From Capnocytophaga sputigena (lineage in GTDB: Bacteria; Bacteroidota; Bacteroidia; Flavobacteriales; Flavobacteriaceae): DNA of 64,000 bases. Where the stretch lies: contig NZ_UAVP01000011.1 of assembly GCF_900446695.1 (NCBI RefSeq), forward strand, positions 62,001 to 126,000. Direction: 5' to 3'. Under the pieces are notes generated by a model that was given only the letters and a program-made list of their open reading frames with translations, did no database searches and was not told the origin of the DNA. Both the position numbers and the translations under genes were made by a program. Position 1 is the stretch's first letter. Each line of letters begins with the position of its first letter. This document shows, piece after piece, positions 1-64,000 of the stretch.

Positions 1-283
1 ACTTACTATTGGTGAGTTCATTTAGCTGACTATAGACAATTTCCTTTTGACTTTGTTTTACAATCTCGTCAATGGTTTTGTCACGCTGATAGATATTCAC
101 ATTTAGACGAGTTTTGTTATCCGTCAGGAGGAAAATCAAACGGTCTTTACCATTATCGGCAATCATAGCGTGTCCTTTAAGGAAATTTTCAATATCCTTG
201 TTGGAGAGCTTTTTAGAGAAGGTATTGTCTTCACTCATAATACCATACTCTTTTAGGTCTAATGTAGGTAATTGTTCGTTCAT
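1..283 (-). CDS. Unidentified ICE protein, N-terminal part (runs off the left edge)
   Basis: An open frame begins with ATG at 283 and continues off the window, so only about 94 N-terminal residues are visible. The start reads MNEQLPTLDLKEYGIM and is followed by a motif like KLSNKDIENFLKG, then IADNGKDRLIF and LTDNKTRLNV. This resembles the repeated regions of large DUF3945-type proteins that sit downstream of topB in Bacteroidota conjugative elements, but that is recalled similarity, not a search result. It lies 12 bases downstream of the small membrane protein gene on the same strand and probably shares its transcript. No function can be assigned. Confidence 0.5.
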   Translation of the reverse strand, partial: MNEQLPTLDLKEYGIMSEDNTFSKKLSNKDIENFLKGHAMIADNGKDRLIFLLTDNKTRLNVNIYQRDKTIDEIVKQSQKEIVYSQLNELTNSK

Positions 284-295
284 ATTGTTACTGAT

Positions 296-586
296 TTATT
301 TGTTTTTAAATTTAATTAACTGTTTCACCATCTTGATTAATTCAGGAGCTAATAGCCCTATACATACTCCCAACATTAGATTAACAGGAGCTATAGATTT
401 TTTAATAAGAATAGCTAACTCATTAGCCATTTGAGCTTCTTTAGAGGTAATGAGAGTCGAATCATCGATAGATTGTAAAGTACCTACAACCAAGCTATTA
501 AAATAAACTACTGATACAACAATTACTATAAAAATCAATAGTAATATAACGTTGCAAATAATTTCTAATTTCTGTTGTTTTGTCAT
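296..586 (-). CDS. Small two-helix membrane protein of the ICE, unknown function
   Basis: The 96-residue product has two hydrophobic stretches, around residues 10-30 (LEIICNVILLLIFIVIVVSV) and around 65-85 (SIAPVNLMLGVCIGLLAPEL), separated by a polar loop, and ends in a lysine-rich tail. It therefore looks like an inner-membrane hairpin. The ATG at 586 overlaps the topB stop codon by four bases, which implies translational coupling and a shared operon. I do not recognise the family. Small membrane proteins in conjugation operons are sometimes entry-exclusion or channel accessory factors, but nothing in the sequence shows this. Confidence 0.6.
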   Translation of the reverse strand: MTKQQKLEIICNVILLLIFIVIVVSVVYFNSLVVGTLQSIDDSTLITSKEAQMANELAILIKKSIAPVNLMLGVCIGLLAPELIKMVKQLIKFKNK

Positions 587-2715
587 TTTTTCTTATTGTT
601 TTTAAATTCAAAATCTACTTTATAATTTTTGAGTACTAAGTACGCTTCAAAGTCTTTACCCGCCTTGCTTTTAAAGCCTTTTAGCAAACTTGTTTTGCCT
701 TTGGCAATAAGGTCGGCCACTTGCTTGGCGGTGATGGTTTTATGGGCTACTTCTTTCCAAATGGTAAAGTCGCAACCGTTTTTATAGTTGGTGCAGCCAA
801 AGGCTTTTTTACCCTCCACGATTTGCCCTTGTTTACATTTGGGACAAGTTCCCAAGGTAGGGCGTTCCACCTTAACAGTAGCCTCAATGCTAAAGATGTT
901 ATGTACCATATTCTGCACGTATTGCAATAGGTTATTGTAATACTGTGTTACTAATAACTTTCCTTCTGTTATCTGCTTTAGCTGATACTCAAGGCGAGCC
1001 GTTTGGGCTACATTCACCACTTCTAAATCTTTGATAGCATTGTAAAACTGTAGCCCCAACTCTGTAGGCAAATACTTGTTCTTCTGCAAGGTGATAAACT
1101 GCCTTTTTTGAATAAGTGTATCAAGTATGCCAGGGCGAGTTCCTTTGGTACCAATTTGTAAGCCTTTTAGTTCAAACTGAGATGATAATTTCTTGTGTAA
1201 TTCGGGCGATTGTTCTTGTAGGAACTTGTCCAAGTTACATAAATCATCGGTAAGGGTTGCAGGTGTGTATATAGCGGGAGGTCTGCTCTCAATTTCACGA
1301 ACGTTTTTCGCCTCGATAGCGACCGCGTCGCCCTGCCTGTAAGGTAGATCCAAAACAGTAATTTTTTCATCGTCTGCTTCACCCTCTTCATCAGTAGCTG
1401 CTGTTTTGTTTTTAGGCGTGTAACGCTCCCAACCTGCATATAACAGTTTGTTAGTATTGGTTTTAAAAGGCGTTCCTTGATTGTCAAAAAGATATATTCC
1501 TTTTTCATATTGAGAGCTCTCGGAAAAGCTCTCTAAACAGCGATATAGGATAAGTTCAAATACACGGCGTTCCCGCTCGGCTAAACTCTCTAAACCATTG
1601 GTGTAACCTGTAGGTATTAAAGCATCGTGTGAACCTGTTATTTTGCTATCATCTACCGATTTGGGTTTTCCCATAAAAGAAAAGTTGGTAACGCCCAAAA
1701 AATCTCTACACAAACCGACAAAGAACTTTTGGAGGTTGTAATATCCTTCTTCAGTGATATAGGGGTCTTCAGTACGCGGGTAGGACAAATATTTACCTTC
1801 ATACAGCTTTTGAGCAGACGCCAACACTTGGTCGGGCGTGTACTTATAGAGTTTGTTAGCTACAATCGTCAAACTGTCCAACGTATGCAATAGAGGCGGG
1901 TTTTTAGACACTTTTTTCACCTCGTGAGACACAAAGCTATGAGCGGGCAAAAGTCCGTTAAAAACGGCTTGGGCTTGCTCTTTGCTCTCATATATGGGGC
2001 TCTCGGTCGTATAGGTAGTACCATTGTAAGAATGATTAGTGATAATTTTGTAAGTATAGGTTTTTTCGTGCCCCTTATTCTTGATGTACCTATCACAAAT
2101 AATCTTTAAAATAGTACTTTGTACGCGTCCTATCGATAGCAATTTACCTTGCCCTAATTGGAGGGTGGCTGCTTGGGTGGCGTTTACGCCAATGAGCCAA
2201 TCGGTAAAAGTACGAGCATAGCCACTTTTACAAAGGTTTTCCAAAAATGGGTCACCCTGCTTGTAGATAGGGTGGGCAAAGGCTTCACGAATATTTTCAT
2301 CAACTAATGCCGATACCCACACACGAATAAAGGGTTTCTTGCACTTAAAATAGTTGTAGATGTACCTAAAAATAAGCTCTCCCTCGCGGTCGGAGTCAGT
2401 AGCAACAATGATATTACCGATTTCAGGACTGTTCAGTAAGCTGCCTAACTTGTTGAGTTGGGCTTGTCGGTTCTCCTCTTTCTTAGGTACGTACTTATAA
2501 TCTTTTATCTGCAGGAGCAGGGGCAAATAGGATTTATCCCATTTTCCTTCCCCTCGATAGGCGGTATCTTCAGCAAGTTCTAACAAGTGTCCAGCTGCAC
2601 AGGAAAGGATAGTATCGCCTTTCTCGTAATGGCCTCCTTTGAGGGTAAAACCTAATGCGCGGGCGTACTCACGCATTTGAGTTGATTTTTCGGCTATGAT
2701 TAGGGTTTTAGACAT
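583..2715 (-). CDS. topB: DNA topoisomerase III (type IA) of the ICE
   Basis: Type IA topoisomerases cut and rejoin one DNA strand through a tyrosine. CTnDOT-type elements usually carry their own copy. The 710-residue protein has an N-terminal Toprim domain with the start motif TLIIAEKS and the metal-binding DSDREGE at about residues 107-113. The active-site tyrosine is about Y312 in KYLSYPRTEDPYI. A C-terminal four-cysteine zinc ribbon (CPKCKQG ... FGCTNYKNGCDF) follows. An upstream TTG at 2721 is in frame, but the ATG at 2715 gives the usual MSKTLIIAEK start. The length is normal for plasmid or ICE TopB. It overlaps the following membrane protein gene by four bases. Its likely role is resolving transferred or replicating ICE DNA. 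Confidence 0.93.
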   Translation of the reverse strand: MSKTLIIAEKSTQMREYARALGFTLKGGHYEKGDTILSCAAGHLLELAEDTAYRGEGKWDKSYLPLLLQIKDYKYVPKKEENRQAQLNKLGSLLNSPEIGNIIVATDSDREGELIFRYIYNYFKCKKPFIRVWVSALVDENIREAFAHPIYKQGDPFLENLCKSGYARTFTDWLIGVNATQAATLQLGQGKLLSIGRVQSTILKIICDRYIKNKGHEKTYTYKIITNHSYNGTTYTTESPIYESKEQAQAVFNGLLPAHSFVSHEVKKVSKNPPLLHTLDSLTIVANKLYKYTPDQVLASAQKLYEGKYLSYPRTEDPYITEEGYYNLQKFFVGLCRDFLGVTNFSFMGKPKSVDDSKITGSHDALIPTGYTNGLESLAERERRVFELILYRCLESFSESSQYEKGIYLFDNQGTPFKTNTNKLLYAGWERYTPKNKTAATDEEGEADDEKITVLDLPYRQGDAVAIEAKNVREIESRPPAIYTPATLTDDLCNLDKFLQEQSPELHKKLSSQFELKGLQIGTKGTRPGILDTLIQKRQFITLQKNKYLPTELGLQFYNAIKDLEVVNVAQTARLEYQLKQITEGKLLVTQYYNNLLQYVQNMVHNIFSIEATVKVERPTLGTCPKCKQGQIVEGKKAFGCTNYKNGCDFTIWKEVAHKTITAKQVADLIAKGKTSLLKGFKSKAGKDFEAYLVLKNYKVDFEFKNNKKK

Positions 2716-2721
2716 AATCAA

Positions 2722-2922
2722 TTATTTTATAGAGTTTCTTTTGTAGATAAAATCACGTAAATGATACATTATATCTACATATACATCTCTTGCGTCTATT
2801 TCTCCTTCTGTAGAGATAAAACCATTAGGGCGCATTGATTTTAGATATCCCAATAGATTTTTTACGGCATCTAACGCCTCTTGCTTAAGATTGTCTAAAT
2901 ATTCTTTTTGTTCTTCGTTCAT
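2722..2922 (-). CDS. Small acidic hypothetical protein
   Basis: This 66-residue frame starts with ATG at 2922 and fits tightly between the M23 peptidase gene (7 bases upstream) and topB (6 bases to its ATG). That spacing supports a real co-transcribed gene. The product is mostly charged and helical (MNEEQKEYLDNLKQEALDAV at the start) with no signal peptide or membrane segment, so it should be cytoplasmic. I do not recognise the family. It could be an accessory factor of the adjacent topoisomerase, which is a guess from position only. Confidence 0.5.
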   Translation of the reverse strand: MNEEQKEYLDNLKQEALDAVKNLLGYLKSMRPNGFISTEGEIDARDVYVDIMYHLRDFIYKRNSIK

Positions 2923-2929
2923 AGTTTTG

Positions 2930-3736
2930 TTATTTTAGAGATATTAAATTGTTTAGAAATGTTACTGGGTTGATATATTTATTATTCTGTTTCACTGAAA
3001 AATGCAAATGAGGTGCGGTAGAGAGTCCGGTATTACCGCTTTTTCCTATGATAAACCCCGCTTTTACGGCTTCTCCTTCTCGGTAATAGACTTCAGATAG
3101 GTGACAGTAGGTTGTTTCAAAATTCTGATGTTTAACTTTGATGTATACGCCTCCGCCTTTGCTATCCCTGCCTACCCCGCTAATTACCCCGTCTAAAACA
3201 GCGTATATGTGTTGGTAGTTAGCCCTTAAATCAATGCCGTTGTGCATACGCTCTTGCTTTAGAATGGGGTGAAAACGCTCTCCAAAATGAGAGGTAACGT
3301 ACAATTCTCCCTTCAGAGGCAGTGAGAGCCGTACGGCTTCTTTGGTAGGAGTAGGTTGCTCATTGTCCTGCTGTTTGGTATGTGTTTCAGTTACTGCCTT
3401 TTTAGCAAGGGATAAGATAATAGAGTCTTGCACCTGTTTGAGGATATTAGGTGCAGTAGGTTGTGATTGACGGATAAGTGTCTTCAGCGAATCTACCTCT
3501 TTGCGAAGGGCTGCCTTTTCACTTCGAAACAATCGCTTCCACACGCCACTGCCTTTTTTTTCTGCACTTACATTGCTATCACTTAGTTCATTATTCTCTA
3601 CTACTCTAAATTTCTGGTACTCTTTTTCGGGCGCTACTTTTGGGGTGAGTGTATTGAACTGCGCATAAGTGCTACCTATTGCAGAAAGGAAAAGGTATAG
3701 GGCAATTGTTTTGATATGTTTTTTATTGGGTTGCAT
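2930..3736 (-). CDS. Exported M23 family metallopeptidase of the transfer region
   Basis: M23 (LytM-type) enzymes are zinc endopeptidases that cut peptidoglycan cross-bridges, and conjugation systems often carry one to open the wall for the channel. The 268-residue protein starts with a signal sequence (IALYLFLSAIGSTYAQ). A coiled-coil-like segment follows around residues 75-95 (AALRKEVDSLKTLIRQ), then a C-terminal M23 domain at about 140-260. Zinc ligands are visible in HNGIDL (HxxxD) and in HLHF. The domain looks complete and active. The gene lies 28 bases downstream of the coupling-protein gene in the transfer operon. An enzyme recycling host wall is less likely given the context. Confidence 0.88.
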   Translation of the reverse strand: MQPNKKHIKTIALYLFLSAIGSTYAQFNTLTPKVAPEKEYQKFRVVENNELSDSNVSAEKKGSGVWKRLFRSEKAALRKEVDSLKTLIRQSQPTAPNILKQVQDSIILSLAKKAVTETHTKQQDNEQPTPTKEAVRLSLPLKGELYVTSHFGERFHPILKQERMHNGIDLRANYQHIYAVLDGVISGVGRDSKGGGVYIKVKHQNFETTYCHLSEVYYREGEAVKAGFIIGKSGNTGLSTAPHLHFSVKQNNKYINPVTFLNNLISLK

Positions 3737-3764
3737 TCCTCAGGTGTTAGGTTTTAGGTGTCAG

Positions 3765-5765
3765 TTAGGCTACAGCTTCTCTAATTTCATTAATCATTAT
3801 TTCAACTTCTTTGTTGATACGACGGAAATTGGTCATAAGGATTTCGTTTTTGCGGTCGTTGCCTGCATTGTCTTTGAATGAATAGTAGGTAGGCATTTTC
3901 ACGTAATTGGCTTCCTCGTGTTTGATAGCTTTCATATCAAGGTTGATTTTACCTGAAATAGCTGATGTTTTAAACTCTTCGGTGGCATTGTCTTCGCCTT
4001 GTACGACCATACCTACCATTTCACCTGTGCGTTGCCCTGCAATTTTGCCCGCGGGTATCATTACATCCATCTTTTCGCTGATGGTCATATTGGTACCTTG
4101 GTTGGAGATAGATTCCGAGTAGCTTTTTTGTTTGATTTTACCAAAGAGTTTTTCAAGCCAATCAAGGGTACCCTTGTCGCGCACAGCTCCTGAGAGGATA
4201 TTCCCCATAATAGCTGAAATGGTTTCGGCTACTTCTTTTTTGTAGAATTGTCGCAATTGAGGCTGCTCTTGTAAGCCAAGCATTACTGCTACTTTATTGC
4301 TACGTGCAGTAGCGACGAGGTTGTCTATCTTGTGAATATAGATAGTAGGGAACTCATCGGCGATAAGTCCGCTGTAGAGATTACCTTTGTCGTTTATCTG
4401 ACTTATCACTCTATTGAGCACTGCTGAATACAAAGCTGAATTGATGTCCTGTGTGCGCGGGTTGGAGGCGAGAATGAGGATAGAGGGATTTTCAGGATCG
4501 GATATTTTGAGTTGCACTTCGTTGCCACTGAACACCCAAAAGCTTTCTTTGGTTGCCAAGCGAGATAGGAAAATCTTTATAGTGCCTATTTGTCCTTCAA
4601 GCTGGTCAAAGGCTTTGTTTTCATAGGCTGATTTGAAAGGCGACATAAGCGATACTAACTCTTCATTGGTAAAGAGAGTATCGAATATCTCTTCGTAACT
4701 GCGATTCATAAAGGCTAATATATGAGGTAGGTCAGAGTATTTGCCATTCTCATAGGTAGCAAAGTAATAGATAGTAGAGGCAAGAAAATTCACCGCTGAC
4801 TGCGTAAAGAACTGTTCAGAGCCACCCCCGCCAGAACTGCCTCCTTTTTGCAAGGCACTTACCATAGATTCAGCCATTTCTTGGGCTTGTGCTAAGGTGT
4901 TGATATATTCTTTTTTAAAAGGATTTACTCTTCGGGAGTACTCTACCTCATCAAGGTTTACCACGTGAAATTTGTGCTTGTAGTTAGGGTCGGTTTTCTT
5001 CTTTAGTAAGTGGTGGTAATAGGCAATTTCGCCTAAGCTTGGAAACTTAAAGTCGTAGATACACAAACAAAAACCTTTGCCTACCAACTGACGAATAGCA
5101 GGGTTAATCACCCCAAAGGACTTACCAGAACCAGGGACTCCAATGACCATTGAACCACGGAAAGGGTCGATATTCATCCAGCCTTGGTGCGTTTGTTTTT
5201 GGTAGCGGAACTTGTAAGGGATGTTTACAGAGGTAGGTGTTTCTACAAGTTCCCTATTTTGGTCGAAACTCTCCTCTTCGGTATTCCAACGGTCTTTATC
5301 CATTTTAGTTTGCATTAGTTTAGAAATACTATCAGCACCTTTTTGAGTGATCATCGTCCCTGCATACGAAAGCAGGAGGTAGCCTAATTGATAACCATTG
5401 AGATAGGGCACTACATAAGGTAAATTGGGATTGCCCGCTCCCCATACAAGGGCTAAAGAGCTTATGATCATTATCAGTCCCACAGATATGGGCAAAAAGA
5501 TTTCTTTGGTTGCATCTAAGTCGCGTTTCTTTTTAGCTCGTGTGCCTATAGCTACCAAGGTAATTAGTACAAGAGTGCTCTGCTTGGCATTGATAGGAGG
5601 AAAGAATACGCCCATCTTTGCAAAGCTTTGCAAGATATTAGATAGCACAGGTATCTCGGCATTTTGAAAGAAAAGAATTAGGCAATCCAAGGTTACGACT
5701 CCATAGACCATTTTTTGGAAGAAGTCGTATATTTTGATTTGGTTTTGTTGTTCTTGCATACTCAT
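3765..5765 (-). CDS. VirD4/TraG-type conjugative coupling protein (MobC-like)
   Basis: Coupling proteins are inner-membrane hexameric ATPases that deliver the relaxase-DNA complex to the type IV secretion channel. The 666-residue protein has N-terminal membrane segments (around residues 15-35, 60-75, 90-110 and 120-140). Walker A is GVPGSGKS at 209-216. Walker B is LIADEFPTI, with D470-E471. The layout matches the Bacteroidota MobC/TraG coupling proteins. In CTnDOT the equivalent mobC is next to mobA and mobB, whereas here it is about 13 kb away, downstream of traN. A glycine- and serine-rich loop (GGSSGGGGS) sits near residue 310. The gene is 33 bases downstream of traN. Confidence 0.92.
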   Translation of the reverse strand: MSMQEQQNQIKIYDFFQKMVYGVVTLDCLILFFQNAEIPVLSNILQSFAKMGVFFPPINAKQSTLVLITLVAIGTRAKKKRDLDATKEIFLPISVGLIMIISSLALVWGAGNPNLPYVVPYLNGYQLGYLLLSYAGTMITQKGADSISKLMQTKMDKDRWNTEEESFDQNRELVETPTSVNIPYKFRYQKQTHQGWMNIDPFRGSMVIGVPGSGKSFGVINPAIRQLVGKGFCLCIYDFKFPSLGEIAYYHHLLKKKTDPNYKHKFHVVNLDEVEYSRRVNPFKKEYINTLAQAQEMAESMVSALQKGGSSGGGGSEQFFTQSAVNFLASTIYYFATYENGKYSDLPHILAFMNRSYEEIFDTLFTNEELVSLMSPFKSAYENKAFDQLEGQIGTIKIFLSRLATKESFWVFSGNEVQLKISDPENPSILILASNPRTQDINSALYSAVLNRVISQINDKGNLYSGLIADEFPTIYIHKIDNLVATARSNKVAVMLGLQEQPQLRQFYKKEVAETISAIMGNILSGAVRDKGTLDWLEKLFGKIKQKSYSESISNQGTNMTISEKMDVMIPAGKIAGQRTGEMVGMVVQGEDNATEEFKTSAISGKINLDMKAIKHEEANYVKMPTYYSFKDNAGNDRKNEILMTNFRRINKEVEIMINEIREAVA

Positions 5766-5798
5766 AGGCTTCAGGTTTTAGGTTTCAGGTTGTAGGGG

Positions 5799-6680
5799 TT
5801 AGAAAGTATCGGCTTGTAATACATCGGAGTAATTGACTTTCATATCAATCACACGCCCTGAGATTTGTTCCTCGATAAGGCGTATCTTTAGTATTTTGCT
5901 ATTGGGAAAAGTAAATTTCTCAAACACAAAAATATTGCGATAGTTCTTGCGTATTTTAGTTTGATTATTGAGTGCATATAAAGGGGTTAGCAAAATACTT
6001 TGGTTGTTGGTAGCTTTGTAAATCTTTTTATCCTCGATACTGAACTTCATAGCGTCGATATTGCAAGGTAGGTTAGTAAGGTTTTCGATACTGATGTCTA
6101 AGAAGATGTAATCATCTATCACATAAACATTGTTTAGTAGCATTTTGAGTTTCAGCTTCTTTTTCTTGCGAATAGGCTTCTTGATTTTCTTTGCTTGAAT
6201 ATCCAAGGCAAAGCGTTTGAGCTCGTAATTAGAGTATTTGAGTTTAGGATATTCTAATGGTTGCATATCTTCGGCTTTGATATGAATATTAGAGGCTAAC
6301 CAGTTGTGCTCTTGCTCTTGGTAAATGGCGCGGTATTGCGCTAAAAACGATTGTCCTACTACTGTGATAATCCCTATATCCATTCCTGAACGCAATTCCT
6401 TTTTTTGAGTTGCATTTTCGATTAATTCATCTCCACTCTGTTCCACTTTAATGCGGGCAATGTTCTCAGAGGGCAAATCACCTATGAGGTAGTTGGTAGA
6501 GAGGTCTACAAACTGAATGGGTTCGGGGGCGATGATGTGAATATTTACCTCTTTACCCATAAAGATAATGGGGAGGTTATCTACATTAATTTGATTGACA
6601 AGGGTTTGTGCTTGTGCTTGTCCTCCCCCAAGAATGGCAAATAATGCTATAGAGAGTTTTGTAATGATATTATTCTTCAT
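5799..6680 (-). CDS. traN: Conjugative transposon protein TraN (DUF4138-like)
   Basis: The 293-residue protein begins with a signal peptide ending near AQAQT and so is exported. The remainder is beta-rich and includes IFMGKEVNIHIIAPEPIQFV and a basic stretch around residue 170 (KKIKKPIRKKKKLKLK). This matches the TraN/DUF4138 family of Bacteroidota conjugative elements, which is thought to act in the outer part of the mating channel in the manner of VirB9. The gene overlaps the end of traM by 11 bases, and the order traK-traL-traM-traN is the classical one. Assignment is by recalled family features plus synteny. Confidence 0.85.
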   Translation of the reverse strand: MKNNIITKLSIALFAILGGGQAQAQTLVNQINVDNLPIIFMGKEVNIHIIAPEPIQFVDLSTNYLIGDLPSENIARIKVEQSGDELIENATQKKELRSGMDIGIITVVGQSFLAQYRAIYQEQEHNWLASNIHIKAEDMQPLEYPKLKYSNYELKRFALDIQAKKIKKPIRKKKKLKLKMLLNNVYVIDDYIFLDISIENLTNLPCNIDAMKFSIEDKKIYKATNNQSILLTPLYALNNQTKIRKNYRNIFVFEKFTFPNSKILKIRLIEEQISGRVIDMKVNYSDVLQADTF

Positions 6681-7884
6681 TTTTGTTTAAATCTTGTTCG
6701 TTAATTAAATAGATGTAAGAGTTGTACTTGAGTTTTACTTTATTCTTGCGAATGATAGCTGCTACAGCTTCGGAGGTAGAACGGAATAGATTAGAGGCAA
6801 GGCTGGTAAAGAAACCTTGACCTGTTTCTACATTCACTCCTTGTACGGAGCTCGCTCCTAACTCTCGAATCATTTCTCTAAAGGCACTCGCAGGCACGTA
6901 TAGCCCTTTGAGCCCGTCCATATCGTAAATGGAAAGATTGATAGGGTAAATCTCATTATTGGTCATTATCGATACGATACTCAGGTAAACGCGCTGTTGT
7001 GAAAAGCCTGCAATCTCAGCATATAGGAAGCTACCTTTTCTCACCAATCTCTTCTGCTTTTTACCTATGAAAATATCTTCCAAAAGGCGTATACGAATGC
7101 GACTTCCTAAATAGCCTTTGATGTTTTCATCTATTACCGCTTTGATGTTGTTACCCTCTTTCTCTTTAGAGATATGATTAAAATTCCCTAAGTTATTTGC
7201 TTTGGTAACCTCTAAACTGCGATTGAGAAAGGCTTCGCGTTTTTCTTTATTGGCTTTTAAACGCTCTGAAGCTGCTTTCTGCCTTATTGCTTCAGGGTCT
7301 TTAGATTTCTCCAATGAGTCTAAGAATAACATCTGCTCTCGTAAGCCCTTTACAGGATCGTACTCTTTCTCCTCTTTTTCTTGCTTGCTACTCGCTGTAG
7401 GCTGTTGCGACTCATTAAGCATACGAATCATCTCTTTAGAACGTTCATAATCTTTATCGTCTTGTGATTGCAATGAAGATTGAGAAAAAGCACTGTTGTT
7501 AGGGCGGTAATAGGTGTTATCTCCTATCTTTGTAACTTTGCTATTAGCGTTGCGCTTGCGCTCGTATTCCAAAGAATCCAAATAACGCTTTTGAGCATCA
7601 TTCAAATTGTCGGAGTAGTTGTAAAGGCTATCGCTTTCCTTCTCAAAATCTTGAATCATAGAACGACTATCGTTTGTATTCTCAAACATCTTGTCGTAAG
7701 CGTCGTTTTTGTTCATTATGGGCGTTTCCACCTTTCCTAAAGAGGTACTCAGGTCTTTCTGTGCTTGCTCCTTTTTATCGTCTTTACTAAATAGGTCTAT
7801 TGCTTGATAACCTATGAAGCACACAAAAGGCAAAGCAATGAGAGGAAAGATATACTTGGGTTGCTTGAAGTTGATTTTTTTCAT
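6670..7884 (-). CDS. traM: Conjugative transposon protein TraM (VirB10-like)
   Basis: The 404-residue protein has one N-terminal membrane segment (about residues 12-30, IFPLIALPFVCFIGYQAIDL) and then a long charged, helical periplasmic linker rich in Lys, Glu and Ser. The C-terminal half is a folded domain that includes LVRKGSFLYAEIAGFSQQRV and YPINLSIYDMDGLKGLYVP. VirB10-type proteins span the envelope with this architecture and link the inner-membrane ATPases to the outer ring. It overlaps traL at its start by four bases and traN at its end by 11 bases, so the three are translationally coupled. Confidence 0.87.
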   Translation of the reverse strand: MKKINFKQPKYIFPLIALPFVCFIGYQAIDLFSKDDKKEQAQKDLSTSLGKVETPIMNKNDAYDKMFENTNDSRSMIQDFEKESDSLYNYSDNLNDAQKRYLDSLEYERKRNANSKVTKIGDNTYYRPNNSAFSQSSLQSQDDKDYERSKEMIRMLNESQQPTASSKQEKEEKEYDPVKGLREQMLFLDSLEKSKDPEAIRQKAASERLKANKEKREAFLNRSLEVTKANNLGNFNHISKEKEGNNIKAVIDENIKGYLGSRIRIRLLEDIFIGKKQKRLVRKGSFLYAEIAGFSQQRVYLSIVSIMTNNEIYPINLSIYDMDGLKGLYVPASAFREMIRELGASSVQGVNVETGQGFFTSLASNLFRSTSEAVAAIIRKNKVKLKYNSYIYLINEQDLNKNEE

Positions 7885-8318
7885 TGCTGACTTTGGTTTT
7901 GTAGGGTTTGATACTGCTGATATAAAAACTCAATTCTAAGGCTATCAGAAGGGGTGAGCTCTCCTAATTCGCGTTTAGCTTTATATCCTTTTAGTTCCTC
8001 AGTAATGTTTTGCATTTGCTCTTGTCTGTTCTCGTTTTGCCTGATAATTTTGCTACTTTGCTCATAAAGCATTGGTATCATACCATTGTTAGCTTGCTGA
8101 GACAAACGTATATCCCAAATAGTACTTCCTATAAACGACAGCACTAAGAAAGTCATCGCATAGAAATAAAACTTTTTAGGATTGGCATACAACCATTTAC
8201 CTACTGAGGTTTCTTTAAATCTCTCTTTGAGTCTTTCTTTGAGCTTTTTATTAGGTTGCTGTTCTTGTTCCTCTGTTTGAGGCTCTATTGAGGTGTTTTG
8301 TTCTACTTCTTTTTCCAT
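7881..8318 (-). CDS. TraL-like small membrane protein of the transfer operon
   Basis: The 145-residue product has a highly charged N-terminus (about 45 residues, Glu/Gln then Lys/Arg), one membrane helix at about residues 50-68 (KFYFYAMTFLVLSFIGSTIW) and a C-terminal helical, coiled-coil-like periplasmic part. Its position between TraK (VirB8-like) and TraM (VirB10-like) is that of traL in CTnDOT. TraL proteins are poorly conserved, so the identity rests mainly on synteny and topology. It starts one base downstream of the traK stop codon region and overlaps traM by four bases. Confidence 0.7.
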   Translation of the reverse strand: MEKEVEQNTSIEPQTEEQEQQPNKKLKERLKERFKETSVGKWLYANPKKFYFYAMTFLVLSFIGSTIWDIRLSQQANNGMIPMLYEQSSKIIRQNENRQEQMQNITEELKGYKAKRELGELTPSDSLRIEFLYQQYQTLQNQSQQ

Positions 8319-8319
8319 T

Positions 8320-8934
8320 CTAATAGCTGTATTTTTGTTTGACAGATAGTTCAGTATTATCTAAGATATTCCAGTTTTCTAAGAGCACTCCGTGTGCATT
8401 GTTAGGCGTTCTGGGTATATCCTTAAAAGTACCTTGTGTAATGAGCTTTCGTATGATAAGACTTGTCTTTCTATTAATCATCTGTGTACCATAGTACATA
8501 AACCTTTTGCTGTTCAAATCAATATTGATAGAGTCTGTTTGTATGGACACAGTTGCATTAGAGGAGATGATTTGGTTATACCAACCTTTTTCGGTTAAGT
8601 TACTTCGCTCTTTTTTTGCTGAATCATCCATAAGATAGAGTGCTTTATCAATATTCTTATTGATATACTCATCATCAGGAGCTAAAGTGAAAAATAAGCG
8701 GTGAAATAGTTCCACTTGTGCCTTGTACTCTACGGGGCGATTTAGGAGTTCATCAGTTTGTTTGACCAACACGGGTACTCCATTGTCTAAGATATAGATA
8801 GACTTTCGAGAGTCCTGCACGATTTTGTAGGAATAGCTAAACCCTACGATCACGATAACAATAGCAAATATCACGGTAGCTATAGCCATTGTTTTGTTGA
8901 TTTTGATACGTTTTTCTATGTTTTTTACTATCAT
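8320..8934 (-). CDS. traK: Conjugative transposon protein TraK (VirB8-like)
   Basis: The 204-residue protein carries a short cytoplasmic N-terminus (MIVKNIEKRIKINK), one membrane helix at about residues 15-37 (MAIATVIFAIVIVIVGFSYS) and a periplasmic domain of about 160 residues. This is the VirB8 topology and matches TraK of Bacteroidota conjugative transposons, which serves as an inner-membrane assembly scaffold. The segment RKSIYILDNGVPVLVKQTD after the helix is typical of the family. It lies 15 bases after traJ and one base before traL. Confidence 0.88.
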   Translation of the reverse strand: MIVKNIEKRIKINKTMAIATVIFAIVIVIVGFSYSYKIVQDSRKSIYILDNGVPVLVKQTDELLNRPVEYKAQVELFHRLFFTLAPDDEYINKNIDKALYLMDDSAKKERSNLTEKGWYNQIISSNATVSIQTDSINIDLNSKRFMYYGTQMINRKTSLIIRKLITQGTFKDIPRTPNNAHGVLLENWNILDNTELSVKQKYSY

Positions 8935-8949
8935 TGTGAATTGAATTTG

Positions 8950-10281
8950 TTATCTAGATTTAGGTACATCAGGCATTCTGTTGATATTCTTGCTAACAGC
9001 ATCAAAAGTACTATTTGCTACTGAGTTTTTCACGCTATTTGCTAGTGAACGTCCCGCGTTTACAGTACCTCCTACAGCCTTACCACCTGCTGAAACTGCA
9101 CTAGCTGCTTTGCTTGCTGCTCCTTTGGCTTTGGTCATTATACTAGCTCCTCCAGCTGAAACTACTGAGTCGGCAATAGTAGGTGTCATTAGTACGGCTA
9201 ATCCAGTTATTACATAGCCTACGCAAGGGAAAATCACAGAGTTCATCATACCGCCATAGGTGGTATATGCCATTAGAAGTCCTTGATTGATCACGTTGCC
9301 ATTGGCATCGACTATCGTTGAAAGACGTGTAATATCCATAGTGTAGCCTGCCATTATAATCTGTTGCCCTATATTGATAATCGTATAGGCTATAAAAGTG
9401 TATAGATTGATATTGATAAACTTAGAAACCCAGTTCGTCAGCGAACTTTCAAAACCTGGTATGAGCGACATCCCAACGGCTATAGGCCCTAAAACTATCA
9501 GTATATACGACCATACCTTTTGTATAAAGAAGATGAGATAGACCCCCACCCTTAAAATCATTAAACATATTAACTCAATAGCTTCTCCTATGATTTTTTG
9601 CATTTTATAATTGAGTCTCTCCAATCCATCTTCAATAGGTGCTGTAAGTTTATCCCATTGATCGCCAAAAGCTTCTCCTACATCACCATTGCCTACTTTT
9701 GTCCAAAAGTCCTGCTTTTTAGCCATAAGAGCTGCTCTTTCTTTGATAGTAGCATCTAATACTTGCATTTGTTTGGTATAGCGAGTTGTCCGAAGATTAT
9801 TGGTTGTCTTCTCTATCTCTTGGAAAACACCCTTGGGCATTTCAGCAAGTTTTAGAAAAGGATATTGTACCATTTGGGTGAAAGGTACCCAGTAGATGAG
9901 TATAAGTCCTATGATAACGGGTTTAATCATTGGCTCTACGTCCCATTCGGCACTTCCGCTTTGCATTCTAAAACCTATGATTGAAAAGTAAATAAGCATT
10001 CCGAGTGCTCCGATAGCTTTTCCCAGTATAGAGGCTTGGTAGGCGTAACTTTCTATAAAAGTATCCAAGTGCGTAAAGGCTTCCATAAACCACTCTTCAA
10101 AGTCGCCACTACCTTTCATAAACTTTACGGTTTTATCTCCTTGTTCCATACTAGGTGGTGGCGGGCCTATTATAGATGAGCCCGCCCCTGAATAAGGAGG
10201 TCTGGGTTGTGCTAAAGAAGCAGGAGTTGCTAATATAAAGAGCAAACTTGCTATAATGATTGTAATTTTCTTTAAGTTCAT
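8950..10281 (-). CDS. traJ: Conjugative transposon protein TraJ (VirB6-like polytopic membrane protein)
   Basis: The 443-residue protein has a signal-like N-terminus (IIIASLLFILATPASLAQ) and a proline-rich exported stretch. A series of membrane segments follows (around residues 88-105, 115-135, 240-275, 295-315 and 340-370), then a low-complexity Ala/Ser/Gly/Lys tail. This fits TraJ, the VirB6-like inner-membrane channel component of Bacteroidota mating systems. The order, after the exported small proteins and before traK, is as expected. The tail from about residue 385 (KGAASKAASAVSAGGKAVGG) looks flexible and may vary between elements. Confidence 0.85.
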   Translation of the reverse strand: MNLKKITIIIASLLFILATPASLAQPRPPYSGAGSSIIGPPPPSMEQGDKTVKFMKGSGDFEEWFMEAFTHLDTFIESYAYQASILGKAIGALGMLIYFSIIGFRMQSGSAEWDVEPMIKPVIIGLILIYWVPFTQMVQYPFLKLAEMPKGVFQEIEKTTNNLRTTRYTKQMQVLDATIKERAALMAKKQDFWTKVGNGDVGEAFGDQWDKLTAPIEDGLERLNYKMQKIIGEAIELICLMILRVGVYLIFFIQKVWSYILIVLGPIAVGMSLIPGFESSLTNWVSKFININLYTFIAYTIINIGQQIIMAGYTMDITRLSTIVDANGNVINQGLLMAYTTYGGMMNSVIFPCVGYVITGLAVLMTPTIADSVVSAGGASIMTKAKGAASKAASAVSAGGKAVGGTVNAGRSLANSVKNSVANSTFDAVSKNINRMPDVPKSR

Positions 10282-10285
10282 ATAC

Positions 10286-11128
10286 TTAGAATTTATGTTT
10301 GTATTGTCGCATTATACCTTTCATTATTTGTACATCTTCAACATAAGGAGCTATTTCATCGGTAGCCTTATAAGAATCATTGAGGAGTCGTTCTGTTTCT
10401 AAAAACCACTGATTGATATTCCCCGTGTTCTGTAGCATACGTTTAAATTCTCGCCAGCCTATCAGTGCTTTGTGATACATTAAAAATCGCTTGCCTCGTG
10501 GCATATCCAATGTAGTTGCCTTTTCGTAAATTCCTTTGATGATGTCTAACTTCTCTTGCAAAGGCTGTAATTGTCCTGTGTGTTTAGCATTCTCAAACGC
10601 TTTTTCATCTTTAAAACCCCATTGTGAATAAGTCTCAGGTTTGTCTGGAAACTCTTTAAGAGGGGTGAGCATTCTTTTATAGTACAACAAGAATAATGGG
10701 TCGGCTTTGACGGTTAAAGATGTCCAATGTGCCATATCACTGAGACTGCGTTTATAAATACTATCTACGTGCTTTTTGATGGTTTCTGCTTCTCTTTGCA
10801 TTACTATAGCTTTGAGCTGCCGTTGTGTCTCTAAGCCTGTAGCACTGAGCGGACGGATATCCTCACCATCCATATAACGGTGGTTATACTTGCGCCCGTT
10901 GTAAGAAAGCCATCCCCATACCATTGAATGGTTCTTGCTCAATTGAGGACCAACCTTCGTCCCAAATATTGTATAATACTCTGCTTCGGGCTTAAAATCT
11001 CCCCACTGTTGAAATACCTGCCGTTTTTCTTGTGCATTGAGGGCTTCATCTCTTACCTTGGTAATTTTATACTGAGCAAAGACCACAGTAGAAGCTAATA
11101 GGCACACATAAAGAATAGTTTGTTTCAT
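10286..11128 (-). CDS. Exported hypothetical protein of the transfer operon, shares C-terminal motif with upstream genes
   Basis: I place the start at the ATG at 11128, which begins a clear signal peptide (MKQTILYVCLLASTVVFAQ) 10 bases after the previous gene. The longer frame to 11185 would add a non-signal extension. The 280-residue product is helical and charged. Its extreme C-terminus, DVQIMKGIMRQYKHKF, closely resembles the C-terminus of the gene at 12517-13182 (DKDIVENIMRKFKHTF), and the upstream genes share this ending more loosely. A role as a periplasmic channel or pilus-tip component (VirB5-like) is inferred from location and architecture. The central 200 residues are not recognised. 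Confidence 0.7.
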   Translation of the reverse strand: MKQTILYVCLLASTVVFAQYKITKVRDEALNAQEKRQVFQQWGDFKPEAEYYTIFGTKVGPQLSKNHSMVWGWLSYNGRKYNHRYMDGEDIRPLSATGLETQRQLKAIVMQREAETIKKHVDSIYKRSLSDMAHWTSLTVKADPLFLLYYKRMLTPLKEFPDKPETYSQWGFKDEKAFENAKHTGQLQPLQEKLDIIKGIYEKATTLDMPRGKRFLMYHKALIGWREFKRMLQNTGNINQWFLETERLLNDSYKATDEIAPYVEDVQIMKGIMRQYKHKF

Positions 11129-11138
11129 CGTATTAATA

Positions 11139-11819
11139 TTAATAATGTTTATAACGTCTATACTTTTGCATAATCTCTTCAACAAGTTGTTTGTCGTGTT
11201 CTACAAAGTTGTTGAATACAGGTATAGAATAGATGTAAGCACGACTCTTGTTAAACTCTATGATATTGATAACGTTTAAAATAGACACATTTAATAAACG
11301 TAACTTCATATATATACGGTCGAGAAGTGCATCTCTATCGGCTGAGTCCATCAATCGTTTTCTGTCTTCTGTTAAGAAAGCTTTCCGCTCTTCAATAATT
11401 GACAATACTTTAGAATACACTTGATCTGTTTCTTTTTTGATCCAAAAACTGTATTGAGGGTTTTCTACAGCTAATCTGTTCATCTTTCTAAGATTCCCTA
11501 TAACACTAAAAACATAATCTTTTATATATTTGATTTGCTTGCTTTGACCAAAAAGAGAATTAACATTATATAGATTTTGGTAAATTTTCTCGTGGATAGC
11601 TACTACTTGTACTATTTTTTTATTAGACTCTTCATAAAACTCTTTCTGTTTTTTAAAGATACTATTAAAGTTTGCTAAACTCGCTTCCCTTGTTACGTGA
11701 TTGGCACTGATATGTGCCAATAAGGAACTATTGATCACCGTCTCATAGTAGCTTTGGGCTTGTAGTGTAGTTACTGCAGAAAAGAAAAGCAATACAGATA
11801 GTTGGATAATTTGTTTCAT
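11139..11819 (-). CDS. Exported helical protein, VirB5/TraI-like paralog 3
   Basis: The 226-residue product has a signal peptide ending near LQAQ and then mostly long amphipathic helices. It aligns by eye with the gene at 12517-13182: both have an NPQY or HPQY element followed by a lysine and a Y-x-x-(V/I)-L segment. Both then have DR-x-x-LLD-x-I-x-x-K-x-R and a C-terminal D-K-x-(I/L)-V-E-x-IM. The two are therefore likely duplicates within one family. It overlaps the upstream gene by four bases. Periplasmic helical proteins at this place are probably pilus-tip or channel subunits comparable to VirB5, which is inferred. Confidence 0.7.
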   Translation of the reverse strand: MKQIIQLSVLLFFSAVTTLQAQSYYETVINSSLLAHISANHVTREASLANFNSIFKKQKEFYEESNKKIVQVVAIHEKIYQNLYNVNSLFGQSKQIKYIKDYVFSVIGNLRKMNRLAVENPQYSFWIKKETDQVYSKVLSIIEERKAFLTEDRKRLMDSADRDALLDRIYMKLRLLNVSILNVINIIEFNKSRAYIYSIPVFNNFVEHDKQLVEEIMQKYRRYKHY

Positions 11820-12517
11820 ATACCAAGGCTTTTTACATTTTTTAAAATATCTTGTGCTAACTCCTTATCTCGGTCTATATAGTACTGAAATAAGCTTCTT
11901 CTGCGCTGTATAGCATAACTTGTCTCACGAATGACCGTAAGAGTAGCATAAGAATCATTATAGAGTCTATCAACTTCACTGAGAGCATAGTCCAATAATA
12001 TTTGGCGTTCAGCCCGTTCCATTTGGTTGATAGCCCCGTAAGAGAGTACTATACCTGCTAAAAATCGGGTAACCATTTGCAAATCGTCTATAAAATTGAT
12101 TTGTTTGGGCAGGATAATAGGAAAAGCTTCTCTAAAAACATCAGGTGCATTGTGCATTTCTCTGTAAATCTTCTGTTGCACTTGTTTTATTTCTTTGGCT
12201 CGCTCACTTATTACATAGCCCGTAGGAATTGCTTGTAGGGTAAAATCTACTATCCGCAAGCGGTCTTGTATCTTGCGACCTGTTTCCTTATACTTCTCCC
12301 ATTGACTTCTATTAAGTGCTTCAGTAGTAGTATTGAGCGTTTGTTTGTTGTTCAGCGTTTTTTGTCGCTCGTTTTCATCTACTGACCGTTCTACCTCGTT
12401 GTTAATCATTACGGGGGATAACGATTCTTTTTCCAAAGGAGCTCTACTTCTCCCTCCTGAAGAGCTGAGCCAAAAACCTAGAGTACATACTCCGATGAGA
12501 TAAATAACCTTTTTCAT
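11816..12517 (-). CDS. Exported helical protein, diverged paralog 2 in the VirB5-like cluster
   Basis: The 233-residue product begins with a hydrophobic N-terminus (VIYLIGVCTLGFWLSSSGG) that may be an uncleaved anchor, followed by a charged disordered stretch to about residue 70 and then helices. The C-terminal part (YYIDRDKELAQDILKNVKSL) resembles the ends of the two flanking genes, but the rest is much more diverged. Its start overlaps the stop of the upstream gene by one base and its end overlaps the downstream gene by four. It is probably part of the same structural set. Function is unknown. Confidence 0.65.
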   Translation of the reverse strand: MKKVIYLIGVCTLGFWLSSSGGRSRAPLEKESLSPVMINNEVERSVDENERQKTLNNKQTLNTTTEALNRSQWEKYKETGRKIQDRLRIVDFTLQAIPTGYVISERAKEIKQVQQKIYREMHNAPDVFREAFPIILPKQINFIDDLQMVTRFLAGIVLSYGAINQMERAERQILLDYALSEVDRLYNDSYATLTVIRETSYAIQRRRSLFQYYIDRDKELAQDILKNVKSLGI

Positions 12518-13182
12518 TAGAAAGTGTGTTTGAATTTTCGCATTATGTTTTCTACTATATCCTTATCGGTATTGATATATTGGTCGAAAGGACTGATAGC
12601 CCTCCAAAAGCCAATACGCTGAGCATTTTCCATTCCTATTTGAATGGTCAAAAGCCATAGTTTAAAGGAACGTATTTTGCTCTCTATAGAATCTAATAAC
12701 CTATAACGGTCACCAGCTGTCATTAGGTTTTTACCCTTACTATCAATCACGCTGTTAATCTCTGCCGTGAGCTTGAGTATTTCCTCGTAAGCCTTTTCAC
12801 TTGCTTTTACTCCAAAGACAGCGTACTGAGGATGTTTCTTAGCAAGGGTGAGTACATTAGAAGAATACTCTTGGCATTGCTTGAGTTGCTCCCATATATT
12901 TTTGAGTTGCATTCCGTTGGTAATGGTAGTAGAGACTTCTGTAAGTCCTTTATATACTTTTTCTTGTACCTGATTAACCAATGCCATTTGACCACTTATA
13001 AAGGTTTGCGCTTTTTGCAATTTGGTTTGCTCATCGGCAATTTTGTTCTGACCATTTTTAAGCGAAATAGCATAACCTGCCATTGAGGCTGTAACAGCTG
13101 GATCAAAATAAATGGTTTGTGCCTCTCCTATCGCAGGCAACAACATTGTGGTAAGTAATAATTTAAATAGCTTGTTTTTCAT
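12517..13182 (-). CDS. Exported helical protein, VirB5/TraI-like paralog 1
   Basis: The 221-residue product has a signal peptide (LFKLLLTTMLLPAIGEAQT) and then long helices (residues 45-110 look coiled-coil), with GDRYRLLDSIESKIRSFKLW near residue 160 and the ending IVENIMRKFKHTF. It directly follows the VirB4-like gene, overlapping its 3' end by 20 bases. That is the slot of traI (DUF4141) in CTnDOT, although I cannot confirm direct homology to that family. The likely role is a periplasmic or surface subunit of the mating channel (VirB5-like). Confidence 0.72.
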   Translation of the reverse strand: MKNKLFKLLLTTMLLPAIGEAQTIYFDPAVTASMAGYAISLKNGQNKIADEQTKLQKAQTFISGQMALVNQVQEKVYKGLTEVSTTITNGMQLKNIWEQLKQCQEYSSNVLTLAKKHPQYAVFGVKASEKAYEEILKLTAEINSVIDSKGKNLMTAGDRYRLLDSIESKIRSFKLWLLTIQIGMENAQRIGFWRAISPFDQYINTDKDIVENIMRKFKHTF

Positions 13183-16100
13183 ACTGTTGTGTGTTTATAA
13201 GTTCAGATAAGGGTAATTCTCTGTCTTTTACATATTGGTCAAATTTCTTTAAGGTATCTTTAGGGTGCTCCTTCTTGAACTCCTTAAAGAATGCTACTAC
13301 TTTTTCATCTAAAGGCTTTTTATAGAGGTTTACCAAGGCAAATATGGCATCTGTCTTTTCTTTGTATTTTTTTACATCGGCTACAAAAGCGTCTAAGGCT
13401 TTGTCGTAATTACCTAATGCTTTTACATAGTACAGAATAGCTGATTTTTCAGGCTTTTCAGTAGTATAGGTAAGATATTGTTCCATAGATACTTCGTTAC
13501 CATATACCTCTCCTTTAGCCCCTCGCTTTAGATAAAACTCTTTAAAACGCCCTCTACCTGTTTTGTTGTTTAGGTTATTAATCGTAAAGATTTTGTTTTG
13601 CTCTACTTTGTTGAGCGACAATAAAGCTGCTATACGGTCGAAATTGTCCTTAAACTTGGTTTGGTCAAGTAGTATGAACGTATCGGAGTTATTGATAATA
13701 GAGTCCTTTACTACCGTATTACCGATGATATCGTCTAACTCTTGGGTAACTACTACCGCTTCACCCCAAAACTTGCGCACTGTTTTGTACAGATAGAGTA
13801 TATAACCTCCCATTAGTTTAGAGGCAATGGCTTTCCACGCTTCCTCAATAATGAGGGCTTTACGCCTATCACTGCGCAAACGCATTTTTTGAATGAACGT
13901 ATCCATAATAATGAGTGTTACTATGGGGAACAGCTTTGGATTGTCTTTCACGTTGTCTATCTCAAAGACAATAAATGGCTCGTAAAACAAAGAACTATCG
14001 GCATTTTCGTTGAGTGTGGTACCATAGCGTCCACCTCTGTAAAAATCTTTGAGTACAAAGAGAAAAGTACGCAGGTTAAACTCTTGTTCCGTAATGCGGT
14101 GGTGCTTGTTGTTCATATACACAGGCAGGAACTTCTCGCAAAAGTCGTAGAAGGTATTAAACGATAGCTCTTGTATTTTAAATTCTTCTGCTACCTTTTT
14201 CACGCGTTTTACAATTGCTTGTCTTTGTCTATCAGTCTCTAATTCTTCATCATCTAAGGGGATTATTTCTCGTTTTACAGTAATAAGAGCTGCACTTTCA
14301 TTATAGGCTTTGCGCCTTTTTTCATCAGAAAGAGTGTCGTAAGCTTCATATATTTTATAAAACAAGTCGTCCGTATTAACATCTAACTTTTCTTTGCGCT
14401 TATCAGGGTGATACTCTTTTAAAAGTTTGCGCCCTCTTTCTTTTATCTCTTCAGTGCTGGCATCTAAAGGAAGTCCCAGTATATCATAGAAAGTCTCTTC
14501 CTCGTTGTTGTCTAAATCTTCTTCATAGATGTTGAACTTATTGAGATAGAGCAATAACTCCTCATTTGTTTTGGCTTTGTACCACTGGGTATCTCCCTCA
14601 AAATGTTGATGATAGTAGGCAAGGAGCGCGTTGTCTATAATGGATTTCTGAGCGGGGGACATTGTTGCATCAGCTCCTTGCCATATTAAGAAAATGAGAT
14701 TGGTGAGAAATTCAGTTTTTTCAATGTTAAACTCTTCTTTGCCTACTGCAAAAGGATTCATTGTAATGGGCTTTTCCTCTGTATACTGCACATAGCGACC
14801 TCCTTTATAGGAACAAGTACCTGAATAAGAATCACCCGTGTCTACGATTACTACATCGTAGTTATAAGTGAGGTATTGCTCTACAATATTGTTCATCAAG
14901 AACGATTTACCACTTCCCGAAGGTCCTAAAACAAACTTGTTGCGATTGTTGATTCGTCCTGTTTGGTAAGGTAAATCTGAAGTGTCTACCTTTAATGGTA
15001 CTCCTTGTCTATCAGCAAAACGCAAGTAAAAATTAGATTTTTCACTTATTGGGTAGCTCTCTTTAAAAAAAAAACACAAGCCCGCTTCGCTCGTCGTGGT
15101 AAACAAATCGTAGTCCTGCAACTCTACCGCATTGCCTATAATAGCTGACCGAAATAACTCCATTTGGTTGTAAGCATTCTTAGAAATGATGATTCCCTTG
15201 GTAAAGAGTTTGCTCTCAATAGTGGATTGTGTTTTCTCCATTTTCTCCAAGGTATCACAAGCAAAAACTAACGAAAAGTGAGCGTCTACTATAATCTGTC
15301 CATTGACAGCTATATCGTGCAAAAGCTCCTGAATTTCTTGGGCTACTATAGCATTGGAAGGGGCATTTTTAGCTACTCCATCGTGTTTTTTCATTTTCTT
15401 TTCTAACTCTCGTTGGCGTGATACTTGGGGAGGAATAGCAATTACTTGATTGTAGACAATTGTTTGATATGCTTCTAACTCGTTGAGAAAAGAAAAATTA
15501 TCTACTGCTAAATAGGCTACTGTACTGCTACCGCCTAAGCGTGAATAGGTTTCTATTTCATTAGGTAACTCTATGTTTTCTACATCCACGAAAGAGACTG
15601 TTTTGACAAATGAGCTGCCTATGCGCAAATACTCATTGGTAGATTTGATATTGTCAAACACGGGTACTTCAGCAAACTGCATTGTGAGAGTACCTCCGAT
15701 GTAATACTCAAAATCTTTCTCAAATAACCAATCGGGGTCACATTCATTTTGCTCTAACAACATATAGACCTTTTCGCACTTGTCTCGTAGCTCCTTGTAA
15801 GCCCTTTCTGAAAATTTATATTTGCTTTTCTTCTTATCCAATAAATCGGTGAAAAGTAGTAAGGTGTCTATGGTCTTATAAATGCGTCCGTTGAAATGGT
15901 CAGAGTATTTCTGTTGTAAATAGGTATTTTCTTTTTCAGATACATATCGCTTTTTGGCAAAAATATCTACTTTCTGCACGATGTGTCCTTCTCCTACAAT
16001 AGCAATTACTTGATTGAGAATAGTGTGAAACTGCTCATAACGTTCGGGGTCGGCTGAGTATTGTTCTACTATATTTTTAATACGAATGCCTATCACAGGA

Positions 16101-16195
16101 TTGCCATACTGCCCAATGAGCACATCGTACTTCCAACCGTGTTCACTGCCATAGTCGTACCCTATAAAAGGAAATTCAAAAGCCTTTGTCTTCAT
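13163..16195 (-). CDS. traG: TraG family conjugative transfer ATPase (VirB4-like) with an internal DnaJ J-domain
   Basis: VirB4-type ATPases power assembly of the mating channel at the inner membrane. The 1010-residue protein has an N-terminal membrane-associated domain. Walker A is GPSGSGKS at residues 424-431, and Walker B is near residues 779-786 (KALIIEEAW), followed by VVVTQELDDI. Between these lies a full J-domain at about 569-634: FYDILGLP, four predicted helices, HPD at 596-598, and the typical DTLSDEKRRKAY end. Family members that I recall are roughly 800-850 residues long, so the excess here roughly fits the insert. The frame is continuous, so this is a fusion or insertion and not an assembly join. 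J-domains stimulate Hsp70 (DnaK), so DnaK may help build or recycle this channel, which is inferred. Confidence 0.92.
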   Translation of the reverse strand: MKTKAFEFPFIGYDYGSEHGWKYDVLIGQYGNPVIGIRIKNIVEQYSADPERYEQFHTILNQVIAIVGEGHIVQKVDIFAKKRYVSEKENTYLQQKYSDHFNGRIYKTIDTLLLFTDLLDKKKSKYKFSERAYKELRDKCEKVYMLLEQNECDPDWLFEKDFEYYIGGTLTMQFAEVPVFDNIKSTNEYLRIGSSFVKTVSFVDVENIELPNEIETYSRLGGSSTVAYLAVDNFSFLNELEAYQTIVYNQVIAIPPQVSRQRELEKKMKKHDGVAKNAPSNAIVAQEIQELLHDIAVNGQIIVDAHFSLVFACDTLEKMEKTQSTIESKLFTKGIIISKNAYNQMELFRSAIIGNAVELQDYDLFTTTSEAGLCFFFKESYPISEKSNFYLRFADRQGVPLKVDTSDLPYQTGRINNRNKFVLGPSGSGKSFLMNNIVEQYLTYNYDVVIVDTGDSYSGTCSYKGGRYVQYTEEKPITMNPFAVGKEEFNIEKTEFLTNLIFLIWQGADATMSPAQKSIIDNALLAYYHQHFEGDTQWYKAKTNEELLLYLNKFNIYEEDLDNNEEETFYDILGLPLDASTEEIKERGRKLLKEYHPDKRKEKLDVNTDDLFYKIYEAYDTLSDEKRRKAYNESAALITVKREIIPLDDEELETDRQRQAIVKRVKKVAEEFKIQELSFNTFYDFCEKFLPVYMNNKHHRITEQEFNLRTFLFVLKDFYRGGRYGTTLNENADSSLFYEPFIVFEIDNVKDNPKLFPIVTLIIMDTFIQKMRLRSDRRKALIIEEAWKAIASKLMGGYILYLYKTVRKFWGEAVVVTQELDDIIGNTVVKDSIINNSDTFILLDQTKFKDNFDRIAALLSLNKVEQNKIFTINNLNNKTGRGRFKEFYLKRGAKGEVYGNEVSMEQYLTYTTEKPEKSAILYYVKALGNYDKALDAFVADVKKYKEKTDAIFALVNLYKKPLDEKVVAFFKEFKKEHPKDTLKKFDQYVKDRELPLSELINTQQYEKQAI

Positions 16196-16213
16196 TTTGA
16201 TATTCTTTTCTTG

Positions 16214-16654
16214 TTAAAAAGGAACGTTATCATCTGATTGATTTGCAAGTGCTTGTCCAAAAGCGTTAAAAAACTCTCCCTGCTGTGCTTGTTGATTTAT
16301 TGGAAAAGGCGTTGTCTGTGTTTGTGTTTGTGCAGGAACAAATTGTCCTTGGCTTGGGTTGTAAGACACCTGTTGCATTTGTATAAGGTCTATTTTCCAA
16401 CCTTCTACTGTGTTGAAATACTTTACCTCTCCTTGAGGAGATACCCATTCACGCCCTCTAAGGTTATAATGTACTTTTACTAACTGTCCTTTTTGCAAAT
16501 TGTCTAAAAGTGCACAACGCCCTTGTGTGAACTGAATGATAATATCATTAGGGTATTGCTCTTCTGTGATGATAACTAAATCTCTTTTTTGGAAGCCATT
16601 GCTACCAACTGTCTCTAAAGAAAAAATTTCTTTAATACGTCCTTGTATTTCCAT
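16214..16654 (-). CDS. DUF3127-like OB-fold protein with SSB-type C-terminal tip
   Basis: The 146-residue protein has an N-terminal OB-fold-like domain (about residues 1-95). It begins MEIQGRIKEIFSLETV and has features of DUF3127, a small Bacteroidota family related to single-stranded DNA binding folds. A Gln-rich flexible linker follows (about 96-135, PAQTQTQTTPFPINQQAQQ). The protein ends with SDDNVPF, very close to the DDDIPF tip by which SSB proteins recruit replication and repair enzymes. It is thus a candidate ICE-encoded single-stranded DNA binding protein. It lies between traF and traG with gaps of 2 and 18 bases. Confidence 0.8.
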   Translation of the reverse strand: MEIQGRIKEIFSLETVGSNGFQKRDLVIITEEQYPNDIIIQFTQGRCALLDNLQKGQLVKVHYNLRGREWVSPQGEVKYFNTVEGWKIDLIQMQQVSYNPSQGQFVPAQTQTQTTPFPINQQAQQGEFFNAFGQALANQSDDNVPF

Positions 16655-16656
16655 AG

Positions 16657-16965
16657 TTATAATGATTTAATTTGTTGTTTCTTTTGTGATGATTTTCTGA
16701 ATTTTTTAGGAAAGATGTGTATTTCATCATTGTTTCTCATCTTGTTATACAAACCTTTCGTCTTCTGATTGTGAAAGGTGTACCATACCCCTCCTATGCC
16801 TATACCTGCTCCTATAAGAGCTCCAAAAAAGCCAATGAAAGAGGGTAAGGAAGCTAAACAGATAAGTCCTCCTAAGGCTGATCCTAAAGCGTAATAGATG
16901 TACTTATCTTTGAGTCCGAAAAAGACAAGGGGTTTTTTAAGCCCCTTGTACAGATAGAAGCCCAT
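16657..16965 (-). CDS. traF: Conjugative transposon protein TraF (DUF4133, VirB3-like)
   Basis: I choose the ATG at 16965 (MGFYLYKGLKKPLVFFGLKD), 14 bases after traE. The longer frame to 17049 overlaps traE and adds an unrelated extension. The 102-residue protein has two adjacent hydrophobic stretches at about residues 27-70 (YIYYALGSALGGLICLASLP and SFIGFFGALIGAGIGIGGVW) and a basic tail. This is the architecture of VirB3 and TraF, small inner-membrane partners of the VirB4 ATPase. Its position between TraE and the TraG ATPase fits. Confidence 0.88.
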   Translation of the reverse strand: MGFYLYKGLKKPLVFFGLKDKYIYYALGSALGGLICLASLPSFIGFFGALIGAGIGIGGVWYTFHNQKTKGLYNKMRNNDEIHIFPKKFRKSSQKKQQIKSL

Positions 16966-16979
16966 AGGTTGATACTTTT

Positions 16980-17303
16980 TTAGTTGAGACCAAAGAATGC
17001 TCCTACGAAAATAGGCACTAAGATGAGGAACAAACAAGCACCTCCCCAACCGAGGATTTCCTTGTTGATGTCTTGATCACCATTTGTCCACTTGTTGTAG
17101 ATACGTAACCCTCCAATGAGACCTACAATACCTCCAATCATCATAATGAGTATTTTCAAAGGCCCCCAATAGCTCTTAATACTATTGGCAGCATCAGTAA
17201 TAGCACCTGCACCTTGTGCAAGTATAGGAGTCGTGACACAGATTCCTAAAAGTAACAAGAGTAGTAGTTGCTTCCTCGTTACAGATTTTTGAATGTTTAA
17301 CAT
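16980..17303 (-). CDS. traE: Conjugative transposon protein TraE (DUF4134, VirB2 pilin-like)
   Basis: The ATG at 17303 (MLNIQKSV) is taken as start; the frame can begin at a TTG two codons earlier. The 107-residue product has a hydrophobic leader (LLLLLLLGICVTTPILAQGA) and two further membrane helices at about residues 50-70 (LKILIMMIGGIVGLIGGLRI) and 85-105 (GWGGACLFLILVPIFVGAFF). This is the VirB2 pilin layout and matches DUF4134/TraE, the presumed conjugative pilin of Bacteroidota ICEs. It is the first of the core channel genes and is followed by traF. Confidence 0.88.
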   Translation of the reverse strand: MLNIQKSVTRKQLLLLLLLGICVTTPILAQGAGAITDAANSIKSYWGPLKILIMMIGGIVGLIGGLRIYNKWTNGDQDINKEILGWGGACLFLILVPIFVGAFFGLN

Positions 17304-17329
17304 ATACAAAAAATTAAAATTAGTTTTTT

Positions 17330-17866
17330 TTATTTAGGTTGTACAGAGGCTTTGTATACCTTAATCCCATCATCTCCCTCTCCACTAACCACGACTTGTA
17401 CACTGGTCTCTGCCATATTCAAAATGTCTTTAAATCGCTCTCTATTAGCTTTTAAGTACTCTTGCTTCTGTTCTTTGGTAAGCTCTGTACTTTCGTCTCC
17501 AGTATTTTCTGGAGTTGTATGGGTGTCGGTATTATCAGCCTCATTAGTGTTGAGTTGTTCTTCCTCTTGGTGTTTTCTCATCATCGCTTTCAACACTTCG
17601 TCAGGTGCTGTGGCAGTTTCATTAGCAGTAGAAGGAAATAAATCATTCTCATCTATTTCTGTACTACTGCTGGTTGCCATCTCTTCGACATCGCTAAAGT
17701 CTATATTAGTGACTTTGTTTTCCTGTCCTATCCCCGATAGAGAAAACTCTTGTTTGTCTTCCTCCTCTATAGGAAGTTTTTCTTTTTTGAAGTACAAGTC
17801 GTATAGGATATTCCCTGCATAATAAAGGATGTAAACAATAATTACTATTTGAAAAAATGTTGTCAT
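17330..17866 (-). CDS. Single-pass membrane protein of the transfer region, TraD-position
   Basis: The 178-residue protein has one N-terminal membrane helix (about residues 3-24, FFQIVIIVYILYYAGNILYD) and a long acidic, Ser/Thr/Glu-rich, probably disordered region (about 30-135). A small C-terminal domain follows (NRERFKDILNMAETSVQVVV ... GIKVYKASVQPK). It occupies the place of traD between the ParA-type genes and traE. I do not recognise the C-terminal domain. The gap to traE is 26 bases and to the upstream gene 11 bases. Confidence 0.62.
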   Translation of the reverse strand: MTTFFQIVIIVYILYYAGNILYDLYFKKEKLPIEEEDKQEFSLSGIGQENKVTNIDFSDVEEMATSSSTEIDENDLFPSTANETATAPDEVLKAMMRKHQEEEQLNTNEADNTDTHTTPENTGDESTELTKEQKQEYLKANRERFKDILNMAETSVQVVVSGEGDDGIKVYKASVQPK

Positions 17867-17877
17867 TAGTGTATTAA

Positions 17878-18162
17878 TTAATGGGTTAAGTAACTACTTT
17901 TATAGGCAATCAGTTGTGCTATCATACCTCTAAACTCTCGTTTGCTAAGGGCATAGCGCAAACCTATATCAATGATTTCATTGAGGTCTACTTCAAAAGT
18001 GCCAAACTTCACCAATTCGATGTGTAAATCATTGCTCATACTAATGGTTCTATCACGCCTATTTTCCTCATTTTCTATCCAGTCTCTGAGGAAGTCCTCC
18101 GTGTTTATTTCGTTGTATTTCCGCTCCAATTGTATGTTAAAAGGCAGTTTAAATGGTTTCAT
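17878..18162 (-). CDS. Small protein partnered with ParA-like ATPase
   Basis: The 94-residue protein overlaps the end of the ParA-like gene by 14 bases, suggesting translational coupling. It has no membrane segment. The central part (RTISMSNDLHIELVKFGTFEVDLNEIIDIGLRYAL) could form a strand followed by helices, as in small DNA-binding partners of ParA ATPases. This is inference from position and secondary-structure impression. It corresponds to traB or traC by gene order, but I cannot confirm homology. Confidence 0.55.
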   Translation of the reverse strand: MKPFKLPFNIQLERKYNEINTEDFLRDWIENEENRRDRTISMSNDLHIELVKFGTFEVDLNEIIDIGLRYALSKREFRGMIAQLIAYKSSYLTH

Positions 18163-18787
18163 TGATGTATTGGGTTAATTCTTCAAAGGTTTGTTTAACA
18201 GCATTCTTTTGTCCATACGAAAGGAGACGAGTGTTAATGCTCTGCAAGTCATTGCGCTTGTAGATAGGCGTAGGTAATAATCTACCATACTTGCCAATCT
18301 CCTCGTCCATTGCTTGCTGATTGCGGTAAAAATATCCTTTGTCGTACTTAGAACGCACAAATACCCTATTTGCTTGGCTTTCTATCATTCCCAATAGATT
18401 GATAAATACCATTGTAGATTTTACCGATACATCAGAATACTCAAAAGGAATGATGATAAAGTCACTGTATATGAGCAAATCAATATAACGCTCGTCTAAT
18501 GTTCCTGCTAAGTCAAAGAGGTATACTGTCTCTTCTTTTTTCATATCCATTAAGGTCTGAAAATCTAAAAGACTCTCTTGGTTGTCGTCGCCTATCACCT
18601 CTACCTCATAGAGTTGGGGGATAGAAAGCATTTTATCTTCTTCCCATTTTTGATGGAAAGATTTCTGAAAGTCAAAGTCAAAAGCTTTTACTTTTTTCTC
18701 CTTTACTAAGGTGAGGTAGTTAGCAAAAGCAACCGCTAAGGTAGTCTTGCCTACCCCTCCTTTTTGGGTAGCAAATGTTATAACCAT
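18149..18787 (-). CDS. ParA-family ATPase of the ICE (TraA-like)
   Basis: The 212-residue protein starts directly with a deviant Walker A (QKGGVGKTT at residues 8-16) and contains EETVYLFDLAGTLDERYIDL, with the acidic residue expected in Walker A-prime/B of ParA and MinD ATPases. Proteins of this type segregate or position DNA. In CTnDOT-like elements the first tra gene encodes such a protein. It follows the relaxase gene by one base and overlaps the small downstream gene. The length suits a small ParA without a DNA-binding N-terminus, so a separate partner is needed, perhaps the next gene. Confidence 0.88.
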   Translation of the reverse strand: MVITFATQKGGVGKTTLAVAFANYLTLVKEKKVKAFDFDFQKSFHQKWEEDKMLSIPQLYEVEVIGDDNQESLLDFQTLMDMKKEETVYLFDLAGTLDERYIDLLIYSDFIIIPFEYSDVSVKSTMVFINLLGMIESQANRVFVRSKYDKGYFYRNQQAMDEEIGKYGRLLPTPIYKRNDLQSINTRLLSYGQKNAVKQTFEELTQYINETI

Positions 18788-18788
18788 T

Positions 18789-20300
18789 TTATTTTCGTTT
18801 TTTACGTCGTTTTTTTAATTGTTTATCTAATTCGTCTTCTGTGGTATTGCGTGGAGCATAAGTACTTTTACCCAAAGCTTTAAAGATGTCTGCTACATCG
18901 TTTAAAACCTCTGAGATTTTTCCGCTTGGGCTGTGTTTGAGGTCAGTTTGGCTTCTAATCTCAGAGGTACTGTGTATGGATGTTCCTACGATAAATGCTT
19001 GGTATTCCTCTTTATCTAAAAGAAAGGATAGCTTGTGTATTTGGTGATAACGCTCGTGTATAGTGTAATACGCTCCGTTATCGTCTTGCTCTAAAATGAC
19101 AAAATCATCGTCCTGTGCATTATGAATATGTTGTCTTACATCTTCTTTGAGCTGCTGAAAATCAGGATTGCTCTCTTTGCTTTTAAAGCGTTTGTTTTCA
19201 AACAACATAAAATCTTTAACTCCTACTCCTTCTTTGAGCAAGTACTGTATAAGTATTTGCTTTTCTTTATCGCTTCTCAGATTGTAGTCCTTTAGGCGTT
19301 CAAACTCTCTTTTGTCAATACTATTTTCTGTAAAGTCAAAGATGTCTTTCATCTTAGCTATCTCACTGCCTTTATACACCTGTTGGTTTTTATTGTCAAT
19401 AAGCGTATAACCAAAAGGCTGTTTATCGTCTTTAAAGTGAAAAACGATGTCTATCCCAAAGATTTGGCACAGTTTTTCTTGTAACTCACTCACATATTCT
19501 ATCTGTGGCGGAATAGGCTCTTGCGATAGAATGTTTCGTTCGTATAGTCCCTGTTGAACTCTATCATCTATCACCTTAAAAACTTTATTGCTGTACAAGT
19601 CTTTGTACTTATCTATAAAGGCTTTGATTTGCTTAATGCGCTTATCGCCTTTTTGCTTCTCTTGGTAATGGAGTTTATCACTGAAAAGTGTTTTCTGAAC
19701 AACACCATTGTACAATATATCCACCTGATTAGGGGTGTCATCACTTTGAACTAGTTTAAAACCATTACGTGTGAGTAGCATTTCTAACTGCTGAAGGTTG
19801 CTAAACCTATATTGCAAAAGCTTCTCTATAGTAGCTTGATGATTTGTGCCTAATACCTTTTCCATTGCCTTTGCTAAGGCTTGTTGGGATTTAAGTCGCT
19901 CAAAGCTGTCGTTTATCTTCTTGCCTGTGTTTTTATCTACACGGGTAGAAACAATATGCACGTGGTTGTTTTCGGTGTCCTTGTGAAAGACTACAAGATA
20001 AGGTTGCTGTCCATAGCCCATCTCTTGCATAAAATTATCGGCTATCTCAGTGAGCTGCTCCTTACTGTGTTCTTGGTACTTTGTTGATATTACCGCGTGA
20101 AATTGTGGTTTTCGGGTGCGTTCACTTTCTGAGATGGCTTTAAAGTAATTTCTTACCTCCTCTTGAGAGCTGCTCTCATTGATAAATGAAGGAAAGTTTT
20201 TCATCAGCATTAGCTCGCCCTTCTCGTTATGTACTTTCTTGTCGTTGTACTTTACTCCGTGAAAGTCCCTGCTTGCTGAGCTAAGAATTTTTACTATCAT
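18789..20300 (-). CDS. mobB: Relaxase / mobilization nuclease (MobB-like, MOBP-type motifs)
   Basis: Relaxases nick one strand at oriT and stay bound to the transferred end. The 503-residue protein (ATG at 20300; a TTG two codons upstream is less likely) has an N-terminal relaxase domain. Conserved H68 (QFHAVIST) and the three-histidine motif HKDTENNHVHIV (H106, H113, H115) are visible, and Y18 in VKYND is the candidate nucleophile. The remaining 350 residues are charged and helical and end in a very basic tail (KQLKKRRKKRK). It overlaps the accessory mobilization gene by 20 bases and precedes the parA-like gene by one base. Confidence 0.9.
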   Translation of the reverse strand: MIVKILSSASRDFHGVKYNDKKVHNEKGELMLMKNFPSFINESSSQEEVRNYFKAISESERTRKPQFHAVISTKYQEHSKEQLTEIADNFMQEMGYGQQPYLVVFHKDTENNHVHIVSTRVDKNTGKKINDSFERLKSQQALAKAMEKVLGTNHQATIEKLLQYRFSNLQQLEMLLTRNGFKLVQSDDTPNQVDILYNGVVQKTLFSDKLHYQEKQKGDKRIKQIKAFIDKYKDLYSNKVFKVIDDRVQQGLYERNILSQEPIPPQIEYVSELQEKLCQIFGIDIVFHFKDDKQPFGYTLIDNKNQQVYKGSEIAKMKDIFDFTENSIDKREFERLKDYNLRSDKEKQILIQYLLKEGVGVKDFMLFENKRFKSKESNPDFQQLKEDVRQHIHNAQDDDFVILEQDDNGAYYTIHERYHQIHKLSFLLDKEEYQAFIVGTSIHSTSEIRSQTDLKHSPSGKISEVLNDVADIFKALGKSTYAPRNTTEDELDKQLKKRRKKRK

Positions 20301-20715
20301 TCGCAATGAGTTTATATATCTGCCTAAAGATTTGGTTTTGTTCAGCCTTGAGCTTTACAATCTCGTCTAAACGCTGAGTAAAGGCAATGAGCTCTGCTCG
20401 GTGTACCTCCTTCTTGGCGTTGGCTACATAAGCGAACTGATTGATATTGTTTTCAATCTTAGCAAAGATGTTGTCTTGTTTTTCAATAAACTTTAAAACC
20501 TCACGTCGTTCTTGTACGTTTATATTACCTTCCACTGCTGATATTATCAAATCGGTGAGGGTAGTTTTTCTTTCTGCACTTAACCTTTTCCACCGTTCTT
20601 TCTGACTTTCAGTAATTCTAAGAATAAGGTATTTTGATTTGTTAAGAGCTGTCTTTTCCAACGTCTTTAGGTTTAAATTTTTGGCAAAGTAAGAGAGGTT
20701 TTTTAAGGTGCGCAA
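20281..20715 (-). CDS. mobA: Mobilization accessory protein (MobA-like, probable ribbon-helix-helix)
   Basis: The frame has no early ATG. The longest version starts with TTG at 20715, and another in-frame TTG lies 18 codons downstream (before EKTALNKSKY), so the start is uncertain. The product (up to 144 residues) has a short strand plus helices, KYLILRITESQKERWKRLSAERKTTLTDLI, as in ribbon-helix-helix relaxosome proteins, then a helical C-terminus. Such proteins bind oriT and recruit the relaxase. It overlaps the relaxase gene by 20 bases. The phased repeats immediately upstream of its start are likely binding sites. Confidence 0.8.
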   Translation of the reverse strand: MRTLKNLSYFAKNLNLKTLEKTALNKSKYLILRITESQKERWKRLSAERKTTLTDLIISAVEGNINVQERREVLKFIEKQDNIFAKIENNINQFAYVANAKKEVHRAELIAFTQRLDEIVKLKAEQNQIFRQIYKLIANDSKNS

Positions 20716-20730
20716 TAGGTGAAGAGGGGG

Positions 20731-20860
20731 TGTAGACTATAATAGACTATAAACAGCACAAATGGACGTAACTTTTTAAAAAATAGACTATTTTATACAT
20801 AAATAGACACAAATAGACGGTATTGGTGTTTATTGGATTCTATTGGTACGTATTAGAACG
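20731..20860. repeat. 10-bp-phased short repeats upstream of mobA, candidate oriT/operator
   Basis: The core TAGAC occurs at 20733, 20743, 20783, 20803 and 20813, with a variant TGGAC at 20763. All are separated by exact multiples of 10 bases and so lie on one face of the helix. Directly after them TATTGG occurs at 20821, 20831 and 20841, and TATTAG at 20851, again with 10-base spacing. Because TCTATTGG is close to the complement of the first motif, the two blocks may be inverted arrays around position 20820. This fits a multimeric ribbon-helix-helix binding site, hence an oriT or mobA operator. That role is inferred. Confidence 0.7.
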
Positions 20861-20946
20861 TAAAATATTGGGTTTTTGAAGATTTTTTGATGTATGATTT
20901 CTATTTCCGTTGCAGAAAGAAAAACAAGTTCCGCAGTTTTTCTCCC

Positions 20947-21005
20947 CTTTTAGCTTCCTTTGTAAAAATGCAGACGATAGGCAAATTTTTCAAAGAAGCT
21001 AAAAG
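20947..21005. repeat. Inverted repeat 1 in the mob-int intergenic region
   Basis: CTTTTAGCTTCCTTTG (20947-20962) is complemented by CAAAGAAGCTAAAAG (20991-21005), with one bulged base. Inside, GTAAAAAT and ATTTTT can extend the stem. It makes a long hairpin with a loop of about 14 bases. No T-run follows directly, so it is not a plain intrinsic terminator. It may belong to oriT or to a structured RNA. Confidence 0.65.
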
Positions 21006-21066
21006 GCAAGATGAGTCTTTGTATACCGTTTTTTCAAAACTGTGTATATACAAAGACACATCTTGC
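21006..21066. repeat. Inverted repeat 2, immediately adjacent long hairpin
   Basis: GCAAGATGAGTCTTTGTATA (21006-21025) is complemented by the 20 bases at 21047-21066 with a single mismatch. The loop (21026-21046) contains CGTTTT and AAAAC and can extend the stem. It starts one base after inverted repeat 1, so the two form a double cruciform of about 120 bases. A 69-codon frame crosses both arms but has no features of a real protein. Confidence 0.75.
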
Positions 21067-21262
21067 TCCCAAAACCGCGACCAAATACAGAATTGAAGAA
21101 TATTGTTGATTAATAATGAGTTATAGTTTTAGAGGATTTTAGTTGCAGAAAAAGAAGAAATGGGAGGTCGGTGTACTATATGTTTTTATATAAATATAAT
21201 ATATAATAATATAGGAATTTTCTTGTAAATTTTATAAACACTTATAAGCCAGAAGTTTAATG
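21067..21262. other. Intergenic AT-rich stretch between hairpins and iteron array
   Basis: No gene is evident. It contains an AT-rich run (TATATGTTTTTATATAAATA and following) near 21177-21210 that might serve as a promoter or easily melted region next to the repeat array. Confidence 0.5.
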
Positions 21263-21710
21263 AATTGACCCTATACTATTTTACGCACCCCTTTAGGGAT
21301 ACCCTGTACTATTTTACGCAGGTTAGCAATTGACCCTATATTATTTTACGCCCCCTTTAGGGATACCCTGCACTATTTTACGCAGGTTAGCAATTAACCC
21401 TATATCATTTTACGCATCCTTTTGAGGATACCCTGTACTATTTTACGCAGGTTAGCAATTGACCCTATATTATTTTACGCACCCTTTTGGGGATACCCTG
21501 CATTATTTTACGCAGGTTAGCAATTGACCCTATACTATTTTACGCACCCTTTTGGGGATACCCTGCACTATTTTACGCAGGTTAGCAATTGACCCTATAC
21601 TATTTTACGCACCCCTTTAGGGATACCCTGTACTATTTTACGCAGGATAGGGATTGACCCTATATTATTTTACGCACCCTTTAGGGATACCCTGCACTAT
21701 TTTACGCAGG
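21263..21710. repeat. Tandem array of seven 64-65-bp units (14 iteron-like half-sites)
   Basis: Units begin at 21263, 21328, 21392, 21457, 21522, 21587 and 21652. Each unit contains two copies of ACCCTRYAYTATTTTACGCA spaced about 32-33 bases, giving 14 half-sites at near three helical turns. In each unit, the first copy is followed by a small palindrome such as CCCTTTAGGG. The second copy can fold as CCTGC-loop-GCAGG, and the CCTGT variants still pair through G-T. There are no unique spacers, so it is not CRISPR. The array ends three bases before the integrase stop codon. Possible roles are an iteron origin, an excision-factor or integrase binding array, or a replication or partition site. 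Confidence 0.9.
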
Positions 21711-21712
21711 TC

Positions 21713-23014
21713 TTAAGAATTTTGTAATAAGTGAGAGTAATCCTCAGGAAGTTCTGCATCTATTTCTCTCAAATATTGTTGCAAAGCTGAAAGGGTAGCG
21801 TGCCCTGTAATGAGCATTAATCTATCATAAGTTTCATATTGAGAATATTGTGTGCGTAACTCTCGATATAGTTTCGTGATAAAGGTATGTCTAAAAGAAT
21901 AAAGACCATAATCTTTACCCAAATTTAGTTCGTCTTTTACTTTCTTAAACCTTTTAGTCCAATAATCTCGTTTATTCATTTCTTCAGTCTGCCAATCTCC
22001 TACACCAGTAGGAGTAAATAAATAATGATTAGGGCTAAGTCCTTTAAAATGTTGTATTTCATTGAGCAAAATTTCAGGTATGATTTTTATTTTTACCAAC
22101 TTATTTTTAGCTCTCACGTTTAGTTTAGCACCATCAAAATCAATATCCTTAACTTGTAATCTACAAACTTCAATAGGACGCAAAAAATTATAAGAAACGA
22201 ATTTTACAAATAGTAGTAAATCTCTATCTTTTTCTTCCATAAGAGTAAAAATATCGTCTTGCTGATTTTGAGTATAGGTTTTGTTACGTTCAGGTTTAGC
22301 TTGTAACTTCTTGATTTTTTCAACATTATTATGCTGAATAATCTCATTTTCTTCTAATGTACTAAAAATGGCATTCAGTACCGCAAGAGTGTTATTTCGG
22401 TTACGAGGACTTGATTTTAACAGTACTGAATTGAGAAAGTCATTTATTTCTTTCTTAGTAATATTACCTATGGGAGTATTTTCTAATCCATTACTTTTTA
22501 GAAACTTTTGAAACTGACCTATCCTATATTTGTAATCGGAAAAGGTCTTGTCCGAAACACTACTTTTCTTTAGGTTTAAAGCAAAATCAAGGGCTGAGAT
22601 TGCAGTATACCCACTGTTTTGAGCAATGGTTTCAGGACTAATTTCAGGTTGTTCAGCATTAGGAGTATAACCACTCTCCAAAATATTCTCTATGATATTT
22701 CGCAAAGAGTGGATTTTTATATACCTGCTATCAAAATCCTTGTGCTCTTGGTTTATCTTAAAGAAGATAGAAGGCTGTTTTATCATTTTGCCATCTTCAT
22801 TTCTGAAATAGTAATAAACATACCATCGTTTGTGCTTTTTTAGAATCTCTTCTTTTTCTCTTTCAGAAAAAGCTGAAAGTCTTTTTTCAGAAATAATTTT
22901 TGGATAAATTTTAGGGGCAGAATATTTCTTCTTCATAAGTTCTTTCAATTTTGTATACTCGGAAATATACTCGGTTTTATACTCGCTTTGTATAAGTTGG
23001 TAAAGTGTAGACAT
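21713..23014 (-). CDS. int: Tyrosine recombinase / ICE integrase
   Basis: Tyrosine integrases insert and excise ICEs at an att site. The 433-residue protein has a basic N-terminal arm-binding part, a core-binding SAM-like domain (about residues 130-235) and a C-terminal catalytic domain. Catalytic residues visible are R279 (FLRPIEVCRL), a lysine near 303-307, R375 in YSFRHTF, H405 in TGHATLSAL and the nucleophile Y414 in QQYLRE. The first histidine of box II is a tyrosine (Y372), which I recall as common in Bacteroidota integrases. The start codon is 46 bases from the 3' end of tRNA-fMet, so that tRNA is the probable attachment gene. Confidence 0.92.
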   Translation of the reverse strand: MSTLYQLIQSEYKTEYISEYTKLKELMKKKYSAPKIYPKIISEKRLSAFSEREKEEILKKHKRWYVYYYFRNEDGKMIKQPSIFFKINQEHKDFDSRYIKIHSLRNIIENILESGYTPNAEQPEISPETIAQNSGYTAISALDFALNLKKSSVSDKTFSDYKYRIGQFQKFLKSNGLENTPIGNITKKEINDFLNSVLLKSSPRNRNNTLAVLNAIFSTLEENEIIQHNNVEKIKKLQAKPERNKTYTQNQQDDIFTLMEEKDRDLLLFVKFVSYNFLRPIEVCRLQVKDIDFDGAKLNVRAKNKLVKIKIIPEILLNEIQHFKGLSPNHYLFTPTGVGDWQTEEMNKRDYWTKRFKKVKDELNLGKDYGLYSFRHTFITKLYRELRTQYSQYETYDRLMLITGHATLSALQQYLREIDAELPEDYSHLLQNS

Positions 23015-23042
23015 AAAAAAATACGCTCTAAGGCGTATTTTT
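23015..23042 (-). terminator. Hairpin terminator after tRNA-fMet
   Basis: AAAAATACGC (23017-23026) and GCGTATTTTT (23033-23042) form a perfect 10-bp stem with a 6-base loop. On the minus strand it follows the tRNA and precedes the integrase start, so it should separate tRNA transcription from int. Confidence 0.75.
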
Positions 23043-23060
23043 ATTAGGTTTTTAGTTTAG

Positions 23061-23133
<73 letters not shown>

Positions 23134-23144
23134 ATTTCTGGGTG

Positions 23145-23175
23145 CAAAAGTACAACCTTTTTTTTAAATACCAAA
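23145..23175 (-). promoter_or_regulatory. Promoter of tRNA-fMet
   Basis: On the minus strand TACTTTTG (23145-23152) matches the Bacteroidota -7 box TAnnTTTG, and TTTG at 23172-23175 is a -33 box with a 19-base spacer. The transcript would start just before the tRNA 5' end. Confidence 0.7.
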
Positions 23176-23202
23176 CTTTTGGAAAACTTTTTTTGTACTT
23201 TT

Positions 23203-24312
23203 TTAATCTTCTAAATATATTCTCTTGATTCTGTGTGCCATAGAGGTGATCAATTCATAAGAAATAGTACCTGCTGATTCGGCTAAAGTTTCAGCTGTAT
23301 GAGTTTTATCAAATACAATTACTTCATCACCTTCTTGACAAGAAATTTCAGTAACATCTACTAAGATCATATCCATACACACATTACCTATGATAGAAGC
23401 TTTTTTTCCATTGATAAATACGAAACCTTTCCCCTTGCCATAAATACGATTGATACCATCTGCATGACCTACAGGAATTGTAGCAGTTCTGGTAATATGA
23501 TCGGCAATGTATCCTCGATTATAGCCCAAACTTTCACCTATTTGCAAAGTGTGTAGTTGTGAAATAACACTTTTCAGCGTCATAATAGGTGTAAGATATT
23601 GCTGCAATTTGACATCATTAGCGAAACCATACATACCTATACCACAACGCACCATATCAAATTGTGCTTGAGGATAGTTTAGTATACCTGAAGTATTGCA
23701 TTGATGATAGATTACTTTATGAGTAAATGTTTTGTTTATTTTTTCTTGAAAAGCTATAAAAGTATTGATTTGATTTTCTGTAAATTCTTTCTCATTCATA
23801 TCTTCAGAAGCAGCTAAATGAGAATAAGCAGTTTTCACTTTTACAGTAGTATTGTTTTTTAACAGAGCAAGTGTTTCTTCTATTTCACTTAAGTCAAAAC
23901 CTAAACGATTGAGTCCTGTATTACATTTAAGGTGTACTGGATAATTTGCTAACTGTTGAATTTTAGCATAGTCTAAAAATAATTGGGCAATACGCTGTGA
24001 ATATAAAGTAGGTTCTAAGTTATATTTTACAATATCATTAAAGTTTATAGGTTGTGGATGTAATACTAAAATAGGAAGAGTTATTCCAGCTTTTCTAAGA
24101 GCAATTCCTTCAGAAGTATAAGCTACTGCAAAATAATTAACTAATCCTTTTTTTTGCAAATGAGAAGCTATAGCTACAGAATTATTTCCATAGGAAGAGG
24201 CTTTCACTACAGCTAAGAACAAAGTTGTAGGTTTAAGTCGGTTTTTTAGGTAATGAATATTTTTTTCTAAGGCAGTAAGGTTGATTTCTAAAGTGGTTTC
24301 TTCTGTTTTCAT
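23203..24312 (-). CDS. alr: Alanine racemase
   Basis: The enzyme converts L-alanine to D-alanine for peptidoglycan with PLP. The 369-residue protein has the PLP-lysine K37 in AVVKASSYGNNS (usually AVVKANAYGHG) and the catalytic tyrosine at about Y264 in SLGYNRGY. The motif VGHADGINRIYG takes the place of the common GYADG. The N-terminal TIM barrel and C-terminal beta domain are both present at normal length. Its ATG overlaps the stop of the crotonase gene upstream by four bases, so the two are co-transcribed. It is the first chromosomal gene beyond the ICE junction. Confidence 0.95.
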   Translation of the reverse strand: MKTEETTLEINLTALEKNIHYLKNRLKPTTLFLAVVKASSYGNNSVAIASHLQKKGLVNYFAVAYTSEGIALRKAGITLPILVLHPQPINFNDIVKYNLEPTLYSQRIAQLFLDYAKIQQLANYPVHLKCNTGLNRLGFDLSEIEETLALLKNNTTVKVKTAYSHLAASEDMNEKEFTENQINTFIAFQEKINKTFTHKVIYHQCNTSGILNYPQAQFDMVRCGIGMYGFANDVKLQQYLTPIMTLKSVISQLHTLQIGESLGYNRGYIADHITRTATIPVGHADGINRIYGKGKGFVFINGKKASIIGNVCMDMILVDVTEISCQEGDEVIVFDKTHTAETLAESAGTISYELITSMAHRIKRIYLED

Positions 24313-25076
24313 TTTTTCTTTAATTTTTCTAACATTAATTTTGTTTGTTCTGAAAGTACTAATCTACCTGAAATAGCAGCATTATCAATCAGTTCTTTTT
24401 CCCAATGTTCAGTGTGTTGCCAAGTAATACGTTTCATTTCAGACAAAGCTATAGGATTAGATTTTAGCAAGGTGGTTATGAAGTGGTCTATAGCTTCATC
24501 CATATCTTTTGTATTTTCAAATACGCGAGCTACCAGTCCTTTTTGTTGAGCCCAGTATGCACTTTTCCATTGATCAGGAGCCATAAATAGTTCATTGAGA
24601 GTTGATTGTCCTGCTTTTCGAAGAATGGCAGGAGCTATTACAAAAGGACCTATACCTAATGATAGTTCAGAGAGTTTGATACTTAAAGTTTCGGTAGTAA
24701 ACACATAATCTAATGCAGCGAGTAACCCTACTCCTCCTCCAACAGCTTTACCTTGTACACGACCAATAATGAGTTTTTTGCAACGACGTATTGCTAAAAA
24801 AAGGTGAGCAAAGCCCTCAAAAAATTGTTTACCTTCTTCTTCATTTGTAACCGCTAAAAGCTCATCAAAAGAAGCGCCTGCACAAAAAGCTCCATCTCCT
24901 TCACTTTTGAGTAGAATAACACTTACCTCTTCATTTTCAGAAAGAATATTGATTTCTTTAGTGAGTCTGTTAAGTAGCTCTAGAGGGAAGGAGTTTGCAT
25001 TTGGATGTCCAAAAGTAGTAACAGCTAGCTGTTTATCTATTTTTGTATATAAAGAACCTTGTAATCTATCAGTCAT
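24309..25076 (-). CDS. Enoyl-CoA hydratase/isomerase (crotonase) family protein
   Basis: The 255-residue protein has the crotonase core. It shows the oxyanion-hole region GDGAFCAGASFDELL (about residues 60-74) and GKAVGGGVGLLAALDYVF (about 108-125), followed by KLSELSLGIGPFVIAPAIL. The substrate cannot be read from the sequence; fatty-acid or branched-chain acyl-CoA hydration is possible. The glutamate in LSELSLG is a candidate catalytic residue. A -7-like element TATTTTTG lies on the minus strand at 25099-25106. It is coupled to alr by a four-base overlap, an unrelated function that may simply reflect an operon. Confidence 0.88.
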   Translation of the reverse strand: MTDRLQGSLYTKIDKQLAVTTFGHPNANSFPLELLNRLTKEINILSENEEVSVILLKSEGDGAFCAGASFDELLAVTNEEEGKQFFEGFAHLFLAIRRCKKLIIGRVQGKAVGGGVGLLAALDYVFTTETLSIKLSELSLGIGPFVIAPAILRKAGQSTLNELFMAPDQWKSAYWAQQKGLVARVFENTKDMDEAIDHFITTLLKSNPIALSEMKRITWQHTEHWEKELIDNAAISGRLVLSEQTKLMLEKLKKK

Positions 25077-25126
25077 ATATTATTGTATAATTTGGGGGCA
25101 AAAATAAAACTTTTTTTATAAATAGG

Positions 25127-25157
25127 TTTGGTAATTCAAAAAAATATTTTACCTTTG
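25127..25157 (+). promoter_or_regulatory. Promoter of tRNA-Ala
   Basis: TTTG (25127-25130) and TACCTTTG (25150-25157), separated by 19 bases, match the Bacteroidota -33/-7 consensus. The tRNA begins 11 bases downstream. Confidence 0.75.
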
Positions 25158-25167
25158 CCGCGCAAAT

Positions 25168-25241
25168 GGGGATGTAGCTCAGTTGGCTAGAGCGTTTGGC
25201 TGGCAGCCAAAAGGTCGTGGGTTCGAGCCCCATCTTCTCCA
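25168..25241 (+). tRNA. tRNA-Ala (anticodon GGC)
   Basis: A complete cloverleaf starts at GGGGATG. The anticodon loop CTGGCAG has GGC at 34-36, and the acceptor stem has the G3-U70 pair that identifies alanine tRNAs. A hairpin terminator follows. Confidence 0.93.
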
Positions 25242-25246
25242 CAAAT

Positions 25247-25276
25247 AAAAAAGCTATCCTTTGGGATAGCTTTTTT
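25247..25276 (+). terminator. Terminator after tRNA-Ala
   Basis: GCTATCC and GGATAGC (25253-25259, 25264-25270), flanked by A-run and T-run, form a strong bidirectional hairpin. It can also end folE transcription from the other side. Confidence 0.8.
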
Positions 25277-25297
25277 ATTTTTCAATTACATTTAAAA

Positions 25298-25969
25298 TTA
25301 GTGAAATCTTGTTTCTAATTTGATATATTCTAAAAATTCCTTTCTAACTTCAGGATCTTTAAACTTACCACCAAACTCAGCAGTAACAGTACTGCTATCA
25401 ATATCTTCTATACCACGAGAATTGACACATAAGTGTTTAGCATCTATGATACAAGCTACATCTTCGGTTCCTAAAGCTTGTTGCATTTCTTGTACAATTT
25501 GCATTGTAAGCCGCTCCTGAACTTGTGGACGTTTCGCGTAATACTCTACTATACGATTCATCTTAGAAAGCCCTAAGACTTTACCATTAGAAATATAACC
25601 TACATGGGCACGTCCTACTATAGGTAACAAATGGTGTTCACAAGTGGAATATACTACTATATTCTTCTCTACTAACATTTCCCCATAGTGGTAAGAATTA
25701 TTGAAAGTAGACATTGAAGGTTTTCGTTCAGGAAGTAAACCTCCAAAAATTTCTTTTACAAACATTTTTGCTACACGTTTTGGGGTACCTTTTAAACTAT
25801 CATCATTTAAGTCCATTCCCAAAGTGTGGAGGATAGCACGTACATGCGTTTCTATCTCAGCTATTTTTTCAGTTTCATTTAACTGAAAAGCATCTGCTCT
25901 AAGAGGTGTGACAGCTGAAGTAGCAATATGGTTGTCACCTAATATATCTTCTTTTTGATTTTTATTCAT
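25298..25969 (-). CDS. folE: GTP cyclohydrolase I
   Basis: FolE converts GTP to 7,8-dihydroneopterin triphosphate, the first step of folate or tetrahydrobiopterin synthesis. The 223-residue protein has the zinc ligands C110 and H113 in STCEHHLLP and the second cysteine in HLCVNSRGIED, with GRAHVGYI and GLSKMNRIVEYYAKRPQVQE as expected. The N-terminal 30 residues are variable, as usual. A -7-like TAACTTTG lies on the minus strand at 25995-26002, between folE and lon, so it probably has its own promoter. Confidence 0.96.
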   Translation of the reverse strand: MNKNQKEDILGDNHIATSAVTPLRADAFQLNETEKIAEIETHVRAILHTLGMDLNDDSLKGTPKRVAKMFVKEIFGGLLPERKPSMSTFNNSYHYGEMLVEKNIVVYSTCEHHLLPIVGRAHVGYISNGKVLGLSKMNRIVEYYAKRPQVQERLTMQIVQEMQQALGTEDVACIIDAKHLCVNSRGIEDIDSSTVTAEFGGKFKDPEVRKEFLEYIKLETRFH

Positions 25970-26006
25970 TACTTATTTTTATATTATGAAAGTGCAAAGT
26001 TACTAA

Positions 26007-28487
26007 TTATTCATCAAAAGTTAAAACTTTTTTGTGTTTTACATCTTGGTTAGTAATAGCTAAATGTATTACTTCTTCCATATCAGTTACATAGTGAAAA
26101 GTAAGTCCTTTAAGGTATTCTTGTTTGATTTCTAAAATGTCTTTCTTATTGTCTTTACATAAGATATATTCTTTGATACCAGCGCGTTTTCCTGCTAGAA
26201 TTTTTTCTTTGAGACCTCCTACGGGAAGTACTTTTCCACGCAAGGTAATTTCTCCAGTCATAGCAAGGTGCTTTTTCACGCGTTTTTGAGTAAAGAGAGA
26301 CATTAGAGAGGTGAGCATTGCAATACCTGCACTTGGACCATCTTTAGGAGTAGCTCCTTCTGGTACATGTATATGTACATCGTAATTGCTAAAAAGCTTA
26401 GGGTTAAGGTTATATCTTTCGGCATTTGCTTTTAGATATTCCCAAGCGATGGTTGCTGATTCTTTCATTACTTGACCTAAATTACCCGTGATATTAAGCC
26501 CCCCCTTACCTTTCGATAAGGCAGATTCTATAAAAAGAATATCACCTCCTACACTCGTCCACGCCAATCCTGTAACTACACCTGCAACCTCATTGTCTTC
26601 ATATTTATCACGTTCTAAACGAGCTGGTCCTAATATCTTTTCTATAGTTTCTATAGTAATTTTAGGGTCATAGGTTTCTTCCATTGCAAGATTTTTAGCT
26701 CCATAACGTACTACTTTAGCAATTTCTTTTTCTAAAGCACGTACACCAGATTCACGAGTGTAGCCTTCTACAATACGTTCTATTTCTTTTTTACCTAACT
26801 GCAAATCAGTATCTTTCATGCCATGCTCCTCTAATTGTTTAGGCAATAAATGACGTTTAGCAATTTCAGTCTTTTCTTCTATAGTATAGCCTGTTACATT
26901 GATGAGTTCCATACGGTCTAGTAACGCTGGTTGTATGGTGGAAAGATCATTGGCAGTAGCAATAAACATTACTTTAGAGAGATCATATCCCATTTCGAGG
27001 AAATTGTCATAAAATTCCTTGTTCTGTTCAGGGTCAAGTACTTCGAGCATTGCTGAAGAAGGATCGCCATGGTAACTATTATTGCCTAATTTATCAATTT
27101 CATCCAAAACAAAAACAGGGTTAGAAGTTTTGGCTTTTTTGAGTTGTTGTAGGATACGACCAGGCATAGCACCTATATAAGTTTTACGATGTCCACGTAT
27201 TTCAGCCTCATCGTGTAAACCTCCTAACGACATACGAACATACTCACGATTTAAGGCTTTAGCTATAGAGCGACCTAAGGAGGTTTTTCCTACCCCAGGA
27301 GGTCCATAGAAACATAAAATAGGCGATTTCATATCATTACGGAGTTTGAGTACTGCTAAATACTCTATGATACGACGTTTTACCTCTTCTAATCCATAAT
27401 GTTCTTTATCAAGAATTCTCTGAGCTCTTTTTAAGTCGAAGTTATCTTTAGAATATTCATTCCAAGGTAATTCTAATAGCACTTCTAAGTAATTTCGTTG
27501 AATACCATAGTCGGGACTATTAGGATTAGTTCGTTGTAATTTACTGAGTTCTTTTTCAAAAAGTTCTTTTATATTATCATCCCATTTCTTAGTCTTAGCT
27601 TTCTTTTTGAGTTCTTCTATCTCTTGCTCATACGATACTCCCCCTAATTCTTCTTGAATAGTGCGCATCTGCTGGTGCAGGAAGTATTCACGTTGTTGTT
27701 GGTCTATATCAAAACGTGTTTTAGATTGCACTTCATTACGCAAGGTAAGACGTTGCAAATCAATATTTAGATATTTTAAGATCGCTGTAGCACGTTCTTT
27801 AAGTTCATCAATCTCTAATACACCTTGTTTTTCTAAAACAGTGGCATTCATATTAGAGGAAATAAAGTTGATGAGGAATGAGTAGCTTTCTATATTGCGA
27901 ATAGCAAAAGCAGCCTCTGAAGGGATATTTGGATTTTCCTGTATAATTTTGATAGAGAGGTCTTTTACAGCATCAATAGTCGCTTCAAACTCTTTATCGT
28001 TTGGTTCAGGTTTTACATCAGACATCTCTTTGATCACTGCTTTGATATAGGGTTTTTCTTCTACAATACTCTCTATTTCAAAACGTTTTTTACCTTGAAT
28101 AATAATGGTTACATTACCATCAGGCATTTTTAGTACTCTAAGAATGCGAGCTACTGTACCGAAACGGAAAAGATCTTTTCCTTCAGGTATTTCGGTTTTT
28201 TCGTCTAATTGAGCAACTACTCCAATTGTTTTAGTAGTAGCATAGGCTTCATTAATTAGATGAATAGAAGCATCACGTCCAGCAGATATAGGTACTACTA
28301 CCCCTGGAAAAAGCACAGTGTTTTTCAAGGGAAGAATTGGTAATACATGCGGAATGCGTTCACGCTCTATTTCTTCCTCATCTTCCAAAGTGAGAAGTGG
28401 TATAAATTCAGTATCTTCATCAATATGTTCAGCAACAAGGCTGTCAAAATTTCCTATATTCATATTTATATTGTTAGTAAGTGTCAT
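26007..28487 (-). CDS. lon: ATP-dependent Lon protease
   Basis: Lon degrades misfolded and regulatory proteins in the cytoplasm. The 826-residue protein has the N-terminal substrate domain (from about residue 45, [16 protein letters not shown]). The AAA+ module carries Walker A GPPGVGKT at 395-402 and Walker [10 protein letters not shown]. The C-terminal serine-lysine protease domain has S719 in KDGPSAG and the catalytic lysine about 43 residues later in GGLKEK. The start at 28487 is used; an in-frame ATG at 28463 (MNIGNFD) is also possible. The gene stands alone between folE and a divergent RND pump gene. Confidence 0.97.
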
Positions 28488-28739
28488 TTTGTCAGTAGTT
28501 ATTGTTTTATATAAATGAGATTATAATATTTACCATACTGACAAACAAGACTCTAAATAAAAAAAACTAATGTTACGGAGATATATTGCAATAGATGTGC
28601 CAAGATTAGGAAATAACTAAGTTCATTATAGGTTGAAATAGGAGACTTTTTATAGGAATTAGAATCTTTAGTAGCTTTTTCAATCAATTAATAAAGAAAT
28701 AAGATATTCTCTAATAAAAATATATTTTTGGAAACTTTT
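28488..28739. other. Intergenic region between divergent lon and RND genes
   Basis: No gene or RNA is seen in this AT-rich stretch. It should contain the lon promoter, but I could not find a convincing TAnnTTTG box on the minus strand. The rightmost part leads into the RND promoter. Confidence 0.5.
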
Positions 28740-28771
28740 TTTGTTTATTAAGTTTTTTTATTGTATTTTTG
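28740..28771 (+). promoter_or_regulatory. Promoter of the RND transporter gene
   Basis: TTTG (28740-28743) and TATTTTTG (28764-28771), with a 20-base spacer, fit the Bacteroidota consensus. It overlaps the upstream part of the long frame, which places the true start at the ATG at 28797. Confidence 0.75.
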
Positions 28772-28796
28772 CCGCCGATTTAGAACAAATAAACAA

Positions 28797-31700
28797 ATGG
28801 ATTTAATTAAACTTTCTATTAAGCGCCCTAGTGTGCTTATTGTAATGCTTTCCTTATTACTTATAGGTGGTTTTTATTCTTATAAGTTGCTGAATTATGA
28901 GTTGATTCCTAAATTTGAGGTAAATGTAGTAACAATCTCTACTGTCTATGCTGGAGCTTCACCATCTGAGATAGAGAGTACTATTACCAAAAGGATTGAG
29001 GATGCGGTTTCAGCCTTAGAAAATATTAAGAAAATACAATCGTATTCGTATGAAAGTCTTTCAGTGGTAGTAGTACAGCTTACTAATGATGCTAATGTAG
29101 ATAATACTCTTAATGAGGCACAAAGAAAAATTAATGCTATTCGTGCTTACCTACCTACTGATGCTAAAGAACCTTCACTTAGTAAATTTTCTCTTTCAGA
29201 TTTACCAATCATTTCTATAGGGGTGACTTCTAAGTTATCTGCTCAAGAGTTGTATGACTTAGTAGATAAGAAGATACAACCTGAACTCTCACGTGTACCA
29301 GGGGTAGCACAAGTAAATATAATAGGTGGTCGGAAACGCGAAATACGTGTGAGTATTGATGCTAAGAAATTAGAAGGTTATGGGCTTTCTATTGCTCAAG
29401 TACAACAATTGATTGCTGCTTCAAATATGGAAATTCCTGCGGGTAAAATCAAGACTCGTGAGAATAGTACTTCTATACGTTTGCTTGGTAAAATACAAGA
29501 TGTAGATCAGTTGCGTAACCTTATACTTGCTTCACAAAACGGAGTAGAAATACGTCTTTCGGATATAGCTGATGTACAAGATACAGAAGAAGAGGCTGAA
29601 AAGATAGCTCGTATAGACCAAGAAAATACTCTTTTGTTGCAAGTACTCAAACAAACTGATGCTAATGCTGTATCAGTGAGTGAATTGGTACGAAAAAAAA
29701 TGAATCAAGTAGAGCAGACTTACAAAAATGAAGGAGTGAAAATGCTATTAGCAGAAGATACTAGTGAATTTACGTTAGAAGCATCAAATGCAGTAATGTT
29801 TGACTTAGTATTAGCAATTGTGTTGGTAGCTGTAGTAATGTTTTTCTTTCTTCATAGTTTGCGTAATGCTCTTATTGTAATGGTATCTATTCCTACCTCA
29901 TTAATTGCTACTTTTATAGGTATGTATTTCTTTGGATTTACGTTGAACTTGATGAGTTTGGTAGCCCTTTCAATGGTAGTAGGTATATTAGTAGATGATG
30001 CTATTGTAGTATTAGAAAATATTCACCGCCATATGGAAATGGGTAAGAATAAAGTTCGTGCTGCTTTTGACGGATCTAAGGAAATTGTACTTACTGTAAT
30101 GGCTATTACCTTAGTAATTGTAGTAGTATTTGTACCAATTTCTATAGGGAATAGCATAGTTGTAAATATCGTAAGAGAGTTTTGTATGACGGTAGCCATT
30201 GCTACAATGCTATCATTGTTAATGTCATTTACAGTAGTACCTTGGCTGTACTCACGTTTTGGGAAGTTAGAACATGCTAACTCTAATTCTCTGTTAGGAA
30301 AGGTATCTATTGGATTTGAAGGGTATCTTAAGCGTTTTACACAATTTTTCTCAGACCTATTGGTATGGGTATTTGCTAATAAATGGAAAACTATTATTTT
30401 AGTATTTTTTCTTTTTATAGGTTCTTGTTCATTGATTCCTACAGGATTTGTAGGGACTGAATTTATGCCTAATATGGATAGAGGCAAATTTTTAATACAA
30501 TTTGAATTGAATAAAGATGCTTCTCTTGAACAAACAAACTTCATTACTCAAAAAGCAGAGAACTATCTTCGTAACTTGAAAGTAAAAGGTACAGATAAAC
30601 CTTTGGTAGAAAGTATGATTACTACTGTAGGGCAATCTACTAGCGGTATGGGGGCTTCACAAGCAACAGCTTATAAATCAGAAATACAACTTACTATAAT
30701 TGATAAAAAAGAGCGTAGTGAATCAACTAATGTGATTGCAGCAAAGTTAAAACGCGAATTGAGTCAGTTTTTAATAGAAGCTAAAGTAAAAACAGTACCA
30801 GTAGGAATGATGGGAGCTGAACAAGCCCCTATTGCTCTTGTGGTTACTTCTGACAATGTAGAAGCAGCTCAACAATATGCTGAAAAAACGGCAGAACTAC
30901 TTAAAACTATAGAAGGAGCTACCGAAATAAAACTTACCTCAGAATCAGGTAATCCTGAAATAAGCGTACAGTTAGATCGTGATAAAATGACGATGTTAGG
31001 ACTCAATATTGCTACTGTAGGAGGAACAATACGAACTGCTTTTAATGGTAATGATGATAGTAAGTTTCGCACGGGAGATTCTGAATATGATATCAATATA
31101 ATATTTGAAGATGGCAGCCGTCAATCAATGGATGATATAGAGAATATGATGTTCATCAATTCAGTAGGACAACAGATAAAGCTATCGCAATTTGCAACTA
31201 TTGTTTACGCTTCAGGTCCTACGCAATTAGAACGTTATGACAAATCTCCATCAGTAACAGTACAAGCTCAATCGGTAGGTCGTCCTACTGGTACTATAGT
31301 TTCAGAATGGAAGAGCAAAATAAACCAATTAGAAAAACCAACTAATGTACATTTTGTATTTACGGGAGACCAAGAAATGCAAGATGAAGGTTTTGGCACT
31401 TTGTTTGTATCACTTTTTGCAGCTATTCTCTTGGTATATATGGTAATGGTTGTATTATATGACAGTTTTTCACGTCCATTTGTAGTATTATTCTCTATCC
31501 CATTATCTTTTATTGGAGCCTTGGTAGCTTTAGCATTAGCTAATATGTCTCTCAATACCTTTACTCTTTTAGGTATGATTATGCTCATTGGGCTAGTTGC
31601 TAAGAATGCGATTATGTTAGTTGACTTTGCTAACCATCGTAAGCAAGAAGGAGAAGATACTGTAACTGCATTGATACAGGCAAATCACGCTCGTTTGCGC

Positions 31701-31973
31701 CCGATATTAATGACAACTATTGCGATGGTAGCAGGAATGATACCTTTGGCGATAGCAAGTAGTGCGGGAGCTGAAGTAAATAATGGTTTGGCTATTGTAA
31801 CTATTGGAGGATTGTTATCTTCACTGTTCCTAACTTTAATTGTGGTACCTTTGGTATATCTCATTTTTGACAATATAAGCAAACGTTTTGGTAAAGGCAC
31901 TAAAACTGATTACGAAAAACTGATGATTGCTGATTACGACCATATAGATATCAAAGGAGAACACGAAATATAA
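28797..31973 (+). CDS. RND family efflux transporter permease (AcrB-like)
   Basis: RND permeases are proton-driven inner-membrane trimers that export drugs or other compounds through a periplasmic adaptor and an outer-membrane channel. The 1058-residue protein starts at MDLIKLSIKRPSVLIVM. It has the duplicated TM plus porter-domain layout. The proton-relay aspartates are in GILVDDAIVVLENIHR (TM4), and the lysine is in GLVAKNAIMLVDF (TM10). No adaptor or TolC-like gene is adjacent, which is unusual because these are normally one operon. The substrate is unknown. The start at 28797 is preferred because the promoter covers the longer frame. Confidence 0.92.
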   Translation: MDLIKLSIKRPSVLIVMLSLLLIGGFYSYKLLNYELIPKFEVNVVTISTVYAGASPSEIESTITKRIEDAVSALENIKKIQSYSYESLSVVVVQLTNDANVDNTLNEAQRKINAIRAYLPTDAKEPSLSKFSLSDLPIISIGVTSKLSAQELYDLVDKKIQPELSRVPGVAQVNIIGGRKREIRVSIDAKKLEGYGLSIAQVQQLIAASNMEIPAGKIKTRENSTSIRLLGKIQDVDQLRNLILASQNGVEIRLSDIADVQDTEEEAEKIARIDQENTLLLQVLKQTDANAVSVSELVRKKMNQVEQTYKNEGVKMLLAEDTSEFTLEASNAVMFDLVLAIVLVAVVMFFFLHSLRNALIVMVSIPTSLIATFIGMYFFGFTLNLMSLVALSMVVGILVDDAIVVLENIHRHMEMGKNKVRAAFDGSKEIVLTVMAITLVIVVVFVPISIGNSIVVNIVREFCMTVAIATMLSLLMSFTVVPWLYSRFGKLEHANSNSLLGKVSIGFEGYLKRFTQFFSDLLVWVFANKWKTIILVFFLFIGSCSLIPTGFVGTEFMPNMDRGKFLIQFELNKDASLEQTNFITQKAENYLRNLKVKGTDKPLVESMITTVGQSTSGMGASQATAYKSEIQLTIIDKKERSESTNVIAAKLKRELSQFLIEAKVKTVPVGMMGAEQAPIALVVTSDNVEAAQQYAEKTAELLKTIEGATEIKLTSESGNPEISVQLDRDKMTMLGLNIATVGGTIRTAFNGNDDSKFRTGDSEYDINIIFEDGSRQSMDDIENMMFINSVGQQIKLSQFATIVYASGPTQLERYDKSPSVTVQAQSVGRPTGTIVSEWKSKINQLEKPTNVHFVFTGDQEMQDEGFGTLFVSLFAAILLVYMVMVVLYDSFSRPFVVLFSIPLSFIGALVALALANMSLNTFTLLGMIMLIGLVAKNAIMLVDFANHRKQEGEDTVTALIQANHARLRPILMTTIAMVAGMIPLAIASSAGAEVNNGLAIVTIGGLLSSLFLTLIVVPLVYLIFDNISKRFGKGTKTDYEKLMIADYDHIDIKGEHEI

Positions 31974-31995
31974 CAAATATTTATCTTTATAAAAA

Positions 31996-32034
31996 GAAAA
32001 AAGGGATACCCAATTGAGGGTACCCCTTTTTTAT
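31996..32034. terminator. Bidirectional terminator between RND and bacilliredoxin genes
   Basis: An A-run followed by GGGATACCC, the loop AATTGA and GGGTACCCC with a T-run forms a hairpin that can end both convergent genes. Confidence 0.8.
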
Positions 32035-32055
32035 ATCTTATAGTTAAGCTTCTAG

Positions 32056-32466
32056 TTAACAAAATTCATCGTAAGCTTGTTGAAGATTTTCTGCTATTAC
32101 TTCAGCCATACGACCTTCTATATGGTGACGCTCTAGCATATGCACCAATTCTCCATCTTTGAACAAAGCAATACTTGGAGAAGAAGGAGGAAAAGGTAGC
32201 ATATATTGGCGTGCCTCTTCAGTGGCCTCTCTATCAACCCCTGCAAAAACTGTAGTGAGATGATCAGGTTTTTTTGCATTTTGCAAACTGTAAAGTACTG
32301 CAGGTCGTGCATTGCGAGCTGCACAACCGCAAACAGAATTTACCACTACAAGTGTAGTTCCTTCTTGTTCAATTGCATTTTTTACAGCTTCAACTGTTTT
32401 TAATTCTTTAAAACCAACATTTGTTAGTTCTTCTATCATTGGTTTTACCAATTCAGGTGGATACAT
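32056..32466 (-). CDS. BrxA/BrxB family bacilliredoxin
   Basis: Bacilliredoxins (YphP/YqiW family) remove low-molecular-weight thiols from proteins or act as disulfide oxidoreductases. The 136-residue protein has the CGC redox motif (C46 and C48 in NSVCGCAARNARPAV) in a thioredoxin-like fold, with FPPSSPSIALFKDGELVHM and HHIEGRMAEVIAENL downstream. Length and motif are normal. Bacteroidota that I know of are not reported to make bacillithiol uniformly, so the cofactor is uncertain. Its promoter faces that of the CoA-transferase gene. Confidence 0.9.
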   Translation of the reverse strand: MYPPELVKPMIEELTNVGFKELKTVEAVKNAIEQEGTTLVVVNSVCGCAARNARPAVLYSLQNAKKPDHLTTVFAGVDREATEEARQYMLPFPPSSPSIALFKDGELVHMLERHHIEGRMAEVIAENLQQAYDEFC

Positions 32467-32490
32467 AATACTTCATTTTTAAATTGGGTG

Positions 32491-32520
32491 CAAAGGTAAT
32501 AAAAAAAAATATATCACAAA
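32491..32520 (-). promoter_or_regulatory. Promoter of the bacilliredoxin gene
   Basis: On the minus strand TACCTTTG (32491-32498) with TTTG (32517-32520) 18 bases upstream matches the -7/-33 consensus. Confidence 0.7.
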
Positions 32521-32524
32521 TTAT

Positions 32525-32555
32525 TTTGTCAATTAGAAATTATGTTGTACTTTTG
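32525..32555 (+). promoter_or_regulatory. Promoter of the acetyl-CoA hydrolase/transferase gene
   Basis: TTTG (32525-32528) and TACTTTTG (32548-32555) with a 19-base spacer match the consensus. The ATG is 27 bases downstream. It is back to back with the bacilliredoxin promoter. Confidence 0.75.
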
Positions 32556-32581
32556 AACCACTAATAAAGCATTAATTTTCA

Positions 32582-33850
32582 ATGGCAAAAATTACAACAG
32601 CTAAAGAAGCCCTAAAAGTAGTAAAAAATGGTGATTTTGTGTATATACACGGAGGAGCTGCTGTGCCAGAAATATTAGTAGAAGCGCTTGTTGCACGAGC
32701 TCCTGAACTAAAAAATATTACTATTGGGCATATCCATATAGAAGGAGAAGCTTCTTTTGCTGATCCTAAGTATAAAGATAGTTTCTACATAAATTCTTTC
32801 TTTTTGTCTAAAAGTGTACGACATATAATAAAAGCAGGTAATGGGTCGTATACTCCTGTTTTTCTAAGTGATATGCCACTACTATTCGACCGAAAACATG
32901 TAAAAGTGGATGTAGTTCTAATACAAGTATCTCCCCCTGATAAGTTTGGATTTTGTTCTATGGGGGTAAGTGTAGAGGCTTGTAAGTCAGCTATTCGCAA
33001 TGCTAAATACGTTATTGCAAAAGTAAATAAGAAAATGCCCCGTACCTATGGTGATGCTCTTGTTCACATAGATGAGATAGATTACTTAGTGGAATATGAT
33101 GCTCCTATTTTCTCCCTACACCTCTCAGAACCCAATGTTATAGAAAAACAAATAGCTCAACATATAGTCCCTCTTATAGAAGATGGTAGTACTTTGCAAT
33201 TGGGTATTGGTAATATACCCAATGCTACTTTAGGTGAAATGGGGCACCTTAAAAATTTGGGGATTCATACAGAACTTCTTACTGAAGGTGTACTTGATTT
33301 GGTGAAAAAAGGAGTTATTAATGGTTATGAAAAGAAGATTGATAAAGGTAAAATTATTGCCTCATTCGCAATGGGGTCACAAGAGTTATACGATTTTATA
33401 GATCATAATCCCTCGGTAGAAATGGCTGAGGCTTCATATACTAATGAAGTATCTGTTATTCGTCAGAATCCTAAGATGATTTCTATCAATTCAGCTATAG
33501 AGGTAGATATTACAGGGCAAGTATGTGCTGACTCTATAGGGACAACTATCTATTCAGGCTTTGGAGGACAAATAGATTTTGTGCGTGGAGCAATGTTAAG
33601 TGAAGGAGGTAAATCTATTATTACATTCCCTTCAGTAACCAACAAGGGAGAAAGTAAGATTGTACCTTTTCTCAAACAAGGAGCAGGTGTAGTTACTACC
33701 CGAGCACATGTGCAGTACATAGTAACCGAATATGGAGTTGCAGAACTATTTGGTAAAAATTTAAAAGATCGTGCTAAAGCATTAATAGCTATAGCTCACC
33801 CTAATTATAGGGAAGCCTTGGAAAGAGCAGCTTTTGAAATGTACAAGTAA
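32582..33850 (+). CDS. Acetyl-CoA hydrolase/transferase family protein
   Basis: Proteins of this family move CoA between acyl groups (for example acetate with succinyl-CoA or 4-hydroxybutyrate) or hydrolyse acetyl-CoA. The 422-residue protein shows the two-domain CoA-transferase I fold. Motifs include VYIHGGAAVPEILVEAL near the start, DVVLIQVSPPDKFGFCSMGV, LQLGIGNIPNATL and TELLTEGVLDLVKKG, plus GGQIDFVRGAMLSEGGKSII in the C-terminal half. The precise substrate cannot be told. Length is typical of the 4-hydroxybutyrate CoA-transferase-like group. It is followed 28 bases later by a DUF4199 gene. Confidence 0.9.
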   Translation: MAKITTAKEALKVVKNGDFVYIHGGAAVPEILVEALVARAPELKNITIGHIHIEGEASFADPKYKDSFYINSFFLSKSVRHIIKAGNGSYTPVFLSDMPLLFDRKHVKVDVVLIQVSPPDKFGFCSMGVSVEACKSAIRNAKYVIAKVNKKMPRTYGDALVHIDEIDYLVEYDAPIFSLHLSEPNVIEKQIAQHIVPLIEDGSTLQLGIGNIPNATLGEMGHLKNLGIHTELLTEGVLDLVKKGVINGYEKKIDKGKIIASFAMGSQELYDFIDHNPSVEMAEASYTNEVSVIRQNPKMISINSAIEVDITGQVCADSIGTTIYSGFGGQIDFVRGAMLSEGGKSIITFPSVTNKGESKIVPFLKQGAGVVTTRAHVQYIVTEYGVAELFGKNLKDRAKALIAIAHPNYREALERAAFEMYK

Positions 33851-33878
33851 ATAATTAACTTTAAATATTGATTTGCTT

Positions 33879-34424
33879 ATGGAAACAAAAAATGTAAACT
33901 TCTTAAGTATTGTACTTAAAAATGGACTTTTATTAGGGCTTGCTTCAGTAGCCTTTAATGTAGTGTTGTATGTAACTGACCTTTTGTACACTGATAGTAC
34001 TTTGATGGGTATTCTTACCTGGTTGGTAGCTACAGCTATTTCTGTAGTTTTTATTATAATGGCTATAGAACAATACAAAAAAGCTAATGAAGGGTTTCTC
34101 TCTATAGGAGAAGCTATAAAAGTAGGGGTAGTAGTAGCTGTCATAGCAGGAGTGATAGGTGCTATTTATCAAGTGATATATACTACTATTATTGATCCTG
34201 ATTATTATGAAAAGGTTGTAGAAGTTACAATGAAGAAAATGAGTGGGATAACTTCTAATTTTACCGAAGAACAGATGGAAGAGTTCCAAGATAAAATGTA
34301 TGCTAACAAACCTTCTATCGTTTCATCATTTTCTACTTCTGTAATATTTTCGGCTATTGGAGGACTCATCATCTCAGCTATTGTAGGAGCTGTGAAGAAA
34401 AAAGAACAGCCAATGTCTCTTTAA
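33879..34424 (+). CDS. DUF4199 family membrane protein
   Basis: The start is the ATG at 33879 (METKNVNFLS); the frame could begin at a TTG two codons earlier. The 181-residue protein has four membrane helices: about residues 10-32 (LKNGLLLGLASVAFNVVLYV), 40-62, 75-97 (VGVVVAVIAGVIGAIYQVIY) and 150-172. A charged, helical segment with MKKMSG lies before the last helix. This pattern matches DUF4199, a Bacteroidota family of unknown function that often sits beside glycosyltransferase or lipid genes. It probably shares a transcript with the CoA-transferase gene. Confidence 0.82.
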   Translation: METKNVNFLSIVLKNGLLLGLASVAFNVVLYVTDLLYTDSTLMGILTWLVATAISVVFIIMAIEQYKKANEGFLSIGEAIKVGVVVAVIAGVIGAIYQVIYTTIIDPDYYEKVVEVTMKKMSGITSNFTEEQMEEFQDKMYANKPSIVSSFSTSVIFSAIGGLIISAIVGAVKKKEQPMSL

Positions 34425-34447
34425 AAAGCAACAAAATAACTTAAATT

Positions 34448-34487
34448 AAACTTTGCTGAAATCTAAGGATTTTAGCAAAGTTTTTTT
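34448..34487 (+). terminator. Terminator after DUF4199 gene
   Basis: AAACTTTGCTGAAATC pairs with GATTTTAGCAAAGTTT around a TAAG loop and is followed by a T-run. Confidence 0.85.
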
Positions 34488-34519
34488 GTTTATAAAAAAG
34501 ATAACTTCTTAGCTATTAC

Positions 34520-34549
34520 TTGCTAATTACCAATTATTTTGTACCTTTG
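34520..34549 (+). promoter_or_regulatory. Promoter of the DUF1624-like gene
   Basis: TTG (34520-34522) and TACCTTTG (34542-34549), 19 bases apart, match the consensus. The transcript would begin around 34556, which rules out the upstream start and supports the ATG at 34574. Confidence 0.72.
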
Positions 34550-34573
34550 CAGCCTCTTTATGACATTATAATT

Positions 34574-35713
34574 ATGGAAAAAATAAAGAAATTTAGACTT
34601 GATTTCATTGATGTAATTCGTGCCTTTGCTATTTGTATGATGTTACAAGGGCACTTTGTAAATGGACTTATTGCTGAACGTTATCGTGATGAAAACAATC
34701 TTATCTATTGGTTTTGGCATTATTGTACAGGTATTACAGCTCCTGTTTTCTTCACCGTCTCAGGATTTATCTTCACCTTTTTATTAGTGAAAGAAAGTGA
34801 TATTACCAAAATAGGATGGAATAACCCTCGTGTAATGAAGGGAATACGTCGTGGTTTATTGCTTATTGGTATTGCTTACTTCTTACGTATGAGTTTCCAA
34901 AGTGTAGATGTACTGCACTGTATAGGTCTTTCGCTTCTGATGCTGATTGCTACATACCTCATTTCATACAACAGAAAATCATGGGTGATGCCTACCATAC
35001 TCATTACTACTACTATATTGGCTTTTACCTTTGAGCCTTTTTATAAAGAATTTGCTTTTAGCTGGCTACCACTGCCTATTGCTAATTACTTCACAAAAGT
35101 ACACGGTACTCTCTTTACGATATTTCCTTGGTATGGTTATGTATCATTTGGTGGCTTTATGGGATATTTATTTCAGCGAAATAAAAATCACCCTCACCTA
35201 TACCGCAATGCTATTCTATTATTCTTAAGTGTAGGAGCATTCTTGTTATGGGGCTTTCACTTTATGATAGAACAACTGTTCTATATCAACCATTCTCCAT
35301 TTTTTGAGCGATTAATGCAGGACTTTGTTTATTTGCGTTTAGGCAATGTGTTACTTGTGTTTGGATTTTTTGCCTTAATGCGCAATGTGATTACTTCACA
35401 ACTCATTAAAACTATTGGGCAAAATACCTTATCAATTTATGTGATACACTGCTTTATCATATATGGTAGTATCACTTCTTACGGACTTATACAGCACTTT
35501 GGCGGGCAACTAAAACCTTATCAATTATTTTTAGGAGCACCTACCTTTATAGCTGTATGTGTATGCTTGTCATTTATTTATAATCGTATAAAACCTGTTA
35601 TTAAATCAGGTCTTGCTTTTGTACTCAAAGAAATAAGAGCATTCTTGATAGAAAGTTATCAATTTATTGTAAAACTATTAGAAAGGCTTCTCGCCTTATT
35701 TGTTAAGGAATGA
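34574..35713 (+). CDS. DUF1624 / heparan-alpha-glucosaminide N-acetyltransferase-like membrane protein
   Basis: The 379-residue product begins MEKIKKFRLDFIDVIRAFAI, with the conserved Arg/Asp-containing first helix of acyltransferase-like membrane proteins. It has about ten membrane helices, including YCTGITAPVFFTVSGFIFTF. The GHF motif in MMLQGHFVNG holds a candidate catalytic histidine. Related proteins move acetyl groups across the membrane to sugars, but the substrate here is unknown. The stop codon overlaps the ATG of the peptidase gene by four bases, so the two are coupled. Confidence 0.8.
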   Translation: MEKIKKFRLDFIDVIRAFAICMMLQGHFVNGLIAERYRDENNLIYWFWHYCTGITAPVFFTVSGFIFTFLLVKESDITKIGWNNPRVMKGIRRGLLLIGIAYFLRMSFQSVDVLHCIGLSLLMLIATYLISYNRKSWVMPTILITTTILAFTFEPFYKEFAFSWLPLPIANYFTKVHGTLFTIFPWYGYVSFGGFMGYLFQRNKNHPHLYRNAILLFLSVGAFLLWGFHFMIEQLFYINHSPFFERLMQDFVYLRLGNVLLVFGFFALMRNVITSQLIKTIGQNTLSIYVIHCFIIYGSITSYGLIQHFGGQLKPYQLFLGAPTFIAVCVCLSFIYNRIKPVIKSGLAFVLKEIRAFLIESYQFIVKLLERLLALFVKE

Positions 35714-37614
35714 AAAAACATCTAATTATTTTGGCTTCAGTTATGACATTGAATGGTTTACAGGCACAACAACCACTTACTCCTGAAAAACTATGGGAAC
35801 TACATCGGGTGAGTGCCATAGCACTTACTCCCGATCAACAATATGTATTGGTGAGTGTGAGTACTCCAAATGTAAAGGAAAATACTTTTAACAAAGAATA
35901 CTATAAACTTGCTGTAAAAGGAGGTGTACCCATTCCTATAAGCAAAGAAGAGGTAGAAAAGCTCACGGCTAAATACAATACTGATAAAAGCCTAAAGCTG
36001 ACTCATAAGGAAGTAAAATTAAAGTCGGTTTTAGGGAAAGATATCTATACTGATTTAGATAAATCATCAGGGAAACTATACAGTAACTTAGATCACCGTC
36101 ATTGGGACACATGGAATGAAGGTAGTTACAATCACGTGATGATAGAAGATAGTAATGGTAAACAAACTGATATAATGGAAGGATTACCTTATTACTGTCC
36201 GCAGTTGCCTTTTGGAGGTGATGAGGATTATATATGGAGTCTCGATGGTAAAAAGGTTCTTTATGTTACCAAAGCCAAAGTGGGTACAGATTATGTACTG
36301 AGCACTAATACTGATATCTATGAATACGACCTCACTTCCAAAAAAACAACAAACCTTACCGAAGGAATGATGGGGTATGACACTAACCCTCAGTATAGTA
36401 AAGAGGGCGTATTGGCGTGGCTCAGTATGGCACACAATGGGAATGAATCTGATAAGAATGACCTATATATACTAAAGAACGGCAAACGCATCAACCTTAC
36501 TGCACAATGGGATAACACCATATTTAGTTACCGCTGGAGTAATGACGGTAAACGAATTTATTTAATAGCTCCTACTCAAGGTACTGAACAGCTATTTGTA
36601 GTAGATGTTTATAGTAAAAATACCACTCCAATACAACTCACACAAGGCGTTTTTGACGTTAATAGTATAGTAGGACAAGCAGGCGACCAATTGGTTGTGA
36701 TACGTACGGATATGAACCACGCAGCAGAACTATATACTATTAGCTTAAAAGAGAAGAAAAAAGAATATCTATCTCTCACACAGCTCTCACACTTTAATGA
36801 TGAACAATATAAGCAGATAGCTCAATGCCCTATAAAGGAACGTATCATCAAGACCACTGACGGCAAAGATATGCACGCTTGGGTGATTTACCCTCCAGAC
36901 TTTGATCCTAATAAGAAGTACCCTACCCTACTCTACTGCCAAGGAGGTCCACAATCAATTGTAAGTCAGTTTTACAGTTTTCGTTGGAATTTTCAACTAA
37001 TGGCATCACAAGGTTATATAGTGATAGCCCCTAACAGACGTGGTTTGCCAGGGTTTGGAGTAGAATGGAATGCACAAATCAGTGGAGATTGGGGCGGACA
37101 GCCAATGCGTGATTACCTATCGGCTATTGATGATATTGCTAAAGAGCCTTATGTAGATAAAGATAGATTAGGAGCTGTAGGGGCAAGTTATGGTGGATAT
37201 TCAATCTATTACTTAGCAGGTATTCATCAAAAACGCTTTAAGACATTTATTGCCCATTGTGGGGTTTTCAATTTAGAAAGTATGTATGGCACTACTGAAG
37301 AGCTTTTCTTTAACAATAATGAAATAGGAGGAGCTTATTGGGAAGAGCGTAATGCAGTAGCTCAAAAATCGTATAAAGAGTTTAACCCTATAAAGAAAAT
37401 TAATAATTGGGATACTCCCATACTAATTATTCACGGAGGTAAAGATTACCGAGTACCTGAAGAACAAGGATTTCAAGCCTTTACTGCCGCACAATTAAAA
37501 GGCATTAGAAGTGAGTTACTTTATTTTCCTGATGAAAACCACTGGGTATTACAACCTCAAAACGGATTGTTATGGCAACGAACTTTCTTTAAATGGTTGA
37601 AAGAAACACTATAA
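35710..37614 (+). CDS. S9 family prolyl oligopeptidase-type peptidase (exported)
   Basis: These serine peptidases release dipeptides or cut short peptides. They feed amino-acid metabolism in asaccharolytic or peptide-using Bacteroidota. The 634-residue protein has a signal peptide ending near LQAQQ and an N-terminal beta-propeller (about residues 25-390). The C-terminal alpha/beta hydrolase domain carries S493 in GASYGGYS, an aspartate in HGGKDYRVP and a histidine in DENHWVL. It resembles the DPP5-like group of dipeptidyl peptidases, but I cannot fix specificity. Location should be periplasmic. It is translationally coupled to the upstream membrane protein gene. Confidence 0.92.
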   Translation: MKKHLIILASVMTLNGLQAQQPLTPEKLWELHRVSAIALTPDQQYVLVSVSTPNVKENTFNKEYYKLAVKGGVPIPISKEEVEKLTAKYNTDKSLKLTHKEVKLKSVLGKDIYTDLDKSSGKLYSNLDHRHWDTWNEGSYNHVMIEDSNGKQTDIMEGLPYYCPQLPFGGDEDYIWSLDGKKVLYVTKAKVGTDYVLSTNTDIYEYDLTSKKTTNLTEGMMGYDTNPQYSKEGVLAWLSMAHNGNESDKNDLYILKNGKRINLTAQWDNTIFSYRWSNDGKRIYLIAPTQGTEQLFVVDVYSKNTTPIQLTQGVFDVNSIVGQAGDQLVVIRTDMNHAAELYTISLKEKKKEYLSLTQLSHFNDEQYKQIAQCPIKERIIKTTDGKDMHAWVIYPPDFDPNKKYPTLLYCQGGPQSIVSQFYSFRWNFQLMASQGYIVIAPNRRGLPGFGVEWNAQISGDWGGQPMRDYLSAIDDIAKEPYVDKDRLGAVGASYGGYSIYYLAGIHQKRFKTFIAHCGVFNLESMYGTTEELFFNNNEIGGAYWEERNAVAQKSYKEFNPIKKINNWDTPILIIHGGKDYRVPEEQGFQAFTAAQLKGIRSELLYFPDENHWVLQPQNGLLWQRTFFKWLKETL

Positions 37615-37633
37615 CATAATAGAACAACAATAG

Positions 37634-37672
37634 AAAAGCTGATTAAGAAATAAATCTTAGTCAGCTTTTTAT
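37634..37672. terminator. Terminator between S9 peptidase and prfA genes
   Basis: AAAAGCTGATTAAGA and TCTTAGTCAGCTTTT form a 15-bp stem with one G-T pair, between convergent genes. Confidence 0.85.
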
Positions 37673-37709
37673 TCATTAGTAACTTAATTTAACTTGTTAT
37701 CTTATTTCT

Positions 37710-38783
37710 TTAAAACACATCACCTTCTTTGAGTTTTTCAGCGTTTTCAGCAAGTTGTAATTCATCAATGAGGCGTTGTACATCTCCATTGATAACATTC
37801 TGTAAATCATAGAGAGTAAGCCCGATACGGTGGTCAGTTACGCGACCTTGAGGATAATTGTAAGTGCGTATTTTAGCTGAACGGTCACCACTGGATACCA
37901 TTGACTTACGGCGAGCAGAATCAGCTTCCATTTTTTTAGCAAGCTCTAATTCGTAGAGGCGAGAACGCAATACTTTTAATGCTTTTTCAAGGTTTTTGTG
38001 TTGAGATTTTTCATCTTGGCAACGTACCTCTATACCTGTAGGAATATGCTGGAGTTGAATAGCAGAATAAGTAGTATTCACCGATTGTCCACCAGGTCCT
38101 GTAGAGGTTGTACGAATAATATTCACATCTGCCATATTGAGTTCTACATCAAACTCTTCAGCCTCTGGCAATACCATCACAGTAGCAGCTGAAGTATGTA
38201 CACGTCCCTGCGTTTCAGTTTGAGGAACACGCTGTACACGGTGTACTCCTGCTTCAAACTTCAAAGTACCATATACATTATCACCTGTAACTTCAAAAAT
38301 AATCTCTTTGTAGCCCCCTGCAGTTCCTTCATTGAAATCCATTACTGATGTACTCCATCCTTTGCTTTGGCAATATTTAGTATACATACGATAGAGGTCG
38401 CCAGCAAAAATAGAAGCCTCATCTCCACCTGTGCCAGCACGTATTTCCATTACAGCATTCTTCGCATCTTCAGGGTCTTTAGGAATCAACATATATTTGA
38501 TTTCTTCCTCTAATTGAGGTAAGCGTTCTTTACTTTCATCTAATTGCAGCTTAGCCATTTCCACCATTTCGGCATCACTACCATCAGCAATGATTTCTTC
38601 GGCTTCAGCGAGATTACCAGTCACATTGATGTACTCTTCTCGCTTGTCCATCAACTCTTTTAAGTCCTTATATTCCTTATTAAGTTGAATGTAACGTTTT
38701 TGGTCGGCTATCACATCAGGTTGGATAATCAAATCCGATACCTCATCAAAGCGTTGTTTAACAATGTTTAATTTATCAAGCAT
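37710..38783 (-). CDS. prfA: Peptide chain release factor 1
   Basis: RF1 recognises UAA and UAG and triggers peptide release. The 357-residue protein has the catalytic GGQ at residues 231-233 ([16 protein letters not shown]). It also has the RF1-type [14 protein letters not shown] rather than the RF2 version. Length is typical and no programmed frameshift is seen, as expected for RF1. A promoter with TACCTTTG is visible upstream. The presence of a normal RF1 means UAG should be read as stop, which matters for the interrupted hydrolase gene at 48819-50039. Confidence 0.97.
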
Positions 38784-38813
38784 TTTATTCTAATAATAAT
38801 CTTTTTGAGGGCG

Positions 38814-38845
38814 CAAAGGTAACAATTAATTAGCTAATTAGCAAA
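38814..38845 (-). promoter_or_regulatory. Promoter of prfA
   Basis: Minus-strand TACCTTTG (38814-38821) with TTTG (38842-38845) 20 bases upstream. Confidence 0.7.
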
Positions 38846-38906
38846 TTGCAGAATTATCGCTATAAAAAAACTCTTAAAAAAATTTTAATATTTAGAAAAT
38901 AAAATA

Positions 38907-38914
38907 TACCTTTG
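38907..38914 (+). promoter_or_regulatory. -7 box of the fumC promoter
   Basis: TACCTTTG fits TAnnTTTG and lies 43 bases before the ATG. The -33 region is only a T-rich stretch, so this is a weaker call. Confidence 0.6.
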
Positions 38915-38957
38915 TAGCGTTTTTTAAAAGAAGATTATTTTAACTAATACAAACAAA

Positions 38958-40355
38958 ATGAATTATAGAATTGAAAAAGACACTTTGGGTGAAGTGAAGG
39001 TGCCTGCCGATAAATATTGGGGAGCACAAACAGAACGTTCACGTAACAACTTCAAAATCGGTGCACCTGCTTCTATGCCGATTGAAATTATCCGCGGCTT
39101 TGCCTATCTTAAAAAAGCTGCTGCATACGCTAACTTCGATTTAAGCGTACTTTCTGCCGAAAAACGCGATGCTATTGCTCAAGTTTGTGACGAGATTCTC
39201 GAAGGCAAACTTGATGACCAATTCCCATTGGTAATTTGGCAAACCGGATCAGGTACTCAATCTAATATGAATGTGAATGAGGTAATTGCCAATCGTGCTC
39301 AAGTGTTAGCTGGCAAACAAATAGGAGAAGGAGACCCCGTATTAAAGGCTAATGATGATGTGAATAAATCACAATCTTCTAACGATACTTTCCCTACAGG
39401 TATGCACATTGCTTGCTACAAAATGGTAGTTGAAAAAACTATTCCTGGGGTTCAAAAACTACGCGATACCCTTGCCGCTAAAGCTGAAGCCTTTAAAGAT
39501 GTTGTAAAGATAGGTCGTACACACCTTATGGATGCTACACCACTTACTTTAGGACAAGAGCTTTCAGGCTATGTAGCTCAGCTTGATCATGCTATTCGCG
39601 CTATCAAAAATACTTTAGCACACCTCTCAGAACTCGCTTTAGGTGGAACTGCTGTAGGTACAGGGCTCAACACTCCTAAAGGTTATGATGTGAAAGTAGC
39701 TGAGTATATTGCTAAATTCACCGGTCTACCTTTTGTAACTGCTCCTAACAAATTTGAAGCTTTAGCTTCTCACGACGCCATTGTAGAAAGCCATGGTGCC
39801 CTCAAGCAATTAGCTGTATCATTAAACAAGATTGCAAATGACATTCGTATGATGGCTTCAGGACCTCGTTCTGGTATTGGTGAAATTCTCATCCCTGCTA
39901 ACGAACCAGGTAGTTCTATTATGCCAGGTAAAGTGAATCCTACCCAATGTGAAGCGATGACAATGGTTGCAGCACAAGTAATGGGTAACGATGTAGCTAT
40001 TTCAGTAGGTGGTACTCAAGGTCATTACGAATTGAATGTATTTAAACCATTAATGGCTTCTAACTTCCTTAAATCAGCTGAGTTGTTAGGTGATGTTTGT
40101 GTATCATTTGAAGAACATTGCGCAAGTGGTATTGAACCTAATTACAAGCGTATTAAAGAATTAGTAGACAACTCGTTGATGCTTGTCACAGCTCTTAATA
40201 CTAAAATAGGTTATTACAAAGCTGCCGAAATTGCTCAAACAGCGCACCGCAATGGTACTACCCTCAAAGAAGAAGCTGTACGTCTTGGCTATGTTACTCC
40301 TGAGGACTTTGATAAATGGGTACGTCCTGAAGATATGGTAGGAAGCCTTAAATAA
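38958..40355 (+). CDS. fumC: Class II fumarate hydratase
   Basis: FumC interconverts fumarate and malate in the citric acid cycle without an iron-sulfur cluster. The 465-residue protein has the superfamily signature [13 protein letters not shown] with the catalytic serine at about S319 or S320. The catalytic histidine H189 is in [15 protein letters not shown], and [15 protein letters not shown] is present. Length and motifs are fully normal. The gene uses more C- and G-ending codons than its neighbours, as expected for a highly expressed gene. Confidence 0.97.
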
Positions 40356-40383
40356 TTAATAAGTAATAACTTATATAACAAAT

Positions 40384-40423
40384 AAAGGGTATCTGGAAAC
40401 AACTTTTTAGATACCCTTTTCTT
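40384..40423 (+). terminator. Terminator after fumC
   Basis: AAAGGGTATCT (40384-40394) pairs with AGATACCCTTT (40409-40419), followed by a T-rich tract. Confidence 0.85.
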
Positions 40424-40451
40424 TTAATACACATCTTAAAACTATATTTTT

Positions 40452-43379
40452 ATGCTAAAAAGAAATCTATTTTTATGGCTGTTTACTATAGCCATATCGT
40501 TTGGGGCTACTGCTCAAAACTATGAGTGGAAAGAAGCCCAAAGTGGCGGGTATACTTACAAATATGTAACCCACGACCCCACCAATGCAAGGTTCTATAC
40601 CTTGAAAAATGGACTTACAGTCATCTTAAGTCCTACTAATAAAGAACCTCGCATTCAGTGTTATGTAGCAGTGAAAGCAGGTAGTAAAACCGACCCTGCT
40701 ACCAATACAGGGTTGGCTCACTACTTAGAGCACTTGCTCTTCAAAGGTACTGACAAATATGGTTCTCTTGATTGGAACAAAGAAAAGGTACAATTAGACA
40801 AAATTGATGCCCTTTATGAAGAGTACAATCACACCAAAGACCCTGCTAAACGTAAGGCTATTTATAAGAAAATTGATTCAGTATCGGGGGTAGCTAGCAA
40901 GTATGCAATTGCTAATGAGTACGACAAGATGATGACTGCTATGGGAGCACAAGGTACTAATGCGTTTACTTCTTTTGAGAAAACTGTTTATACTGATGAT
41001 GTACCAGCAAATGCTATCAATAAGTATATTGCTGTACAAGCTGAACGTTTTCGCAATCCTGTGCTTCGTATTTTCCATACCGAATTAGAAGCTGTATATG
41101 AAGAAAAAAATCGCTCTTTGGATAGCGATAATAGTGAAGTATTTGAAACTCTCTTCTCTGAGTTGTTCAAAAAACACAATTATGGCTTGCAAACTACTAT
41201 TGGTACGGTAGAACATTTAAAAAATCCTTCATTAAAAGAAATCCGCAAGTACTTCCAAACCTATTATGTACCTAATAATATGGCAGTAATATTGGCTGGT
41301 GATTTCAATCCTGATAAAGCTATTGCTGAAATTGATAAGGCTTTTAGCTATATGCAACCTAAACCTGTACCTCAATATACTTTTGAGAAAGAAGCGCCTA
41401 TCACTGCCCCTATCATCAAAAAAGTAGTAGGTCCTGATGCTGAAAGTGTTTCTATAGCATTCCGTTTGCCAGGTAACCAAGATAAAGATGCTCTATTAGC
41501 TGATTTAGTAGGTGAAATCCTCACCAATGGCAATGCAGGGCTTATCGATTTGAATCTTGTAAAGAAACAAAAATTACTAAAAGCTAGTGCCTTTGCTTAT
41601 ACACTTATAGATTATGGAGTACTATATCTATCAGGAGCTCCTTTACAAGGACAGTCGTTAGAACAAGTAAAAGATCTTATGTTAGGACAAATAGAAAACC
41701 TTAAAAAAGGTAATTTTGATGATGATCTCATCCCTTCTATTATCAACAATTTGAAAAAACAAACAATTCAAGCAACCGAATCTTATAGCAATCGTGCTAA
41801 TATGTTGATGGCAGCTTTTACTGATAATCTCAACTGGAAAGACCAAGTAGCTTATGTAAATAATCTTTCTAAACTTACTAAAGCCGATATTGTCGCTTTT
41901 GCTAATAAATACTTAGGTAATAACTATGTGGCTATTTATAAAGAGAAAGGACAACGTACCAATGTAGAAAAAATTGAAAAACCTGCTATCACTCCTGTTG
42001 AAACTAATGCCGATAAACAATCAGCTTTTGTGAAAATGATCAACGAGATGCCAAGTACTCCGGTAGCTCCTGTATTCTTAAATTACAGTAAAGATTTACA
42101 AAAAGGTAAATTAGGTAATGCCGAAGTATTGTATGTGCAAAATAAAGATAATGAGTTGTATCGTTTGAGTTTCCGCTACAAAATAGGTTCAGCTAATGAT
42201 TTGAAAATGCCTATAGCAGCCCAATACATCCAATTTTTAGGAACTGATAAGAAATCAGCTGAACAAATTTCAAAAGAATTTTATAAGATAGCATCCAGCT
42301 TCCAAATCTCTACAGAAGAAGAATATACTTATGTATCAATAGAAGGTTTACAAGAGAATTTTGAAGCTGCTGTTAAACTTTATGAAGATTTAGTTCTCAA
42401 TGCTAAACCAGATGAACAAGTATTACAAGCACTTAAAGCACGTGTTGCTAAATCACGTGTAGATGTAAAAGCTAATCGTGGAGCTATTATGCAAGCACTT
42501 ACTAATTATGCTCTTTATGGTTCTAAAAATAAGGTGAACAATGTACTTTCTAATACCGAAATTAATGCGATTAGTGCAAAGGAACTGGTAGATAGAGTTA
42601 AAAATTTGAATAATGTAGAGCAAACCGTTATTTATTATGGACCTGCTACACTTTCAGAACTTACAACTAAACTAAAACCTTTACATAAAGTACCAACTAA
42701 GTTCGCTAAAGTAGCTCCTAAAAAAGAGTTTAAACAAGTAGAACAGACTAAAAACCAAGTACTCTTTACTGATTATGAAATGGTACAAGCTGAAACACGC
42801 TGGGTGCGCAATACTGTTCCTTTCAACCCTGCTGAAAGTACTGTAATTAGTGCATTCAACAACTATTTTGGTGGAGGTATGGGGTCTTTGGTATTCCAAA
42901 CCATTCGCGAAAGTAAAGCGTTAGCATATAGTACTTATGGTTATTATGCTTCACCAAGAAAGAAAACTGATAAATACTATGTGCTTGCCTATGTAGGTTC
43001 GCAAGCTGACAAATTTAAAGAAGCTGTAGAAGCTATGAATGAACTGCTCAATACAATGCCTGAATTACCAGCTAATCTCGAATTAGCCAAGCTACAAATC
43101 AAACAAGAAATAGAAACTGAGCGTATTACACAGGACGGCATTATTTATAGCTATTTAGCAGCACAAGAATTAGGTCTTAAGGATGATATACGCAAGCAAG
43201 TATATCAAAATATAGATGGTATTACAATGAAAGAGATAAAAACTTTCCACGATAAATACCTTTCTAAAAAACCTTATACTTATGTGATTTTAGCTTCTGA
43301 AAAGAAACTTTCAAAAGATGAACTTCAAAAAATAGGAGATTTCAAAAAACTCTCTTTAGAAGAACTCTTCGGATACTAA
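40452..43379 (+). CDS. Exported M16 family metallopeptidase (two-domain, pitrilysin-like)
   Basis: M16 enzymes are zinc peptidases that degrade peptides enclosed in a clamshell of four homologous domains. The 975-residue protein has a signal peptide (LFLWLFTIAISFGATAQ). The inverted zinc motif HYLEH is at H90, E93 and H94, and the third ligand is in LEAVYEEKNR. The second half (from about residue 530) is the inactive partner unit with the region FGGGMGSLVFQTIRESKALAYS. Both halves on one chain give the usual large form. A periplasmic role in peptide degradation is inferred. The gene ends at a terminator shared with murC. Confidence 0.93.
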   Translation: MLKRNLFLWLFTIAISFGATAQNYEWKEAQSGGYTYKYVTHDPTNARFYTLKNGLTVILSPTNKEPRIQCYVAVKAGSKTDPATNTGLAHYLEHLLFKGTDKYGSLDWNKEKVQLDKIDALYEEYNHTKDPAKRKAIYKKIDSVSGVASKYAIANEYDKMMTAMGAQGTNAFTSFEKTVYTDDVPANAINKYIAVQAERFRNPVLRIFHTELEAVYEEKNRSLDSDNSEVFETLFSELFKKHNYGLQTTIGTVEHLKNPSLKEIRKYFQTYYVPNNMAVILAGDFNPDKAIAEIDKAFSYMQPKPVPQYTFEKEAPITAPIIKKVVGPDAESVSIAFRLPGNQDKDALLADLVGEILTNGNAGLIDLNLVKKQKLLKASAFAYTLIDYGVLYLSGAPLQGQSLEQVKDLMLGQIENLKKGNFDDDLIPSIINNLKKQTIQATESYSNRANMLMAAFTDNLNWKDQVAYVNNLSKLTKADIVAFANKYLGNNYVAIYKEKGQRTNVEKIEKPAITPVETNADKQSAFVKMINEMPSTPVAPVFLNYSKDLQKGKLGNAEVLYVQNKDNELYRLSFRYKIGSANDLKMPIAAQYIQFLGTDKKSAEQISKEFYKIASSFQISTEEEYTYVSIEGLQENFEAAVKLYEDLVLNAKPDEQVLQALKARVAKSRVDVKANRGAIMQALTNYALYGSKNKVNNVLSNTEINAISAKELVDRVKNLNNVEQTVIYYGPATLSELTTKLKPLHKVPTKFAKVAPKKEFKQVEQTKNQVLFTDYEMVQAETRWVRNTVPFNPAESTVISAFNNYFGGGMGSLVFQTIRESKALAYSTYGYYASPRKKTDKYYVLAYVGSQADKFKEAVEAMNELLNTMPELPANLELAKLQIKQEIETERITQDGIIYSYLAAQELGLKDDIRKQVYQNIDGITMKEIKTFHDKYLSKKPYTYVILASEKKLSKDELQKIGDFKKLSLEELFGY

Positions 43380-43389
43380 AAATAAAAAC

Positions 43390-43424
43390 GAGGCTCATCA
43401 AAAAAGGTGAGCCTCATTTTTTTT
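43390..43424. terminator. Terminator between M16 peptidase and murC
   Basis: GAGGCTCATC and GGTGAGCCTC pair with one G-T and are followed by an eight-T run on the plus strand; the genes are convergent. Confidence 0.85.
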
Positions 43425-43441
43425 GTTATTTTCTTCAGTTT

Positions 43442-44788
43442 TTACTTTTTCATAGCTTCTTTGATATGAGCTACTTCAGCTCCTATATCACCTGCTCCTA
43501 CAGCTAATAATAATTGAGGATGTTTTTTGAGTAGAAGAGGAATAAGTTCAGTTTTGTTTACTAAAGTTTTTTTAGGAGTAGTAATTTTCTCTAATAAAAC
43601 TTGTGAAGTAATTCCTTCTATAGGTAATTCACGTGCAGGATAGATATCTAGCAATATCACCTCATCAAATTGTGATAGACTTTTTGCAAAATCATCCATA
43701 AAATCACGTGTACGAGTGAAAAGGTGAGGTTGGAAAACAATAGTTTTAGGAGTATTAGGATACATTTCGGCTACTGCTTGATATAGTGCATTGATTTCGG
43801 AAGGGTGATGGGCATAATCATCAATGAAAACAAAGTCTTTTTCTTTAATGATATATGAAAAACGACGTTTTACCCCTTTAAAAGTAGCTAAGTGAGGCAA
43901 CAATTTTTCAGGAGCAATTCCTGCTTTTACAGCCATAGCAATAGCTGCCAAAGCATTGAGTAAGTTGTGTCGCCCTGGTTTCATAAAGGTAATATCTTTA
44001 TAAATACCTCCTGCATATTTGAAATCAAAATGATAAATACCATCTACAATATGAATGTTTTGGAAACTGTAATCAGAATTATCTTCTAAACCATACGTTT
44101 CACCAGCTATATTTAGTCCATTGCGCACAATGAGACTGCCTCCTGGTTTAATTTTTCCAGCAAATTCGTGAAAACCTTCTATAAGATGTTGCTCATCACC
44201 ATAAATATCGAGGTGATCAGCGTCCATAGAGGTAATACAAGCAATGTTAGGTGAAAGTCGCAAAAATGAACGGTCAAACTCATCGGCTTCAACTACTGTA
44301 TATTCACTACCTTTGAGCACCAAATTACTATTGAAATTTTCAGCTATACCTCCTAAAAAAGCACTTACTGAAGCTCCACTTTCTACCATAATATGGGCTA
44401 AAATACTTGATGTAGTTGTCTTACCATGAGTACCTGCGACAGCTAAACAAAAAGTGTTTTTTGTGATAAATCCTAACACTTCTGAGCGTTTTACTACTTG
44501 GTAGCCATTTTCTTGAAAAAAAACTAACTCTTTATGATCTTTAGGAACAGCAGGGGTATATACCACTAAAGTAGTTTCTACATTTTTAAATGAATTAGGA
44601 ATAGCATCTAACTCATCGGTAAAGTGTACTTTTATACCTTCTTTTTCTAGCATTTCAGTAATATCGGTAGGAGTACGATCGTAGCCAGCTACCACTTTAC
44701 CATTGGTATTGAAATAACGTGCAAGGGCAGACATTCCTATGCCTCCAATACCTATAAAATAAACGTTTGTTATTGGTTGTAAATTCAT
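43442..44788 (-). CDS. murC: UDP-N-acetylmuramate-L-alanine ligase
   Basis: MurC adds the first amino acid to the peptidoglycan precursor in the cytoplasm using ATP. The 448-residue protein has the N-terminal UDP-binding glycine-rich motif FIGIGGIGMSALARYF, the ATP loop GTHGKTTT at about 119-126 and DDYAHHPSEI in the C-terminal domain. It is the last gene of a three-gene set with murG and a YwqK-like gene. The usual downstream ftsQ-ftsA-ftsZ genes are absent here, since an oppositely oriented M16 peptidase gene follows. Confidence 0.97.
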   Translation of the reverse strand: MNLQPITNVYFIGIGGIGMSALARYFNTNGKVVAGYDRTPTDITEMLEKEGIKVHFTDELDAIPNSFKNVETTLVVYTPAVPKDHKELVFFQENGYQVVKRSEVLGFITKNTFCLAVAGTHGKTTTSSILAHIMVESGASVSAFLGGIAENFNSNLVLKGSEYTVVEADEFDRSFLRLSPNIACITSMDADHLDIYGDEQHLIEGFHEFAGKIKPGGSLIVRNGLNIAGETYGLEDNSDYSFQNIHIVDGIYHFDFKYAGGIYKDITFMKPGRHNLLNALAAIAMAVKAGIAPEKLLPHLATFKGVKRRFSYIIKEKDFVFIDDYAHHPSEINALYQAVAEMYPNTPKTIVFQPHLFTRTRDFMDDFAKSLSQFDEVILLDIYPARELPIEGITSQVLLEKITTPKKTLVNKTELIPLLLKKHPQLLLAVGAGDIGAEVAHIKEAMKK

Positions 44789-45630
44789 AATTTCCTTGTT
44801 TCTAATAATTTACCATTTTTATAAGTGCTCACAGTGGTTTCTTTTATACTGCGATCTTCACATATTTTTTGAGAAATTACCCCTTTTTCATATAACTCTT
44901 TGCAGTTACCTTTTTCAGTAACATACCATTTTTCAGTTATTTTCCCTTCAGGGTCATATTTGGTAGTAGTTTTACTATTTATTTGTTCGAGTTTGAGTTT
45001 GCCATTTTGATAATACTCTTTGGTAGTGTTTTTAATAGTATTTACTTCTTTACTGGGGTTGCCATTCTTGTGATAATTAGTTACTATTTGGTCAGCGCCT
45101 TCTTTTAAATTAGTGTATATTTCTATTTTTTGAGCAATATTTCCAGCGTGGTCATACACCAATCCTTCTATAGTATTACCTTTGAAGATATTTTTTTTGC
45201 GTAATCTTCCTTCAGGAGTAAAAATATGAATTTCAGCAAGTTTTCCATTGTTAAAAATATAAGTAGAAGGAATGTTACGCTTTTTATTTACAAATTTACC
45301 TTCACCTACTAATTGACCACTATTACCTATTTCAAACTCGAAATGTTGTTCGTTGTTATCAATGATGTAAGTACCTTTTTGTAAAGCTATCTTTCTCGTG
45401 ATAAATGCCTGACGTATCATATCAGCATTGATAGCAGCTGAGTTACCTGATTTGAGATTGCGTTGTAATTGTTGATATACTTCATAGTTTGTATATTCTT
45501 TGATTTCTACAATACCTTTTTTGAAATCATCACTTTTAGTATCTATAAATACAGAGGGTTTTAAGGTAGTTTGTGCTATAGAAAGCACTCCTCCTCCTAA
45601 GAGAGCTATAAAGGTTAAAAATTTAGTCAT
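44785..45630 (-). CDS. Exported YwqK/MORN-repeat-like protein between murG and murC
   Basis: The 281-residue protein has a signal sequence ([17 protein letters not shown]) and repeating units of the type YxxGKLxxE. Examples are [46 protein letters not shown] and [13 protein letters not shown]. This is the pattern of the YwqK family, annotated as an antitoxin in databases although its biochemical role is unproven here. It overlaps murG and murC by four bases on each side, so it is tightly coupled to peptidoglycan precursor synthesis. A wall-related or envelope role is an inference. Confidence 0.78.
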
Positions 45631-46706
45631 CTGTTATTTATTATTAAATCTACAATTTCTTTGTTTGCATTGGGTTGAGCTAGCGCTTTTATATGAGACG
45701 AAAGATTTTGCTGTTGAGTTTCATCAGTTATCAAGCTGCTAAAAGTATCTGCAAATTTACTATCTAATTCATTTTCTTTTATTAAAATAGCAGCTTGTTT
45801 ATCAGCTATAGCACGTGCATTTTTAGTTTGATGATCTTCGGCTACATTAGGTGAGGGAATAAATATTACTGGTTTGCCTACTACACATAATTCACTTACA
45901 GAACTTGCACCTGCTCGTGAAATAATTACATCGGCAACGGCATAAGCTTGTTCCATACGATCAATAAAAGCTAAAACACGCACTTGTGGACTATTGTACT
46001 TTTTGTATTCATCATAGTAAAGTTTGCCACATTGCCATAGTACTTGTACACCTAACTTTTCAAATAAAGGCAACTGTGTTTCTACTAACTGATTAATGCG
46101 TCGTGCTCCTAAACTTCCTCCTAATATCAAAAGTGTTTTTTGATGAGAATTAAGTTGGAAATACGATAAACCTTCTTCGCGATGTTGCTCTATATTTAAT
46201 AAACCTCCACGAATAGGATTACCCGTTTTTACGATTTTCTCTTTTGGAAAGAAAACTTCCATACAATCATAAGCAACACATATTTTCTTTGCCTTTTGGG
46301 CAAGCATCTTGTTGGTAATGCCAGCATAGGAATTTTGTTCTTGAATAAAAGTAGGGATTCCCATTTGTCCTGCTACTTTCACTACAGCTCCACTAGCAAA
46401 CCCTCCTGTACCTATGACGGCATCAGGCTTAAAACGATTGATGATTTGTCGGGATTTCCATAGACTATGGATAAACTTTAGTGGAAAAATCAAATTTTGC
46501 CAAGTGAGTTTACGTTGAATTCCTGAAATCCACAAGCCTTCAATAGGATAACCAGCTTGAGGTACCTTTTGCATTTCCATACGATCTTTAGCCCCTACAA
46601 AAAGTATTTCGGCTTCAGGTAAACGTTTTTTTATTTCATCGGCAATAGCGATGGCAGGGAATATATGTCCGCCAGTACCACCTCCTGAGATAATAAATTT
46701 TTTCAT
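45627..46706 (-). CDS. murG: UDP-N-acetylglucosamine-N-acetylmuramyl-(pentapeptide) pyrophosphoryl-undecaprenol N-acetylglucosamine transferase
   Basis: MurG makes lipid II from lipid I at the inner face of the membrane. The 359-residue protein has the N-terminal glycine loop [18 protein letters not shown] (residues 8-25), the second loop [13 protein letters not shown] and the UDP-GlcNAc site [20 protein letters not shown]. Length is normal. It lies 9 bases after the phosphoesterase gene and overlaps the YwqK-like gene by four. Confidence 0.97.
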
Positions 46707-46715
46707 AGAATTTAG

Positions 46716-47933
46716 TTATTTAGTTTTTAGTTCAATAACTGTGATTTCAGGCCATACTCCTAAACGACCAGGGAAAGCGTGATAACCAAAACCTCTATTT
46801 ACATTCAGGTATTTACCATCCTCCTCATACATTCCTCCCCAATATTTGTAAATATATTGTGAAGGGCTCCATTTTAGCCACCCAGGTATTTCAATACCGC
46901 ATTGCATCCCGTGTGTATGACCACTGAGAGTAAGTTGAATATCTTTATTTTCAGGTAACACAACCTCTTGCCAATGAGTTGGATCGTGACTCATTAATAT
47001 TTTAAAATCTTCGGTATTTACACCTTCCATAGCCTTATTCAAATCGCCATATTTAGAAAATCGACCGTGTCCCCAGTTTTCTACCCCTATTAAAGCTATT
47101 TTTTCGCCATTACGTTCTAAATAACAATGTTTGTTAAGCAATAGTTGCCATCCCATTTGTTTTTGTAATTGGAATAAATGCTCTAAATTCTGTTGTTTAG
47201 CTTCAGGAGTTTCCCAAGAGGAATAATCACCATAGTCGTGGTTACCCATAATAGAAAATACTCCATCAGGTGCTTGGAGAGTAGCAAAAAGTGATTTCCA
47301 ATTGTGTACCTCATTTGCTAAATTATTTACCAAATCGCCAGTAAAAAGGATTACATCACTTTTTTGTGAGTTGATAAGCTCTACTCCATAGCGTATTTTC
47401 TCATAGTTGTCAAAGCTACCACAATGAATATCGGATATTTGAGTAATGCGATAGCCATCAAATGCTTTAGGGAGATTATCGAAATACAATGTGTATTTCC
47501 AAACTTTATAGTTATATTTTCCTTTGAAAATACTATAGAGGATAGAAGCAAAAGGAATAGCTGCCAATCCCCAACCTAAAGTACTTACAAACTTACGACG
47601 AGAAGGAATACGTGGTGCATTAGTAGGTTTGCGAAATATAGCTTTTATAAGTCGTGTAATATCTTCTAATAACAAAGGAAGAGTTACAAACAAACAGATA
47701 ATAAGCCACGTAAGTAGCCCTGCAATAGCATATTGTTGAGGGGCACTCCATACAACTTTTCCTCTACAGAACCAATGGTACAACAAGTGAATTACCACTC
47801 CTATTGTGATGAGCCAAAATAGCCATTCTACCCAACGGGGAACTTTGAGGGTTTTTAAACTTCTACTTGCATAAAATGTTAGTAGAAAATAAATGATAAA
47901 AATACCAATAAGAATTATATAAACCATATTCAT
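46716..47933 (-). CDS. Membrane-anchored metallophosphoesterase
   Basis: The 405-residue protein has three to four N-terminal membrane helices (from residues 4-22 and about 38-95) and a linker with basic residues. A C-terminal calcineurin-like phosphoesterase domain carries motifs TQISDIHCGSFD, LFTGDLVNN, MGNHDYGDYSSW and LTLSGHTHGMQ. These ligate two metal ions. The family includes lipid- or nucleotide-cleaving enzymes (for example YkuE/LpxH-like); the substrate here is unknown. It is just upstream of murG, the place often held by ftsW in other genomes, but it is not related to FtsW. Two start codons (47933 and 47927) are possible. Confidence 0.88.
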   Translation of the reverse strand: MNMVYIILIGIFIIYFLLTFYASRSLKTLKVPRWVEWLFWLITIGVVIHLLYHWFCRGKVVWSAPQQYAIAGLLTWLIICLFVTLPLLLEDITRLIKAIFRKPTNAPRIPSRRKFVSTLGWGLAAIPFASILYSIFKGKYNYKVWKYTLYFDNLPKAFDGYRITQISDIHCGSFDNYEKIRYGVELINSQKSDVILFTGDLVNNLANEVHNWKSLFATLQAPDGVFSIMGNHDYGDYSSWETPEAKQQNLEHLFQLQKQMGWQLLLNKHCYLERNGEKIALIGVENWGHGRFSKYGDLNKAMEGVNTEDFKILMSHDPTHWQEVVLPENKDIQLTLSGHTHGMQCGIEIPGWLKWSPSQYIYKYWGGMYEEDGKYLNVNRGFGYHAFPGRLGVWPEITVIELKTK

Positions 47934-47971
47934 TTGTCAATTTACCAATTTGCTAATTGACAACAAACTGG

Positions 47972-48688
47972 CTAATTATTCATAATTTTTTTGATGTTTT
48001 CAACATTAGAAATAGGGCGTTTTGTTTCGTCTAAAAACGCCTCTGTTTTAAATGAGAAAGGCAAAGATGTACCCAAATCCTCAAAAACTGTACCTGAAAA
48101 GTGCACTTGGGTAAAACCAGCAGCTTTTATCTGTATAATGCTCTGTGGATTGATACCTCCCCCAGGCATAATTGTAGGTTGACCTGCAGCTATGCGGTTG
48201 AGTTCTTTAAGTAGCTCTAATCCTTCGATAGCTGATTTTTTACCCCCTGAGGTAAGAATACGTTCAACTCCCAAACGTTTTAGGGTTTTAATTGCAGCAA
48301 TGGGATCGGGAGCACAATCAAAAGCACGATGATAGATAAATTCCATAGTACCTGCAGCTTCTTTGAGGCGTGCAGTACGTTCTTCATCAATTGTGTTATC
48401 GCGATGTAACACTCCTGTTACTACTCCTTGGCAACCTAATTCACGACAGAGATTGATGTCGCGTAACATCACATCAAACTCCTCATCGGTATAAGTAAAA
48501 TTACCACTACGAGGACGTATCAGTACACAGTTACCGATAGAGAGTTCATCCATTACTTTTTTAATTAATCCATAGCTGGGGGTTACCCCTCCTACACCTA
48601 ATTCGCTACACAACTCTATACGGGTAGCACCTGATATTTCAGCATTTTTAGCCGACTCAAAAGAGCTGGCACATATTTCATAAATCAT
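47972..48688 (-). CDS. cutC: Copper homeostasis protein CutC
   Basis: CutC is a TIM-barrel protein linked to copper tolerance, though its exact role is disputed. The 238-residue protein starts at MIYEICASSFESAKNA and shows ATRIELCSELGVGGVTPSYG, VLIRPRSGNFTYTDEEFDVM and ERILTSGGKKSAIEGLELLK. I chose the ATG at 48688 because a promoter (TACATTTG) lies in the longer frame. Length is normal. Confidence 0.93.
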   Translation of the reverse strand: MIYEICASSFESAKNAEISGATRIELCSELGVGGVTPSYGLIKKVMDELSIGNCVLIRPRSGNFTYTDEEFDVMLRDINLCRELGCQGVVTGVLHRDNTIDEERTARLKEAAGTMEFIYHRAFDCAPDPIAAIKTLKRLGVERILTSGGKKSAIEGLELLKELNRIAAGQPTIMPGGGINPQSIIQIKAAGFTQVHFSGTVFEDLGTSLPFSFKTEAFLDETKRPISNVENIKKIMNN

Positions 48689-48709
48689 AGTCTTTGTTAA
48701 TTTAGAGCG

Positions 48710-48739
48710 CAAATGTACAAAACAATTGATAATTAGCAA
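48710..48739 (-). promoter_or_regulatory. Promoter of cutC
   Basis: Minus-strand TACATTTG (48710-48717) and TTG (48737-48739) with a 19-base spacer. It decides the cutC start. Confidence 0.7.
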
Positions 48740-48818
48740 TGAAGAATGAGTAATTAATATAAAAATATCCGAGAAAAGTATTATACTTCCTCCGATATTT
48801 ATATTTGAAGATGTTTCT

Positions 48819-49805
48819 TTAGTTGTTAGTTTTGTTAAGATCTTCTAATACTGAATCAAAGAACAATAACATTTCGTGAGCGTGGTATTTGCCGTATTTG
48901 TTGAAAGTTGCTTGTGTTTTAGTATCAGGTTTCCAATCGAAGAAAGCGTGATTGGCACCTCCTACTTGTATATACTCCACCCTCTGACCGGATTTGGAAA
49001 GGGCGCGTTCGTAAGCTTTGACCTCTTCATCTTTTATAAGTCCATCTTCTGAACCTCTAAACAATAATTGGGGTATAGCTCTTTTAGAAGCCTCGGGAAT
49101 ATTATTGATAGGAGCTATTTCGTTCAAAAAAGGATAGTTCTTAAACATAAAAGCAAGAGTTTCTGGACGAAAAACTCCATAACTAGGGGCAGCAGCTTTG
49201 ATAGCATTAGTTAACTCATCACGCACTTGAGTTACTGTTTTTCCTTTAGGCATATAGGTAGGCATAAACTCATACACACCTTGTATTTTACCAAAACCTT
49301 TATCACCTATACTTTCTACAAAGTTAGCTGCTGAGGCAGATAGATGTCCTCCCGCACTATCACCTGTAAGGAATAACTTACTGCTATCGCCTCCATATTT
49401 AGCAGCGTTTTCAGCAATGTGTAACAAAGCTCCATACACATCTTCTATAATTTGGTGCAATTGAGTAGGAGTACTATCTCCGTCTAGTTTGTCTATCCAG
49501 CGATAATCAATGTTGAAAACCACATATCTGCCACTGTTTGCTAATTCGCGTGCCAAACCTCTCATCACCGATTCAGTATTGGAGCTCCATCCACCTCCGT
49601 GGATAATTACAACACAAGGTAGGTTTTGCTTACCTTTAGGACTATATACATCGTATTTTAGCAGTTTTACTCCCGGTTTAGCATAAACAATATCTTGCAC
49701 TACTTTCAGATTAGCTTCCGCTTTTTTAGGTACAAAACAAGCTCCTACATTCATATCTTTGTCTACTTTCACTTTGAACTCAGGTGTAGATTGTTCATAA
49801 AACAT
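48819..49805 (-). CDS. Alpha/beta hydrolase (esterase-lipase family), 3' part of an amber-interrupted gene
   Basis: The 328-residue open frame contains an esterase domain: oxyanion motif HGGGWSS, nucleophile GDSAGGHLSAS, aspartate in RGSEDGLI and histidine in GANHAFF. All catalytic elements are present. It begins with MFYEQSTPEFKVKVDKDMNV, which is the second half of an InlB-B-repeat-like domain rather than a natural start. The first half lies in the same frame upstream at 49815-50039, separated only by a TAG at 49815-49817. Taken alone this part lacks a signal peptide. The gene is best seen as one 407-codon gene (48819-50039) broken by a nonsense codon, unless the TAG is read through or is a sequence error. 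Confidence 0.85.
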   Translation of the reverse strand: MFYEQSTPEFKVKVDKDMNVGACFVPKKAEANLKVVQDIVYAKPGVKLLKYDVYSPKGKQNLPCVVIIHGGGWSSNTESVMRGLARELANSGRYVVFNIDYRWIDKLDGDSTPTQLHQIIEDVYGALLHIAENAAKYGGDSSKLFLTGDSAGGHLSASAANFVESIGDKGFGKIQGVYEFMPTYMPKGKTVTQVRDELTNAIKAAAPSYGVFRPETLAFMFKNYPFLNEIAPINNIPEASKRAIPQLLFRGSEDGLIKDEEVKAYERALSKSGQRVEYIQVGGANHAFFDWKPDTKTQATFNKYGKYHAHEMLLFFDSVLEDLNKTNN

Positions 49806-49814
49806 AGCCCCCCA

Positions 49815-50039
49815 CTATTCTGGTAAGGAGTAATAGCCACTATCAAAAATATAGCCAGTGGCAGGGGTTGCTTTGAGTGTAAGAACCGTGCCTGCTTTTA
49901 CCATTCCGTCCTTAGGTAAAGTAGGGCTAATAGTATACGAACCATTACGTGCCTCATCAGGCGTTACTTTGAATTTGTTTTGTGCTTGTAGCCCTATAAC
50001 AAATAAGGTTATAGCACTGAATAGTATGTATTTTTTCAT
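49815..50039 (-). pseudogene. 5' part of the amber-interrupted hydrolase gene
   Basis: The 74-residue frame starts with a signal peptide (YILFSAITLFVIGLQAQN) and continues into GMVKAGTVLTLKATPATGYIFDS, typical of the InlB-type B repeat (Flg_new_2-like), then stops at TAG. The next codons TGG GGG GCT ATG continue in the same frame into the esterase domain, so no base is lost or gained. The stop splits the small repeat domain in the middle. Without readthrough only this secreted fragment would be exported. Confidence 0.8.
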
Positions 50040-50054
50040 ATCTGTTTATTTTAA

Positions 50055-52394
50055 CTATAAAAACAATTCATTTACTTTCCCATATTCTGCCCATTGCATA
50101 TCATACACTTCATCGGCGAGAGCTTTATCGCTTACTACCTGTAATCCTTGAGCTTCGGCTTTGAGGGTTAGCAGGTTGCCGATAGTAGTTTTAGCATTTA
50201 ATTTATTGAGTAGAGCTTTTACAGTATCGAGAGATAGATCATTAGCAAGCTGTCCTTGGAAAGGGAGTTCCATCCAAATAATCTCTTTAGCCTCTACCTC
50301 TAAGATACCAAAGATGAGTCCTTTTTGTAATGATTGAGCGATACGCACCTGATGAATCACGGTAGAAGGATCATAGGCTACCCCTGTACGCTCAGATACT
50401 TTCATTTTATGCTTACTATCCATCCAACCTACTACTAAATTAGGTGATAGAGCTCCATTAGAATAAGCATTGCATACAAAGGTTACGTACTTAGCTTTCT
50501 TTTGGCGCAAGATATTTACATCGATATTGATATACTCGGCGGTACCTACTTTATTAGGAATACTACGAATATCACCACTGTGTTGGCAACCCGTAGCGGT
50601 AAGTCTACCAAAAAAGCAGATCTCATTTTCCATTCTACATTCTTCGTCAAAGGTAATATAGCAAGACAAGTCCATATCGAGATGTTGGGCAGGGAGGTCT
50701 TTACCCCATTGCATAAAAAGGCGTATCTCGTTGCCTTCTAAAGGAAATTTCGTACCCATTAGGGTTGCATTGAAGTCGTGTATATTATTGCTTCTATCAC
50801 CTATAGGCAAAGGGATATGATACAGCTGTTCATCTATAAATATCGTTTTATGAGGATTGGGTTGTTTAGCAAACTTTCGGCGTATTGTCCACAAACAAAG
50901 GTCTTCTACAGCTGTTTTCATCTGGGCTAATTGCTCTTCGTTATAACCTAAATTTACCCATTGATTTTTAGGAGCATTTATATAATCACCTGTGATGATT
51001 TTTATAGGGCGTGTACCCTGTGATGTAAAGTAAAGGTCGGCATAATTATTAAGGGTAAAGAGCAAACGCATAGGTACTTGGTCTATTACTTCTTTGAAGG
51101 CGATAATCGTATCATCTGCACCCACCCATAACATAGTAGCGAATAGCGAACGTGCAAACTCGGAAGGGCGTTCTTTTAGATATTCTAAAACAGTATCAGT
51201 ATCTACATTTAAGTAAGCCTGTTGAACCTTGCCTTGCCACACTTCGTATTTCTGATGATAGAAAATATCTAATAGTGTAGCAAGCTTTTCAAAGCCTTTT
51301 TTCTTGCTATACTCGGCTAAACGCAAGGCACGAATAAAGCGCACCCACATTTCGCGCTTAGGGTGCATTAATTCACAAGCCTTCTCAGCTGAAAGAGACA
51401 AATTATTTAGCCAGCGTGCTACTCGGGTACATTCCTCACGAGAGTACTTGAGTTTAAGAGCTTGTTTTGCTTCAGTTGTAGCTTGCTCACTCTTATCTAA
51501 TTGACGCATTATATGCTGGTTGTTTTTAGCATTTTTAGCAACAATTGTTTTAGGAGGGATTATCTGTAAGAAGCCTGTTTTTTTATACCACAAATAGCGT
51601 AAAATATCGGTAGGGGTACGAAAACAAGTGCCTGCTTCAGTTTCTTTTCCTTCAGATAAGTAACTATCGACTACTAAGATGAGTGTTTCTTTCATCTGGA
51701 TAGTTGTTTCTTTGGCTACTGAGAAGTAAGGCAACAAGAGCTTAAGAGAATCGGATTGGGTAGCATCTAAAGCAGTTTTGGAAGCTAATAGATTTTGGTA
51801 ATATGTATTAGCCTCTCCCTCTCTCCAAAGGTCTAGAATTTTGAGTTTGCTACCTTGCTCGGTATGTTCTATCTTACCTGACTCAAAAGGTGTGCCACAG
51901 AAAGGACAGCCATTATAACGCCACAAAGGGAAAGTACCATAAGGAATATAGTGTCCACAAGCTAAAAATCGCTCGTGTTTAGGTATGTAAGAATCGTTAT
52001 ATCTTTCATCTTCGTCTTGATAGTAATCGTAATAATAGCTAGAGTACTCATCATCATATTTTATTAGGTCAGGATACTGATTGTAGAAAGCAGTGATGAT
52101 ATGATCTATTGCACTCTCGCCTGTAGGTACTTCCCAATTCTTAATGAGAGGAGTCCAATTGAGATTGACATTGAGTACTTCTTTAATAATGCGTATCACC
52201 TCTTGACGAAACTCGCTATTAGTACCATTGATAGCATGCAAAAGGTCTTCAGTAACCCCAAAGCCATGTTGTCGTAGGGCAGCTACTAGTTCCAAGGTAC
52301 CTGGCTGTATGGCTCTTTGTGAGACCATAGTATGAGGAATATAAAGGGCGTTTTGCCTAAGGGCAACTTTTTGTATGTTGATTGTTTTTCCCAT
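50055..52394 (-). CDS. RING/zinc-ribbon and TerD-like protein of the MXAN_6230/SCO0854 type
   Basis: I take the ATG at 52394 (MGKTINIQKVALRQNALYIP); ten residues upstream are possible. The 779-residue protein has three visible parts. The N-terminal region (about residues 15-100) resembles the start of MXAN_6230/SCO0854 proteins. A degenerate RING or zinc-ribbon patch (LACGHYIPYGTFPLWRYNG, then CPFCG) sits at about 140-170. A TerD-like C-terminal domain (about 560-720) contains DLDLSCYITFDEECRMEN, HSGDIRSIPN and YINIDVNIL. The middle is helical. TerD domains bind calcium in tellurite-resistance proteins, and the family role is unknown. No other ter genes are nearby. A terminator separates it from gyrA. 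Confidence 0.78.
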   Translation of the reverse strand: MGKTINIQKVALRQNALYIPHTMVSQRAIQPGTLELVAALRQHGFGVTEDLLHAINGTNSEFRQEVIRIIKEVLNVNLNWTPLIKNWEVPTGESAIDHIITAFYNQYPDLIKYDDEYSSYYYDYYQDEDERYNDSYIPKHERFLACGHYIPYGTFPLWRYNGCPFCGTPFESGKIEHTEQGSKLKILDLWREGEANTYYQNLLASKTALDATQSDSLKLLLPYFSVAKETTIQMKETLILVVDSYLSEGKETEAGTCFRTPTDILRYLWYKKTGFLQIIPPKTIVAKNAKNNQHIMRQLDKSEQATTEAKQALKLKYSREECTRVARWLNNLSLSAEKACELMHPKREMWVRFIRALRLAEYSKKKGFEKLATLLDIFYHQKYEVWQGKVQQAYLNVDTDTVLEYLKERPSEFARSLFATMLWVGADDTIIAFKEVIDQVPMRLLFTLNNYADLYFTSQGTRPIKIITGDYINAPKNQWVNLGYNEEQLAQMKTAVEDLCLWTIRRKFAKQPNPHKTIFIDEQLYHIPLPIGDRSNNIHDFNATLMGTKFPLEGNEIRLFMQWGKDLPAQHLDMDLSCYITFDEECRMENEICFFGRLTATGCQHSGDIRSIPNKVGTAEYINIDVNILRQKKAKYVTFVCNAYSNGALSPNLVVGWMDSKHKMKVSERTGVAYDPSTVIHQVRIAQSLQKGLIFGILEVEAKEIIWMELPFQGQLANDLSLDTVKALLNKLNAKTTIGNLLTLKAEAQGLQVVSDKALADEVYDMQWAEYGKVNELFL

Positions 52395-52404
52395 AGTATA
52401 AAAT

Positions 52405-52480
52405 AAAAAAAGAAAGGTAATCACGGAAGTAAGTTCTTACCAAAAGAGAAATGAAGTAACTTCCGTTTGACCTTTCTTTA
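52405..52480 (-). terminator. Large two-part hairpin terminator downstream of gyrA
   Basis: On the minus strand AAAGAAAGGT pairs with ACCTTTCTTT, and inside it CGGAAGTTA pairs with TTACTTCCG. The outer stem runs into a run of T residues (52403-52412). It ends gyrA 20 bases after the stop codon and precedes the TerD-like gene, which must have its own start signal or rely on readthrough. Confidence 0.8.
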
Positions 52481-52500
52481 TTAATTATGAACACAGATTT

Positions 52501-55014
52501 TTATTCTTCGGTAGGAGGTGTTACTTCCTCAGCAGCATCGGTTTCATCATCGTCTTCTTTCATTACTTTGGTAACAGCAGCAATAGAGTCTTTACCTTTG
52601 ATGTTGATGAGTTTTACACCTTGAGTAGCACGTCCAGAGATGCGCAGTGTATCGATGGAGAGGCGTATTGCAATACCTGATTTGTTGATAATCATTAAAT
52701 CTTCGCCTTCCAAAACACTCTTGATAGCAACTAACTGACCTGTTTTCTCAGTAATAGAAATAGTTTTTACCCCTTTACCTCCACGGTTAGTAATACGATA
52801 TACCGCTTCGTGTGTTTCGGGTTCATCAATGTATGAACGTTTTCCATAACCGTTTTCAGAGACAACTAATACGGTTTCTTCGCGTGGGTTTTCGATAGCT
52901 ATCATACCTACTACTTCATCGTTTTCGGTGTCGAGGTCGATACCACGTACTCCTTGAGAATTACGCCCTACAGCACGTACTTTGTCTTCTCCAAAACGTA
53001 TTGCACGACCTGATTTCACTGCTAACATCAGCTGGCTACTGCCTGAGGTAAGTTTAGCTTCGATAAGCTCATCGCCTTCTTTAATAGTAATGGCATTGAT
53101 ACCATTCTGACGTGGACGGGAGTATTCTTTGAGCAAGGTTTTCTTTACAGTACCTTGTTTGGTAGCCATAATGAGGTAGTTATTATTGATATACTCTTCA
53201 TCTTTGAGATTTTGAACGCTCACAAAGGCTTTAATTTTGTCATCTTGTTCTATATTGATAAGATTTTGTACAGCACGACCTTTGGCAGTTTTGCTACCTT
53301 CAGGGATTTCGTAGACACGCATCCAAAAACATTTACCTTTCTGGGTAAAGAACAATAGATATTGGTGATTAGAACTTACAAATAGGTGTTCTAAGAAATC
53401 TTGGTCGCGAGTGGTAGAGGCTTTTTGACCTACCCCTCCCCTACTTTGTATTTTATACTCACTGAGGGAAGTGCGTTTGATATAACCTGCATGAGAAATG
53501 GTAATGACCATTTTATCATCAGGGATCATATCTTCTACACTAAACTCGCCTCCTGCATACTCAATAGTAGAGCGACGTGCATCGCCGTATTTTTCTTTTA
53601 TTTCAAGAAGTTCTTCTTTGATAATTTCAGTTCGACGTTCTTTACGAGCTAAGATATCTTCTAAATCACGTATTTCTGCTAACTTTTGTTCGTATTCTTC
53701 TTTAGTTTGCAAGATTAACGCTTTGTTGATACGGCGTAGAGCTAAGGCTAAGATAGCTTCGGCTTGAATATCTGTAAGATCAAATTCAGCTATCAAATCT
53801 TCTTTAGGTTTATCGTGAAAACGGATGATTTCAATAGCTTTACCCATTGTATTTTCTGTAGCCATCACTTTCATAAAACCTTCCAAGATATGGATACGTT
53901 CTTTAGCTTTACGCAACTCGTAATCAGTGCGACGATACACTACCTCGTGACGGTGCTCTACAAAGTGATAAATAAGGTCTTTGAGGTTTAACTGCTCTGG
54001 GCGACCTTTTACTAAAGCAATATTATTGATACTGAAAGAAGTTTGTAGTTCGGTATGTTTAAAAAGGTTGTTCAGCACCACATTAGGTACAGCATCGCGC
54101 TTTAGGATATAAACAATACGAATCTTACCACGAGCTGATTCATCGCGTACATCAGTAATACCCTCTAACTTACCTTCTTTTACCAAATCGGAGGTTTTTT
54201 TCAGTAAGATAGATGTATCTACTTGATAAGGTACTTCGGTAACGACTATACATTCTTTGCCTCTTACCTCTTGAAATTCAGCTTTAGCACGAACAATCAC
54301 ACGACCGCGACCGGTTTTGAAGGCTTCTTTTACGCCCTCGTAGCCGTAGATAATACCACCTGTAGGGAAATCAGGAGCTTTGATATATTTGATAAGTTCG
54401 TCAATTTCTATATCGTTATTATTAATATAAGCTATAGTACCATCGATTACCTCAGAAAGGTTATGAGGCGCCATATTGGTAGCCATACCCACAGCGATAC
54501 CTGCAGAACCATTTACTAATAGGTTAGGGATACGAGTAGGGAGTACGGTAGGCTCTTCGCGTGAGTCATCGTAAGTAAGCTGGTGATCGACTGTTTCTTT
54601 GTCGATATCAATAAGCATATCTTCAGAGAGTTTGCGCATACGGGCTTCGGTATAACGCATAGCTGCGGGAGGGTCGCCCCCCATAGAACCGAAGTTACCT
54701 TGTCCGTCTACGAGCCTATAGCGTAGACTCCATTCTTGTGCCATACGCACCATAGTGTCATAGACAGCCGTATCGCCGTGTGGGTGGTACTTACCGAGCA
54801 CATCACCTACGATAGCAGCTGATTTTTTATAGGGACGATTGCTGAGTACGCCCATATCGAACATACCATAGAGCACGCGACGGTGAACAGGTTTCAACCC
54901 ATCACGCACATCGGGTAGTGCGCGCGAAACGATTACTGACATCGAATAATCGATGTAAGCGGATTTCATCTCTTCGCTGATATCAACAGGAATCAATTTT
55001 TCTCCTTCTGTCAT
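52501..55014 (-). CDS. gyrA: DNA gyrase subunit A
   Basis: GyrA breaks and rejoins DNA in the ATP-driven supercoiling enzyme. The 837-residue protein has the winged-helix and tower part with catalytic Y121 in [10 protein letters not shown]. The quinolone-determining region is [13 protein letters not shown], in which T82 and D86 correspond to E. coli S83 and D87. The C-terminal beta-pinwheel has the GyrA box-like QRGGVGQK-type motif (here [11 protein letters not shown]). An acidic tail ([18 protein letters not shown]) ends the protein. The start [20 protein letters not shown] is typical. Confidence 0.97.
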
Positions 55015-55350
55015 AATTATTTACTATATAAAAGTAAGGTTTTTATTACAATTAGCGGGCTAAGATACAAAGTTTTTTTGAGATAGCAATAAAAAAGTTG
55101 ATGTTTTTTTTTTGATTTTTTTTTAAGTTTTTGATATTCAATATGTAATTAATAATTTTCTATTAGCGATTAGCTAAAATATTTTAGCAAATTAGATGGA
55201 AGTTAAATGGCTATTTCTGCGGAATATACAAAGAAAAATGAGGTTCTGTTTTGAAATAGGTAATAGCCTGATTTACAAGATTAGTTAATTTTTTACACTT
55301 TAAAAATCAGTTATTTAAAAATGTTTTCTAAAAAATAATTCTTTTTTTTC
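55015..55350. other. Intergenic region between divergent gyrA and glycosyltransferase genes
   Basis: About 335 AT-rich bases with no gene or RNA that I can support. It must hold the gyrA promoter, but no strong TAnnTTTG box was found on the minus strand near 55015. Confidence 0.5.
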
Positions 55351-55380
55351 TTGGCGTATTCAAAAAAACACGTACTTTTG
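55351..55380 (+). promoter_or_regulatory. Promoter of the glycosyltransferase gene
   Basis: TTG (55351-55353) and TACTTTTG (55373-55380) are 19 bases apart. The ATG follows 29 bases later. Confidence 0.75.
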
Positions 55381-55409
55381 CAAAATAAAAGAACATAAAA
55401 CAATAATTT

Positions 55410-56894
55410 ATGGCAACATTTATTAATTACACAATTATTATTATCTATTGTACAGCTTTGATAGGCATTTTTTTATATAGTCTTTCAATGCTTAGTTTGC
55501 TACTGAACTATTTAAAACACCGCAAACAAAATGATGAGTCTCCTAAGTTTAACCTCCTTGACCCTAAAGAGATACCTTATGTAACCATCCAACTACCACT
55601 TTATAATGAAAAGTATGTAGTACCTCGTTTACTTGAAAATATTGCAAAACTAGAGTATCCACGTACTAAACTTGAAATACAAGTACTTGATGATTCTACT
55701 GACGAATCAGTAGCTGAAACAGCTGAAATTATCAAAAATTTGCAAGCTACAGGCTTAGATATTCAGCATATACGACGTGAAAATCGTCAAGGTTTCAAAG
55801 CTGGAGCTCTAAAAGAAGGTTTAGCTATTGCTAAAGGTGATTTTATAGCTATCTTCGATGCTGATTTTTTACCACAACCTGACTGGCTTAAACGTACTGT
55901 TATTTACTTCAAAGATCCTGAAATAGGGGTAGTGCAAACCCGTTGGGGACACATCAATCGTAATTACTCTATCCTTACTAAAATACAAGCCCTAGCTCTT
56001 GATGTTCACTTCACTCTTGAACAAGTAGGGCGTAACTCTAAAGGCTATTTTATCAATTTCAATGGTACTGCAGGTATTTGGCGCAAAACGTGTATATATG
56101 ATGCAGGTAACTGGGAAGGTGATACTCTAACCGAAGACCTTGACCTTAGTTATCGCGCTCAATTGAAAAATTGGAAATTCAAATATTTGGAAGATGTTGA
56201 AACTCCTGCTGAACTTCCTGTAGTTATCTCGGCAGCACGCTCACAACAATTCCGTTGGAACAAAGGAGGAGCTGAAAACTTCCGAAAAAGTGTAGGTCGT
56301 TTACTTGCTGCTAAAAATATTGGATGGAAAACTAAATTTCACGGAGTAATGCACCTCTTGAATAGTTCAATGTTTTTATGGGTGTTTATCACTGCTATTT
56401 TCAGTATCCCAATGTTATACCTCAAAAATCAATATGGTCATTTAGGATGGATATTCCACTTCACTAGTTTCTTTATTACAAGTACTATTATTTTGTTTAT
56501 CTGCTATTGGTTTACTTATAAGAACTTGCAAGGGAAGACTTTTGATGACTTTTTGAACTATGTGAAGCTATTCTTTACATTCTTCTCAGTGGCTTTAGGA
56601 TTTTCTTTCCACAATACTATTGCTGTACTTGAAGGACATAGTGGCAAACGCAGCGAGTTTGTACGTACCCCTAAGTTCAACATCAGTTCGCTAAGTGATA
56701 GCTGGAAAAACAATAAATATATCAACACCAAACTATCACCTAATATGATAGTAGAGTTTTTGTTAATGTTGTACTTTGCTTTTGGATTATATAGTGCTGT
56801 TCGTCTCAATGACTTTGGTATGTTTCCTTTCCACTGTATGCTTACTTTAGGTTTTGGATTCGTATTTTTCAAATCACTTACCTCAAAAGCCTGA
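55410..56894 (+). CDS. Membrane-bound family 2 glycosyltransferase (cellulose synthase-like)
   Basis: The 494-residue protein has an N-terminal membrane helix (about residues 5-30). The GT2 domain shows VLDDSTDES, the DxD motif FDADFLPQ, TEDLDLSYRAQL and the processive signature QQFRWNKGG (QxxRW). Four C-terminal membrane helices follow. Enzymes of this type join sugars and move the chain across the membrane, as in cellulose, hyaluronan or glucomannan synthases. The product here is unknown. It is monocistronic, with a promoter and a terminator, and no other polysaccharide genes are adjacent. Confidence 0.9.
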   Translation: MATFINYTIIIIYCTALIGIFLYSLSMLSLLLNYLKHRKQNDESPKFNLLDPKEIPYVTIQLPLYNEKYVVPRLLENIAKLEYPRTKLEIQVLDDSTDESVAETAEIIKNLQATGLDIQHIRRENRQGFKAGALKEGLAIAKGDFIAIFDADFLPQPDWLKRTVIYFKDPEIGVVQTRWGHINRNYSILTKIQALALDVHFTLEQVGRNSKGYFINFNGTAGIWRKTCIYDAGNWEGDTLTEDLDLSYRAQLKNWKFKYLEDVETPAELPVVISAARSQQFRWNKGGAENFRKSVGRLLAAKNIGWKTKFHGVMHLLNSSMFLWVFITAIFSIPMLYLKNQYGHLGWIFHFTSFFITSTIILFICYWFTYKNLQGKTFDDFLNYVKLFFTFFSVALGFSFHNTIAVLEGHSGKRSEFVRTPKFNISSLSDSWKNNKYINTKLSPNMIVEFLLMLYFAFGLYSAVRLNDFGMFPFHCMLTLGFGFVFFKSLTSKA

Positions 56895-56921
56895 TTAGAT
56901 TAGTAAATTAGAATATAAATT

Positions 56922-56958
56922 AAAAAGGGTTGTCTATTAAAAAAGGCGACCCTTTTTT
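56922..56958 (+). terminator. Terminator after the glycosyltransferase gene
   Basis: AAAAAGGGTTGTC and GCGACCCTTTTT form a hairpin followed by T residues; it ends only 8 bases before the next ATG. Confidence 0.78.
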
Positions 56959-56966
56959 AGAATTTT

Positions 56967-58136
56967 ATGGAAGGACTGGTTGGATTATATGAAGCGTTTA
57001 GTAAGGAGGGTACTTTTTTGGATATAGAGAAAGAGTGCCATTATATAAAGTTCCTTATGAATTTTTGGGAAAAGGAAATCAAAGAGCACCCTACTTTATT
57101 TTTTGATATGGTAGATAGGATTGATATTTCTCATCAGCAGAATGTATTTGAAGCTCCTTTTTATAGGGAAGTATACTATAATTTTGCTTACTATCTAATG
57201 AAGATAAGAGTATTTTTCCCTGAGCAGAAAGATTTCTTAGGGATGGTAGTTGAGAATATACGTGCTGAAGTATGGCAGGTTGAGATTTCTATCAAGGATT
57301 TTGACAGTTATACAAAACTAATCAGAAGAGAGACTGCAAGTATTCCAGAATATAATCTGCTTTTTTGGGGGTGCTGGATAGTAGAAAGACTATGGGAGAG
57401 GTGTAGTGATGTATTAACTATCTTTTTTGATACAGAAGAAGTAGCGTGCTTAAGGGATATTTTGGATTATTTATGGCAGGTAATAGATGAGAATAGTTTG
57501 TGGAACAAAGAAAAGATGCAACAATATTATGAAGTTCTACAAGGTATTGATAAGAAAATCCTAGATAAGACAGATTTTGAGGAAAAAGCTATTTATGAAT
57601 TGCTAAGGGCTTTAGAGGTATTGTTACAATATTGTATCAGAAAGGAAAGAGGTTTTGAAAGCACTATTTGGCAACCAGTGATTGATGTGATAGATGTAAA
57701 GATGCAGATGGATGGCAAGGATATACATACCTCAGAGGGATTCGCTGATGAGAAACTGCAATACGAGATGGAATGTTTGCGTTATATACTTTACTTTTCT
57801 CAAGGATTTAAAAAAGATTCGTATGATAAACAACTTTTCTCTAAAGGCAGAAGGATACACCTAAGCAAAGGAAAAGCACTAAAAATAGCAAAGGCTTATC
57901 AAGAGCAATACTTTCCTAAATTAGTAGGTGAAGAAGTGCTTAACCATATACAACTCAGTCCGCGATTTGGGGTAGAAGGAGAGATAGCGTGGATTATAAC
58001 GGGAGCACATAATTTTTTGGGTGATGTTTGGGAACAATGGTATGTAATATCGGATATTACAGAGGAAGTTGATAATGTGTTTGATAAGTTTGGTAATTGT
58101 TATTACCCGCATAAGGAAAATTTAAATAAACGTTAG
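56967..58136 (+). CDS. Hypothetical protein, unknown family
   Basis: The 389-residue protein has no signal peptide or membrane segment and is rich in aromatic residues and acidic helices (MEGLVGLYEAFSKEGTFLDI at the start). Its last 100 residues are different in character: KALKIAKAYQEQYFPKLVGE, then PRFGVEGEIAWIITGAHNFL and WEQWYVISDITEEVDNVFDK. They may form a small alpha-plus-beta domain of the kind seen in immunity-type proteins, but I do not recognise the family. The gene starts directly after a terminator and is followed 6 bases later by a lipoprotein gene. No toxin gene is nearby. Confidence 0.7.
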   Translation: MEGLVGLYEAFSKEGTFLDIEKECHYIKFLMNFWEKEIKEHPTLFFDMVDRIDISHQQNVFEAPFYREVYYNFAYYLMKIRVFFPEQKDFLGMVVENIRAEVWQVEISIKDFDSYTKLIRRETASIPEYNLLFWGCWIVERLWERCSDVLTIFFDTEEVACLRDILDYLWQVIDENSLWNKEKMQQYYEVLQGIDKKILDKTDFEEKAIYELLRALEVLLQYCIRKERGFESTIWQPVIDVIDVKMQMDGKDIHTSEGFADEKLQYEMECLRYILYFSQGFKKDSYDKQLFSKGRRIHLSKGKALKIAKAYQEQYFPKLVGEEVLNHIQLSPRFGVEGEIAWIITGAHNFLGDVWEQWYVISDITEEVDNVFDKFGNCYYPHKENLNKR

Positions 58137-58142
58137 AATACA

Positions 58143-58676
58143 ATGATCGCAAAATATTTTTATATATCATTTTTATTGCTTTTTACCGCTTGTGGACAAT
58201 CATCTAATGTACAGAATAACACAATAAACCACGAACAGGATAGTATTAAGGAAATAGTAGTAAATAATGATAGTGTTTTAAAAAAGATTCCAATAAAAGT
58301 TTTTTATAGAGCCTTAGTTTCTAATGAACAACGGATTGAAATAGATACTCTATCTTCCTTAACAATTTACAAAGACTATATAATAGATAAATTGAGTATG
58401 GATTACTATCTTATCAATATAGATAGTATTGAACAAGGAGATACCAAGATATATTTTACATCAAGTAAAGAAAGCTCTTATGTAGATTTTGAAGAAAATC
58501 AACTTATTAAATGGAATACACTAACTCTTGAATGGTATAGAAATACCATAATAGAAAAGGATAAAAAGAAGAGGTTTATTTGGAATTTGCAACATGATAA
58601 AAGTCTTTATAATATGCTTATTGATAGTATAGATATAAAGAAATCAAAATATCCTATATACGAGTGGAAAGAGTAA
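58143..58676 (+). CDS. Small lipoprotein, unknown function
   Basis: The 177-residue product has a lipoprotein signal (ISFLLLFTACGQ; lipobox FTAC with the lipidated cysteine at residue 17) and then a Ser/Asn/Asp-rich linker. A mixed alpha/beta part with SKESSYVDFEENQLIKWNTL near residue 118 follows. It is probably anchored in the envelope. No family is recognised. It follows the 389-residue gene by 6 bases and likely shares its transcript. Confidence 0.68.
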   Translation: MIAKYFYISFLLLFTACGQSSNVQNNTINHEQDSIKEIVVNNDSVLKKIPIKVFYRALVSNEQRIEIDTLSSLTIYKDYIIDKLSMDYYLINIDSIEQGDTKIYFTSSKESSYVDFEENQLIKWNTLTLEWYRNTIIEKDKKKRFIWNLQHDKSLYNMLIDSIDIKKSKYPIYEWKE

Positions 58677-58767
58677 GGAAGTTAAGAGTATAATAGTAAA
58701 GTATTTTGAAGTTAGTTATAATCCTTTTTAGGAACTTGATGATAATAATAATTTTAAATTATAGACA

Positions 58768-59715
58768 ATGAAAACACGTATTACAGAACTTTTTAATATT
58801 CAATATCCTATCATTCAGGGAGGAATGATATGGGCAAGTGGGTGGCGATTAGCCTCAGCAGTGAGCAATGCAGGCGGTTTGGGACTATTGGGCGCAGGCT
58901 CTATGCATCCCGAAACCCTTGTAGAACACATACGCAAGTGCAAAGCGGCTACTGATAAACCTTTTGGAGTAAATATACCAATTATGTACCCCGAAATGGA
59001 TAAGGCTATTGAAGTGATTTTACGCGAGGGAGTAAAAATTGTATTTACTTCAGCAGGAAATCCAGCTACTTATACTTCTTTATTACAAAAAGAAGGTATA
59101 AAAGTAGCTCACGTAGTGAGTAGTAGTAAGTTTGCCCTCAAAGCACAAGCAGCAGGTGTTGATGCGGTAGTAGCAGAAGGTTTTGAAGCAGGTGGCCACA
59201 ATGGACGTGAAGAAACCAGCACAATGGTGCTCATTCCTGCGGTGCGTAGAGTATTAGAAGTTCCACTTATTGCAGCGGGAGGAATCGCTACAGGTAGTGG
59301 TATGTTAGCTGCAATAGCATTGGGAGCTGATGGTGTGCAAATAGGTAGTAGATTTGTAGCTACTACTGAAGCGTCTGTACACCCCGCATTCAAAGAGAAG
59401 GTTATAGCAGCTGGTGAAGGAGACACAGAACTTACACTAAAAGAATTAGCCCCTGTGAGATTACTAAAGAATGGTTTTTATGAACAAGTGAAAGAGCTAT
59501 ACAATACCCAAAAAGCTACTATTGAGAACCTAAAAGCCTTAGTAGGTAGTCGTCGTACCAAACAAGGAATGTTTGAAGGAGATATGGAGCAAGGGGAATT
59601 GGAAATAGGGCAAGTAGCTTCACTTATCACTAAAGTACAAAGTGTACAAGAAGTTATCAATGAGATTATAACAGAGTATCATAAAGGTATAGAAAGACTT
59701 ACAGCTTTAAAATAA
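58768..59715 (+). CDS. Nitronate monooxygenase / 2-nitropropane dioxygenase-like flavoprotein
   Basis: The 315-residue FMN-dependent TIM-barrel protein shows YPIIQGGMIWASGWRLASAV at the start, FEAGGHNGREETSTMVLIPA and AAGGIATGSGMLAAIALGAD, then GVQIGSRFVATTE. These phosphate-binding and flavin motifs are shared by nitronate monooxygenases and FabK-type enoyl-ACP reductases. The sequence alone does not decide between them, though the usual annotation is nitronate monooxygenase. Length is normal. It is followed 4 bases later by a membrane protein gene. Confidence 0.88.
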   Translation: MKTRITELFNIQYPIIQGGMIWASGWRLASAVSNAGGLGLLGAGSMHPETLVEHIRKCKAATDKPFGVNIPIMYPEMDKAIEVILREGVKIVFTSAGNPATYTSLLQKEGIKVAHVVSSSKFALKAQAAGVDAVVAEGFEAGGHNGREETSTMVLIPAVRRVLEVPLIAAGGIATGSGMLAAIALGADGVQIGSRFVATTEASVHPAFKEKVIAAGEGDTELTLKELAPVRLLKNGFYEQVKELYNTQKATIENLKALVGSRRTKQGMFEGDMEQGELEIGQVASLITKVQSVQEVINEIITEYHKGIERLTALK

Positions 59716-59719
59716 AACA

Positions 59720-60250
59720 ATGGAGCGAATAGAAATCTTTACTAGTAAAAAGAAAAACATCTTTTTACTATTCTTAGTCATTATTTTCTTAGCCGTAGGG
59801 ATATTTTGTTTCCTAAATGCTAATGAATTATCTAATGATGGCAAAAGGAGCATTGTTTTTATAGAAGTTATAAGTATTATCGTTATGGTTTTTGCTTTAA
59901 CAGTTCTATTTTTTATTATAAAAAACTTGCTAAACAATCAATGGGTACTTGCTATAGATGAAAAAGCCCTACATATAAGAATACAAAAGTATTATCTTAT
60001 TCCTTGGCAAGAAATAATAGGCTTTCAAGAATTAGAGATCAAAGGGAATAAGAGTATTTTGATACAAGTCAAAAATCCAGAAACTCTTATTGCTAATGAA
60101 AAGAACTTTTTTGTAAAAAAGATGATGCAATGGAGTCAGAAAATCTATGGATCTCCTATTAGTATTGCAAGTTCTACAATGAAAATCAGTCATAAAGAAC
60201 TTTTTTCGCTACTTTTAGTAAGTTTTGCTACTTATAAAGATAAAAATTAG
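59720..60250 (+). CDS. STM3941-like two-helix membrane protein
   Basis: The 176-residue protein begins MERIEIFTSKKKNIFLLFLV and has two membrane helices at about residues 13-32 and 50-74 (VISIIVMVFALTVLFFIIKN). A cytoplasmic PH-like part follows, with LAIDEKALHIRIQKYYLIPWQEIIGF. This layout matches the small STM3941-type family of unknown function. It starts 4 bases after the nitronate monooxygenase-like gene and precedes another small membrane protein gene. Confidence 0.68.
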   Translation: MERIEIFTSKKKNIFLLFLVIIFLAVGIFCFLNANELSNDGKRSIVFIEVISIIVMVFALTVLFFIIKNLLNNQWVLAIDEKALHIRIQKYYLIPWQEIIGFQELEIKGNKSILIQVKNPETLIANEKNFFVKKMMQWSQKIYGSPISIASSTMKISHKELFSLLLVSFATYKDKN

Positions 60251-60257
60251 TAAGAAT

Positions 60258-60671
60258 ATGCACTTTAAAACTTTATGCAAAGTAATTATACTATTGTCAT
60301 TTGTTATATTTGCAACTTGTATAGCATTCTTAGTTTATATACTTGGAGAAAAAGCTTATATCGATTGGTTAAAAGCTGATACAAACAAAGCTTGGGGGTG
60401 GGGTTTTACAGTGGGACTTATATTATTTTATGCCTTACCTTTATGTTTGCTTATCAGTAGCTTTTTATTCTTAAAAAAAACAATCTTATTTTGGATTCCT
60501 TATATTATATTGTTGATTTATGCTATTGATGAAAGTTTTATAGGTAGTTGGACTCACCCTTTACGTGGAACTTTATTATTATTATCCATAAATGCTGGGT
60601 ATTTATCTTCATACATTTGTCTTTACTTTTATCTAAAGAAAAATAATAAGAAAAAAAGCATTGATTTATAA
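60258..60671 (+). CDS. Four-helix membrane protein, unknown function
   Basis: I choose the ATG at 60258 (MHFKTLCKVI), 7 bases after the previous stop, over an overlapping upstream start. The 137-residue protein has four membrane helices: about residues 7-28 (VIILLSFVIFATCIAFLVYI), 48-70 (FTVGLILFYALPLCLLISSF), 75-92 and 103-125. A loop with DKAW-like residues (ADTNKAWGWG) precedes the second helix. It ends in a lysine-rich tail. I do not recognise the family. Confidence 0.6.
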   Translation: MHFKTLCKVIILLSFVIFATCIAFLVYILGEKAYIDWLKADTNKAWGWGFTVGLILFYALPLCLLISSFLFLKKTILFWIPYIILLIYAIDESFIGSWTHPLRGTLLLLSINAGYLSSYICLYFYLKKNNKKKSIDL

Positions 60672-60720
60672 GTGTTTACTTTTATTTACAGAAAACTCAA
60701 CAAAAAAAGTATTAAAAAAA

Positions 60721-60753
60721 TTTGGAATATAATAGCAAATGCCCGTATATTTG
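60721..60753 (+). promoter_or_regulatory. Promoter of tRNA-Gly
   Basis: TTTG (60721-60724) and TATATTTG (60746-60753) with a 21-base spacer; the tRNA starts 32 bases downstream. Confidence 0.62.
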
Positions 60754-60784
60754 CACTCGAAAAATTATCTATATCATTATAATT

Positions 60785-60857
60785 GCGGGAGTAGCTCAGT
60801 TGGTAGAGCGTCAGCCTTCCAAGCTGAATGTCGCGAGTTCGAACCTCGTCTCCCGCT
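60785..60857 (+). tRNA. tRNA-Gly (anticodon TCC)
   Basis: A full cloverleaf GCGGGAG ... CTCCCGC with the anticodon loop CTTCCAA (anticodon TCC) and discriminator T73, as usual for bacterial glycine tRNAs. CCA is not encoded. Confidence 0.93.
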
Positions 60858-60862
60858 CTATA

Positions 60863-60898
60863 AAAAAGCCTGATAACAATATGTTATCAGGCTTTTTG
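60863..60898 (+). terminator. Terminator after tRNA-Gly
   Basis: AAAAAGCCTGATAACA and TGTTATCAGGCTTTTT form a 16-bp stem with a three-base loop; it can also serve the convergent TrmH gene. Confidence 0.88.
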
Positions 60899-60920
60899 TT
60901 TATCATTTCTAATTTTATTT

Positions 60921-61463
60921 TTATAACATTGTATAGTTCCTGAGCTTCATTGCTAACTCCCAAATAGCAATTCCTGCACTCACCGAAATATTCAGGGAAT
61001 GTTTAGTGCCATACTGTGGGATTTCTATCACCTCATCAGAAGCTGATACTACTTCTTGTTCCACTCCTTTTACCTCGTTGCCAAAGATAATAGCATATTT
61101 TTGCTTTCCGTTAGATTGAAAATCATTCAGCATTGTAGAATTTTCAGCTTGCTCAATACTGATAATATAAACCCCTTGCTCTTTTAGCTTTTCTACTACC
61201 GAAAGTGTGTTTTCTACATATTCCCACGCCACACTATCAGTCGCACCCAAAGCTGTTTTATGAATCTCTTTGTTTGGAGGAGTGGCGGTAATCCCACAGA
61301 GGTATATCTTTTCAATTAAAAAAGCATCGCAAGTGCGAAAAACAGAACCTATATTGTTCAAACTTCTCACATTATCCAAAATTACTATTAGAGGTGTCTT
61401 TTCTGCCTTCTTAAATTGCTCAATATCCAATCTATTGAGTTCATTATTCGCTAATTTACGCAT
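60921..61463 (-). CDS. TrmH/SpoU family RNA methyltransferase
   Basis: SPOUT enzymes methylate ribose 2'-OH in tRNA or rRNA with S-adenosylmethionine bound in a knotted fold. The 180-residue protein shows LDNVRSLNNIGSVFRTCDAF (motif 1), AIIFGNEVKGVEQEVVSASD (motif 2) and PQYGTKHSLNISVSAGIAIW (motif 3). The target RNA is unknown. It lies one base after relA/spoT and is co-transcribed with it. Confidence 0.92.
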   Translation of the reverse strand: MRKLANNELNRLDIEQFKKAEKTPLIVILDNVRSLNNIGSVFRTCDAFLIEKIYLCGITATPPNKEIHKTALGATDSVAWEYVENTLSVVEKLKEQGVYIISIEQAENSTMLNDFQSNGKQKYAIIFGNEVKGVEQEVVSASDEVIEIPQYGTKHSLNISVSAGIAIWELAMKLRNYTML

Positions 61464-61464
61464 A

Positions 61465-63663
61465 TTACAGTCTGTTTACTTTATCTACTCCTTTGATGTT
61501 CTTAATATCTTGCATCAGTTTTTTTAAAGTAGCATTGTTGTTGATTGAAATAGAGACTTTTCCACTGAATACATTACCTTCTGTATCTATATTAATATTG
61601 GTAAGTTTTACAAATTTGCTATCCAAAATCACTTTTGAGATATCACTGATAAGTCCATCGCGGTCAATACCACTAATTCTAAGACTCACTTTGAAATCTC
61701 TTTCATCAGATTTTACCCATTTAGCTTGAATAATACGATAAGCATAATTCGATTGCATCGAAATGGCATTCGGACAAGTTTTTTTATGTACCTTTACCCC
61801 TTCATTGATAGTAACAAACCCAAAAATAGGATCACCAGGGATAGGATTGCAACATTTTGAAAAAGTATAGTCTAAAGATTCTTCTTCTTTACCAAACACA
61901 ATGCTATCATAGTGAACGTTGGGCGAATAAATAGGTTCGTCGGTAGGTTTTTTAACTACTTTATTTTTGAATAAGCCAAAGAAAGACGTGCGATGAGACA
62001 CAAATTCTTTCAGCATTTGGTTGCTGATTTCTCCCGTTCCTGCTTGATAGTAAATATCTAAACTAGTCTTTGTTTTGAAGTAACTCACTAGCTCATTCAT
62101 TACTTCTTCATTAAGAGTAACCTTCAATTGCTTTAATTTTCGAACTAAAATCTCTTTTCCTTCAGCAGCAACAGCTTTTGTTTCTTCTTTCAAAGCATTT
62201 TTTATCTTACTACGTGCTTTAGCCGTTGTAGCATAGTTTAACCAGTTCTTAGTGGGTTTGGCATTTTCAGCAGTGATAATTTCTACTGTTTCACCGCTCT
62301 TTAATACATAGTTTAGGGGCACTAATTTATTGTTTACTTTGGCTCCACGTGTTTTTAAACCCACTCCTGTATGTATTGAAAAAGCAAAATCAAGTGGTGT
62401 AGCACCTTTCGGGAGAGATTTTATCTCACCATTAGGGGTAAAGACGAAAATCTCTTTAGAATACAAGTTGAGTTTGAAATCTTCTACAAAGTCTACAGCA
62501 TTTGCCTCGCTGTTTTCAAAGACTTCTTGCAACCTATTAAGCCACATTTCGATGCCTTCTTCTTTTTGGTCGCCGTGTTTATACTTAAAATGGGCTGCAT
62601 AACCTTTTTCAGCGATTTCGTGCATACGTTCGCTGCGTATTTGCACCTCTACCCATTTGCCTTTTGGACCCATTACAGTAATATGTAAGGCTTCATAACC
62701 TGTAGATTTAGGTGAGGAAATCCAATCACGCAATCGGGTGGGATTAGGACGGAAGTGGTCGGTAACAATAGAGTATATTTTCCAAGCCAAAAACTTTTCT
62801 TCAGCTGGTTCACTTTTATAGATGATGCGAATTGCAAATTTATCGTAAACTTCTTCAAAACTCACACCTTGCGATTCCATTTTCCTATAAATAGAATAGA
62901 TTGATTTGGGGCGCCCTTTAATGTAATAATCAATTTTTTGTTGTGTTAAAGAGGTTTCTACTATTTTGGTAAACGCCTCAATGTATTCCTGTTGTTCTTC
63001 TTTGGATTCCTCCATTTTGTTTAGGATACTATTGTAGCGTTCGGGGTCAGTATATTTAAGGGCGAGGTCTTCTAATTCTGTTTTGATGTTATACAATCCA
63101 ATGCGGTGAGCAATAGGGGCATAAATATAGAGTGTTTCGGAAGCTATTTTGGCTTGTTTATAGTCTGCCATCGAATCCATTGTTTGCATATTGTGGAGTC
63201 TGTCAGCAATTTTTATGAGAATCACGCGCACATCGTCATTCATTGTAAGAAGGAGCTTTCGGAAGTTCTCGGCTTGTAAAGAGATGTCATTTTCGCGGCT
63301 CATACTCGAAATTTTGGTAAGTCCTTCTACAATATGAGCTACAGTTTTACCAAAAAGCCGTTCCATATCTTCAATTGTATAGTCGGTATCTTCTACTACA
63401 TCATGTAACAAAGCAGATGCAATGGCTATAGCGTCTAATCCTATTTGTGAAGCAACAATTTTAGCTACGGCAATAGGGTGAAAAATATAAGGCTCCCCAC
63501 TTTTTCGGCGTTGATTCTTGTGCGCATCAACAGCGGTGTCAAACGCCAAGCGAATGAGTTTTTTATCTTCATCACTCAAGGTTTGATAACTAATACGCAA
63601 GAGTTCTTTATACTCGCGGGCAATGGCTTTGTTTTCTTCTTCTAAGTCGGTGTTTGTTTCCAT
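61465..63663 (-). CDS. Bifunctional (p)ppGpp synthetase/hydrolase (RelA/SpoT family)
   Basis: The enzyme makes and degrades the alarmone (p)ppGpp and controls the stringent response. The 732-residue protein has the HD hydrolase domain (H87-D88 and E91-D92 in LLHDVVEDTDYT). The synthetase domain has RPKSIYSIYRKM and the conserved EVQIR in KWVEVQIRSERMHEIAEKGY. A TGS domain starting IFVFTPNGEIKSLP and a C-terminal ACT domain (RISGIDRDGLISDISKVI) follow. Both catalytic sites look intact, so it should be bifunctional. The length is typical for Bacteroidota Rel. It precedes the TrmH gene by one base. Confidence 0.95.
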   Translation of the reverse strand: METNTDLEEENKAIAREYKELLRISYQTLSDEDKKLIRLAFDTAVDAHKNQRRKSGEPYIFHPIAVAKIVASQIGLDAIAIASALLHDVVEDTDYTIEDMERLFGKTVAHIVEGLTKISSMSRENDISLQAENFRKLLLTMNDDVRVILIKIADRLHNMQTMDSMADYKQAKIASETLYIYAPIAHRIGLYNIKTELEDLALKYTDPERYNSILNKMEESKEEQQEYIEAFTKIVETSLTQQKIDYYIKGRPKSIYSIYRKMESQGVSFEEVYDKFAIRIIYKSEPAEEKFLAWKIYSIVTDHFRPNPTRLRDWISSPKSTGYEALHITVMGPKGKWVEVQIRSERMHEIAEKGYAAHFKYKHGDQKEEGIEMWLNRLQEVFENSEANAVDFVEDFKLNLYSKEIFVFTPNGEIKSLPKGATPLDFAFSIHTGVGLKTRGAKVNNKLVPLNYVLKSGETVEIITAENAKPTKNWLNYATTAKARSKIKNALKEETKAVAAEGKEILVRKLKQLKVTLNEEVMNELVSYFKTKTSLDIYYQAGTGEISNQMLKEFVSHRTSFFGLFKNKVVKKPTDEPIYSPNVHYDSIVFGKEEESLDYTFSKCCNPIPGDPIFGFVTINEGVKVHKKTCPNAISMQSNYAYRIIQAKWVKSDERDFKVSLRISGIDRDGLISDISKVILDSKFVKLTNINIDTEGNVFSGKVSISINNNATLKKLMQDIKNIKGVDKVNRL

Positions 63664-63735
63664 AAATAAAAATGAATGTAGAAAAATCTAACTTTAGCAA
63701 AATTTGGAACTTTACTGAAGTTTTAGAACTATTTT

Positions 63736-64000
63736 TTATTTAATAGTAGCCGATAATTTGCGGAGCTTGATAGCCGTAAGGATTTTTTTAGTATACAATG
63801 GGAAGTCGGCACCGAGAAGCCAACCAAAATATCCTGGTTCTTCGTCAAAAATATCTTCTACACGTTTGCCTTTGTGTTTCCCAAAGGTAAAGATTTCCTC
63901 ACCTTTGTCATTATAGCCAATAAACCCAGCAAAGTCGGCTATTTGTTTGCGATAAGTAAACTCGCTGAGTTTTTTGATATTGTTCTCTAAGCTGTCATAA
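63736..64000 (-). CDS. DnaQ-like 3'-5' exonuclease, C-terminal part (runs off the right edge)
   Basis: The last 87 codons of a minus-strand gene are visible, ending with TAA at 63736-63738. The segment contains FAGFIGYNDKGEEIFTFGKH, KGKRVEDIFDEEPGYFGWLL and ADFPLYTKKILTAIKLRKL. This matches the C-terminal extension that I recall from flavobacterial DnaQ-like exonucleases, where FGKHKG and GYFGWLL are characteristic. The catalytic domain is outside the window, so the call is moderate. Confidence 0.7.
   Translation of the reverse strand, partial: YDSLENNIKKLSEFTYRKQIADFAGFIGYNDKGEEIFTFGKHKGKRVEDIFDEEPGYFGWLLGADFPLYTKKILTAIKLRKLSATIK

Follow-up and report, generated by a model that had tools for sequence, protein, structure and literature searches.

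How conjugation machines obtain help from their host for assembly and for the unfolding of their substrates is an open question, and one gene in the genome of Capnocytophaga sputigena raises it in a concrete form. The window, that is, the whole stretch of 64,000 nucleotides analysed here, encodes a TraG/VirB4-type conjugation ATPase, and the preliminary description of this DNA placed a complete DnaJ J-domain inside it (about residues 569-634, nucleotides 14289-14491), with the HPD motif at residues 596-598, between Walker A (424-431) and Walker B (near 782), all in a single uninterrupted frame. Each of these features was recovered where it had been described (Table 1). The Pfam DnaJ model, proposed in that description as a check, matched well over its threshold (E 2.5e-16, model positions 2-63 of 63) and covers essentially the same nucleotides.

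Table 1. Features of the TraG gene and of the conjugation module around it (window positions)
Feature	Position	Strand	Basis
VirD4-type coupling protein (YWFCY, TrwB_AAD_bind, TraG-D_C)	3765..5765	-	Pfam
TraN (DUF4138)	5799..6680	-	Pfam; name TraN from an annotated plasmid
TraM	6670..7884	-	Pfam Transposon_TraM
TraG/VirB4-type conjugation ATPase of 1010 aa, J-domain inside	13163..16195	-	single uninterrupted frame
C-terminal tail, residues 945-1010	13166..13363	-	alignment
Walker B-like LIIEE, residues 781-785	13841..13855	-	sequence and alignment; E784-E785 invariant, 42 rows of A1
Whole insert (linker, J-domain, linker), residues about 534-676	14168..14596	-	alignment with relatives
J-domain, residues 569-632	14300..14491	-	PF00226 59.9 bits, cut-off 27.8
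HPD motif, residues 596-598	14402..14410	-	HPD in 83/83 aligned rows, 76/76 distinct sequences
Segment 517-528, equivalent to TraB 589-600, a stretch with VirB11-contacting residues in pKM101	14612..14647	-	MAFFT and hhalign
Walker A GPSGSGKS, residues 424-431	14903..14926	-	invariant, 42 rows of A1
DUF4134 protein	16980..17309	-	Pfam
MobA/VirD2-like relaxase	18789..20306	-	Pfam
Phage-type (tyrosine) integrase	21713..23014	-	Pfam

The window TraG scored 469.7 bits against TIGR03783 (TraG family conjugative transposon ATPase, curated cut-off 261.55) and 431.6 bits against PF19044 (P-loop_TraG, Pfam), and its P-loop part aligns with solved structures of VirB4 (4ag5, and TrwK 7o41). It thus passes the curated cut-offs of the TraG family, the VirB4 class of Bacteroidota T4SS, and shares the Walker motifs with it. 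The J segment, when compared with solved structures, matched the J-domains of DnaJ proteins, the best values being 4.1e-11 for the single protein and 6e-16 for the profile. No DnaJ C-terminal or zinc-finger family was present among the 15 Pfam families matching the window TraG at E <= 1, and by its predicted domain content the protein is a class C J-domain protein, i.e. one that has a J-domain but lacks the zinc finger and the C-terminal domain of DnaJ.

A scan of genome contigs revealed 122 stretches encoding a relative. The 80 that ranked highest were retained; these 80 loci are not a neutral sample, since the ranking favours full-length matches. In all of these best 80 of 122 loci the alignment runs through the insert, with the J-domain at the same site and the HPD intact, so the homologues with the same insertion that the preliminary description had asked for do exist. 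Together with the window protein and two copies from its own genome they make up 83 rows, or 76 distinct sequences after dropping the own copies and identical rows, and the HPD is found in every one of them. Both DnaJ and P-loop_TraG were matched by Pfam in 42/42 members of alignment A1, which consists of the window protein and 41 of the 80 loci. The closest named relatives of the window TraG among the best 80 of 122 loci belong to Capnocytophaga (84, 82 and 80% identity). The finished plasmids p1 of Chryseobacterium sp. JJR-5R and pWB8 of Sphingobacterium faecium, both typed as non-mobilizable in PLSDB, likewise carry TraG proteins with the J-domain (J-TraG), under the annotation TraG family conjugative transposon ATPase. 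Nothing was found in favour of an artefact in which a frameshift or faulty assembly fused two genes, and the recurrence of the same fusion in all of the best 80 of 122 loci, across many assemblies, and in the two finished plasmids leaves it a practically negligible chance, and it was rejected. The TraG gene is divided between two reading frames at three loci of the J-TraG clade, which gives some copies a broken appearance.

The distribution of J-TraG was assessed with a profile of the junction (A3), at most six candidates being scored per genome. A full-length match was present in 3/395 genomes of the phylum sample, namely the window's own genome and two genomes of one family, and the other matches listed covered the J part only, with at most 68.4 bits. 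Within the family of those two genomes, 61 of 197 genomes have J-TraG, a single genome giving as many as four matches, and 16 of the 33 genera are represented; this family is probably Weeksellaceae, because the named loci are mostly from Chryseobacterium and its relatives (Weeksellaceae where labelled in the tree). The window's genus has J-TraG in 4/20 genomes, its own included, and when the whole protein was used as a query against a sample of 299 genomes of the window's family, only the own genome, among the matches listed, runs through the insert. The J segment alone matched 191 plasmid records, the best 60 of which were examined by gene annotation: two of these 60 matches lie inside TraG genes (p1 and pWB8), 15 have no annotation under the match, and the genes under the other 43 bear the name DnaJ, J-domain or DnaJ C-terminal domain protein, except for one that is called DNA-binding protein. 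Among viral contigs three stretches matched a pattern and none encoded a relative.

The preliminary description held that the insertion replaces the variable part of the ATPase and keeps both NTPase motifs. The second part of this claim stands, both motifs being untouched, but the first does not: the columns of residues 533-676 hold only 4-9 residues in the 13 relatives aligned that have no insert (Pedobacter pA27BH1, Adhaeribacter, Pontibacter and the proteins of ten further genomes), whereas the eight J-TraGs aligned have 144-150 residues there, the J-domain included. Five plasmid proteins, one from Mucilaginibacter and four from Bacteroidales, fill the same columns with 110-114 residues that contain no J-domain. 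Since the length of the loop varies in this manner, the insert occupies a tolerant loop and leaves the ATPase motifs unaffected. In the alignment the J-domain lies in the loop that joins the first P-loop half to the helical segment after it, and it would project from the ATPase core. The TraG of Bacteroides pBF9343 and that of the Mucilaginibacter plasmid have such an insert of 110-114 aa at this site, in which no J-domain or HPD is visible, as judged by alignment alone. A derivation of the J insert from that of pBF9343/Mucilaginibacter was considered and found unsupported: the flanks of the J insert were compared with the other inserts in 48 comparisons with 500 shuffles each, and at most 5/500 shuffles reached the score in 2/48 and at most 8 in 3/48, all three at the N flank, so that the two are not convincingly alike. 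The tail after residue 944 measures 57-69 aa in the eight J rows and 0-64 aa in the others; in the window TraG, as in the J rows generally, it is longer than in most relatives, including those with no insert, and its sequence varies and is less constrained.

A tree of 26 TraG rows, calculated with the insert columns left out, unites the eight J rows in one clade (support 100/100), which requires a single change, whereas the non-J insert needs two changes on the same tree. The sister of the J clade consists of Pedobacter and Mucilaginibacter (support 97/93); some long branches among the distant rows of this tree are unsure. Over the deep alignment the mean majority frequency is 0.81 in the J-domain and 0.91-0.97 in stretches of the ATPase core, while the linkers before and after the J-domain, with 0.75 and 0.72, both fall below it. 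Selection was estimated from 123 close pairs of the 76 sequences, which share sequences and are thus not independent; the median dN divided by the joint dS is 0.017 for the J-domain, with a wide interquartile range of 0 to 0.039; the core has 0.028, the N-terminal part 0.033, the linkers 0.066 and the tail 0.094. Divided by the region's own dS, the medians are 0.022 for the J-domain, 0.023 for the core, 0.032 for the N-terminal part, 0.082 for the linkers and 0.123 for the tail. In close pairs the J-domain is therefore about as constrained as the ATPase core, with the linkers less so, and is under purifying selection.

Few positions of the J-domain are as well conserved as the HPD and the basic residues of helix II, lysine or arginine being present at 585 and 589 in 76/76 and at 590 in 73/76 distinct sequences. 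In known J-domains the HPD and helix II face Hsp70, and the contact of helix II is positively charged in one of the two J-domain/Hsp70 pairs described in PMC7289447. One position of helix II departs from this: it is Tyr in all four other J-domains of the host genome, but Gly in 50/76 and Phe in 25/76 J-TraGs, so the contact with DnaK may be different in its hydrophobic part. Otherwise the positions that bind Hsp70 are retained, as the HPD and the basic residues are invariant or nearly so. The host genome encodes DnaK (887.9 bits), and Pfam gave no match to Hsp70 in any of 20 other proteins examined from the region 583 to 23014.

The J-domain match, the invariant HPD, the basic helix II, the constraint, the single clade, the host DnaK and the presence in 61 of 197 genomes together suggest that a VirB4-class motor of Bacteroidota T4SS probably gained, once in the sampled tree, a functional class C J-domain that brings host DnaK to the motor. 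The J-domain would face the cytosol from the VirB4 motor, bind ATP-loaded host DnaK and trigger ATP hydrolysis, and DnaK would in this way be loaded where the channel opens to the cytosol. The loaded DnaK might then remodel or assemble the VirB4 platform, or hold, unfold or release a substrate, such as the pilin or the relaxase. The sequence evidence partly supports the preliminary description, in which the ICE may use host DnaK to assemble, remodel or recycle its transfer channel, or may couple transfer to stress. Several observations count against recruitment of DnaK: the lower conservation of the J-domain than of the core over the deep alignment, the replacement of the helix II Tyr, the dependence among the dN/dS pairs together with the wide range for the J-domain, and the existence of related TraGs which have no J-domain, some of them on plasmids typed as conjugative. 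The first of these would fit with a J fold kept for packing or oligomerisation that does not engage Hsp70, as would a site that tolerates other inserts or none; however, such a structural insert is improbable given that the residues known from passages of PMC7289447 to bind Hsp70, the HPD and basic helix II, belong to its best conserved positions, and that selection on the J-domain about equals that on the core in close pairs. The J-domain might also serve in quality control and recruit DnaK in cis to fold or disaggregate TraG, which is large, foreign and often newly arrived. A large multidomain protein on the mobile elements of many hosts could conceivably need such assistance, but TraG relatives of 814-946 aa do without a J-domain and no client site was identified, and this possibility seems rather doubtful.

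A further possibility is that the J-domain sits at the docking place of VirB11, and that DnaK or the domain itself completes and switches the VirB4 hexamer in a VirB11-like role. The motors of R388 (TrwK/VirB4) and of pKM101/R46 (TraB/VirB4) are homologous to TraG and have no J-domain, and the VirB4 protein of R46, which we take to be the parent of pKM101, has E, E, A and Y at positions 591, 594, 598 and 619. The systems of R388 and pKM101 operate with VirB11, and mutation of E591, E594 and A598 of pKM101 TraB weakens the binding of VirB11, Y619 being also among such residues, according to passages of PMC9259494. A direct alignment of the J-TraG family with the VirB4 profile ended before the insert, and the TraG family without the J-domain, which aligned with R46 TraB/VirB4 with an hhalign probability of 97.2%, was used as a bridge (hhalign and MAFFT). 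By this route A526 of the window TraG corresponds to A598 of R46 TraB, which puts the start of the insert some 7 residues beyond the A598 equivalent, past the helix by which pKM101 TraB contacts VirB11, and favours a VirB11-like role; the site is assigned by alignment, and no place was found there for the equivalent of Y619, which weakens it. Neither the host genome nor any of 7/7 Bacteroidota plasmids matched the VirB11 family (T2SSE, PF00437) above the cut-off, unlike R46 (78.7 bits), which again speaks for such a role, but five host matches reach E <= 0.001 without passing the cut-off (best 21.7 vs 24.9 bits), none of them in the window, and the IncW record, the other VirB4-type control, gave only 12 bits, also under the cut-off; either a VirB11 can escape this search or the IncW record lacks the gene. 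Nor does the absence of VirB11 call for a J-domain, because five of the seven plasmids without VirB11 have a TraG without the J-domain. We therefore regard a VirB11-like role as possible but on the unlikely side, and would put forward just as tentatively the wider idea that conjugation machines without VirB11 place a co-chaperone domain on the face of VirB4 that is bound elsewhere by VirB11, host Hsp70 becoming a subunit of the energy centre that would drive platform switching or substrate unfolding. The alignment of R46 VirB4 (4853-7450 of the R46 record) with TrwK is poor at residues about 190-280, unlike the remainder.

Sec63 and Pam18 are class C J-domain proteins fixed to membrane translocation machines, and among mobile genetic elements the polyomaviruses have a J-domain built into a hexameric ATPase, the large T antigen. 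J-TraG may be regarded as analogous to the Sec63 translocon J-domain and to the J-domain of the T-antigen ATPase. The structure of Sec63 matches the window TraG through the J-domain only, and no likeness to Sec63, Pam18 or large T was seen outside the J-domain in the comparisons with solved structures; unlike in these proteins, the J-domain of the window TraG sits inside the P-loop ATPase domain of VirB4. The preliminary description knew of no described VirB4 of this kind, and a full-text search of open papers, with subscription papers and preprints outside its scope, agrees with it: both parts belong to known families, but no description was found there of a J-domain in VirB4/TraG or in conjugation, or of the union of the two in one polypeptide. 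The sole paper found with both terms concerns pGIAK1, which has VirB4 and a DnaJ domain as separate genes (PMC3756968), and the passages of PMC10434189 and PMC6491836 make no mention of a J-domain in TraG.

If host DnaK is indeed recruited by the window TraG and its relatives, Hsp70 would join the parts of the conjugation machine, and the state of DnaK could affect transfer. The fusion of a J-domain to the motor also offers a precise genetic handle, as one change in the HPD would separate the recruitment of Hsp70 from the ATPase function. The hosts of the J-TraG clade include opportunists such as Elizabethkingia and Capnocytophaga.

The genes around TraG had been described as an ICE, and this is borne out in so far as the integrase, relaxase, coupling protein and VirB4 of such an element are all present together (Pfam), while its left end and att sites were not found. 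Chromosomal-type genes, from alanine racemase onward, begin at 23203, after the integrase. No shared word over 13 bp, as would mark att repeats, was detected between 22901-23450 and the 60 kb to the left of the window plus window 1-21000, and no tRNA is present in the 60 kb left of the window. DUF4134, TraM, TraN and the coupling protein occur in the same order on the Chryseobacterium plasmid p1, and the DUF4134 protein is presumably TraE, which is VirB2-like; the window proteins at the places of DUF4133 and TraK have no Pfam match. ParA is also encoded in the neighbourhood of TraG. After TraG, at window 10286-13182, four consecutive proteins of 221-275 aa have no Pfam match at E <= 0.001, and a run of similar-sized proteins follows TraG in Chryseobacterium and Pedobacter plasmids too. 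To the left of the window, positions 44137-51804 of the host contig encode a VgrG-like protein (Phage_base_V, Phage_GPD), an NlpC/P60 protein, an 825-aa AAA ATPase resembling ClpV/ClpB, and a PKD protein; these genes share the strand of the tra genes, are type VI secretion-like and adjoin the conjugation module. Contig positions 52784-58846 encode a protein of 2020 aa with Toprim, Eco57I-type methylase and SNF2/helicase domains.
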